Below are positions 1 through 35,907 of a stretch of DNA of 35,907 nt, one piece after another. Below the pieces are notes generated by a model. It ran no database searches. It was given only the letters and a program-made list of their open reading frames with translations, and was not told the origin of the DNA. Source of the DNA: a virus. The stretch covers positions 1-35,907 of IMG/VR virus record IMGVR_UViG_3300028400_000270, one strand, 5' to 3'. The translations under genes and the position numbers were made by a program. Each line of letters begins with the position of its first letter. Within the stretch, counting starts at the first letter, position 1.

Positions 1-585
1 TTATTCCTCAGAAATTTGTCCGGTCAGATACATATCTATAATTTTGCATAAAGAGTGTTCTAAAACAAGATGTACTTCTTGAATTCTTGCTGTATTTTTA
101 TGAAAAACTATGAAAGATTTATCAACTAAATCTTTTAATTTTCCTCCATCTTTTCCTAAAAATCCTACTGTAAAAATTCCCATTTCTTTTGCAACCTTTA
201 CTGCTTCAATAACATTTTGAGAATTTCCACTTGTAGAAATTCCAATTAAAATGTCTCCCTTTTGACCTAATCCTTCAACTTGCCTTGAAAAAACTTTTTC
301 AAATCCATAATCATTTCCAATGGCAGTCAGGGCAGATGTATCTGTTGTCAAGGCAATCGCTGCATATGCTTTTCTTTCTTCTTCAAATCTTCCAACTATT
401 TCTGCTGCAAAATGTTGAGAATCTGCAGCACTTCCGCCATTTCCACAAATTAAAACCTTATTTCCATTTTTTAATCTTTTTGCTAATAAAATTCCTAAAT
501 TTACAATGTCTTCTGCATATTCAGCAGCAAATTCTTTTTTTAATGAGGCACTTTCATTAAAAATGTTGAAAATGAGCTCTTCCAT
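1..585 (-). CDS. gmhA: Phosphoheptose isomerase (sedoheptulose 7-phosphate isomerase)
   Basis: This cytoplasmic SIS-fold enzyme converts D-sedoheptulose 7-phosphate to D-glycero-D-manno-heptose 7-phosphate, the first step of ADP-heptose synthesis for the LPS inner core. The 194-residue length is typical of GmhA. The phosphosugar-binding signature [18 protein letters not shown] lies near residues 45-62, a second SIS motif ISTSGNS near 117-123, and the active-site-type helix [14 protein letters not shown] near 168-181. The ATG at 585 follows a GGAGGA ribosome site, and the stop is at the window edge, so the gene is complete. It is a host gene outside the prophage and implies a Gram-negative-type envelope. 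Confidence 0.95.
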
Positions 586-652
586 GCTATCCTCCGAGGT
601 TTTTGTTTATCTTGATTTTTTCGACAAATAAATTATAATATATAACTCACTT

Positions 653-743
653 GGAGGGATGGCCGAGTGGACGAAGGCGGGTGATTTGAAATCACTTGAG
701 GGTTAACAGCCCTCCGGGGGTTCGAATCCCTCTCCCTCCGCCA
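653..743 (+). tRNA. tRNA-Ser (anticodon UGA)
   Basis: The 7-bp acceptor stem GGAGGGA (653-659) pairs with TCCCTCC (733-739), followed by discriminator G740 and an encoded CCA (741-743). The anticodon arm GTGAT-TTGAAA-TCAC gives anticodon TGA. A long class-II variable arm (GAGGGTTAACAGCCCTC type) and the T-arm GGGTTCGAATCCC are present, as expected for tRNA-Ser. The gene is intact, and the prophage terminal repeat begins only six bases after CCA. Confidence 0.95.
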
Positions 744-748
744 TATAT

Positions 749-775
749 TATAATTTCCGAAAAAAATGGGACACC
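749..775 (+). repeat. Left terminal inverted repeat of the prophage (L1 site)
   Basis: These 27 bases are perfectly reverse-complementary to 34992-35018. They contain TTTCCGAAAAAAATGGGACA, and the inner part, AAAAAAATGGGACAC, recurs internally at both ends. This is the expected outermost transposase-binding site. Confidence 0.92.
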
Positions 776-787
776 CCCACCTTCGCA

Positions 788-829
788 AATTATTGAATAT
801 CAATAATTAAAGAAGTGTCCCACACACTT
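788..829. other. Two hairpins and inverted transposase box (L2) at the left end
   Basis: Bases 815-822 (GTGTCCCA) are an inverted partial copy of the terminal TGGGACAC box. They sit in a 6-bp hairpin (AAGTGT 813-818 with ACACTT 824-829). Next to it is a 9-bp perfect inverted repeat, 788-796 with 800-808, with a 3-base loop. This region lies downstream of the minus-strand holin gene, so the hairpins could also help end the late transcript, although no strong U-tract follows. The dual role is an inference. Confidence 0.5.
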
Positions 830-854
830 GAATTTTTGATTTTTTATTTGTCCT

Positions 855-868
855 AAAAAAATGGGACA
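855..868 (+). other. Internal left-end transposase box (L3)
   Basis: AAAAAAATGGGACA is the same as the core of the terminal repeat, here about 100 bp inside the left end and just beyond the holin stop codon. Mu-type transposases bind several such boxes per end to build the synaptic complex. Confidence 0.7.
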
Positions 869-881
869 GTTTGAGGAAAAC

Positions 882-1307
882 TTAATGTCTATTTTGAACG
901 CCTTTCAACTTCTCATAAGTTCTTAATCCTGATAATCCTAATAAAGACAACATTAAATTAAACAACATTCCCATATCTAATTCAGGTATTGGGTAATTTA
1001 TATTAAAGGCTGTAAAAAATGAATGCAAGAATGGAGATAATATATAATGATATGCTAATGTAAAGCCACAAACCCATAATATAAAAGGTCTTGCCCCTGC
1101 TATAAACCAGTTTGTACTCTTTGCTTCTGCTATATTTGTCTCATGAACTTTTTCTAAAATTTCTGCTTCTATTTCTTTTTCTTTGAGTTGTAATTGTTGT
1201 TTTTTAGTTTCATATTCTAATCTTTCTTCATCTGTTGTGATAAATTCATCTGCCACATCTTTTACAGCTTCTATAATATTTCCAGAAAAAAAATTCATTA
1301 TGCCCAT
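882..1307 (-). CDS. Holin, 3-TM GTA-type
   Basis: This is probably the inner-membrane holin that lets the endolysin reach peptidoglycan. The 141-residue protein has an N-terminal amphipathic part, a Lys/Glu-rich helix (about residues 28-60), then NWFIAGARPFILWVCGF and two further hydrophobic segments to about residue 125. The ARPF-W motif and arrangement match the holins first described for gene-transfer-agent release. The ATG at 1307 lies inside the end of the endolysin gene with GAGG seven bases upstream; a second ATG at 1298 overlaps the endolysin stop. It is the last gene of the left late operon. Confidence 0.75.
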   Translation of the reverse strand: MGIMNFFSGNIIEAVKDVADEFITTDEERLEYETKKQQLQLKEKEIEAEILEKVHETNIAEAKSTNWFIAGARPFILWVCGFTLAYHYILSPFLHSFFTAFNINYPIPELDMGMLFNLMLSLLGLSGLRTYEKLKGVQNRH

Positions 1308-1813
1308 GACATTGCCTCTAAACTTCTATTTATCCATCCACGAAGATATAAAGCATATTTTTTAGGGTTTTTGTTTGCAAGGTTTGTGTAAAAAGCTATT
1401 CTTGCAAGTGTAAAGTCTTTTATAAAATCTTCTTCAAATTTTTCTGTTAAGTATTCATTTAGTTTTTGGATAGTTTTCTTTCCAAGTATTCCATCTGGTT
1501 TAGCCCCTACAACTTTCTGCAAGAGCTTTATAGTTGTTTTTACAGAGGCATTAACTGCAAATTCAAAGAGTAAATCTCTGATATTTTCACTTTCTATCTT
1601 TTCGAAAGGTTTATAGAAATTTTCATAGTAAAAGTCTCTTACTAATTCAAAAGGTGGAGTTAAGCCTTTATCTATATAATCCCAACCTCCCCAGTTTGGA
1701 TGTTCTTCTCTATATATTCCAGCGTAAGTCTCAGCTTTTTCTGTTGGGTTTTTGTGTAAAATAAGTCCTCCTTCAAGCTGGAGAACTTTTTCTAATGCTT
1801 TTTCAAAGCTCAT
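1298..1813 (-). CDS. Endolysin, GH108-type with C-terminal peptidoglycan-binding domain
   Basis: A muramidase-type lysozyme expected to cut the glycan backbone at the end of the lytic cycle. The N-terminus carries the family motif LQLEGGLIL (residues 12-20), whose Glu14 is the likely catalytic acid, followed by TYAGIYREEHPNWGGWDYID. The usual GG-TxxGI segment is here ETYAGI, a mild departure. The second half (about 85-170, with KPDGILGKKTIQKLNEYL) is a peptidoglycan-binding region typical of this family. At 171 residues it has normal length. It overlaps the holin gene downstream and a 48-residue gene upstream. No signal peptide is seen, consistent with holin-dependent export. Confidence 0.85.
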   Translation of the reverse strand: MSFEKALEKVLQLEGGLILHKNPTEKAETYAGIYREEHPNWGGWDYIDKGLTPPFELVRDFYYENFYKPFEKIESENIRDLLFEFAVNASVKTTIKLLQKVVGAKPDGILGKKTIQKLNEYLTEKFEEDFIKDFTLARIAFYTNLANKNPKKYALYLRGWINRSLEAMSWA

Positions 1814-1956
1814 AACTCCTGTATCTCCACTCTTATTTCTTCTTCTTCGACTAAATGAGTTTTTATGACTTTATCTTCAATCTTAACTTCAATTATTTCA
1901 ACTACTTGAAGTTCTCCTCCGTCATTACCAAGCCAAAGTGGAAAAAGATCCATCAT
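1810..1956 (-). CDS. Small acidic protein of the tail-fibre operon, 48 aa
   Basis: This short frame runs from ATG 1956, overlapping the stop of the preceding tail gene, to TGA 1810, overlapping the endolysin start. The product begins MMDLFPLWLGNDGGELQVVE and ends in a Glu-rich stretch (HLVEEEEIRVEIQEL). It has no recognisable domain. Both stop/start overlaps and its place in a tightly packed operon support it being translated. A small tail-fibre accessory is possible, but the function is unknown. Confidence 0.6.
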   Translation of the reverse strand: MMDLFPLWLGNDGGELQVVEIIEVKIEDKVIKTHLVEEEEIRVEIQEL

Positions 1957-4037
1957 TGTGGAAGCCTCAATGTTTTGTCTTTGTTTACAGTAAAGCTTGC
2001 CAGTACAGTTGTCCCATCGTCATCGTAGACTCTGATAGTTTGTGATTTGTCTGGATTTGTTATTATTTCAGCTTTGTTTATAGCTATTTTTTTCAAAAAG
2101 TTTATTTCTGAAATTTCAGAGTTTTGTGCAATTGACTTTATATTGTTTAGGGGATCAAACTGAAGTTTATCAGTTTGGTTTTTTATTTCTTGAAATTTAT
2201 TCTCTAATTGAATTTCTACTTGTCTTGCAATTGCTTCTTTTGTTGCATCCAAATCTACATATTCTTGCCTAATATAACCTTGATACCACAATGCAAAGTT
2301 ATTAGCATCGTCACTAATCCAGAAATATTCATCTGGATTATCTGCTGTAAATACAAATCTCATTGTATAGTATAAGATTTGTCCAGTATCATTACTCCAT
2401 TTTAAATTTACTATTTCCCAATTATTCATTGTATCGGGCATTGAGTTTGAAGTAACAATTGTATTACCATTGTAGATTTCTATTCGTGGTGGTGTAGTAT
2501 TTAGTTGTGCTTTCTTCATTGCTATGTTTATATTGTGGAATTGTGCGGGTTTTGAAGGTATTTTTGTTTCAAGATAAAATTCACCTGCTCTAACTGATTT
2601 TATTTCTATTGCTTTGTTGTTGTTGAATTGAACTGTATCTTGATTGTAGGCATGTTGGTAGTAATCATAAAAATCGTGATGTTGCAACTGATCATATATT
2701 CCAATCGTTTTGCCTTCACCAGATACTAAACCATATACATATTCTCTCTGTTTTCTATTTACTAAAAATCTATGTTCACTATCAAAAGATTTAATCCATG
2801 TTGATGTATCTCTAATATAACCAAATTTGCAATCTTTAAAATCAATCCAATCCCCAATTGCATAAATTCCCATATTCTCAAAATAACAATTTTCAAAATT
2901 CATTCTACATGCATATAGAGTCTCTGCTAAAAAACCACTTGTGTTGTTTCCAAAATATCCATCAACAAAAGTGTGATAATGAGATATATAGTTTGCCGAA
3001 CCTTCTCTCCATATACAATAAGTAATTGCTATTCTTGGAAGTCTGTTGTTTGTCCAGTACTTCATACCATGATTCCATGTATCACCACCAATCCATACAA
3101 TGTCTTCGATATATCCTTGAATACTATTTACCCATTGATTTGAAAAGTTGTTAGCTACAAATATATGATGTTTATTTGTACCATTCATATTAAATTTGTA
3201 GTAATTAGAAAACATTCTAAACATTAAAAATACATTACCACTACAATTATTCATACCTTGATTATTGTTTAAGAATGCTACACCTTTATTGTTATCTAAT
3301 GGAGATTTGAATTGAGTCCAGTTTATTTGTCCATCAATATTTGAAGATTGCAAATAAAATCCCATATGACTATTAATTGAAGTATTCCACCACTCATAGC
3401 TTTCAAATTTAATATTTCTGGTTACATTAGCAAGAAATCCACCTTGAAAATCTACAGTATCTATGAAAGTAATCAATCCTGTTGTATAGTTTATGTCTGA
3501 AATAGTTACTAATTTTACTCCATACCTATCACCGAGTTGTAGCTCATCGCCAATTTGCCAATCTTGTATTTTATCTATGTCACTTTCATGTATCTGAATG
3601 ATATTAGTATTTCCATTCGGATATGCTTTAGCCCAAACATAAGAAAACATTGGATAACCATTTATAGACACATTTACTATATCATCTAATATCAAATTAT
3701 ATTTGGCATGAGCAGGATTATTTGATTTATTCAGGTATATAGTTAAAGTTTTATCCCTATTGCTTGTTCCATCGAAATCTACAATACCACCAGCTTTCTG
3801 GTGAAAATGACCTTGAAGTGTTAAAATACAACTTTTTGTACCATTCCAGTAAAACTTACCACCAGATTCTATTATTAAAGCGTCTCCACCATTGTCTTCC
3901 CCAATATCCCAGTTTGGTATATCGAACTCTACTTCATGAAGAATTTTTACTGTATCTCCTATCCCTGGAACAGTTCCAGAATCCCAAGTAGCTGGATTAC
4001 TCGCTGGACCATTTTGTACTGATTGAATTAGTCCCAT
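1953..4037 (-). CDS. Large tail fibre/adhesin with N-terminal G8-like domain
   Basis: This 694-residue protein is probably displayed on the tail and binds the host surface. Residues 1-60 contain NPATWDSGTVPGIGDTV, close to the G8-domain pattern (Trp, G-x-P-x-x-G-D-x-V) found in beta-helix extracellular proteins. Asn/Gly/Tyr-rich beta-repeat sequence follows to about residue 480, then a jelly-roll-like part. The last 100 residues are a coiled-coil-like segment (ARQVEIQLENKFQEIKNQ) and a short beta tip (RVYDDDGTTVLASFTV). It is the distal gene of the fibre block and is followed by the lysis genes. Receptor binding is inferred from domain type and position. Confidence 0.65.
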   Translation of the reverse strand: MGLIQSVQNGPASNPATWDSGTVPGIGDTVKILHEVEFDIPNWDIGEDNGGDALIIESGGKFYWNGTKSCILTLQGHFHQKAGGIVDFDGTSNRDKTLTIYLNKSNNPAHAKYNLILDDIVNVSINGYPMFSYVWAKAYPNGNTNIIQIHESDIDKIQDWQIGDELQLGDRYGVKLVTISDINYTTGLITFIDTVDFQGGFLANVTRNIKFESYEWWNTSINSHMGFYLQSSNIDGQINWTQFKSPLDNNKGVAFLNNNQGMNNCSGNVFLMFRMFSNYYKFNMNGTNKHHIFVANNFSNQWVNSIQGYIEDIVWIGGDTWNHGMKYWTNNRLPRIAITYCIWREGSANYISHYHTFVDGYFGNNTSGFLAETLYACRMNFENCYFENMGIYAIGDWIDFKDCKFGYIRDTSTWIKSFDSEHRFLVNRKQREYVYGLVSGEGKTIGIYDQLQHHDFYDYYQHAYNQDTVQFNNNKAIEIKSVRAGEFYLETKIPSKPAQFHNINIAMKKAQLNTTPPRIEIYNGNTIVTSNSMPDTMNNWEIVNLKWSNDTGQILYYTMRFVFTADNPDEYFWISDDANNFALWYQGYIRQEYVDLDATKEAIARQVEIQLENKFQEIKNQTDKLQFDPLNNIKSIAQNSEISEINFLKKIAINKAEIITNPDKSQTIRVYDDDGTTVLASFTVNKDKTLRLPQ

Positions 4038-4660
4038 TATTCAACCTCATCGAGAAGTTTTTGATACTGCAATTGCAATTCTTGTAATCTTCTTTCCAAT
4101 CCAAGAAAGTCTTCTATATTAACTTCTTCTGATACTTTTTTCACGTCCTCAGCAAATTCAGAAATATTTGGGGCATTATATTTCTCTGCAAGAGGTTTTA
4201 ATGTGGAAGTTAACCATTCGTTATATCTTTCTTGAATAGCTGATTTATATTTATTGATTTCTTGTCTTGCTTGATATAATTCATCTACAGTTGGATTAGT
4301 AGAAATGTAGATAACTTTACCATTTCTTAATACATATATGGGTTCTAATTTTGCTTCCAGTAATATGTCAGCTACATTTTTAACTATATACTCAGCTATA
4401 CCTTCTGCTGTAAGCTTTGTTTCTATTAACATCTTTACAGCTTCGGAATAAGGAACTAATCCATTTTCAGGATTCCATTTTCCCACTAATGGATTAGACC
4501 AAAATGCTGTTAGAGCCTGAAGAAACAGAAATAATAGATTTTCTACATCATATTGAGGGAGTTTTTCTTTTATTATTGGTACAATTTGTTCAAAATCTTT
4601 ATCTTTATTAGCAATAATTTCATTTATGGCAGTTGTCATATCTTCTATATTTATTTTCAT
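4037..4660 (-). CDS. Tail-associated protein of unknown function, 207 aa
   Basis: I do not recognise a family. The product is helical and acidic. It has an N-terminal hydrophobic stretch (VENLLFLFLQALTAFW, about 35-50), a short beta unit with IYVLRNGKVIYISTNPTVDE near 104-121, and a C-terminal coiled coil (LERRLQELQLQYQKLLDEVE). Its stop adjoins the start of the G8 fibre gene, and its ATG overlaps the stop of the BppU-like gene. Fibre assembly, trimer registration or chaperone roles are possible. Confidence 0.6.
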   Translation of the reverse strand: MKINIEDMTTAINEIIANKDKDFEQIVPIIKEKLPQYDVENLLFLFLQALTAFWSNPLVGKWNPENGLVPYSEAVKMLIETKLTAEGIAEYIVKNVADILLEAKLEPIYVLRNGKVIYISTNPTVDELYQARQEINKYKSAIQERYNEWLTSTLKPLAEKYNAPNISEFAEDVKKVSEEVNIEDFLGLERRLQELQLQYQKLLDEVE

Positions 4661-5001
4661 AATCTCCTCCTGGTGATATCTGCTTTTACAATAAACCTTC
4701 CTGTTACTACTGTGTGTACAAATTGATTATCTGATAGTTGTATATCGAAAATGTATGTGTCAGGTTCTAATTCTGTATCATCTGGTAAGAGACTTATTTC
4801 CGTTTTACCGTTTACAGGGTCTGTATGAGTAGTGATAACTTTTTGAATTTTCGCATTAGAGTCGTCGTCATTTTCTGACTTTTTCACAGTAAATATTACA
4901 GTTTTTCCCGTAAGATCTATTGGATTTCCCGAATTATCTGTTAAAATCAATTTATAATTCTTCGAATCTCCTCTGAATATTTCTAAATTGATATTCTTCA
5001 C
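4657..5001 (-). CDS. BppU N-terminal/Ig-like baseplate or tail protein
   Basis: The 114-residue product opens with LEIFRGDSKNYKLILTDNSG and continues IDLTGKTVIFTVKKSENDDD. This is the R-G-D-x-x-x-x-x-L then G-x-P-x-D-L-T-G-x-x-V-x-F-x-V pattern of the BppU/DUF2479-type N-terminal domain of phage baseplate-upper proteins. It ends in a second beta strand set (PDTYIFDIQLSDNQFVHTVV). Such domains attach fibres to the tail tip. It overlaps both neighbours by 4 bp. Confidence 0.6.
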   Translation of the reverse strand: MKNINLEIFRGDSKNYKLILTDNSGNPIDLTGKTVIFTVKKSENDDDSNAKIQKVITTHTDPVNGKTEISLLPDDTELEPDTYIFDIQLSDNQFVHTVVTGRFIVKADITRRRL

Positions 5002-5516
5002 AGCTTTATTACCTCATATGCACTCTCACACATTGATTTCACGTCTAAAGAAAGAAGTTCTTCTAATGTCATTGTATCTATCTGTGCTTCTAATTGTGCT
5101 TCTGCTTCCCATATTTTCTCTTTCCAATAGATTAACTTTGCTATTTCTATAGCACGGTCTAATTGTGGCTCTAACTCTGCAGGGATTGAAAGTTCTGATA
5201 TAACTTCATCTCTTGTTTTTTGATTTGTAATAATTAAGAAAATTCTATTTTTCACTTGAACAGGTGAAAATCCTGCGATGTAGAATCTTCCTTCGATTAC
5301 TCCTTGTTCAGAAACAATATCAGCTAAATTTTCTTGTTGTTGTTCGAACATTTGATTGATGTATCTGTCTGTGTACCAGTCTATGGTATCTTTGAAAGCA
5401 GTTTTGAGTTCACTTTCATCATTAGGTACATTCCAAATCTTGTTACCATTTTCATCTACTTCTTGTAATTCGATGTTTTTATATATCATATCCCCAAGTT
5501 TTATAATTTTAATCAT
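4998..5516 (-). CDS. Hypothetical tail-operon protein, 172 aa
   Basis: No family is recognised. The N-terminus (DMIYKNIELQEVDENGNKIW) resembles a short beta unit. It is followed by helical, Glu/Gln-rich sequence with YINQMFEQQQENLADIV and two segments rich in WEAEAQLEAQ. The ATG at 5516 is preceded by GGAGA. It lies between a beta-helix spike gene and a BppU-like gene, so a fibre-assembly or structural role is likely but unproven. Confidence 0.55.
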   Translation of the reverse strand: MIKIIKLGDMIYKNIELQEVDENGNKIWNVPNDESELKTAFKDTIDWYTDRYINQMFEQQQENLADIVSEQGVIEGRFYIAGFSPVQVKNRIFLIITNQKTRDEVISELSIPAELEPQLDRAIEIAKLIYWKEKIWEAEAQLEAQIDTMTLEELLSLDVKSMCESAYEVIKL

Positions 5517-5527
5517 GTTGATTCTCC

Positions 5528-6352
5528 TTAGAAGTTTTGTAAATGATTTGTAGTAGTTGTTTGTCCACCTATTAAATCGTTTAAAGTTCCTGTACTTCCG
5601 TCTCTAAGTGTTACAGAAGAATTTCTATCAGCAATTATGTAATTTCCTGCTTCGTTATATAGTATTAATCCACTTCTGTTATTCCCTATTTGTGTAATAG
5701 TGCATTGAAAGAAATAAAATTCGGGTGTTGAATGAGCACCTGAAGGTGTTCGTGTTAAATCTGTATCTCCAAGTTCAATTTCGCAATTATGAAAAAGAGC
5801 TTTTAAACCCATAAAATCAAATCTTCTAAACATTCCTTCCCATATACCTAAAGGTAGAGATGGATCTGCAAAATCAGCAGTTTTCACTTTAATATCCTCA
5901 AAGAGGAATATTGAATTAATAGTTAATATTCCTTTTGCAGTATTTGAACTTGAAGCATCACATACATTAGTAAATACTGGTTTATTTGCAGTTCCATATT
6001 TTCTGAAACGTAATGTTTTATTTCTTACAACTGGAAGACTATTTATTTCAAATGTCTCTCCAGCTTTTAAATAGATTATTCCAAAACCTCCATCAGGGAT
6101 ACTATTCATTGCTTTTTCGGGTGTTGCAAACGGTGCAGCCTGACTTCCTTTATTCCCGTCATCTCCATTTACTGAGTCAACGTAGAATGTTTTCGACATA
6201 ATGTTTGGAACTTCATTTATAGCTGAAACTAAGTTAGAATTTGGAAAATAAATTTGATTTAATTGATCTAAATCTCCTATTACATCAACTGTTCTGGCAT
6301 TTAATTCAGGATCATTTAATAAAGTATTGTTGAACGGTTGTGGTCTTGGCAT
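5528..6352 (-). CDS. Tail spike/fibre with pectate-lyase-like beta-helix
   Basis: Residues 54-85 contain KTFYVDSVNGDDGNKGSQAA and PFATPEKAM. This is the DUF1565-type entry motif (Y-V-D-x-x-x-G-x-D-x-N-x-G-x-x-x-x-P-F-x-T) that begins right-handed parallel beta-helices in surface polysaccharide-binding or -degrading proteins. The remaining sequence is Asn/Gly/Thr-rich beta sequence to the end at 274. The protein probably forms a trimeric spike or fibre stem. No catalytic residues can be assigned. It is the first gene of the fibre block, two bases after the tail-chaperone region. Confidence 0.65.
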   Translation of the reverse strand: MPRPQPFNNTLLNDPELNARTVDVIGDLDQLNQIYFPNSNLVSAINEVPNIMSKTFYVDSVNGDDGNKGSQAAPFATPEKAMNSIPDGGFGIIYLKAGETFEINSLPVVRNKTLRFRKYGTANKPVFTNVCDASSSNTAKGILTINSIFLFEDIKVKTADFADPSLPLGIWEGMFRRFDFMGLKALFHNCEIELGDTDLTRTPSGAHSTPEFYFFQCTITQIGNNRSGLILYNEAGNYIIADRNSSVTLRDGSTGTLNDLIGGQTTTTNHLQNF

Positions 6353-6353
6353 T

Positions 6354-6632
6354 TTAGAATCCTCCTATACATTGCTTTGGTTGTTTTAGCTCGTATTGAA
6401 GAGCTAAGATTTCAATCTCTTTTAGGAGGTTTAAAAGCAGCTTTTGTTCCGTATTTGAAAAGTCCTTCATTTCAATAATCATTGCATTTTCTCCAAGTAA
6501 TTCTTTTGTATTCCAAAGTCCCCAAGCAATGAATGCGTATCCATCCAAACTTGGTGGTGGGTTTTCTGTTTTTGTATAGAAACAAATCCCTGTAATGTCA
6601 CAAGGTGGTAGCCTATTTTCTTTTTCATACAA
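6354..6632 (-). CDS. Tail assembly chaperone, frameshift-encoded C-terminal part (T-like)
   Basis: The annotated frame could start at TTG 6632, but that start has no convincing ribosome site. The same frame is open upstream without a stop to 6695, inside the A9 run of the preceding gene. Read through a -1 shift there, it gives a 228-residue fusion whose junction region contains CDKC and PCDITGIC, a plausible four-Cys metal site. This reproduces the G/GT arrangement of siphovirus tail chaperones. Residues WGLWNTKELLGENAMIIEM follow, then a Leu-rich helix. It is most likely made only as a minor extension of the upstream protein. Confidence 0.6.
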   Translation of the reverse strand: MYEKENRLPPCDITGICFYTKTENPPPSLDGYAFIAWGLWNTKELLGENAMIIEMKDFSNTEQKLLLNLLKEIEILALQYELKQPKQCIGGF

Positions 6633-6661
6633 TTCCCTGCATTTGTCACAGCTAACATCTC

Positions 6662-7039
6662 CTACTCCTGAGATGAACGAGATGTATTTTTTGATTTTTT
6701 TTTCTCTTTTTCCTCTAAGTTGACAAGATACATAGCTTTCTCTATTAGCTTTTCCAATATTTCAGGTTTTGCCTGTGTTAAACCTGTTAAAACAAATCTC
6801 ACCTTTTCTTTTGAAAATTTAATTTCTTTTCCATCTGCATCCTGTAATCCTTCCCATCCTATGATTGCATGTTCAAAAATCTCTCCCATAAACTCTGGTG
6901 TTCTTTCAAGCTCTCCTTTATTCGTATATCTTTCCTGTATTTCTCCAACGATGAAAGCATCAACAGGTCTTACATAGATTTTTGCGTCTTCAACTTTTAC
7001 TTCAAAAGTTCCGTCAAAATCTTTAAAATTTAGTTTCAT
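6662..7039 (-). CDS. Tail assembly chaperone (G-like)
   Basis: This 125-residue protein directly follows the tail-tube genes, the usual position of the chaperone that coats the tape measure during tail assembly. It begins with a beta unit (LNFKDFDGTFEVKVEDAKIY), then a helical part (GEIFEHAIIGWEGLQDADGK and ILEKLIEKAMYLVNLEEKEK), and ends in a Lys-rich, disordered tail encoded by a run of nine A residues, a classic slippery site. The ATG is one base after the stop of the tube gene. Confidence 0.65.
   Translation of the reverse strand: MKLNFKDFDGTFEVKVEDAKIYVRPVDAFIVGEIQERYTNKGELERTPEFMGEIFEHAIIGWEGLQDADGKEIKFSKEKVRFVLTGLTQAKPEILEKLIEKAMYLVNLEEKEKKKSKNTSRSSQE
6695..6703 (-). other. Probable -1 programmed frameshift site (A9)
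   Basis: On the minus strand this is GAG AAA AAA AAA TCA (Lys113-Lys115 of the chaperone). It contains the heptamer A AAA AAA that allows -1 slippage. The -1 frame then has 21 sense codons before the T-like frame and continues to the stop at 6354-6356, giving a 228-residue product instead of 125. Confidence 0.6.
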
Positions 7040-8068
7040 TTATATCCTCCAAAGTTCTGTATTTATTTTGTTTGTTAGCTTTATCTGAATTTCTTTTTGC
7101 GTATTAGTGGCAAGTGGTATCAGCTCAAAATCAAGAGAGATTAGATCTGTTCCTGAAACGTTATCTCCAGATTTATTAAATTTGCATTTTGGAAGGATTA
7201 TCTCTATTTCATATCCTTCTGTATGTGTGAATTTTAGATTTGCTGACACTTCGCTGTCGTTTTCATACATAGAGATAATGTCGTCTGCATAATATCTTGG
7301 GATTTTAAATGAAAATCCTACTTCCCTTTTTCCGTTTCTTGCAGGTTCATCTAAATGCAAATCGTTTGATTGTGTTTGAGTTAAATTGTTATTTACAGAA
7401 AGTGAGAATTCAGAAATATTTACAGATATTCCGTTTAGTTTGAAATCTACATCTGAAAATAAAACTCTTTTAAACTCTCCATCTCTATAAGTCCATGTAG
7501 AGCTATCTATACTCTTTAATTTTCTATCGTAAGACAAAAGGTCTAAATCTATCTTTACAACATCTCCAGTTGAGCCCTGAATAGTCATTTGATTAATAAA
7601 ACATGATATAAACTCATGCTGTGAAACCTGCTTATCAATGACTAATGTAAATCTTCTAACCTTTTTATCTGATGTTTTTATCCCAGTAGATGTTTTGATT
7701 CCTTCGTTTGTTCTCCAAGGTCTTGTTTCAAGGTCATCATCTGGTTCAATAGTGTGAACATAAAATCCGTTTCCTAAATCTACTACGGAATTCCATTGTT
7801 CATGTCCTAATGCACATAGAAAAATCTCTTCAAGACCTGTATAAACTGCTTCAAGTGATAAGCTTCCTGAAGCTGTAATTTTTGTAACGTCCATAACTTC
7901 ATAAGAAGCAAATCCGTGAAGATAATTATCTTTCACAAATTCTTTATTCTTTCCAAGTCCTTCCCCTGTAAAAGGCAAAAGAGTAGAAACGGATACAGGT
8001 GTTCCCCAGTTTGTTCCGTCCTCTCTCTTGTATGCAGATTTTGCTAAAAATCCTTTAGCTGTTGCCAT
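7040..8068 (-). CDS. Tail tube protein, copy 2 (342 aa)
   Basis: A paralogue of the adjacent 304-residue protein. Both start MATAKGF-AK-A-x-x-E-x-T-W-G-T-P-V and share LPF-GEGL/IPFVSEGL, LEAVYTGLEEIF/LEATYTGLDEIF, KQVSQHEFISCFINQMTIQG/KQVSVHEFAGVKINQLTIQG and NGKREVGFSF/NGKREVSLSI. This is the pattern of siphovirus tail-tube proteins that polymerise around the tape measure. This copy carries an insert near residues 95-125 (GNGFYVHTIEPDDDLETRPW) and a longer C-terminus. Start and stop overlap or adjoin its neighbours. It may be a minor tube or tail-completion version of the major subunit. Confidence 0.75.
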   Translation of the reverse strand: MATAKGFLAKSAYKREDGTNWGTPVSVSTLLPFTGEGLGKNKEFVKDNYLHGFASYEVMDVTKITASGSLSLEAVYTGLEEIFLCALGHEQWNSVVDLGNGFYVHTIEPDDDLETRPWRTNEGIKTSTGIKTSDKKVRRFTLVIDKQVSQHEFISCFINQMTIQGSTGDVVKIDLDLLSYDRKLKSIDSSTWTYRDGEFKRVLFSDVDFKLNGISVNISEFSLSVNNNLTQTQSNDLHLDEPARNGKREVGFSFKIPRYYADDIISMYENDSEVSANLKFTHTEGYEIEIILPKCKFNKSGDNVSGTDLISLDFELIPLATNTQKEIQIKLTNKINTELWRI

Positions 8069-8982
8069 TATGCGTACCTTTTAATCTCAAATTCGTTAGA
8101 AGATCCAGATTTTAATAAAGTAAACTCTACTGTTTGCTTAATGATTTCAGCACCGCCGACAGGGTCACCGACTTTTGTTACTTTTGCTTTTGGAATGTTT
8201 ATCTCAAAGTTGTTTGTTCCGTCTGTTGCTGTTAAAACAATCGGAATTTCTGCATCTAAATCAAAGTAATCGTTAAATGTATCATTTGCATATCTTGCGA
8301 TGTCTATTGACAAACTAACTTCTCTCTTTCCATTTCTGCTAACTTCAACTGTTTCTTTTTTATTTTCAAAAATAGCTGTTAAGTTGTTGTTTAACTGTAA
8401 ATTGAACCCTGCTATCCCTATAGGTGAACCTCCAGCTGAACAGGAAAAATCAGAAAATAAAATTCTTCCGCCAAAAGGAGAAGCTCCGTCTATATCTGCA
8501 GATGTATTTGTAGCAGATGTTCCTCTGTTTTTCAGTTTTGCAATAGTATCAAGTGAAACTTTTATAGTGTCCCCTGCAGAGCCTTGAATTGTTAACTGAT
8601 TTATTTTTACTCCTGCAAATTCGTGAACAGATACTTGTTTGTCAACTGCAACAGTAAGGGATTTATTTATATCTTCTGCAAGTGAAAAGATATATGGATC
8701 TGCAGATGTCCCTGTTCCAGATTTTGTCCCCAGTGCAATTTCAAATATTTCATCAAGTCCTGTGTATGTTGCTTCCAGTTCTATGGGACCTGAGACATTT
8801 ATCTGTGTGATTTCTGCTCTTTCTATTCCTTCGCTTCCTAAAATGTTATCTGATGCTCTACCAAATTCTTTTGATAGTCCTTCAGAAACAAAAGGTATCA
8901 ATTGAGAAACGTTTACTGGTGTTCCCCATGTTGTCTCTTTTCCTACTGCTGCCTTTGCAGCAAAACCTTTAGCTGTTGCCAT
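8068..8982 (-). CDS. Tail tube protein, copy 1 (304 aa)
   Basis: The likely major tail-tube subunit. The N-terminal ETTWGTPVNVSQLIPFVSEG motif and the repeated TGLDEIFEIALG, VDKQVSVHEFAGVKINQLTI and EVSRNGKREVSLSIDIARY segments fit the phage tail-tube family of about 300 residues. The sequence is beta-rich throughout with few charged helices. It lies immediately upstream of its paralogue and downstream of the neck genes, the standard siphovirus order. Which copy is the major subunit is not shown by sequence. Confidence 0.78.
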   Translation of the reverse strand: MATAKGFAAKAAVGKETTWGTPVNVSQLIPFVSEGLSKEFGRASDNILGSEGIERAEITQINVSGPIELEATYTGLDEIFEIALGTKSGTGTSADPYIFSLAEDINKSLTVAVDKQVSVHEFAGVKINQLTIQGSAGDTIKVSLDTIAKLKNRGTSATNTSADIDGASPFGGRILFSDFSCSAGGSPIGIAGFNLQLNNNLTAIFENKKETVEVSRNGKREVSLSIDIARYANDTFNDYFDLDAEIPIVLTATDGTNNFEINIPKAKVTKVGDPVGGAEIIKQTVEFTLLKSGSSNEFEIKRYA

Positions 8983-9416
8983 TATTTAATTTCCTCCGTT
9001 TGTACTAAAATCCTTGCGAAAAAATATGGCTGAAAATAGCCCTGGTCCGTTTCAAACTTTTTTACCTGAATGTCTAAAACAAGACCATTTAACCTGTCAT
9101 TTTGTTTTAAACATTCAATAATTAGCTCTTTAATATCAAGAATTTGCCTTGTTGCTTGCTCTACATCTTCATTTTTTATTCCATACTGGATAGCTGTTTG
9201 AGAAATAAGCTTGTATTCTACATTTGAAAGTTCTTGCACATCTTCCCATTGTGGATAATACGAGATAAAGGGATAATCGTTTGGTTTTGCTCTTTCCCTC
9301 AATTTGTTTCCTATGAAATGTGAAAAATTTTTGCCAAATTCGTTGTTAGCAAAATCAACTAATGGTTGATAACCTGAAACCGTATTTTTAAGCTGACTTA
9401 AAACTGTGTAATCCAT
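8982..9416 (-). CDS. Tail completion/terminator-like neck protein
   Basis: The 144-residue product contains YPFISYYPQWEDVQELSNVE and a C-terminal FETDQGYFQPYFFARILVQT strand. This resembles small tail-terminator or completion proteins, which cap the tube and join it to the head. Placement between the HK97 gp10/gp6-like genes and the tube genes supports this. Its stop overlaps the tube ATG by one base. The family match is by arrangement and general character, not a diagnostic motif. Confidence 0.5.
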   Translation of the reverse strand: MDYTVLSQLKNTVSGYQPLVDFANNEFGKNFSHFIGNKLRERAKPNDYPFISYYPQWEDVQELSNVEYKLISQTAIQYGIKNEDVEQATRQILDIKELIIECLKQNDRLNGLVLDIQVKKFETDQGYFQPYFFARILVQTEEIK

Positions 9417-9761
9417 TTATCCCCTCTGAAATCCCATTGAGCCTAAATTCCAGCTTGTTGTATATACTCCAAGTGTCGCAGGTTCTACCTGTTTTTCTTT
9501 GTCTTTGTAGAGTTTTTCATACTGTTTTGCTTTTTCTATGAATACTGAATCTTCAAATTCAGAAGAACGAACGCAGGCTTTATAAGTTGCATAGTAAACT
9601 GCCAAAATCTTTAATGTTTCGTTTGGAAGAGTTATGTCAGATGGATTTATGCCTTTTATCTTTAAAAGATTGTCTATGTAGTTATCAGCTTCTACTAAAT
9701 CTTCTTCTAAAACTGTAACTGTCGTATCTGTTATGTCAACAAGGCTTGCATATTTAGCCAT
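9417..9761 (-). CDS. Head-tail connector (gp6-like adaptor)
   Basis: The 114-residue, mostly helical protein opens MAKYASLVDITDTTVTVLEEDLVEADNYIDNLL and continues with a helix bearing LPNETLKILAVYYATYKAC. This is the pattern of gp6-like head-tail adaptors, with an early helix of acidic and aliphatic residues followed by an aromatic-rich helix. Such proteins form a ring under the portal. The ATG overlaps the end of the gp10-like gene by 8 bp, and the stop abuts the next start. Confidence 0.6.
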   Translation of the reverse strand: MAKYASLVDITDTTVTVLEEDLVEADNYIDNLLKIKGINPSDITLPNETLKILAVYYATYKACVRSSEFEDSVFIEKAKQYEKLYKDKEKQVEPATLGVYTTSWNLGSMGFQRG

Positions 9762-10203
9762 CTAAAAACTCCTCTATTGTTTCTATAAACTCCCTTACAA
9801 CTGCCTTTTCTCTGTTATCAAAATCTGCATAGAAAAATGGATATTCTTTGCTTCCCGGATGCCACACGCTTTTTGCAAAGAAATATTGCCCTTCTTCTTC
9901 CCATCTGAGGGATTTTCTTCTTTTTGGCTTTATCTTATGTGCGTGAGTCCCGTATTCAACGAATGGAGCATACTTTGCATTTACAAAAACCTTTGCCTGA
10001 TATTTTCCAAGTGGTCTCCAGCCGATAGAGTTTTGTAAAAATCCAGTTCTCGGCGTGAACGATTTTCCAGCGTCAATGTATTCATGAATTTCCTGTGTAT
10101 ATCTTTCAGCTGCCCTTTTTACGCCTTTGCTTATTAGTCTTTTTAGCTCTTGGCTGTTTAGCTTTTTTTGAAGTTCCTGTATTCCCTTCACTTGGATTTT
10201 CAT
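9754..10203 (-). CDS. HK97 gp10-like head-tail connector
   Basis: The start MKIQVKGIQELQKKLN is typical of HK97 gp10/tail-completion proteins (a beta strand then G-x-x-E-L-x-x-x-L). Next comes a helix and TPRTGFLQNSIGWRPLGKYQ, then YAPFVEYGTHAHKIKPKR, the conserved A-x-Y-A-x-x-V-E-x-G-T motif. The family places this protein at the head-tail joint. Its ATG at 10203 has GAGGAAG six bases upstream, so it overlaps the preceding 81-residue gene by 98 bp. At 149 residues it is of normal length. Confidence 0.78.
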   Translation of the reverse strand: MKIQVKGIQELQKKLNSQELKRLISKGVKRAAERYTQEIHEYIDAGKSFTPRTGFLQNSIGWRPLGKYQAKVFVNAKYAPFVEYGTHAHKIKPKRRKSLRWEEEGQYFFAKSVWHPGSKEYPFFYADFDNREKAVVREFIETIEEFLDG

Positions 10204-10351
10204 TTTCTTCCTCTATGATAAGTTTATCTCCGAACTGAGCCTGTAAAAGCATAAGGGAACGCTTTGGAACGTTCCCTTTACTTTCAGAGTTTTCAAACTC
10301 TATTCCTGACAAATATCCGTTAAAGTTTTTCCATGGAAGTTTAACTTTCAT
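10106..10351 (-). CDS. Small head-region protein, 81 aa, basic C-terminus
   Basis: This frame begins at ATG 10351 within TAATG after the capsid gene, with GGAG upstream. The product starts MKVKLPWKNFNGYLSGIEFE and ends in a highly basic, disordered tail (AKQPRAKKTNKQRRKKGS). Its last 98 bases overlap the gp10-like gene in another frame. The basic tail could contact DNA or the capsid interior, for example as a capsid-lining or neck protein. No family was recognised. Confidence 0.5.
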   Translation of the reverse strand: MKVKLPWKNFNGYLSGIEFENSESKGNVPKRSLMLLQAQFGDKLIIEEENENPSEGNTGTSKKAKQPRAKKTNKQRRKKGS

Positions 10352-11244
10352 TAGTTTGTCACTCCTTCAATTTTTGCTACGTGCCATGGAGAATGAACGT
10401 AAAAACCTGCAAACCACTGAACTCTATATCTAACTGCGGCTTTTTGCTCTAATTTTCCAATTTCCTGAATGTCAATACCTGCATTATCTCCAAAGTAAAG
10501 ACCAGACGCTGCTTCTGTTCCAAATCTAACTGCGTAAACTCTTGTGAGGTTAGTTCCTGTTCCTTTTGTAAGGTCTGTTGGTAAGTATTCGTTTCTGAGT
10601 ATAGGTATTCCATCGTAAGTAGGAATTCTTCTTCCAAATCCTGGAACTTGAATATGTTCAGGTGTGAGGTTTAAACTCCTGAGTAATGCTCTGTAAGACC
10701 TGTATGTTCTTGGGTGCATTATGATTGCGTCAGGTCTTGGGGTAACTTTATCTACTAACTGGTCTAAAAGCTCAAAAGAAAGTGCAGAACCGTTTGTTCC
10801 TGTATCTACAACTTGACCTACATCAACGTATTTGTCTATTCCTTCAAACTCGTTTGCATTATTTGCAGGGTCTCCGTTTATGAGAACGTTTTTGTATCCT
10901 CTTGCGATAGATTCAACTGCTGACTGTGATTTTTCTGCAACTTTATCAATGATGTTCTGCATTGCAACTCTTTCCCAGTCAAAAACGTCAACATCTCCGA
11001 TGAAGGCTTTTAAGTATGTTGTTTTTTTAGTTCCTGATGGGCTGAGCTGTGGAACATTTCCAAATGGGTCTGTTGGTGAAGCTGTTACAGGTGTATCAGG
11101 TCTATACCAAGTATGAGCTTCTGCATCTGCTCTTTTGAAAGGTAAAACTGCAAACATTTCATCAATGTCTGGAAAGAACTCTATTATGGCTCTTTCAGCT
11201 GATTCTGTTGTCATTCTTCCTGCTAAATCAATAAGTGTTGGCAT
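10351..11244 (-). CDS. Major capsid protein (HK97-fold)
   Basis: This 297-residue protein follows the scaffold gene and precedes the connector genes, the position of the major head subunit. It contains the DPFGNVPQLSPSGTKKTTYL entry segment, a long spine-type helix (WERVAMQNIIDKVAEKSQSA), a P-domain segment LLDQLVDKVTPRPDAIIMHP, the R-T-Y-R-S-Y motif, and a C-terminal beta part ending VRYRVQWFAGFYVHSPWHVA. These match the pattern of phage major capsid proteins that lack a long N-terminal delta domain. A separate scaffold gene upstream agrees with that. Confidence 0.78.
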   Translation of the reverse strand: MPTLIDLAGRMTTESAERAIIEFFPDIDEMFAVLPFKRADAEAHTWYRPDTPVTASPTDPFGNVPQLSPSGTKKTTYLKAFIGDVDVFDWERVAMQNIIDKVAEKSQSAVESIARGYKNVLINGDPANNANEFEGIDKYVDVGQVVDTGTNGSALSFELLDQLVDKVTPRPDAIIMHPRTYRSYRALLRSLNLTPEHIQVPGFGRRIPTYDGIPILRNEYLPTDLTKGTGTNLTRVYAVRFGTEAASGLYFGDNAGIDIQEIGKLEQKAAVRYRVQWFAGFYVHSPWHVAKIEGVTN

Positions 11245-11876
11245 TATTTATTACCTCCAAATTTTTTACTTAATCCGAGTTTTAATCTTTCTTCTTTTGG
11301 TAAATTTTCTGTATTTTGTGGTTTTTGCGGTGTAGTTCCAGAACCTTCACCTTCCGTTGCTTTGAAAAGGTGAGGTTTCTTTTCTTTGAGCTCTTTTAAG
11401 AATTCTTCAACAGGTTTTCCGTTTACTAAAACTTTTCCGTCTTTCACTTCTGCTTTTTCTTTTGCCATTAGCATCACAAGTTCAGGATCAATAACTCCCA
11501 TCTTGTTTGCTTCTGATAAAACTGCATTTGATACTTTTTCCATTTCATAAGCTTTTTTGAAGTTTTGAAGTTCTGATTGAAGCTGTTCAACGGTGGTTGT
11601 TTTTTCTTCTGCCTGTTTTGCTTTTTCCATCAGTTCTTTTATCTGCTCTGGTTTTTCAAATCCGAACTGTTTTACAAATTCTTGAACTGCTTCTTCTTTT
11701 GCTTTTTCAATGTCTATTCCTTGTGAATTATCAGAGCTGCCAGCGTTAGCATTCCCACTATTAGTGTTATCACTGCCGTTTCCACTATCGTTTCCTCCAT
11801 CATCAGGTGCACCTCCAGCAAAAATTGGTACCCATCTTCCGTTGAGAAGAGTCCATTTTCCATACTTTCTATTCAA
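11244..11876 (-). CDS. Capsid scaffold protein
   Basis: This is the probable internal scaffold for head assembly. I place the start at TTG 11876, because AGGAGG lies nine bases upstream; the frame is open further upstream, but those bases belong to the promoter. The 210-residue product begins NRKYGKWTLLNGRWVPIFAGG, then a Gly/Asn/Ser-rich linker. It continues in a long charged coiled coil (about 55-125, e.g. QIKELMEKAKQAEEKTTTVE) and a C-terminal basic part, like scaffold proteins of the GP20/DUF4355 type. It is the first gene of the left late operon. Confidence 0.72.
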   Translation of the reverse strand: MNRKYGKWTLLNGRWVPIFAGGAPDDGGNDSGNGSDNTNSGNANAGSSDNSQGIDIEKAKEEAVQEFVKQFGFEKPEQIKELMEKAKQAEEKTTTVEQLQSELQNFKKAYEMEKVSNAVLSEANKMGVIDPELVMLMAKEKAEVKDGKVLVNGKPVEEFLKELKEKKPHLFKATEGEGSGTTPQKPQNTENLPKEERLKLGLSKKFGGNK

Positions 11877-11906
11877 TGTTATAAACCTCCTGTAAAGTTT
11901 GTTATT

Positions 11907-11954
11907 AAAAGATAAAGAATTGTGTTTTTTGGTGTGAACGAATTGAACGATTAA
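11907..11954 (-). promoter_or_regulatory. Late promoter for the capsid-tail-lysis operon
   Basis: Read on the minus strand, TTAATCGTTCAATTCGTTCAC (11954-11934 region) contains two CGTTCA half-sites 9 bp apart. After exactly 13 bases comes ATTCTTTATCTTTT (11920-11907). The same bipartite element with identical spacing occurs before the other dispersed late blocks. It lies just beyond the early terminator and about 30 bp upstream of the scaffold start. Confidence 0.8.
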
Positions 11955-11984
11955 CAAAAAAAAGCCCTCTCATTGCGAGAGGGC
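11955..11984 (-). terminator. Rho-independent terminator of the early operon
   Basis: On the minus strand GCCCTCTC (11984-11977) pairs with GAGAGGGC (11971-11964) across a 5-base loop, then runs into nine T residues (11963-11955). It lies 28 bp after the annealing-protein stop and separates early from late transcription. Confidence 0.9.
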
Positions 11985-12011
11985 AGGGGGAGGCAGAGGT
12001 GTGGGAGAAAA

Positions 12012-13091
12012 TTAGAAAGGAATGTCTTCTTCTGTTTCTTCCTGATAGTCGTTTATTTTTTGAAGTAGTGTTTCTAACTGTTCGTTTGTAAGCTCTTTAG
12101 AACTGTTTACTCCAAATTCTTCCTGAATAATTTCTTTTATTTTTTCTGAACTTAATCCTTTTTCGTTTGCTACATTTTGTATCGCTTTTAGTAGTTCTTT
12201 TCTGTATCGTTTTTTCATTATAGTTTCTTTTATTTCTTTCCAAGTGTAATAGTTGTCAGTTTCTGTTAATGAAGATATTCCGTATTTTTGGAAAATTTTG
12301 TTGATGTCTATTTCTGCATCTTCTGCTAATAGCCTTAACTGGTCTTCTAAAAGTATTAGCAATTTATCTATTATTTCCGAAGCTTCTGATTTTGTTAACT
12401 CTGTTGAGCTTTCTTTTCCAACTTGATTTTTTAGCCATTCTTTAAACTGATGTTCGTAAAAATCTTGACTGATTAGAGAAGCTACTGCATGAAGCATTTT
12501 TATTTGCTCTTTTGTTATAGGTTCTTCTTCTGTTTTTACTGCCTGTGGATTTTCATCTTCAAGTTCTTCAACTGATGTGTATCCTGTGATGTTGAATGCT
12601 TTTCTTAATGCTCTGTTTACTGCTCTTGTTTCTGCCATTTCTTGCGGGTTTGTTTTTACTGCCCAGCTTTTTTCGTTAGTAGAAGCTTTTCCCCATCCTA
12701 CGTATGGTTCTTTTTGTCCTTTTAGATAAACTTCGGCTCTCCAAAGATGAATGTCTTTTGGATTGTTTCCTATGAAGTAGGCTTTTCTTTCTTCTTCCGT
12801 TGCTGGTCTTGTTTTTATTCCTTCAAGTTTACCAGAGTTATGGGCTATGTGAAGCAGTCCTGCATTTGTTATGTATAACCTGTCGTTTATTATCGTTAGG
12901 TGTCCTAATATAGGATTTAGTCCTAACTGCTGTGCGGCTAATACTACTAATGCTCTTTGTTCGTTTGTGTATGGTTTTCCTTCTCTGTCCCTTAATACTA
13001 ACTGTCCTGCTTGCTGCATTAGTTTTGCAGGATCAACATTTCCTACAAGAGCTGTTGCAGGTATTTCTGGTTTTGTGATATTTGTTTCCAT
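12012..13091 (-). CDS. RecT/Bet-family single-strand annealing protein
   Basis: This protein anneals complementary ssDNA and promotes phage recombination or repair. Residues 43-95 include NEQRALVVLAAQQLGLNPIL, LYITNAGLLHIAHNSGKLEG and the following strand, the core pattern of RecT/Bet proteins. MAETRAVNRALRKAF at 152-166 is a conserved basic motif of these annealases. The C-terminal half (about 190-359) is helical and charged and ends in the acidic tail DIPF, resembling SSB-interaction tails. It is the last early gene before the terminator. No exonuclease partner is obvious beside it. Confidence 0.75.
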   Translation of the reverse strand: METNITKPEIPATALVGNVDPAKLMQQAGQLVLRDREGKPYTNEQRALVVLAAQQLGLNPILGHLTIINDRLYITNAGLLHIAHNSGKLEGIKTRPATEEERKAYFIGNNPKDIHLWRAEVYLKGQKEPYVGWGKASTNEKSWAVKTNPQEMAETRAVNRALRKAFNITGYTSVEELEDENPQAVKTEEEPITKEQIKMLHAVASLISQDFYEHQFKEWLKNQVGKESSTELTKSEASEIIDKLLILLEDQLRLLAEDAEIDINKIFQKYGISSLTETDNYYTWKEIKETIMKKRYRKELLKAIQNVANEKGLSSEKIKEIIQEEFGVNSSKELTNEQLETLLQKINDYQEETEEDIPF

Positions 13092-13093
13092 GA

Positions 13094-13291
13094 TTAATTT
13101 ACCTCCAATTGTTTTAATTTTTCATCAATCAATGAAATTCTTAAATCTATTTCTTCAATGTATTTACAACCATTTCTGCATTCTTCGCTTTTTTGAATGT
13201 GTAAGAGTTTTAAACCTTTTAAAATCATCAATTCTTTTTTTAAAAAAGAGATGTATCTGTCTCTTAATATAGGGTCATCAAACATCAGCAT
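13094..13291 (-). CDS. Small hypothetical early protein, 65 aa
   Basis: A short helical, Lys/Glu-rich product that opens MLMFDDPILRDRYISFLKKE. It includes two Cys separated by a Arg-Asn-Gly turn (ECRNGC), and ends in a coiled-coil segment (SLIDEKLKQLEVN). The ATG at 13291 has AGGAGG upstream and overlaps the end of the previous gene. No family was recognised. Its location, immediately before the annealing protein, suggests a replication or recombination accessory. Confidence 0.55.
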   Translation of the reverse strand: MLMFDDPILRDRYISFLKKELMILKGLKLLHIQKSEECRNGCKYIEEIDLRISLIDEKLKQLEVN

Positions 13292-13538
13292 TCTCTACCT
13301 CCTTTATAGCTTTGTCTCTTAAAAATTCAATAATTTTTTCTATCTGCTTGATTTCTTCTTCATACTCAAATGTCGTTCCAAGTGCTCTTTCTATGTTTGT
13401 TAAAATTGTTTGCGTCTTTACAGGAATTCTGACTAAGTTTTCTATCTCTTCAAATGCCGTTTCTATTCTTATTTGCTCTCTTATCTTCTTGTCTTTTTTT
13501 AAATCTGCTAAAACAAATGTTTTTCGTTTCTTTTTCAA
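13278..13538 (-). CDS. Small hypothetical early protein, 86 aa
   Basis: The start is TTG 13538, supported by GGGAGG nine bases upstream. The protein is mainly helical, with a basic N-terminus (MKKKRKTFVLADLKKDKKIR) and an acidic C-terminal coiled coil (YEEEIKQIEKIIEFLRDKAI). It shows no recognisable domain. Position in the early operon between small accessory genes suggests a DNA-metabolism or host-takeover role, which is unproven. Confidence 0.55.
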   Translation of the reverse strand: MKKKRKTFVLADLKKDKKIREQIRIETAFEEIENLVRIPVKTQTILTNIERALGTTFEYEEEIKQIEKIIEFLRDKAIKEVENADV

Positions 13539-13561
13539 CTTGCAATCCTCCCGTTTTGTTG

Positions 13562-13750
13562 TTAATTTTTATTTGCGTGTGTTTTTGCTTGAGGAAGGGT
13601 TCTCCTTTGTGGGAATTCTTCCTTTTTTATTTCTCTCACAATTCCCATAGCGTCTTTTAATCCTTTTGCATAAACAGTCCAAACAACTTTCTCTCCGTAG
13701 AACTTTTTAACAATCCAAGTATTTTCTTTGTAAGCTAAACTAACCATCAT
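13562..13750 (-). CDS. Small hypothetical early protein, 62 aa
   Basis: The product (MMVSLAYKENTWIVKKFYGE at the start) looks like a compact beta-beta-alpha unit, with aromatic strands followed by a helix (AKGLKDAMGIVREIKKEE) and a disordered basic tail. The ATG overlaps the stop of the preceding gene, with AGGAGG seven bases upstream. No function was recognised. Confidence 0.55.
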   Translation of the reverse strand: MMVSLAYKENTWIVKKFYGEKVVWTVYAKGLKDAMGIVREIKKEEFPQRRTLPQAKTHANKN

Positions 13751-13935
13751 TTTTCCTCCTTTATGTAATAACGAATTTCTTTACTGTTTGAATCTTTTCC
13801 TTTAAAGACATGTTCCCATTGCTTGTTTTCTGTCTTGCTTTTGATGATTACCGTATTTCCTATTTCCTGAACTTCATAGAACTCAGAGTTTAAGTAGCAT
13901 TTTGAAGCTCCAAAATCTAAAATTATTGTCATCAC
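13747..13935 (-). CDS. Small hypothetical early protein, 62 aa
   Basis: A beta-rich product (MTIILDFGASKCYLNSEFYE, then VQEIGNTVIIKSKTENKQWE) ending in a basic strand. It overlaps the HU gene stop upstream and the next small gene downstream by 4 bp each, so translation is probably coupled. No family was recognised. Confidence 0.55.
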   Translation of the reverse strand: MMTIILDFGASKCYLNSEFYEVQEIGNTVIIKSKTENKQWEHVFKGKDSNSKEIRYYIKEEK

Positions 13936-14225
13936 ACTTCCTCCATTACATGTTTTTCTACGTTGTTTTTTAATGTTGCTGACGGTGCAAACTCAATCCT
14001 TACCTTTGCAGGCAAAACCTTTTCTTCTTTTGTTTTTGGATGTATGTATCTTCTTGGTTTAGAAGTTCTTGTGAAAAATGTTCCAAAATGCGGAATGTGT
14101 AGCCTGTCCTCAGCTTCTAAAGTTTTGGAGATTGCTGTAAAAACTTCATCAACTACTTTAGAAGCTGTTTCAAAGTCCGTATTGCTGTTTTTTGATACTG
14201 CGTGTTTAAATTCGTAGTAAGTCAT
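13932..14225 (-). CDS. HU/IHF-family DNA-bending protein
   Basis: A 97-residue histone-like protein. It has the HU order: N-terminal helices (residues 1-40, with SKVVDEVFTAISKTLEAEDR), then the HIPHFGTFFTRTSKPRRYIH beta arm with an F-G-T-F motif and the P-R arm region, and a C-terminal LPAKVRIEFAPSATLKNNVE. Mu transposition needs host HU/IHF to bend the end and enhancer DNA; this phage appears to bring its own. The gene overlaps the membrane-protein gene upstream (ATGA) and the next small gene downstream. Confidence 0.9.
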   Translation of the reverse strand: MTYYEFKHAVSKNSNTDFETASKVVDEVFTAISKTLEAEDRLHIPHFGTFFTRTSKPRRYIHPKTKEEKVLPAKVRIEFAPSATLKNNVEKHVMEEV

Positions 14226-14398
14226 ACTTTAAACCCTCCTGTTTTTTTTATTTGGTGCAGGTCTTTTAGGGCTTTGTTTCTAAAATCTCTATACTTTTTC
14301 TCTGTTTGTATCAGCATGTAATACATAGTCAGCGTGATAAATCCCCACACCACAGAAGCAACTAAAACTCCTAAAACGAACCAAGTAATCCATTCCAT
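14222..14398 (-). CDS. Small single-pass membrane protein, 58 aa
   Basis: ATG 14398 has AGGAGGTG seven to eight bases upstream, and the stop overlaps the HU ATG (ATGA). The product MEWITWFVLGVLVASVVWGF followed by ITLTMYYMLIQTEKKYRDFR has one long transmembrane helix with a basic cytoplasmic tail. It resembles early phage membrane proteins of unknown role. The strong ribosome site and coupling make translation likely. Confidence 0.65.
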   Translation of the reverse strand: MEWITWFVLGVLVASVVWGFITLTMYYMLIQTEKKYRDFRNKALKDLHQIKKTGGFKV

Positions 14399-14404
14399 CA
14401 CTTT

Positions 14405-15058
14405 TCACCTCCTTTGTAGTCTTAAATCTTTTGTTTCATTAACTTCTAATGTTTTGCATGTTTCTAATAGTCTTGAAATGACAGGTTCTTCTTTTATGAA
14501 GTTAAAAAAGTCTTTTATCCCTGCGTTTGTAGTTATGAAGATGAGTTTTTCATTGTTGTATGCGTGGTAGATTATTTCTGTTGCAAACTTTTTCTCCCAG
14601 CTGTTTATGTTTGGATTTAAATCATCAATTAGAAAGCAGTCGTATTTTGAAAGTCTTTTGTTATCCTGCTCTTTCTTTACGTCAAAGTCCTGAAATGTTA
14701 TGTATAGAGGATTGTTTATTTTGTGTGTGTAAACCAACTGTGCTATTTTATAAATAGTTGCAAATGTTTTTCCAATTCCAGCTTTACCGCTCAGGATTAA
14801 GCCCTGAGCGTCCTTTTCTTTTTTGATTAGCTCTAATGCTTTTGTTTTTTGTTTTTCTTTTGACAGAACTGCCTTTATGTATTTGGCAGGAAATTCTCCA
14901 TCTTCAAGTATTTTTTGTATGCTGTTTATATCTCTTGGTTTTAGAACTCTTACTAATCTTTTCTCTTTCTCTACCCAGTAGAACCTGTCATCTTCAAGAT
15001 AAATGCTTTCACCTTTTACAATATTTATTGCTTCTTGCGGTGTTTTTGCCATTATCAT
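14405..15058 (-). CDS. DnaC/IstB-like AAA+ ATPase, putative helicase loader
   Basis: Counting from the alternative GTG at 15067, Walker A GKAGIGKT is at residues 94-101, Walker B CFLIDDL at 144-150, sensor-like LIFITTNAG near 174-182, and VISRLLETC near 195-203 carries the arginine-finger-type Arg. I choose ATG 15058, because GGGGGTG lies six bases upstream. The order and the short N-terminal region fit phage helicase loaders that place the host replicative helicase. It follows a 162-residue gene that could be a replication organiser. Confidence 0.72.
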   Translation of the reverse strand: MIMAKTPQEAINIVKGESIYLEDDRFYWVEKEKRLVRVLKPRDINSIQKILEDGEFPAKYIKAVLSKEKQKTKALELIKKEKDAQGLILSGKAGIGKTFATIYKIAQLVYTHKINNPLYITFQDFDVKKEQDNKRLSKYDCFLIDDLNPNINSWEKKFATEIIYHAYNNEKLIFITTNAGIKDFFNFIKEEPVISRLLETCKTLEVNETKDLRLQRR

Positions 15059-15072
15059 CTGTATCACCCCCT

Positions 15073-15561
15073 TTAAAACGGAACGTCTTCCGTATCATCT
15101 GGTTTGTTGATGTGTTGCAAATAGTAGTCAACGCCTCTTTCGTTTTCAGGGGATGTCCATTTTTTCTTTTGTGTTTTCTGTGATTTTTTTATTGCCGGGA
15201 GTAAGGCTCTGAACTGTGAAATTCCTCTTGCTCCTTTTCTTTGCGTATTTTTGAAGTTCTCATAATCTGCTTGGAGTTGTTCTACTGTTTCATTGTTTTG
15301 CTGATAGATTTTTACAAGCTCTTTTAAGTGTTTTCCTATAATCCCCTGATATTTCACAGACATCAGTTTTTCTGGCGGTTCGTTGTTCCAAAGTTCCATA
15401 TACCAGCCCATAAGGTGTCTTATGTCAACTTTGTCTTTTTGCTTATCTTCTAAATAGACCTGAATTCCTTTTATGAGCCTGTCTAATTTTGTTTTTGCTT
15501 CCTTTCCTGACTTTGCATTTCTTATTTCTATAAGTCTTTTCAAAATGGTTTCGTGTCTCAT
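15073..15561 (-). CDS. Putative replication-accessory protein, 162 aa
   Basis: A helical, Lys-rich product (TILKRLIEIRNAKSGKEAKT; LKELVKIYQQNNETVEQLQA) ending in a disordered tail with VDYYLQHINKPDDTEDVPF. Like the annealing protein (DIPF) it ends in an acidic stretch finishing with a Val/Ile-Pro-Phe, the C-terminal pattern of SSB-type tails. It sits between the zinc-ribbon protein and the helicase-loader-like ATPase, where phage replisome organisers often lie. No domain was recognised, so the role is an inference from position. Confidence 0.5.
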   Translation of the reverse strand: MRHETILKRLIEIRNAKSGKEAKTKLDRLIKGIQVYLEDKQKDKVDIRHLMGWYMELWNNEPPEKLMSVKYQGIIGKHLKELVKIYQQNNETVEQLQADYENFKNTQRKGARGISQFRALLPAIKKSQKTQKKKWTSPENERGVDYYLQHINKPDDTEDVPF

Positions 15562-16100
15562 AGCAAGACTCCTCTTTTCTTTCTTAAAATTTTCAGTCTT
15601 TCTCTTATTGCTTCTTCTGTTCTTCCAAGCTGTTTTGCTATTTCCTGAGCTTTGTTTTTGTTGAACCTTAAAGTTCCGTTGTGTTTAAAGTTTTTCATCA
15701 AGATTTCATCTTCCCATTCTTGCCAGTTCTGGAATTTTCTACCCTTTTTTCCACTGTGTCTTTTGGTCTTGTGATATAGCTTGTAATACTCTTTTTTGCA
15801 TTCCTTTGAGCAAAAGATCTGCTTTTCTTCAAATGGAACGAATTCTTTACTGCATACTGCACACTTTCTTTTATCTATGTATTTTTCCCAGTACTGTGCG
15901 TATCCTTTTAATGCAAATATTCCTTCTGCTACTGCTGTGATTGTTGCTTTATAGAGCTGCTGTTTTATGAAGTTTTTTACTTTGTTTCTTAAAAAGGATT
16001 TTCCTAAAAACTTATACTTTGTTTCTTCAAGATCTTTCACTATATCTTTTGGTGTGAAAACTTTTCTTTTGACCATGAAAGACCAGATTGTGTTTTTCAT
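15558..16100 (-). CDS. Zinc-finger/HTH DNA-binding protein, 180 aa
   Basis: Residues 78-100 contain KRKCAVCSKEFVPFEEKQIF followed by CSKEC, a C-x2-C...C-x3-C zinc site of the treble-clef type. The C-terminal 60 residues (FQNWQEWEDEILMKNFKHNG, then AQEIAKQLGRTEEAIRERLK) read as a SANT/Myb- or sigma-like helix-turn-helix. The gene overlaps the MuB-like gene by 4 bp. It is a candidate for the middle/late activator that recognises the CGTTCA repeats, as no Mor/C homologue is seen elsewhere. That assignment is a guess; a role in replication is also possible. Confidence 0.6.
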   Translation of the reverse strand: MKNTIWSFMVKRKVFTPKDIVKDLEETKYKFLGKSFLRNKVKNFIKQQLYKATITAVAEGIFALKGYAQYWEKYIDKRKCAVCSKEFVPFEEKQIFCSKECKKEYYKLYHKTKRHSGKKGRKFQNWQEWEDEILMKNFKHNGTLRFNKNKAQEIAKQLGRTEEAIRERLKILRKKRGVLL

Positions 16101-16789
16101 ATTGATACCTCTACTGCTTTTATTAATTTTTTGATTTCTTTTTCTGACAATTGTTCAAGCTTCATTCCTTTTGCGTAGTATAGAAGCCTGTCAATTTCTA
16201 TGGTTGTCCAGTTTCTCTGCTTTGCTATTTTTAGAAGGTTTTCATCTGTTCTTATTTTGTAGTGGTCTGCAAGCTGTCTAACTGTTTTTTCTGATATTGG
16301 AGCAAGGGATTTTCTGATAATAACCCTTTTGTTTAATGCTGGATATTTCCCCATGTGTTTTAAAAGGTCAAGGTCTCCAAGAAGTGCAAACCTGATGGGA
16401 AACTCTTCAAATACGTCTTTTATTTCTCCCATTAAGGTTCTTTTTGACAAGAGCCTTTGAGCTTCGTCTAAAATTACTATCGGGCTTTGTCCTGTTGCTT
16501 CAAGGTATGTTGATAAAAATTCAAGTGTTTCTTGATAGCTTCTGGAGATTGCAGAGCCTAATACTCTTGCAAGTTCTCTTGTAAACTTTGAAGGTGTGTC
16601 AAGTGTTTGTGATACTTTCATGTAAAAAACGTCGTGATACTGTTTTGAAAGCATTTTTGCTGCTTCTGTTTTTCCTACTCCGTAGTTTGCAGATACAACT
16701 GCAAGCCCTTGCTTATTGTCTTTAATTGTTTTACGGAGCATTAAGACGACTTTCTCAAGTTCTTCAAAAGCGTGTGTTTTCACTTGCAT
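16097..16789 (-). CDS. MuB-like AAA+ transposition ATPase
   Basis: The ATP-dependent partner that selects target DNA and activates the transposase. Walker A ANYGVGKTEAAK is at residues 34-45 and Walker B IVILDEAQRL at 104-113. FALLGDLDLL (about 135-144) is the sensor-1 region seen in MuB/TniB/TnsC-type ATPases, and a helical C-terminal domain follows. At 230 residues it is shorter than Mu B (312), lacking the N-terminal HTH part. It starts one base after the transposase stop and precedes the zinc-finger gene in the early operon. Confidence 0.87.
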   Translation of the reverse strand: MQVKTHAFEELEKVVLMLRKTIKDNKQGLAVVSANYGVGKTEAAKMLSKQYHDVFYMKVSQTLDTPSKFTRELARVLGSAISRSYQETLEFLSTYLEATGQSPIVILDEAQRLLSKRTLMGEIKDVFEEFPIRFALLGDLDLLKHMGKYPALNKRVIIRKSLAPISEKTVRQLADHYKIRTDENLLKIAKQRNWTTIEIDRLLYYAKGMKLEQLSEKEIKKLIKAVEVSI

Positions 16790-16790
16790 T

Positions 16791-18239
16791 TCAATCTTCC
16801 TCCATTAAAAGTTTTTCTAATATGTTTTCTTCTTCTGGTTCTTGATGTTCTTCTTCATTGATAAGGTTTTCTTGAAGCTGTTCGTATAGTGGTTCTGTGG
16901 ATATTTCTACCTTGTGAGGATCCTCCTGGACTGCTTCTACTTCAAGCATTGTTTTTTCTGCTTCAAGTTTTTGAACTCTTTTCTGAACTCTTTTTTGTTT
17001 TTGAACTGCTTGTTTTTGCGATACTGCGTCAAGGTGTATTGGCTGGCTTATAAGTTTGGCAACTCCCAAGTATTCTCCTGTTTCGTGAGAATAAACGAAA
17101 AGATTTGTGATATTTTCAATGTCTCTCAAACATACAACTGCAAGATTTTCTCTTTTTCTTCCAAGGTCTGTTTCTACTTTGTGGTGAATGAATTCGTATA
17201 TTAAGTTGTCTATCTGTATTTGGTTGTTTATTACTTTTCTTTCAAATCTTTGTGAGAATGCCTGTCTTATTATTTCTTCGTCAAGCTGTTTTGTTCCAAG
17301 TCCGTATGCCTGAACTATTTCTACAGGAGAGAATGAGCCTTGAATGTGCTTGAAGTTGTGATTTTCTTTATTGTATGTTTCTATTGCAAGGTGCCATAGA
17401 TCTTCAAAACTTCCTTCAAATCCTGATGCTCTTATCAGCCTGTTTGTTCCTTTTATTCCATCAAAAGCTTTTTCTATTAGCTTTGAACCGGGGTTGTAAG
17501 ATTTTGTGTTTTTATATTTAACTTCAAGCTGTTTGAATGCAGATATAAGATACTGGTTTTTTATCACTTTTTCGTTGTCAGACTTGATAGCTTTTGGAAC
17601 TCCGTATTGAATGAAAAGTGTCATGAAGTAGTATGCAAGGTCAAGGGAGTTGAATGCTTTGTTGTAGTATTTTACATTCTTTTCTTTGTTCTCAATTATA
17701 TATGGCGGTAGGAAGTATCCAGAAAAGCTGTCTCTGATGTTCATAATGGAGTAGTTTTTGCCGTTGTATGAGTATCCAGTAGCGTCTATTTCCCACAGTC
17801 CTATTTCTCTTTTTACGGTTCCTTTTGGTTTTACATATTTTGCAAGTTCTTTTTTCAGCCTTCTGTTTTTCTCAAGTTTTTCATGTGAACCAAACTCCCT
17901 AACTATGAAGTAATCAATGAATTCGTAAAATGCTTTCTTGCCGAGCTTGACATTGTCGGCTATCAGGTCTATCTTTATCATCTCGTATATTTGGGAGTTT
18001 GATAGAACCCTGCTCCTTCCTTTTTCTTCTGTGCGGAAGGTCAGCAGGGTTTTTATCTTGCTTCTGGTTTTTTCAGAGAGGGACTTGTAGATTCTTAAAT
18101 TTCTTTCTCCGTTTTTTCTTCTCTCCTGTCCCTCTCCTTTTATAATTCTGTGAACTTTAGATTTACTTACTCCAGTGATTTTTGCTATCTCTCTTACAGA
18201 AAAACCTTGTGCGTGCAACTCTAAGATCTTAGACTTCAT
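16791..18239 (-). CDS. MuA-like DDE transposase
   Basis: Catalyses strand transfer for integration and replicative transposition. An N-terminal HTH (about 8-35, GFSVREIAKITGVSKSKVHR) precedes a RNase H-fold core with catalytic Asp152 (WEIDATGY), Asp221 (IKSDNEKV) and Glu256 (PGSKLIEKAFDG), a D-D-34-E spacing. A beta-barrel-like domain follows to about residue 400. The C-terminus is charged and coiled, and may contact the MuB-like ATPase as the Mu A tail does. At 482 residues it is shorter than Mu A (663), having fewer N-terminal DNA-binding domains. Its ATG overlaps the stop of the ParB-like gene. Confidence 0.93.
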   Translation of the reverse strand: MKSKILELHAQGFSVREIAKITGVSKSKVHRIIKGEGQERRKNGERNLRIYKSLSEKTRSKIKTLLTFRTEEKGRSRVLSNSQIYEMIKIDLIADNVKLGKKAFYEFIDYFIVREFGSHEKLEKNRRLKKELAKYVKPKGTVKREIGLWEIDATGYSYNGKNYSIMNIRDSFSGYFLPPYIIENKEKNVKYYNKAFNSLDLAYYFMTLFIQYGVPKAIKSDNEKVIKNQYLISAFKQLEVKYKNTKSYNPGSKLIEKAFDGIKGTNRLIRASGFEGSFEDLWHLAIETYNKENHNFKHIQGSFSPVEIVQAYGLGTKQLDEEIIRQAFSQRFERKVINNQIQIDNLIYEFIHHKVETDLGRKRENLAVVCLRDIENITNLFVYSHETGEYLGVAKLISQPIHLDAVSQKQAVQKQKRVQKRVQKLEAEKTMLEVEAVQEDPHKVEISTEPLYEQLQENLINEEEHQEPEEENILEKLLMEED

Positions 18240-19156
18240 GAGCCTCTCCCTTTTAATCTGTTAAAATCAAAAAGTGCTTTTCTGTCCTTATAATCTTCCA
18301 TATCCTTGTAGGTCTTTTCTTTTAGTGCAAAATAAAATTCTTCTGCGATTTCAAGTGCTTTTTCTAATCCGAAATGAAATTCTATTTCTATGAGTGCGTC
18401 CCAGATTATGTCTTTGTTTCTTTCAAGAATTTTTGTTGGTGGTAAGAGTTCTTTCTCTTTCTTTTGTTTTGACTTTGGCTTTTCTTCTGCCGCTGGTTCT
18501 TCTTCGTTCCAGTCGTCCCAGCTTCCGTCGTATTCCTCTTCACCTTCGGGGGTGTTTACAAAATTTTGAAAGTTTTCATTTTTTTGTAAAGAGTTGAGCA
18601 TATAAGATACTCTTTGTTGTGAAATTCCTAAATTTTTAGCAATTTCCTCTTGTGTATAACCTTCCCTATAAAGTTCCAAAGCCTTTTGTTTTAGCTTTTC
18701 TTTTTCAAGTTTTTCTTTGTTTTTTAAATCTTTTATCCAGTTGTAAACAGTTCTTTCTTCTACGCCGAATAATTCTGCTATTTCTTTGGGTTCGTCGCCT
18801 TGTAAATATAAAGTTCTGGCATTTTCAATTTTTTCCTCTCTGGTTAGAGGTATTCCGTGTTTTAGGTTTGCCTTTATGGCTACTTTTCTAAACTCTTTTT
18901 CATCATTCAGGTCTTTGAGTTTTGCTTGTATGTAGGTTTTTCCTGCTTTTTGGTGGGCTAAATATCTATGGTTTCCATCTACTATCCAATATTTACCGTC
19001 TCTAGGGTTTTTCCAAACAAGTATTGGGTCAAACTCTACGCCGTTTTTTATCATTTCTGCGTATTCTTCTACCTTTTCAGGTATAGTTCCTGTTATTACT
19101 CTTGGAAGAAGTCCTTGAGGTATATAAAGGTCTGAAATATCTATTTTTACTATCAT
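18236..19156 (-). CDS. ParB-like domain protein with HTH modules
   Basis: Residues 1-95 form a ParB/Srx-type domain with LYIPQGLLPRVITGTIPEKV, DPILVWKN and the box GNHRYLAHQKAG (about 60-71). Two helix-turn-helix units follow: about 108-145 (EPKEIAELFGVEERTVYNWI) and about 158-192 (YTQEEIAKNLGISQQRVSYM). Then come an acidic, low-complexity linker and a helical C-terminal domain. It could bind the phage ends or an internal enhancer and shape the transposition complex, or regulate the early operon. The gene directly precedes the transposase and carries the 35-bp repressor-type palindrome within its linker-coding part. CTP binding is not established from sequence alone. Confidence 0.75.
   Translation of the reverse strand: MIVKIDISDLYIPQGLLPRVITGTIPEKVEEYAEMIKNGVEFDPILVWKNPRDGKYWIVDGNHRYLAHQKAGKTYIQAKLKDLNDEKEFRKVAIKANLKHGIPLTREEKIENARTLYLQGDEPKEIAELFGVEERTVYNWIKDLKNKEKLEKEKLKQKALELYREGYTQEEIAKNLGISQQRVSYMLNSLQKNENFQNFVNTPEGEEEYDGSWDDWNEEEPAAEEKPKSKQKKEKELLPPTKILERNKDIIWDALIEIEFHFGLEKALEIAEEFYFALKEKTYKDMEDYKDRKALFDFNRLKGRGS
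18556..18590. repeat. 35-bp palindromic box inside the ParB-like gene
   Basis: These bases match 21356-21390 upstream of the repressor at 34 of 35 positions (only 18579 T versus 21379 A differs). The core TTGAAAGTTTTCAA/TTGAAAGTTTTCAT is an inverted repeat flanked by TTACAAAA and TTTTGTAAA arms. In the ParB frame it encodes LQKNENFQNFV, just before the acidic linker. It is probably an internal operator or enhancer bound by the repressor. Confidence 0.7.
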
Positions 19157-19172
19157 TTTCTCAATCCTCCTT

Positions 19173-19217
19173 GTCGTTCAATCCGTTCACGGAATTTTTG
19201 AAATAGTTGTATGTTTT
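19173..19217 (+). promoter_or_regulatory. CGTTCA-type promoter, early-region copy A
   Basis: GTCGTTCAATCCGTTCAC (19173-19190) has the two CGTTCA half-sites 9 bp apart. After exactly 13 bases comes TAGTTGTATGTTTT (19204-19217), aligned with the TTTATCTTT box of the late promoters. The predicted start falls at about 19222, the ATG of the small membrane gene, so the mRNA would be leaderless. Confidence 0.65.
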
Positions 19218-19221
19218 GGGT

Positions 19222-19434
19222 ATGGAAAAGTTTGCAGATGTTTTGCTTGAGCTTGTTAATAAGGGATATTTAGATTTTGTTTTTATGGTGTTGTCCACTA
19301 TTCTATTTTTCAAAGCTGACAAACATAGAAAGGAACTGAAAACCCCGTCTGCTAATTTAGTTGCGTATGTATATTTACTTCTCATTATTTTCCTCTTTTT
19401 CAAATTTTTCATAGATTATGTCCTCAATATTTGA
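19222..19434 (+). CDS. Small two-TM membrane protein, antisense to early operon (70 aa)
   Basis: The 70-residue product MEKFADVLLELVNKGYLDFV has two hydrophobic helices (about 17-32 and 50-69) joined by a charged loop FFKADKHRKELKTP. It is paralogous to the protein at 20760-20993, whose loop is LFKAEKENVELKSP, and substitutions between them are conservative in this frame. The matching promoter ends right at the ATG, with no ribosome site, predicting a leaderless transcript. The gene lies antisense to the early operon and its 3' end overlaps a minus-strand gene. A membrane function, such as superinfection exclusion or lysis timing, is possible but unproven. Confidence 0.55.
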   Translation: MEKFADVLLELVNKGYLDFVFMVLSTILFFKADKHRKELKTPSANLVAYVYLLLIIFLFFKFFIDYVLNI

Positions 19435-19524
19435 AAGTTTTGTGTATAGCACTAAAATTAACCCCATTATCAAAGCTCCTATCATGGAAAATCCAACTTC
19501 TAAAACCTTAATTAACTCTTCCAT
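19375..19524 (-). CDS. Small single-TM protein, 49 aa, paralogue of 20907-21083
   Basis: ATG 19524 has AAGGAGGAGT upstream, a strong ribosome site. The product MEELIKVLEVGFSMIGALIM then GLILVLYTKLSNIEDIIYEK has one membrane helix and an acidic tail. It aligns with the 58-residue protein at 20907-21083 (MEKLIVVLMIGFSITGALIF). Its end overlaps the plus-strand gene 19222-19434 on the opposite strand. Together with that gene it forms the second copy of a duplicated module. Confidence 0.6.
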   Translation of the reverse strand: MEELIKVLEVGFSMIGALIMGLILVLYTKLSNIEDIIYEKFEKEENNEK

Positions 19525-19538
19525 CTCAATACTCCTCC

Positions 19539-19925
19539 TTAAAAATGGTCTTCTTCAATGTTATTTTTATTAGGGGCAGGGCTTTGTAATAAATCTTTGA
19601 AGGTAAACGAATGTGAGCGAAGCAAAGGAACCAACTCGTTCTCAACAAAATTCTTATCAAGTTTCTCTTGATGGACGTTCAGTTGAATTGAATGTTCATC
19701 TTGACAATAAACAGTTAATAGCTCTTTTAATTCTGTTAATTCAGAAAGTAGATTTTTTAGAAGCTGTTTTATCTCGGCTTGCTCTAAAAGAAGGTCTTTC
19801 AAAAGACGATTTGGATAAACTTCTTGATGAGAGCCTAAAATCTTCTTCCCAAATCGTCTCTGATATTTTGGATAAAATGAAGGATTAACACTTTTTAAAG
19901 CCCTGCCCTTTTTTACCTTTTTCAT
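19539..19925 (-). CDS. Early hypothetical protein with tape-measure-like C-terminal motif (128 aa)
   Basis: ATG 19925 has GGGAGG nine bases upstream. The basic N-terminus is followed by a coiled coil (LLLEQAEIKQLLKNLLSELT, about 45-70). Then comes HSIQLNVHQEKLDKNFVENE and LVPLL, which resembles the tape-measure C-terminus (NTIHVHADNFDRRFVEDELL, PIL). Such a motif shared by an early and a late protein is unusual. The gene is overlapped by an opposite-strand frame (19613-19888). No function is known. Confidence 0.55.
   Translation of the reverse strand: MKKVKKGRALKSVNPSFYPKYQRRFGKKILGSHQEVYPNRLLKDLLLEQAEIKQLLKNLLSELTELKELLTVYCQDEHSIQLNVHQEKLDKNFVENELVPLLRSHSFTFKDLLQSPAPNKNNIEEDHF
19574..19908. 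repeat. 12-bp perfect inverted repeats bracketing a 335-bp segment
   Basis: GGGCAGGGCTTT (19574-19585) and AAAGCCCTGCCC (19897-19908) are exact reverse complements. They enclose the plus-strand frame 19613-19888, while the minus-strand gene 19539-19925 reads through both arms. A GC-rich 12-mer pair is unexpected by chance in this AT-rich DNA. It may mark a small inserted cassette or form a long-range RNA stem. Confidence 0.5.
19613..19888 (+). CDS. Possible plus-strand gene overlapping the 128-aa early gene (91 aa)
   Basis: This frame starts at GTG 19613 with GAAGG nine bases upstream. The product is protein-like: SLDGRSVELNVHLDNKQLIA, a hydrophobic helix LLILLIQKVDFLEAVLSRLA, then KEGLSKDDLDKLLDESL and DILDKMKD. 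It is fully antisense to a minus-strand gene that has the better ribosome site. At the overlap both strands encode a similar peptide (DGRSVELNVH on plus, DEHSIQLNVH on minus). Either strand, or both, may be used; this one is less certain. Confidence 0.35.
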   Translation: MSEAKEPTRSQQNSYQVSLDGRSVELNVHLDNKQLIALLILLIQKVDFLEAVLSRLALKEGLSKDDLDKLLDESLKSSSQIVSDILDKMKD

Positions 19926-19926
19926 A

Positions 19927-20400
19927 TTAATATTCCTCCCTTAACGTCATAACCTTGCTTCTTATTACTGCTCTTTTTTGGTTAAGGACTGTTAGAGCTT
20001 CATCTATTTCGTTGAGATATAGAAGCAGTTCTTCTTTTGTTATTCTTCCGTCTTCACGGATTTCAACTTCCGTTTGGGGAACATCGTGAAGTTCTTTCAT
20101 CAGTTTTGAAAGTTTTATGTCTTCTTCAGCTTCCTGTATTTCAACTTTCATAGGAACATATCCGTATCTTCTGAGTATTTCTTGTAAAACTTGCTGAAAT
20201 AGTTCAGGTGTTTCATCTTTTAGAACATCAAAAATATCAACTGCTTTAGATATAGGATCTCTACGATAGTGTGGATTGTCCGTGTCATTTGCCCAGCTAT
20301 AAATTGTCTTTGCTGAAATGCCAGTTCTGACCTGAAAAATCAAAGGATTTTTCCTTTTGATAAATTTTTTGTAAACCCAATTAAAGTTTGCGTGTGCCAT
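19927..20400 (-). CDS. HTH regulator, CII/Ner-region type (157 aa)
   Basis: The N-terminal 60 residues (NWVYKKFIKRKNPLIFQVRT, then GISAKTIYSWANDTDNPHYR) form a likely helix-turn-helix, with ISAKTIYSWAN as the recognition helix. The middle part (AVDIFDVLKDETPELFQQVL) resembles phage regulatory proteins of the CII-like group that act in the early operon. The C-terminal half is helical and charged. It lies between a Ner-like gene and a small coiled-coil gene. It is one candidate for the activator of the CGTTCA promoters. Confidence 0.6.
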   Translation of the reverse strand: MAHANFNWVYKKFIKRKNPLIFQVRTGISAKTIYSWANDTDNPHYRRDPISKAVDIFDVLKDETPELFQQVLQEILRRYGYVPMKVEIQEAEEDIKLSKLMKELHDVPQTEVEIREDGRITKEELLLYLNEIDEALTVLNQKRAVIRSKVMTLREEY

Positions 20401-20423
20401 GATATATACCTCCTAAAAGTGAT

Positions 20424-20696
20424 TTATTTTTCTTCAGATTTTTTCTCAGATTTTTCCACGTTCTCTAATACATAAGGAAAAAGCGAGCCTCTCGGAACTT
20501 CTAAAAAATCCTCTATTGCTTTTGCTATTCTGCGGGATTTGTCGCCTTTGTATAGAAAGCGATACATAAATGTGGTAGAGATGCCTAACTCTTCCGTAAG
20601 GTCTTTTAGTGTCATTCCTCTTTTTGCCAGTTCTCCTTTTATGAAGTTTACAGCTCCGTATTTTTTTATTTCTTTATTTATGTCTTTAGTTCTCAT
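20424..20696 (-). CDS. Ner-like small HTH regulator
   Basis: The 90-residue product contains FIKGELAKRGMTLKDLTEEL then GISTTFMYRFLYKGDKSRRI, followed by AKAIEDFLEVP. This order (R-G-M-T-L-x-x-L ... G-I-S-T-T-F, then I-A-x-A-I) resembles Mu Ner/Nlp-type DNA-binding proteins, which damp early and repressor transcription. The C-terminus is a short Lys/Glu tail. Its position early in the minus-strand operon, after two small genes, agrees with Ner. The region upstream of its ATG carries a CGTTCA promoter on the other strand. Confidence 0.65.
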   Translation of the reverse strand: MRTKDINKEIKKYGAVNFIKGELAKRGMTLKDLTEELGISTTFMYRFLYKGDKSRRIAKAIEDFLEVPRGSLFPYVLENVEKSEKKSEEK

Positions 20697-20710
20697 ACTT
20701 TTACCTCCTT

Positions 20711-20755
20711 GTCGTTCAAATCGTTCACAGAAATTTTTAAATAGTTGTATGTTTT
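20711..20755 (+). promoter_or_regulatory. CGTTCA-type promoter, early-region copy B
   Basis: GTCGTTCAAATCGTTCAC (20711-20728), 13 bases, then TAGTTGTATGTTTT (20742-20755) are the same as copy A apart from a few bases. The predicted start (about 20760) coincides with the ATG of the downstream membrane gene. Sequence similarity with copy A extends from CTTGTCGTTCAA to GGGTATGGA. Confidence 0.65.
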
Positions 20756-20759
20756 GGGT

Positions 20760-20993
20760 ATGGAATTAGATAAAATTTTGGTAGCAATTCTTTTAAATAA
20801 GTTTTTGCAACATGTATTTGTTTTTATAGTGTGTGTGCATTTGCTTTTTAAAGCAGAGAAAGAAAATGTAGAATTAAAATCTCCTTTTATAAAAATTAGT
20901 TCTTGGCTAATTTTCATTTTGGTTATCTCCCTCTTTGGAGTTATTCTTTTTGATTTGGTTTTTTATATCATTAACGAGATCAAGCAAAATTGA
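20760..20993 (+). CDS. Small two-TM membrane protein, antisense to early operon (77 aa)
   Basis: The product MELDKILVAILLNKFLQHVF has two membrane segments (about 18-31 and 48-70) separated by LFKAEKENVELKSPFIKISS. It is a paralogue of the 70-residue protein at 19222-19434. The ATG sits at the predicted transcription start, so the mRNA would have no leader and no ribosome site. The gene runs against the early operon, and its last part overlaps the minus-strand gene 20907-21083. Confidence 0.55.
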   Translation: MELDKILVAILLNKFLQHVFVFIVCVHLLFKAEKENVELKSPFIKISSWLIFILVISLFGVILFDLVFYIINEIKQN

Positions 20994-21083
20994 AAATTTC
21001 AGGTCTAACATAAGGATTACACCGAAAATTAAAGCACCTGTTATTGAAAAACCAATCATTAAAACCACAATTAACTTTTCCAT
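20907..21083 (-). CDS. Small single-TM protein, 58 aa, paralogue of 19375-19524
   Basis: ATG 21083 follows GGGAGA. The sequence MEKLIVVLMIGFSITGALIF then GVILMLDLKFSILLDLVNDI has one membrane helix, then a basic, Asn-rich tail. It shares the N-terminal half with the 49-residue protein at 19375-19524. It overlaps the 60-residue gene upstream by 13 bp and the plus-strand gene 20760-20993 downstream. Confidence 0.6.
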   Translation of the reverse strand: MEKLIVVLMIGFSITGALIFGVILMLDLKFSILLDLVNDIKNQIKKNNSKEGDNQNEN

Positions 21084-21253
21084 AGTAATCTCCCTTTTTT
21101 CTTATTTACTTCCTTGATAACTCTGCGACCAAAATCTTTTAAGAAATGCGTGATATTTAGTAATTCTCTGATAGGAATACTTTGTGTATGAGCTTTTAAG
21201 ATAACCTTGCCTTTACTTCTTTTTTCCTGTTTAATATTACCTATACTTGACAT
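21071..21253 (-). CDS. First early gene, basic protein, 60 aa
   Basis: ATG 21253 has GGAGA seven to eight bases upstream and lies about 26 bp after the predicted early transcript start. The product is strongly basic (MSSIGNIKQEKRSKGKVILK; FLKDFGRRVIKEVNKKKGRL) and may bind nucleic acid. No family was recognised. As the first gene of the early operon it would be made immediately after induction. Confidence 0.6.
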   Translation of the reverse strand: MSSIGNIKQEKRSKGKVILKAHTQSIPIRELLNITHFLKDFGRRVIKEVNKKKGRLLWKS

Positions 21254-21285
21254 TTGTATATTCTCCGTGTGTGTTGTTAGATATA

Positions 21286-21314
21286 AGTATATGACATTGG
21301 TTGTAAATTGTCAA
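21286..21314 (-). promoter_or_regulatory. Early operon promoter
   Basis: On the minus strand TTGACA (21314-21309), a 17-bp spacer and TATACT (21291-21286) form a near-perfect sigma-70-type promoter firing into the early operon. The GACATTGGTTGTAAA operator overlaps its spacer, so repressor binding there would shut off transposition genes. Confidence 0.85.
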
Positions 21315-21339
21315 TAGTTTTATTGACATTGGTTGTAAA
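21293..21339. promoter_or_regulatory. Repressor operators (15-bp direct repeats)
   Basis: GACATTGGTTGTAAA occurs at 21293-21307 and again at 21325-21339, a 32-bp repeat period (three helical turns). An inverted TTGTCAAT lies between them. The first copy overlaps the early promoter. The second overlaps a plus-strand TTGACA (21323-21328) that could serve the repressor gene, with a weak -10 TAGTAA at 21346. Confidence 0.75.
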
Positions 21340-21355
21340 AATTAGTAGTAATTTT

Positions 21356-21390
21356 TTACAAAATTTTGAAAGTTTTCAATTTTTTGTAAA
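21356..21390. repeat. 35-bp palindromic box upstream of the repressor
   Basis: The arms TTACAAAA-TTTTGAAA and TTTTCAA-TTTTTTGTAAA form an extended imperfect inverted repeat 14 bp upstream of the repressor ATG. A 34-of-35 copy lies in the ParB-like gene at 18556-18590. It is probably an operator for autoregulation or for repression at a distance. Confidence 0.7.
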
Positions 21391-21404
21391 AATTTTAGAA
21401 CTGA

Positions 21405-22076
21405 ATGAATGATATAGGGCAAAGAATAAAACAGCTTAGAAAGATGTTAGGTTTATCTCAAAGGGAATTTGCCGAAAAGATAGGAAGGGCTTTGAACACT
21501 ATTCAAAGATATGAAAGTGGTTCAAGAACTCCCGACGAAAGCACCTTGAAACTGATAGCCAAAGAATTTGGAGTATCAGAAGAATGGCTCAAAAAAGGGG
21601 AAGGTGAGATGTTTTTGGAGACAGCTGTTGCCGAAAGAGAGGAAGAAGGGATAAAAGTTCCCTTTTATCCAGATGTGACACTTTCAGCAGGAGTAGGTTT
21701 AGAACCTACCACAGAGGAACATTTCTGGATAGAAATATCTCCAGACCTGATGGTTAAACTTATCGGGATAGTATATAAAAAAGGATTAACCTTACTTCCA
21801 GTTTATGGAGACAGCATGGAACCAACGCTTAAATCTGGTAGCGTGGTTATGGTCAGACTATGGGAATATGAAAACAATTTCATAAACGGAGCAATTTACG
21901 CATTCAGAGTAGATGGGGATCTGTATGTAAAAAGAGTAGAGCTGGACCCGGTAAACCAAATAATAACATTCAAAAGCGATAACCCAAACTACAGCTCATT
22001 CCAAATGAAAAAAGAAGAAATCGGAAGATTAAAAATAATCGGAAGAGTTTTAATAGATATGCATGGGGTTTATTGA
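21405..22076 (+). CDS. Prophage repressor, XRE HTH plus S24 peptidase-like domain
   Basis: This 223-residue protein maintains lysogeny. Residues 4-62 form an XRE helix-turn-helix (IKQLRKMLGLSQREFAEKIG, then TIQRYESGSRTPD). The C-terminal domain is LexA/CI-like, with Ser137 in YGDSMEPTL and Lys176 in LYVKRVEL as the catalytic dyad. An Ala-Gly pair (SAGVG, 94-98) is in the right place for self-cleavage, so induction by DNA damage is plausible. The gene is divergent from the early operon and has no strong ribosome site. Mu itself uses an unrelated repressor type, but many Mu-like phages carry this S24 type. Confidence 0.9.
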   Translation: MNDIGQRIKQLRKMLGLSQREFAEKIGRALNTIQRYESGSRTPDESTLKLIAKEFGVSEEWLKKGEGEMFLETAVAEREEEGIKVPFYPDVTLSAGVGLEPTTEEHFWIEISPDLMVKLIGIVYKKGLTLLPVYGDSMEPTLKSGSVVMVRLWEYENNFINGAIYAFRVDGDLYVKRVELDPVNQIITFKSDNPNYSSFQMKKEEIGRLKIIGRVLIDMHGVY

Positions 22077-22435
22077 TGGTTGAAGACAAGAGAGGTCTTC
22101 TTGCAAAAACCTTCACTTTGTTTGACAAATACCCTGAGTATGTTGTGCTTTTTGCTTTCTTGATTATTACTCTTGGTTTTCCCACCATAGGAATTATTTG
22201 GGGGAAAACAGAAAAAGTTCAATTACTAAGTATAGACTTATATCAAAATATTTTTCTCGAAAATTATGGAATGTGTGCTATATCAGTTTTTTTTCTTTTT
22301 ATTAGTATAATAATTTTTATAAAGATCCGAAAGAATTATAAAAAGGAAATACATAGAGTGTCAGAAGAAAAAAGAAAATTACAGGAACTTTTATTAAATA
22401 GGAGGTTGCCGAGATCGGGAAACTCGGAGGTGTGA
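22076..22435 (+). CDS. Membrane protein downstream of repressor, 119 aa
   Basis: The ATG at 22076 overlaps the repressor stop (TGATG), so expression is coupled to the repressor. The product has a short cytoplasmic start, membrane helix YVVLFAFLIITLGFPTIGII (about 22-42), a 30-residue loop, a second helix CAISVFFLFISIIIFIKI and a basic coiled-coil tail. No family was recognised. Co-expression with the repressor suggests a lysogenic role such as superinfection exclusion. Confidence 0.65.
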   Translation: MVEDKRGLLAKTFTLFDKYPEYVVLFAFLIITLGFPTIGIIWGKTEKVQLLSIDLYQNIFLENYGMCAISVFFLFISIIIFIKIRKNYKKEIHRVSEEKRKLQELLLNRRLPRSGNSEV

Positions 22436-22439
22436 GAAG

Positions 22440-22976
22440 ATGGAAAGTAATGGTATTTTAATAATTTACTATGTATTAATGTTTATGCTTATTTTAGCCC
22501 TGTTTTTATTATTCATGACAAAATATAAAGCACGAAGGGATAAACATAGGTATATGCTATATAGAATAAGAGATAAACTTGTAAAATATGGTATAGAAGG
22601 GAAAATAGAGCCTGAAAGTAAAGAGTTTAACATTTTATACAAAATGATTAATCAAATCATAGAATCAGCAGAAGAATATGACTTAGTGAAACTTTTAAAA
22701 ATAATTTTACAGATGGAAAAGATTATTAAAAAACAAAAATACCCAAAATTTATTGATAATAAATATATTGAAGAAATATTAGAAGACTTAGCTATAGCTA
22801 TATATACTTTCGTATATGAAAACAGCTTACTCATAAGAACATCTTTAAAAATAAGAAAACTACATTTAACAAAATTATTTACTTTATTAAAAAAGCTTCT
22901 TGAAACACCACAATATGAAATATATAGAAAGGCAGAAGATATTAAACATCAATTGGATAAACTTAACTATACATAA
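22440..22976 (+). CDS. Membrane-anchored helical protein, 178 aa
   Basis: The start has GGAGGTG eight bases upstream. One N-terminal membrane helix (IIYYVLMFMLILALFLLFMT, about 8-28) anchors a wholly helical Lys/Ile-rich cytoplasmic domain with several amphipathic helices (YDLVKLLKIILQMEKIIKKQ). No domain was recognised. It lies in the repressor operon with two other membrane or exported proteins and is AT-richer than the phage structural genes, a pattern of moron genes. Confidence 0.6.
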   Translation: MESNGILIIYYVLMFMLILALFLLFMTKYKARRDKHRYMLYRIRDKLVKYGIEGKIEPESKEFNILYKMINQIIESAEEYDLVKLLKIILQMEKIIKKQKYPKFIDNKYIEEILEDLAIAIYTFVYENSLLIRTSLKIRKLHLTKLFTLLKKLLETPQYEIYRKAEDIKHQLDKLNYT

Positions 22977-22994
22977 AACATTTTGGGGGAAGTT

Positions 22995-23444
22995 ATGAAA
23001 AAACTCATCAAATGGTTTTTTATCGGGATAATTGGACTTGCTGCAATTAGTGTCATCATGGATAATGGTTCAAGTTCAACTTCAACAACTTCAGATAGTT
23101 CAAAAACAGAAGCTAAAAAGATACCAAAAGAAGGAAAAACTCAAATCAAAACAGTAGCCAATAAAGATACTAAAAAAGCAACTAACGAAGAGCCACAAAA
23201 ACCATATTGGAAACATGCTTGGGGAAACATATGGGTAGGTGTAAAACTTTATTATGGTTCTGGATCAAAGAAAATGTATGTTGGAAAAGTTGTTGGAATA
23301 AAAAGTGATTTTAAAGATCCGTATACAGGTCAGGAATATGATGCAGTATTTGTTAAATATCCAAATGGAAAAATTGAACCTAAAAGAAGAGATGCTATTG
23401 TAAATGGTGAATGGTACGTTAGAAGCGATGATCCCGCTTTATAA
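22995..23444 (+). CDS. Exported/anchored protein with SH3-like C-terminus, 149 aa
   Basis: I place the start at ATG 22995 behind GGGGGAAG rather than the upstream TTG 22983. MKKLIKWFFIGIIGLAAISV is a signal anchor or signal peptide. A Ser/Thr/Lys-rich linker (about 25-70) follows. The C-terminal ~75 residues contain WGNIWVGVKLYYGSGSKKMY, VGKVVGIKSDF and YDAVFVKYPNGKIEP, a small beta-barrel pattern with turns. It lies outside the cell membrane if the anchor is N-in. It may be a lysogenic conversion or exclusion factor; the function is unknown. Confidence 0.6.
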   Translation: MKKLIKWFFIGIIGLAAISVIMDNGSSSTSTTSDSSKTEAKKIPKEGKTQIKTVANKDTKKATNEEPQKPYWKHAWGNIWVGVKLYYGSGSKKMYVGKVVGIKSDFKDPYTGQEYDAVFVKYPNGKIEPKRRDAIVNGEWYVRSDDPAL

Positions 23445-23786
23445 AACCCCTCTCAAATACTCCGGGAGCAAATCCTTAGGATATGTTCCCTCTGCTATTT
23501 TATGTAAATGCCACCACCATTTTTCAATAGGTTGAGTGTCGTCGTCTTGAATAGCAGGATTAACTTTAAGAATTTCTTTTAAATTTCCTATCAAATATTT
23601 ATCTATCTTTTGAACTTCTTCATTATCAGCGTATTCTTCCAATCCTTCCCTAATCACAGTAATATCCCATTCCATAACATCAGGGTCAAGAATTACAGCC
23701 CTTCTATAATCTACAAGCCAGCCAATTTTTCCTTCAGGGATTTTACCGTTCCTATTTCTTTTAACTTCCTGTTCCTTTGTTTCCAA
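23439..23786 (-). CDS. Small acidic protein downstream of MuF gene (possible immunity protein)
   Basis: The 115-residue frame starts at TTG 23786 inside the last 76 bp of the MuF gene; no ATG start was found. The product is acidic and compact (DYRRAVILDPDVMEWDITVI; AIQDDDTQPIEKWWWHLHKI), with a triple Trp. No family was recognised. Its location directly after a MuF protein with a toxin-like C-terminus matches the known MuF toxin-immunity order, so it could neutralise that domain. This is an inference from context. Confidence 0.5.
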   Translation of the reverse strand: METKEQEVKRNRNGKIPEGKIGWLVDYRRAVILDPDVMEWDITVIREGLEEYADNEEVQKIDKYLIGNLKEILKVNPAIQDDDTQPIEKWWWHLHKIAEGTYPKDLLPEYLRGVL

Positions 23787-25321
23787 TCTTCAAAACTCCC
23801 TATTATGTAATAAACGCTGATTTTTTTATCTGGCGGTTCAACGATTACAACTTTTTCTTTATCACTAATAATATATCTTCTACCACTTTCAAAAACAATA
23901 GAATTTTCCTTTGACAAAGCATTCTTAATCCATCTGTTTAAATCTTCCGGTTTCTTAGGTCTAATCTTCACATCAGGTTCATATTTTCTTTTCCAAAAAT
24001 GAACTAACAAACTATCAACTTTCTCATGTTTATTCAGATATTCTTCCACAGATTTAGGAAAAATATCAGGATTTTTCTTAATAAACTCTTTTAAGGGTTC
24101 GGTATCCAACATTTTCCATCTCCCCTTCCTCTTCACCCTTCCAATAGTCTGCAGAGGTTTAAATTCAGGAATTTTCATTAAATCCTTTTTCCTTTTAAAT
24201 GCCCCTAACTCAAAATCAAAAAGTTCATTTACTTTTATTCCAGAAGCTTCTAAATCCTTCACATATTCAGGAGCAAAACTTTTCAAAATTCTTTCAGGAA
24301 TTTCAGGTTTTTTCTTTTCCTTCATACCCTTTCTTTCAGCTTTTGGAAGAAGATAACAAAGACAAAGAGGGTGAGCCTTCTGCCTCGGGACTTTATCCTT
24401 TGGGAAAACACCTTTACCAAGACCGTAGTCAACATTTGCATAAACATCACATATATCAGGTCTTGGATGTGAGCTGGACAATCTCCACTGATAACCGACT
24501 ATATAGGGGTTATCTTTCGTTATTTCAATCTGTGTAAGATGGTAAGCTCTTGATTGTTCAGTTTGAGAAATAACCTTCAGCCTGTAAAGCTGTTTATCGT
24601 AAGTCCACCACTTAACAGCTTTGTTTATTAACTCCTGATTACCTTTTTCAACAGCCTCATAAATCTTTTCAAAAACTGTTTTTGAAGCTGTATATGTTCC
24701 CTTTCTTGAAAGTTGATTTATGTATTTTTCAACCTGTTTTACAGTTTCATCCCATATCTCTTTCATCTCAGAGTCTTTTATATATCCCCTTGCAGCATCT
24801 TCAAGCTGTTTTAACCATCTTGGAGTTTCTTCAGCTAAAACATTTTTATACTGTGTTCTTGTCAGCCTTTCTATCTTATACTGCATGTCGTAAACAAGCT
24901 TGTTTACACCTATTCCCCTTCTAATTCCATCGGACACAACCTTTTTAAGCCCCTCTTTTAGTTCATTCTCCCAGTCCCATATCCTTTCAGAAAGATTAAA
25001 GCCATCTGCATATCTTTCCTCAAATACTTCTCTTGCAATGGATTTAACAAACTTATCAACAGGAATGCTTTTTGTTTTTTGTGAAATTTCAGCAGCTGCC
25101 GCAACACTCTCAATCACCTGTTTAACAGATGACATTACACCTTCTGCCTGTGATTTTGCAAAGTCATCAATCATTTTCTCCATTTCAGGAGTTATCTGGT
25201 AGCCGTTTTCCTGCAGATAACGGAGAAAATCCTGCGTAAACTCTTCCGTTTCTTTTTCAAGAGCTTCAAGATGTTCTTTTAAATATTGCAAGAAAACTTT
25301 ATAAAGATTTTCCCAGTCCAT
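23711..25321 (-). CDS. MuF/SPP1 gp7-like head morphogenesis protein with C-terminal toxin-like domain
   Basis: This 536-residue protein follows the portal, as Mu gp30/F does. A coiled N-terminal region (1-130) is followed by the MuF core at about 254-325: TEQSRAYHLTQIEITKDNPY, SSHPRPDICD and HPLCLCYL, with conserved His/Cys. About 200 extra residues follow. The final part (about 400-515, with FESGRRYIISDKEKVVIVEP and KKISVYYIIGSFEDWKQR) has the short-strand pattern of the barnase-EndoU-RelE-like (PBECR) nucleases often fused to MuF. The domain match is by eye and moderate. If right, the phage carries a nuclease in its head. Confidence 0.72.
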   Translation of the reverse strand: MDWENLYKVFLQYLKEHLEALEKETEEFTQDFLRYLQENGYQITPEMEKMIDDFAKSQAEGVMSSVKQVIESVAAAAEISQKTKSIPVDKFVKSIAREVFEERYADGFNLSERIWDWENELKEGLKKVVSDGIRRGIGVNKLVYDMQYKIERLTRTQYKNVLAEETPRWLKQLEDAARGYIKDSEMKEIWDETVKQVEKYINQLSRKGTYTASKTVFEKIYEAVEKGNQELINKAVKWWTYDKQLYRLKVISQTEQSRAYHLTQIEITKDNPYIVGYQWRLSSSHPRPDICDVYANVDYGLGKGVFPKDKVPRQKAHPLCLCYLLPKAERKGMKEKKKPEIPERILKSFAPEYVKDLEASGIKVNELFDFELGAFKRKKDLMKIPEFKPLQTIGRVKRKGRWKMLDTEPLKEFIKKNPDIFPKSVEEYLNKHEKVDSLLVHFWKRKYEPDVKIRPKKPEDLNRWIKNALSKENSIVFESGRRYIISDKEKVVIVEPPDKKISVYYIIGSFEDWKQRNRKLKEIGTVKSLKEKLAGL

Positions 25322-26628
25322 TATAGACCTTCATTTTTCAGCTGATTGTCTGCTCCTTCAAGACCATCAACTTCCTTGTCTATCCTCTCCAGAGTTGCCT
25401 CATCCACATAGTCTCCAAGCATTTCCCTTGCCATTTTCTTCTTCAATTCTGCGTCAAATGTTTGAGAAATCTGTAAAGAAAGAGCGTCCATTGCATTCTT
25501 CAATTCTCTCTCAATATCTTTAAATGAAAAGTCCTTGTCGTATTCAATCTTTCCATCAAAACCACTTTCACCGTTCCATCTTGCAACTATGTCAGCAATC
25601 TTGTATTCAGCCTGTTCAAGATGAAGAGCAATTCCTGCCATCAATGAGTTCACCTGCTGAAACTCAAAATCAAGTGCCACACCAGATTTTCCAGACTGAG
25701 ATCCAAGAGCAAATTCAAGATTTACAATCTTATACATTTGAGAAATCAGAAAGTTTATGTATTCAAGATAAATCTTTGCAGGTTCAGGTGGCGGAGCTAT
25801 AAAGTCAGGTTTTCCGCCTCCTTCAGGATTGTAAGGTATAAAGTTTTCAGTTCCGATAGTTAGGTTTGAAAGCTGATTTGCAGTAGTTTCATCTCTAATT
25901 GGAAGAGTTAAAACAGGAAAAGTTATGTTTCTTAGAATCTCACGGAGTTCTGAAATAGCATTGTAAAAGTCAAAGTTTATCTGTGCTATGTCTTGGATAA
26001 AAGAAGGAGAGAAAACATCAAAAGGTAAAACCGTATCAGTCCATCTGACTGGAACAACAGGAACAATTCCAAGCTCGTGAGAACCAGAATCTATTATCTG
26101 TTTTCCTTCCTTATCCTTTGAAATTATCCATTCGTTATTAGTAAAACTTCTATAAACTTCACTTTCTTTAAAGACAATTCTTGAAATATTTCCATATGGG
26201 TCTAATTGAATATCTTCAACTTCATAGGGAAGTCTAATCACAGCATATGGAAGAAGTCCCATCTGCTTCTCTTCAAGTCTTGTTCTTGCTTTTCCTCTCG
26301 GTCTGTCTATTACAACTAAAACAGTTCCAAAAATTAAAGAAAGCTTTCCAGCCTTTCTCACAAAATCGTCTATGTATGTTCCTTGCTTGTCAACATTTTG
26401 AATAAAGTCCTCATATTCAGGAGTAGTTTCTCTGATTGGAGACTGTTTAAAAAGATGCGAAATGTAAGTATCAACAATCTTTTTTACATAGTTTGGATAT
26501 ATAGCAAGCTGCTTTCTCCTTTTAAACTTATCATCACTTTCTCGGGGATACTTGACAAGATAAGAACCGTCTTCAAAACCGCCTTTTCCTGTATAGCTAT
26601 CAATATAAAACTGCCAATTTTTTTCCAT
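25321..26628 (-). CDS. Portal protein
   Basis: A 435-residue protein that forms the dodecameric portal for DNA packaging. I start it at ATG 26628, with AAGGAG six bases upstream; a longer frame to 26670 would run into the promoter. The sequence has the helical N-terminal wing (GSYLVKYPRESDDKFKRRKQ), a beta stem with GTVLVVIDRPRGKARTRL, the segment EVEDIQLDPYGNISRIVFKE, and the C-terminal helix FQQVNSLMAGIALHLEQAEY. This is close to DUF4055-type portals. It precedes the MuF gene as in Mu, but is divergent from the terminase operon. Confidence 0.78.
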   Translation of the reverse strand: MEKNWQFYIDSYTGKGGFEDGSYLVKYPRESDDKFKRRKQLAIYPNYVKKIVDTYISHLFKQSPIRETTPEYEDFIQNVDKQGTYIDDFVRKAGKLSLIFGTVLVVIDRPRGKARTRLEEKQMGLLPYAVIRLPYEVEDIQLDPYGNISRIVFKESEVYRSFTNNEWIISKDKEGKQIIDSGSHELGIVPVVPVRWTDTVLPFDVFSPSFIQDIAQINFDFYNAISELREILRNITFPVLTLPIRDETTANQLSNLTIGTENFIPYNPEGGGKPDFIAPPPEPAKIYLEYINFLISQMYKIVNLEFALGSQSGKSGVALDFEFQQVNSLMAGIALHLEQAEYKIADIVARWNGESGFDGKIEYDKDFSFKDIERELKNAMDALSLQISQTFDAELKKKMAREMLGDYVDEATLERIDKEVDGLEGADNQLKNEGL

Positions 26629-26650
26629 TTTCATCTCCTTGTTTTTGTAA

Positions 26651-26700
26651 AAAAGATAAAGAAGTTTCAAGGCTTTCGTGTGCGAATTGAACGATTAATT
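26651..26700 (-). promoter_or_regulatory. Late promoter for the portal-MuF operon
   Basis: On the minus strand TTAATCGTTCAATTCGCACAC has one consensus half-site and a degenerate second (CGCACA). After exactly 13 bases CTTCTTTATCTTTT (26664-26651) follows. It is back-to-back with the terminase promoter. Confidence 0.75.
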
Positions 26701-26706
26701 TTTTGT

Positions 26707-26753
26707 CATTCGTTCAAATCGTTCACAAAACAAATAGCAATTATTTATCTTTG
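26707..26753 (+). promoter_or_regulatory. Late promoter for the terminase operon
   Basis: ATTCGTTCAAATCGTTCAC (26708-26726), 13 bases, then ATTATTTATCTTTG (26740-26753). The element ends just before ATG 26755, which argues that translation begins at TTG 26782 rather than at that ATG. Confidence 0.78.
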
Positions 26754-26781
26754 AATGAAAGAAAAATTGAAGGAGAAAATT

Positions 26782-27051
26782 TTGAATGCTAAGAAAAAAG
26801 GTTCAAGAGTTGAAAGAGAAATCAAAAAGATATTTGAAGAAAGTGGCTTCTCAGTTGTTCGTTCTGCTGGTTCAATTGGAGCTGCTGATTTACAAGTTGA
26901 AAAAATTGGTTCCGTTCAAGTAAAAGCCCGTAAAAGTTTTGCAGTTCTAAACTTATTTGACGGAGCAGACAAGCTTGTTATCAAAGCAGACAGAAAAGAA
27001 GCATACATAGTTATGCCACTTAAAGCTTATTTGGAGGAGATTTTAAAATGA
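26782..27051 (+). CDS. Holliday-junction-resolvase-like nuclease
   Basis: The 89-residue product (from TTG 26782, AAGGAG six bases upstream) contains KKGSRVEREIKKIFEESGFS, VVRSAGSIGAADLQVEKIGS and VQVKARKSFA. The Glu, Asp and Gln/Glu-x-Lys positions are the active-site pattern of the archaeal Hjc/PD-(D/E)xK group. This suggests it resolves branched DNA, perhaps before packaging. The longer version from ATG 26755 adds nine residues but would start inside the promoter. It is first in the terminase operon and overlaps the next gene by 4 bp. Confidence 0.65.
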   Translation: MNAKKKGSRVEREIKKIFEESGFSVVRSAGSIGAADLQVEKIGSVQVKARKSFAVLNLFDGADKLVIKADRKEAYIVMPLKAYLEEILK

Positions 27052-27347
27052 ACTCAAAAGAAAAAGAATTATCAGCTTTATGGAGAATGTATAGCAACGG
27101 TAAAGAGAATAATCCTAATAGCCTTAACAATGGTTTAACCGCCAAGAAAAAAACAAGTGAAGCAAACAAAAAGCTTATATACAAAAGCAGTTTTGAAATT
27201 AAAGATTTATTCATGGATAAAGTATATACAAACATGCTTCTTCCTGCAATCCTTGATGTAATCGGAAACAACATCATAAAAATAGGTGTAGCAATATCTG
27301 CAATAATAGCATCTATTGGTTATTTGATAGACAAAATTAAGGGGTGA
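27048..27347 (+). CDS. Small membrane-tail protein of the terminase operon, 99 aa
   Basis: The N-terminal part is polar and helical (ELSALWRMYSNGKENNPNSL, then AKKKTSEANKKLIYKSSFEI). The C-terminus has one hydrophobic segment (AILDVIGNNIIKIGVAISAI then IASIGYLI). It lies where Mu has genes of unknown role before gp25. The ATG overlaps the nuclease stop and the stop overlaps the next ATG. No function was recognised. Confidence 0.55.
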   Translation: MNSKEKELSALWRMYSNGKENNPNSLNNGLTAKKKTSEANKKLIYKSSFEIKDLFMDKVYTNMLLPAILDVIGNNIIKIGVAISAIIASIGYLIDKIKG

Positions 27348-27706
27348 ACGTAATGACAGAGTGGACAGTCGGAATTGCAGTTGGACAGCTAACAGGAACA
27401 GTTTTAGCACTATTTTGGTTTTTAAAAACGATTAAAAGTGATATTTCGGAAATGGGAAAGGATGTTGCAGAAAAACATAACCATCTTTCGGAAAGATTAA
27501 ACAATTTGGAAAAAGAACTTCCTTACAAGTTCATTACACAAGAACAAATGGCAAATCTATCCGCAGGATTAGATAGAAGATTAAAAAACATAGAAAATGC
27601 AAATTTTGAAATGCTTAAAAAACTTGAATATTTAAGAGGTCAAGAAGATACCAAAACAGAAATTTTAAAAACAGTCAGGGAGTTAAAAAATGAGAAAGAT
27701 AAATAA
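27344..27706 (+). CDS. Mu gp25-like (DUF2730) protein
   Basis: The 120-residue protein has an N-terminal membrane helix (TVGIAVGQLTGTVLALFWFL, about 4-23) followed by a long charged coiled coil with KHNHLSERLNNLEKELPYKF. This is the shape of DUF2730 proteins, which in Mu-like phages lie between the lysis genes and gp26/gp27. Its role in those phages is unclear. The gene order gp25-26-27-28 is conserved here. Confidence 0.62.
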   Translation: MNVMTEWTVGIAVGQLTGTVLALFWFLKTIKSDISEMGKDVAEKHNHLSERLNNLEKELPYKFITQEQMANLSAGLDRRLKNIENANFEMLKKLEYLRGQEDTKTEILKTVRELKNEKDK

Positions 27707-27989
27707 CCAAAGGATAGTCAGAGGAAAAATTTTACAATTCCTACACATCTCTTATCCATATCCAGCTATGGAAGAAACATTACTTTACTCTTTTTCAGAG
27801 GTAGGAATGCTTCCAGATGAAGTTAAAAGAAGTCTCCAATATTTAGTTGACAAAGGATATGTTGAAAAAGAAGAAAAAAACCTTGTTGAAGTTAGAAATC
27901 AAAAAGTTGCTTTATACAAGCTCACACCTACAGGTGTAGAACTTATGGATGGACTTATTGAGGATAAAGCAGTCTTACTTGGAGAGTGA
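27690..27989 (+). CDS. Mu gp26-like winged-helix protein
   Basis: The 99-residue product has a winged-helix pattern: helices with RIVRGKILQFLHISYPYPAM, a recognition helix MLPDEVKRSLQYLVDKGYVE, then a beta wing with VALYKLTPTGVELMDGLI. Mu gp26-type proteins at this position have the same size and type. It overlaps the preceding gene by 17 bp, with AGGGAG six bases before its ATG. It may act in packaging or late regulation. Confidence 0.65.
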   Translation: MRKINNQRIVRGKILQFLHISYPYPAMEETLLYSFSEVGMLPDEVKRSLQYLVDKGYVEKEEKNLVEVRNQKVALYKLTPTGVELMDGLIEDKAVLLGE

Positions 27990-27990
27990 T

Positions 27991-28527
27991 ATGGGAAGAA
28001 GAAGCAAAGCTGAACAATACGGATTGGTAGAGAAGATAATAAAGCTATACACTCAAGGCAAAACAGTAAGCGAAATTTCAGAAGAACTGACAGCAGAAGG
28101 ATTTGAAATTTCCAAATCTTCTGTTCATAGAACTGTTAAAAGCTGGGAAGAACTCCTAACAGAATACAAAGTTGCAACTGCACAGGCTAAAGCATTTGTT
28201 GAAGCTATAGGAACAGGTTCAAATACAGACTTTGTAGAAACAGGTGTAGCACTTCTATCAAACGAAATTATAGAGCTGTTCAGAGCATTAAGAAGTATAG
28301 AAATACATGCAGAAGATTTAGAAGGATTGAATAAAAAAATAGAAGGATTAAACAGACTTGCATTGTCCTTACAAAGAATTATTTCTACACAGTCTGTTGC
28401 AGTAGATGTAAAGGAAAAAACCAGGACATTAGTAAAGAAAATTGAAGCAGAAGCAGAAAAACAGGGAGTTGGAGAAGATTTTAAACAGTTTATTATTCAG
28501 GAGTTGAAACAGGCTTATGGATTATAA
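27991..28527 (+). CDS. Small terminase subunit, Mu gp27/DUF3486-like
   Basis: Starting at ATG 27991 (with GGAGAG upstream), the product begins MGRRSKAEQYGLVEKIIKLY, the M-G-R-x-S start of DUF3486 proteins. TVSEISEELTAEGFEISKSS then VHRTVKSWEELL forms a helix-turn-helix for DNA recognition. The rest is helical and should oligomerise. DUF3486 proteins are the probable small terminases of Mu-like phages. The frame is open back to 27949, but that would overlap the gp26-like gene by 41 bp and add an unrelated start. Confidence 0.8.
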   Translation: MGRRSKAEQYGLVEKIIKLYTQGKTVSEISEELTAEGFEISKSSVHRTVKSWEELLTEYKVATAQAKAFVEAIGTGSNTDFVETGVALLSNEIIELFRALRSIEIHAEDLEGLNKKIEGLNRLALSLQRIISTQSVAVDVKEKTRTLVKKIEAEAEKQGVGEDFKQFIIQELKQAYGL

Positions 28528-29782
28528 AGGGATCTTACTACCTTACCAAAAAGAAATTTTTGAAGGAATAGAAAAACACAAATATTCTGTAATACTTGCA
28601 GCAAGGCAAACAGGAAAATCATTTATAGTTTCATTGTGGGCATTTTTCAGAGCTTTAGAAATTCCAAACCATACCATACTTGTTATATCTCCATCTGAAA
28701 GACAGTCTAAAAACCTAATAGACAAAGTAAAAATGCACATACAGGCTATAAAAAACATAAAATATGAAATTGTTGAAGATACAAAACTAAATTCTTTAGA
28801 AATAAAATTTCCCAATAACAGTAAAATAGTTGCTCTTCCTTCAAAACCTGAAACAGTCAGAGGTTTTTCAGGGGATGTGATTATGGATGAGGCTGCATTC
28901 TTTGAACAAGGAATGGAAGTATATAAAGCAGTCTTCCCTACAATAACAAGAAAACCAGAATACAAACTTATAGCTATTTCCACACCAAAAGGAAAAACAG
29001 ACCTTTTTTATTACCTCTGGACAATAGCAGAAGAAAACAACGAACTATGGTTCAAGTATAAGCTAACTATCTTTGATGCAGTTGAAAAAGGGCTTGATGT
29101 TGACATTGACAATCTAAGGCAGGGAATAAAAGATGAAGATGCGTGGAGAACAGAATATCTTTGTGAATTCATTGACGAACTTGGAAGTATTTTAACCTAT
29201 GAGTTAATACAATCCTGTGAAGAAGAAAATATACTGATTAACAATTTAAGAAAAATTCAAAATGATATTTACATCGGAATAGACATAGGGAGGAAGAAAG
29301 ATCTAACGGTTATCACTGTTTTAGAAAAAGTTGGTTCAGTTTTATTTGTCAGAAAAATAGAAGAAATAAAAAATATGCCTTACCACAAACAGCTTGAGAT
29401 AATTTCACACTATACAAGTTTTGCAAGAAAAGTAGCAATTGACGAAACAGGACTTGGTAACATGCTTGCCGAAGAACTTGAAAGAAAATTTCCAAGTAAA
29501 GTAATTAAGGTAAACTTTTCAGCGAAAACTAAAGAAGAAATGGCAAGCAGATTAAAAACAAAATTTCAGGATAGAAACATTAGAATCCCGATAGATAAAA
29601 ATTTAAGAGAAGATTTACATTCAGTGAAAAAAGCGTTAACACCTTCGGGAAATGTAAAAATAGAAGGTTCTACTTCCGATTCTCACGCAGATAGGTTCTG
29701 GTCTTTAGCTCTGGCTGTTCAGTCTGCAGATGATAAAAGATTTGATTGGAGTTTTAAATTCTTAAAAGCCAAATGGCTTTAA
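28517..29782 (+). CDS. Terminase large subunit (Mu gp28-like)
   Basis: The packaging motor: an N-terminal ATPase and a C-terminal nuclease. Walker A AARQTGKS is at residues 28-35, Walker B VIMDEAAFFE near 120-129, and motif III AISTPKG near 153-159. The RNase H-like nuclease shows IGIDIGRKKDLT near 252-263, VAIDETGLG near 308-316 and SDSHADRFWS near 395-404, supplying the three acidic centres. The 421-residue length is normal for a compact TerL. It overlaps the small subunit by 11 bp and ends convergent with the HTH gene 29779-30009, sharing four bases. Confidence 0.92.
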   Translation: MDYKGILLPYQKEIFEGIEKHKYSVILAARQTGKSFIVSLWAFFRALEIPNHTILVISPSERQSKNLIDKVKMHIQAIKNIKYEIVEDTKLNSLEIKFPNNSKIVALPSKPETVRGFSGDVIMDEAAFFEQGMEVYKAVFPTITRKPEYKLIAISTPKGKTDLFYYLWTIAEENNELWFKYKLTIFDAVEKGLDVDIDNLRQGIKDEDAWRTEYLCEFIDELGSILTYELIQSCEEENILINNLRKIQNDIYIGIDIGRKKDLTVITVLEKVGSVLFVRKIEEIKNMPYHKQLEIISHYTSFARKVAIDETGLGNMLAEELERKFPSKVIKVNFSAKTKEEMASRLKTKFQDRNIRIPIDKNLREDLHSVKKALTPSGNVKIEGSTSDSHADRFWSLALAVQSADDKRFDWSFKFLKAKWL

Positions 29783-30009
29783 TTTCTATTTAATGAATAA
29801 TTTTTTATTGTGTAATCAATAAAACTATCAATATAAATACACCATCTCCCTAAGCATTTAAAAGCTTCAAGTTCCCCAACCGTGCATAATCTTTTTATAG
29901 TCGCCTCAGATAAATTTGTCATATATGCAATGTCTTGAACAGTTAGAAACATTACACCATGATTCTTCAATTCCTCTAATTTTTCTTTCCACGGCGGTTC
30001 GTAAATCAT
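29779..30009 (-). CDS. Excisionase/MerR-type HTH protein, 76 aa
   Basis: The sequence FLTVQDIAYMTNLSEATIKR then LCTVGELEAFKCLGRWCIYI is a winged HTH of the excisionase (HTH_17) type, with the V-Q-D-I-A-Y-M pattern and G-R-W-x-I wing. It has its own promoter (TTGACA 30067-30062, 18 bp, TATCTT 30043-30038) and lies alone between the terminase and tail blocks. Without an integrase in this element, a regulator is more likely than an excisionase. It could be the missing activator of the late promoters. Confidence 0.65.
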   Translation of the reverse strand: MIYEPPWKEKLEELKNHGVMFLTVQDIAYMTNLSEATIKRLCTVGELEAFKCLGRWCIYIDSFIDYTIKNYSLNRN

Positions 30010-30037
30010 TATCCCCTCAAATTAAGATTTGATATAA

Positions 30038-30067
30038 AAGATAAAAGATTTTATTGAAAATTGTCAA
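30038..30067 (-). promoter_or_regulatory. Possible promoter of the HTH gene at 29779-30009
   Basis: On the minus strand TTGACA (30067-30062) is followed after 18 bp by TATCTT (30043-30038), part of TCTTTTATCTTTTA. It shares the TATCTTTT box with the late promoters but has a consensus -35 instead of CGTTCA repeats, so it could fire without the activator. Confidence 0.55.
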
Positions 30068-31572
30068 ACTTCTTTACACTTAAACTTAATACTTTCATCA
30101 CGAATTGACTTTTCTATTATCTGAAAATCCTGGTTTATTCCGTAGAAACTGTGATTTACAGTTATAACATCTCCAACATTTAAATCAAGATATGTTGGAT
30201 AAAGAGGAGTTTCGAAAGAAACATATCTTTGTTTTTGATAGTAATCAAGATATGCATTTGCAAAGTTATTAACAGACGTTTGATCAACAATAAAATCTGC
30301 CTTATACTCTTTTTCCTTATCTCCAGAGCCGTAAAAACTTTCCCCTTTTTCCTTATTCCATACAACTTTTAACTTATCTACTTCTGAAACTTTATCTTCT
30401 GTTTCAAAGGAATCTATTAAAAAGTCATTTTCAGATAAAGTTTCAATTGGGTTTCCTGAAACTGGATAAATTTCAAACTTATCTCCAAGTGTTGGAACGA
30501 TATATAAAAGTCCCATTTCTGCAACTCTTTGAAGAATTTCAGAATATGATTCTTCTGATTGAAAATTCAGTTGAACTGCAGTTCCATATCCTTTTATTTC
30601 TCCTGAAAATCCATTTGAATCAATAATATCCTTTGCAATATCCGCAGGTTTATCAAAAGAATACATTGTTATGCTTCTTTCGCCGATTATATCATTGTCT
30701 TTAGTGACAGGAGCCGAAGAATATATAGAAACCTTTGGTTGATAAACTCCTATTTCTCCTTTATTAGCCCATTCAAACTTTATTTCATCATATTTATCTT
30801 CTATAACATATTTCCCTATTCCTATTTCAGGAATTGAAGTATAATCAATAGTCCCATCTCCATTATTTTTTCCTCCATAAACATTACTATTTAAAATTCC
30901 CTGAAAAGCCAATATGTTCTGATCATTTATCTGATAAGCTTTAACTTTATATCTCCTGTAGCTTCCTGCAGTTCCCCATGTTCCATATTCTTCTATAAGT
31001 TCTAACCAATCGTGAATATTACTATCTACTGTGCTACTTCTTGTTGTAAAAACTGAAAAATCATCAATGCAATAAGCATTTCCATATTGAACACTTCCAC
31101 TAAAAGGCTTATCTCCAACCAACCATCTATACTTTCTTGCACCTGGAATTTCATTTATATCTACAGTATATAAAGCTTTTGTCTTAGCAAAAAAACTTCT
31201 TCCGTTGCCATAAATCACAGGAATTTTATAAACTTTATTAGAATTATCATCTCGTTGAAATGATATAGTTTTGAGAGGTTTAAATTTTATAGAGCTCAAT
31301 TTATGAGAAATGTTAAGAGTTGCTTTGTTGTTTTTGCCTTTTGCATTTCTTACTATTCCTTTGTATACATAACCTTTTCCATTCACCAAAATTCCAACAA
31401 CTGCATTTTTCCCTTTTACATCTAAAAGACTGCCGTCAAATACAAGTTCAGCCGTAATATCTGAAATGTATCCAAGTCCTAAATCTCTAACTCCAATACT
31501 TATATCAGATATAGACAAAAGTTTATTAGTGTAATCAACCCCGTTTATCTGAATACTTCTTTTTATGTTCAC
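30064..31572 (-). CDS. Tail-tip/baseplate hub protein
   Basis: This 502-residue protein (start GTG 31572, with GAGG nine bases upstream) is likely the hub at the tail tip that closes the tube and helps DNA entry. The N-terminus reads NIKRSIQINGVDYTNKLLSI, followed by beta-rich domains with VVGILVNGKGYVYKGIVRNA. The C-terminal part (EILQRVAEMGLLYIVPTLGD; LNVGDVITVNHSFYGINQDF) resembles the gp27/hub fold, with the V-G-D-x-I-x-V motif. A longer frame to 31674 would overlap the previous gene by 98 bp and lacks support. Downstream is only the lone HTH gene. Confidence 0.68.
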   Translation of the reverse strand: MNIKRSIQINGVDYTNKLLSISDISIGVRDLGLGYISDITAELVFDGSLLDVKGKNAVVGILVNGKGYVYKGIVRNAKGKNNKATLNISHKLSSIKFKPLKTISFQRDDNSNKVYKIPVIYGNGRSFFAKTKALYTVDINEIPGARKYRWLVGDKPFSGSVQYGNAYCIDDFSVFTTRSSTVDSNIHDWLELIEEYGTWGTAGSYRRYKVKAYQINDQNILAFQGILNSNVYGGKNNGDGTIDYTSIPEIGIGKYVIEDKYDEIKFEWANKGEIGVYQPKVSIYSSAPVTKDNDIIGERSITMYSFDKPADIAKDIIDSNGFSGEIKGYGTAVQLNFQSEESYSEILQRVAEMGLLYIVPTLGDKFEIYPVSGNPIETLSENDFLIDSFETEDKVSEVDKLKVVWNKEKGESFYGSGDKEKEYKADFIVDQTSVNNFANAYLDYYQKQRYVSFETPLYPTYLDLNVGDVITVNHSFYGINQDFQIIEKSIRDESIKFKCKEV

Positions 31573-31576
31573 GATT

Positions 31577-31933
31577 TTATACCTCTTGCTCCAATTTAAG
31601 CGAAACTTGATAATGCTTTGGAGAAGTTTGAGAATAATTGAAATTAATCGCTCTAACATTATAAGAAACTCCATTGAAATCTGTATATGTGAAAACTAAT
31701 TCTTTGAAATTTACTGTATTTTCTATAAAATTCTGAAGCTGATTAAATTCCGTTTCTTTTAAAACATTCCAGTTGATTTCAAAAACTTTTCTTTTTACCC
31801 CATAATCGTATACATAACGATCCCCGCCTTCTGTTTCCATCAATTTCTGTTTAGATTTGCTATAAGCTTTGTAAGGAATTGAAGGATTCGGAAGATTTAC
31901 AGTATTTGCCCCATAAGTTAATGTTATTCCCAT
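31577..31933 (-). CDS. Distal tail/minor tail protein, 118 aa
   Basis: The product starts MGITLTYGANTVNLPNPSIP and continues with YDYGVKRKVFEINWNVLKET, then FTYTDFNGVSYNVRAINFNY, a beta-strand pattern seen in small distal-tail and gp17-like minor tail proteins. It lies between the tape measure and hub genes, the usual order. The ATG overlaps the tape-measure stop by 10 bp. The family assignment is by layout and general character. Confidence 0.6.
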   Translation of the reverse strand: MGITLTYGANTVNLPNPSIPYKAYSKSKQKLMETEGGDRYVYDYGVKRKVFEINWNVLKETEFNQLQNFIENTVNFKELVFTYTDFNGVSYNVRAINFNYSQTSPKHYQVSLKLEQEV

Positions 31934-34779
31934 CTTAATTTTCCTCTTTTATGAAAGTCTTCTAAAATTGGTAAAAGTTCATCTTCTACAAAACGTCTAT
32001 CAAAATTGTCAGCGTGAACGTGAATTGTGTTGTTTATCACAATACTTTCTTGGGTTTTTATCTCCTGACCTGAATTTATTGCATCTAATATTGGTTTATG
32101 TTTTCGCGTTGCCCTTCTGTTTATTACATATTCGCCTCTTTGTGCAACTATTGGAACTTCATCACTTGCAAGATTTCCAATATACATTCCAGAATGTGCT
32201 ACCAAAGGTTTTACTACCCCACCTTCATGGAAAAACGGAATAGCTCTACCGATACCTTTAAAAACTTTCCCCACTGTATTATCCCAAATACTGGAAGCTC
32301 CTTTTTTAACAGCCTTCAGTGCATTAGCAATAGCTTCAACAAGGCTTTTTATAACATCTAAAGCTTTTTTCATTCCAGACCAGATAGGCTTTACAAAAGA
32401 TATTGAAAAATCCCATATTCTTTTAATTCCATTCCAAATTTTTCCAAGTATGCCGGTCCAGAGAGAATTTATTTTTGCAATAATATTCGCAATAAATTTT
32501 ATAGCTCCCGCTATCGGTTTTAAGACGTCTGCAATTATTTGGAAAATAGGTTTAAACGATTCAATGATTGGTGCAATTGCTTCTATAATAGGTGCAATTA
32601 CATCAGCAATTGGCTCTAATATCTTTTGAAGAACACCAAATATCTTGTCCATTGCTTTTCTAATCTTTTCATTCTGCATTAATTGATCCGTCAAAAATGC
32701 AGCTCCAGCTCCAACCAATCCACCTACAGAAGCTCCTGACATCATGTTAGAAAAAGCATTTTTTGTTCTTGCAATTATTCCTGTTTCTCCTTGTTTAGCC
32801 CCACCTTTAAAGACAGATTGAATGCCTTTCCAAGCAGATTTACCAAAAGAAATCACTTTAGCCCAGAAAGGATTTTTGGACACAGATTCAAAGAAATCTC
32901 CCCAGAATGACTTCATTTTATCAGTAGTTTCCTTTGTGCTTTTAACAATTTTGTCATTAGCGTCTTTAGTTGTTTTAACGTATTCTGAAGCTTTTTTATT
33001 TACAAAATTAGTAAGCTCCTCAAATTGCTTTTGAAGCTCTGGAGATAAATTTTTAGCAAGCTCTCTTAACTTTGCTATTTTCTGTTTTACAATTTCCCAG
33101 CTTTTAGCCCCTGCTTCGTATGTTTTTTCAAGAATAGATCCAACAATTTTCCCATATTCTCCACCTTGAGTTTTGAGTATATCAATTGCTCTTTTAGCGT
33201 CAGAATCAAGACCATTTACAAGTTCAGCACTTCTTTTATTTATGTATTCAAGAGCTTTTTTCCAATCACTTTCAAATTTTTTCCTAACATCAGTAAACTT
33301 TTTATATGCCTTTTCCGTTTCTGAATACATAGGCTTATAATCAGCTTTCACTTCAACCATCAAAGGAATTTTAAAACCTTCCATCTTTTCAGCTATTCCT
33401 TTTAGAAAAGGAATTTTCTTTAAACCATTAGCCATGCTTTTAATAAAAGAATTAAACTTATTAGCCAGAAAATTAAACATTTTTATAAACACATTTTGAA
33501 CAAAAACTTTCAATCCGTGAAAAACTCCCCCAAGTTTATCAACTGCGGTTTTACCAAAAGCAATTAAGTTATCCTTTACCCAAGTAAAAGCCACAACGAG
33601 AGGTTTAAAAGCAATAGTTGACCATTTAACTATCTGAAGTCCTATTAGTTCAAGAGCCTTCAAAAATGCATCTGGCAAAATAGTTATTGCAATTTTTCCA
33701 ACAGCTTTCAGATATTCCGGTATACTCATTATCACTTTTTCAAAATACCCATCTTCCGTAAAGATTTTTTTAACAGTGTTGTAAACAATAATAAAAGGTT
33801 GAGCTAAAGCATTTAATATAACCTTTCCAATCTCATAAAGACCTGTTGCAAATTCCCAAATGATAACCCCAACATCTTTAACAGCTGTTGCAACTATAGA
33901 AAATCCCTTAGCAATTACCGTAGCCCATTTTTGAGCCTGTCCGCTATCAAAAGCTTTTTGAATTTTATCTTGTAAACCTTTTAAAGCATTTTTCATACTT
34001 TGAAAAATACCGGTATCCCCAAGTATTTTCATAAACCGTGCCCAACTATCTTTTAAATTTGACATTATTCCTTCCCAAGTTTCAGCCCGCTTTTTCATAT
34101 TACCTTCAAACTTTTCTCCCATCCCTTCAATTAAAGCATTTATAGCTTTAGAAGCATCAATACCCTCATTTCCTATATTTGCAAGTTGTTCTTTTGTCAG
34201 ACCAAGCTTTTCCTGTAGAATCTCAAATACAGGGACTCCCCTTTCAGCAAGTTGCATTAATTCCTCAGCAGAAACTTTTCCTTTAGCTTGCATTTGACCA
34301 AGAGCAGTTACGATTCCATCAAAAGTTTCCTGAGAACCACCAAGAGCAGATACAGCATCTCCAATTTTACGAAACATATCCAAATTAGGCTCGAGCCCCA
34401 TAGCTTTCATTCTTACCCATGCTTCTGTCAGCTGATCTACTTCAAAAGGAGTTTTACTTGCAAAATTTAGAATAGAATCAAAAACAGCCTGAGCCTTAGA
34501 ATGAGACCTATACAAAGTTTCCAAAGTAGTTTGAAATCTTTCAAATTGAGCATTTACCTGGATAAAAGATTTACTCAATTGAAACGCAGAAAATACAGCT
34601 GCAGCTTCAACTGCTACTCTACGAAAAGCAGAAACAAGAGCCTGAGAAGAAGCTTGCACAGATTGAAAACTTTTCTTTACATTATTTGAAGCTTTCGAAA
34701 CTTTTTGAAGTTCTTTGTCAACTTTTTGAAATTTATTAGAGGCTAAATCTTCTGCACTTATTACAATATCCAGTTTCAT
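31924..34779 (-). CDS. Tail tape measure protein
   Basis: This 951-residue protein sets tail length and is threaded through the tube. The N-terminal 60 residues are a coiled region. The tape-measure core motif lies at about 70-190 (QVNAQFERFQTTLETLYRSH; NFASKTPFEVDQLTEAWVRM; GKVSAEELMQLAERGVPVFE). Long amphipathic helices follow, with hydrophobic patches near 360-430 and a Gly-rich segment near 660-710. The C-terminus (VAHSGMYIGNLASDEVPIVA, then GEYVINRRATRKH) carries the usual terminal beta domain. Taking about 0.15 nm per residue, this predicts a tail of roughly 140 nm. GGAGA precedes ATG 34779. Confidence 0.9.
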   Translation of the reverse strand: MKLDIVISAEDLASNKFQKVDKELQKVSKASNNVKKSFQSVQASSQALVSAFRRVAVEAAAVFSAFQLSKSFIQVNAQFERFQTTLETLYRSHSKAQAVFDSILNFASKTPFEVDQLTEAWVRMKAMGLEPNLDMFRKIGDAVSALGGSQETFDGIVTALGQMQAKGKVSAEELMQLAERGVPVFEILQEKLGLTKEQLANIGNEGIDASKAINALIEGMGEKFEGNMKKRAETWEGIMSNLKDSWARFMKILGDTGIFQSMKNALKGLQDKIQKAFDSGQAQKWATVIAKGFSIVATAVKDVGVIIWEFATGLYEIGKVILNALAQPFIIVYNTVKKIFTEDGYFEKVIMSIPEYLKAVGKIAITILPDAFLKALELIGLQIVKWSTIAFKPLVVAFTWVKDNLIAFGKTAVDKLGGVFHGLKVFVQNVFIKMFNFLANKFNSFIKSMANGLKKIPFLKGIAEKMEGFKIPLMVEVKADYKPMYSETEKAYKKFTDVRKKFESDWKKALEYINKRSAELVNGLDSDAKRAIDILKTQGGEYGKIVGSILEKTYEAGAKSWEIVKQKIAKLRELAKNLSPELQKQFEELTNFVNKKASEYVKTTKDANDKIVKSTKETTDKMKSFWGDFFESVSKNPFWAKVISFGKSAWKGIQSVFKGGAKQGETGIIARTKNAFSNMMSGASVGGLVGAGAAFLTDQLMQNEKIRKAMDKIFGVLQKILEPIADVIAPIIEAIAPIIESFKPIFQIIADVLKPIAGAIKFIANIIAKINSLWTGILGKIWNGIKRIWDFSISFVKPIWSGMKKALDVIKSLVEAIANALKAVKKGASSIWDNTVGKVFKGIGRAIPFFHEGGVVKPLVAHSGMYIGNLASDEVPIVAQRGEYVINRRATRKHKPILDAINSGQEIKTQESIVINNTIHVHADNFDRRFVEDELLPILEDFHKRGKLRWE

Positions 34780-34804
34780 TAAAAATCTCCAAAAATATTT
34801 TTAA

Positions 34805-34855
34805 AAAAGATAAAGAACTATTGAATAAGATGTGAACGATTTGAACGAATGATTA
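34805..34855 (-). promoter_or_regulatory. Late promoter for the tape measure-hub operon
   Basis: On the minus strand CATTCGTTCAAATCGTTCAC (34851-34832), exactly 13 bases, then GTTCTTTATCTTTT (34818-34805). It lies about 25 bp upstream of the tape-measure start. Confidence 0.8.
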
Positions 34856-34865
34856 ATTTTGTTCC

Positions 34866-34902
34866 AATTTTTTGGGACACTTGTGTCAAAAAAATGGGAC
34901 AC
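34866..34902 (+). other. Internal right-end transposase boxes (R2, R3)
   Basis: AATTTTTTGGGACAC (34866-34880) and AAAAAAATGGGACAC (34888-34902) are copies of the terminal box, oriented opposite to the right terminal repeat. Together with the terminal site they give three boxes at the right end, matching three at the left. Confidence 0.72.
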
Positions 34903-34991
34903 TTTTTTATGCTAAGATTTTAAAGTTTGTTTTAAACAAGTAATATCAATATCCCGATATATTTCTATATTTCCCTATATTTCCCGAAATA
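34903..34991. other. AT-rich right-end spacer
   Basis: This holds no gene. It contains three short repeats of TATATTTC (34955-34987 region), near-tandem, with CCC/CCCGA spacers. It may be bent DNA or a host-factor site between the transposase boxes. No specific signal was identified. Confidence 0.4.
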
Positions 34992-35018
34992 GGTGTCCCA
35001 TTTTTTTCGGAAATTATA
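34992..35018 (-). repeat. Right terminal inverted repeat of the prophage (R1 site)
   Basis: A perfect 27-bp reverse complement of 749-775. The outer seven bases beyond CCGAA are AT-rich and merge with the flank, so the true cleavage point could lie a few bases inside. Confidence 0.92.
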
Positions 35019-35110
35019 CCATAAAAATATATCAGCTTTAAAGTTTCTGAAATTTAAAATTCTTATAGACATTAATACAAATTTTAAAATTTAAACACTC
35101 AGTTTTTAGA

Positions 35111-35581
35111 CTAAAACCCGCCAATCCATTTTCCGAAAAATGCCATCAATAAAAATCTTGGTAATCTTCCAATTATTGCACCGAGTATAAAACCGATTAG
35201 AGGCATTTCAAATATTCCAGCTAACCAGCAAATAACTTTAAAAGGAATAGGTGTGAATCCTGCAACTATTACTGCAAAAATACCGTATTTTCTGAAAAGA
35301 ACTTCTCCTTTTATGTACCATTTTTCACTAAAAATTTTTTTGAAAACAGGTTCCCCGAGAAATTTTCCTAAAAAGTATCCAACTACCGCTCCCAAAACAC
35401 TTCCTGTAGCTGCGATTAAAGCTGTTTTTACTGGAACAAGACCAAAGGCAGTTCCACCTGTAATAAATGGGTCTGGAGGTATTGGTTGTATGATGCTTTC
35501 TGAAAAAGCAATTAAAAATATTCCTGCGTATCCGTATTCTTCAACAGTTTCTTCAGCCCATTTTTTTAAAGCTTCTAACAT
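35111..35581 (-). CDS. DedA/YqaA-family (VTT-domain) membrane protein
   Basis: A 156-residue inner-membrane protein of the SNARE-associated/VTT group, whose members act in lipid scrambling or flippase-type transport and envelope homeostasis. The family's re-entrant loop motif is visible as SESIIQPIPPDPFITGGTAF (residues 28-47), and the second hairpin as VAGFTPIPFKVICWLAGIFE. Several membrane helices fill the rest (e.g. ATGSVLGAVVGYFLGKFLGE). ATG 35581 has GAAGGA seven bases upstream. It is a host gene about 90 bp beyond the prophage end. Confidence 0.85.
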   Translation of the reverse strand: MLEALKKWAEETVEEYGYAGIFLIAFSESIIQPIPPDPFITGGTAFGLVPVKTALIAATGSVLGAVVGYFLGKFLGEPVFKKIFSEKWYIKGEVLFRKYGIFAVIVAGFTPIPFKVICWLAGIFEMPLIGFILGAIIGRLPRFLLMAFFGKWIGGF

Positions 35582-35649
35582 TAAAATCCTTCAAACTTTA
35601 TTTTGTTTTAATTTCGGTCAATTCTGTGGAATATAGAATCAAATTATTT

Positions 35650-35907
35650 TTAACTTTTAATTCTGGCAAATTTCCTTTTTCCAACCTGCAAAATGAATTC
35701 TTTTGATAAATCCACATTAAAATAAGGATCTGTAAATTTCTCTCCATCAATTTTTACAGCACCTTGCTTAATTAATCTTTTAGCTTCTTTTTTTGATGGA
35801 GCAAACCCCGCTTTGTATACCAATTCAAAAAGTGGTATCTCCTTTGTTTCAGATAAAATTTCAATCTCAGGAATATCTGTTGGTAGTTCTTTTTTGGAAT
35901 GAACCCT
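35650..35907 (-). CDS. tyrS: Tyrosyl-tRNA synthetase, C-terminal part (5' truncated by window)
   Basis: The frame is open at the window edge and ends at TAA 35652-35650, giving 85 residues. It contains LPTDIPEIEILSETKEIPLF, then an S4-type RNA-binding domain: LVYKAGFAPSKKEAKRLIKQ, GAVKIDGEKF, and a final strand FILQVGKRKFARIK. This arrangement and the ending I-x-x-G-K-R-K-F/R-x-R-I match bacterial TyrRS. It charges tRNA-Tyr in the cytoplasm. The catalytic domain lies outside the window. Confidence 0.85.
   Translation of the reverse strand, partial: RVHSKKELPTDIPEIEILSETKEIPLFELVYKAGFAPSKKEAKRLIKQGAVKIDGEKFTDPYFNVDLSKEFILQVGKRKFARIKS

Follow-up and report, generated by a model that had tools for sequence, protein, structure and literature searches.

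The window analysed here is the whole 35.9-kb stretch of DNA, recorded as a single virus contig. On its minus strand, tail genes follow one another in the order tube-tube-G-T, and the ATG of G abuts the stop codon of the preceding tube gene. The zero-frame ORF, G, runs from the ATG at 7039 to the stop at 6664-6662 and encodes 125 aa, with a Shine-Dalgarno sequence (GGAGG) 6 nt upstream of its start. In profile searches its C-terminal half matches the tail assembly chaperone family phrog_313 (E 9.5e-10), with a further match to phrog_8233 (E 7e-4), and its best matches among phage records are annotated tail chaperones of Septimatrevirus (E 4e-3). The two tube genes form a tandem pair of differing paralogues, of 304 and 342 aa (7040-8982). 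The features of the locus are as follows.

8068-8982, minus strand: first tail tube protein (Phage_tube_2, E 1.8e-27)
7040-8068, minus strand: second tail tube protein, directly upstream of G (Phage_tube_2, E 2.7e-17)
6662-7039, minus strand: G, 125 aa in the zero frame, very probably a tail assembly chaperone (phrog_313, phrog_8233; Shine-Dalgarno GGAGG)
6712-6715, minus strand: GAGG resembling a Shine-Dalgarno sequence, 10 nt before A AAA AAA (sequence)
6695-6703, minus strand: A9 run holding A AAA AAA in X XXY YYZ phase (sequence; the only run of at least nine in the window)
6686-6692, minus strand: A AAA AAT, the other slippery heptamer in phase (heptamer count)
6655-6685, minus strand: 7-bp hairpin, ACATCTC...GAGATGT, 9 nt downstream of A AAA AAA (folding)
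6354-6694, minus strand: T, 113 codons and a stop in the -1 frame, which with G would make the 228-aa GT (open -1 frame 6764-6356; codon score)
6354-6632, minus strand: stand-alone 92-aa ORF from TTG 6632, without CDKC and without a Shine-Dalgarno sequence (ORF list; start and Shine-Dalgarno scan)

Frames and slippery sequences in the G/T overlap

The A9 run that the first-pass annotation had placed near the end of the 125-aa frame is present at 6703-6695, inside that frame, in the phase AAA AAA AAA (three Lys codons) followed by T. The stop codon of G comes 30 nt past it, as is usual for G. In the -1 frame the last stop lies at 6764, and from there the frame is open up to the stop at 6356-6354, spanning the next gene. 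When the frames were re-derived and joined at A9, the product was exactly the 228 aa claimed at first pass, MKLNF...EKEKKK-IKKYISF...CDKC...CDITGIC...IGGF. Codon use resembles that of coding sequence in frame 0 upstream of the slip site and in frame -1 downstream of it; over 6632-6357 the -1 frame scores +0.25 bits per codon, as against -0.78 for frame 0.

Two X XXY YYZ heptamers stand in phase within the 34-codon overlap, A AAA AAA at 6701-6695 and A AAA AAT at 6692-6686, near the end of G and with the -1 frame open beyond them. In the other genes, in-phase A AAA AAN occurs 32 times per 10,411 codons, which gives an expectation of about 0.10 per overlap of this length compared with the two seen. 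The A9 is also the sole A/T run of at least nine in the window, where an order-3 Markov model predicts about 11. Long A/T runs thus appear to be avoided elsewhere in the 35.9 kb, and the single one falls in the G/T overlap. As for stimulators of slippage, the GAGG at 6712-6715 is a possible candidate, judged from its sequence and spacing. The hairpin at 6655-6685 is another possible candidate, although it is weak and within chance (z -1.6; 16 of 200 shuffles fold equally well) and would be weaker still at the growth temperature of the host.

The T part and two-frame chaperone genes in relatives

The -1 frame offers little for independent initiation of T. TTG 6632 is the only ATG, GTG or TTG before or within the Cys cluster CDKC...CDITGIC, there being none between the stop at 6764 and 6632, and initiation there drops CDKC, so that part of the cluster is lost, as the first-pass annotation had it. 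No Shine-Dalgarno sequence was found for this TTG, whereas 24 of the 26 other genes in the window have one, both neighbours included. Directly after the stop of G, a 59-aa frame-0 ORF (6479-6658) with a Shine-Dalgarno AGGAG at 6 nt overlaps T; a Mu-like prophage of another Aquificota genome, G133, carries a comparable 82-aa frame-0 ORF overlapping its own T. The 59-aa ORF is probably spurious.

Profile searches gave no Pfam or PHROG family match for the T part, and the predicted structure has a mean pLDDT of 47, too low for use. Searches of IMG/VR, the GTDB contigs and 136 Aquificota genomes brought up no close homologue of G, of T or of their fusion, and the weak matches of one search were mostly fragments of long unrelated frames. 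In the literature library that was searched, hardly any published work on Mu-like prophages of Aquificota turned up. The same two-frame gene is nevertheless found in distant relatives. The relative L002, reached via its tail tube gene, has a tube gene, a G (pairwise E 9e-8) and a -1 frame T, with the tape measure gene next in line; its slippery heptamer is an in-phase C CCT TTG, and its T carries CHQCR, a CxxCR motif, and further Cys residues. In L003, an in-phase G GGA AAC stands just ahead of the stop of G, and the T in the -1 frame has CRAC, its first start codon falling after the CxxC begins; T is followed by a 1075-aa protein that resembles a tape measure and has no family match. G133 has an in-phase T TTT TTA and a T in the -1 frame with CxxC, and this T contains no ATG, GTG or TTG whatsoever and is therefore reachable only by a change of frame. 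A second Aquificota Mu-like prophage, G042, has an in-phase T TTT TTT and a T in the -1 frame. A profile match (phrog_10093, E 4e-28) confirms the tape measure of G133, and that of G042 is suggested by size and position.

Between the T parts themselves, the resemblance is slight. The T of the window is weakly similar to that of L002 (pairwise E 0.002), with CxxCR common to both, and its similarity to that of G133 does not reach significance. Blind profile searches left the T parts of the window and the relatives unlinked, and a T profile retrieved G133 alone, itself a member of the profile, and no viral contig. The T parts may be homologous, as their common position and Cys motif suggest.

By comparison with described systems, the locus very probably belongs among G/GT pairs, a frameshifting arrangement widely conserved in long-tailed phages (PMC5009743). 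As in lambda, G directly follows the tail tube gene or genes, the -1 slip site is near the end of G and T, read in the -1 frame, has no good start, but lambda slips on G GGA AAG rather than on A AAA AAA within A9, and the sequences are unrelated. RcapMu of Rhodobacter (orf49/orf50) is also a transposable siphovirus with a 125-aa G and a -1 T; it differs in its site (G GGA AAC TGA, where its record marks a potential -1 frameshift), in its DUF1799 T, in contrast to the T here, which lacks a Pfam match, and in its adjacent downstream tape measure. The Septimatrevirus phages (DLP_2, PaMx10) give the best G matches (37% over 59 aa), and DLP_2 has A AAA AAC TAA with a Phage_TAC_18 T in the -1 frame, but that T is from another family and the tape measure lies two genes downstream. 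G133 and G042 have early and head genes related to those of the window, whereas their G sequences are not detectably similar to the G here and their chaperone genes stand directly ahead of the tape measure.

A tape measure gene distant from G/T in a Mu-like prophage

The window holds a MuA-type transposase (phrog_310, E 1.5e-17), a MuB-type ATPase (phrog_296, E 1.2e-16) and a Phage_Mu_Gp27 protein (E 7e-16), with inverted repeats at both ends, and is a Mu-like prophage. Its host belongs to the Hydrogenothermaceae (84% identity of GmhA), a hot-spring bacterium of a thermophile lineage. The outer features are as follows.

750-776, plus strand: inverted repeat of the left terminus, about 7 nt past tRNA-Ser(UGA) (repeat comparison)
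31924-34779, minus strand: tape measure protein, at the prophage's extreme right (TMP_3, E 5.7e-36; phrog_973, E 4.5e-52)
34998-35024, minus strand: right terminal inverted repeat (repeat comparison)

The first-pass annotation had noted that G/GT frameshifts normally sit just before the tape measure gene, which is so in distant relatives such as L002, G133 and G042, and that here the tape measure is about 25 kb away in another transcription unit. The TMP_3 match bears this out. The usual adjacency, which does not define the mechanism, is absent: the tape measure gene lies about 25 kb from G/T on the same strand, close to the other prophage end and hence in another transcription unit, and plus-strand genes stand between them at 21.4-23.4 and 26.8-29.8 kb, so that in the prophage no single transcript can cover both. 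The repressor and early genes occupy the middle (12012-23444), with head and tail genes split to both ends. Joining the ends would bring the stop of T to within about 5.9 kb of the tape measure gene, with fibre and lysis genes between. Among the phages seen, the separation is particular to that of the window. Misassembly is an unlikely cause, since the early genes of the related G042 are also central and the terminal repeats match at both ends. A second chaperone beside the tape measure was also considered, and no ORF of at least 50 aa was found from the tape measure start to the right terminal repeat.

Some further observations concern the ends and the transposition genes. In the window (653-776) and in seven other Aquificota genomes, tRNA-Ser(UGA) is followed, a few to about 35 nt on and in the same orientation, by the terminal repeat TATAATTTCC.AAAAAAATGGGACACC; loci with the repeat and tRNA-Ser are L110, L111, L112, L114, L115, L117, L133, L136 and L148, and L012 keeps a one-end remnant. 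This is a family of Mu-like transposable phages or elements with a fixed, Tn7-like target, in contrast to the near-random insertion of Mu. Beside the same end repeat by tRNA-Ser, L013 has at 3300-3600 a gene that begins MEKSIDTVFLLGAGASAPLGLPITKG and, by eye, resembles SIR2; it is possibly defence cargo at the element end. The MuB-like ATPase protein (16097-16789) is 100% identical to that of G091, whereas the adjoining MuA is 79% identical, a contrast that may reflect sharp recombination or strong constraint.

Origin of the probable fusion protein

The chaperone profile, the tube neighbours, the heptamers, the T without a start signal of its own and the same two-frame gene in distant relatives all argue for the ordinary lambda-type G/GT reading, and the -1 frameshift tail chaperone fusion proposed at first pass, to which the TTG without a Shine-Dalgarno sequence and the -1 layout of the relatives also point, is the best reading of the locus. 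The 125-aa gene is very probably a lambda-type G, with a -1 slip at A9 yielding the GT chaperone of a Mu-like Hydrogenothermaceae prophage. That T is instead a separate protein, made from TTG 6632 or by re-initiation after the stop of G with no fusion, is improbable. The 92-aa ORF with its TTG does exist, and the Shine-Dalgarno-like AGGAG does overlap the stop of G, but the AGGAG serves the frame-0 ATG of the 59-aa ORF and not T, the TTG entails the loss of CDKC, and the T parts of G133 and L003 have, respectively, no usual start codon and a first start only after the CxxC has begun. A sequencing error or mutation in the homopolymer, the true gene being one continuous ORF or a decayed one, is very improbable. 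Homopolymers do invite errors, and the record consists of one contig; yet a two-frame layout is standard in relatives, G ends at its own stop at the usual distance from A9, and codon use changes frame at the site.

The agent of the slip is a different matter. RNA polymerase might slip on A9, so that transcripts with an extra A (A10) place T in frame and encode an identical 228-aa protein. This is a possibility that we hold doubtful, the least unlikely of the alternatives. Polymerase slippage is efficient in bacteria at runs of nine As or Ts, and the dnaX gene of Thermus thermophilus, a thermophile, relies on such a run (PMC5009743); there, as may be the case here, a nine-base homopolymer serves to make two proteins; the host of the window phage is likewise of a thermophile lineage, and A9 is the one long run in a sequence that seemingly avoids them. 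The dnaX case differs in that it concerns a replication gene, that the slippage is transcriptional and that in-frame reading gives the long form. Against polymerase slippage stand the short heptamers of the relatives (C CCT TTG, G GGA AAC, A AAA AAC, T TTT TTA), which suit ribosomal slippage only, and the A9 itself, which includes a correctly phased ribosomal heptamer with a second one following. Since both routes yield ...EKKKIKK..., the protein junction, as seen by mass spectrometry, cannot separate them. The composite proposal in which separate transcription units, one near each end of a tRNA-Ser-targeted thermophile Mu-like prophage, supply G/GT and the tape measure, with the fusion produced by polymerase slippage, is more doubtful still and is offered tentatively.

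Under the preferred lambda-type reading, with the ribosome as the likely slipping agent, most ribosomes would translate G through to the stop at 6664 and a small fraction would shift to -1 at A9, making the 228-aa GT. The shift would most likely be ribosomal slippage on A AAA AAA, possibly aided by A AAA AAT just downstream; its occurrence and efficiency are inferred, as is the function of T. In lambda, G is made in excess with little GT, and G binds the tape measure while T binds the tube protein (PMC5009743). By this analogy the tape measure would carry a coat of many G and few GT, whose T part would recruit tail tube subunits. Whereas lambda has its tape measure gene next to the chaperone, G/GT here would act on a tape measure translated from a separate message.

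The finding would add a Mu-like phage of Aquificota to those in which the G/GT chaperone frameshift is conserved. An A9 site in a thermophile would be a clean system for the question of ribosome versus polymerase slippage. The prophage would also offer a natural example of a chaperone ratio set within a transcription unit other than that of the tape measure, suggesting that a tight gene neighbourhood may not be essential.
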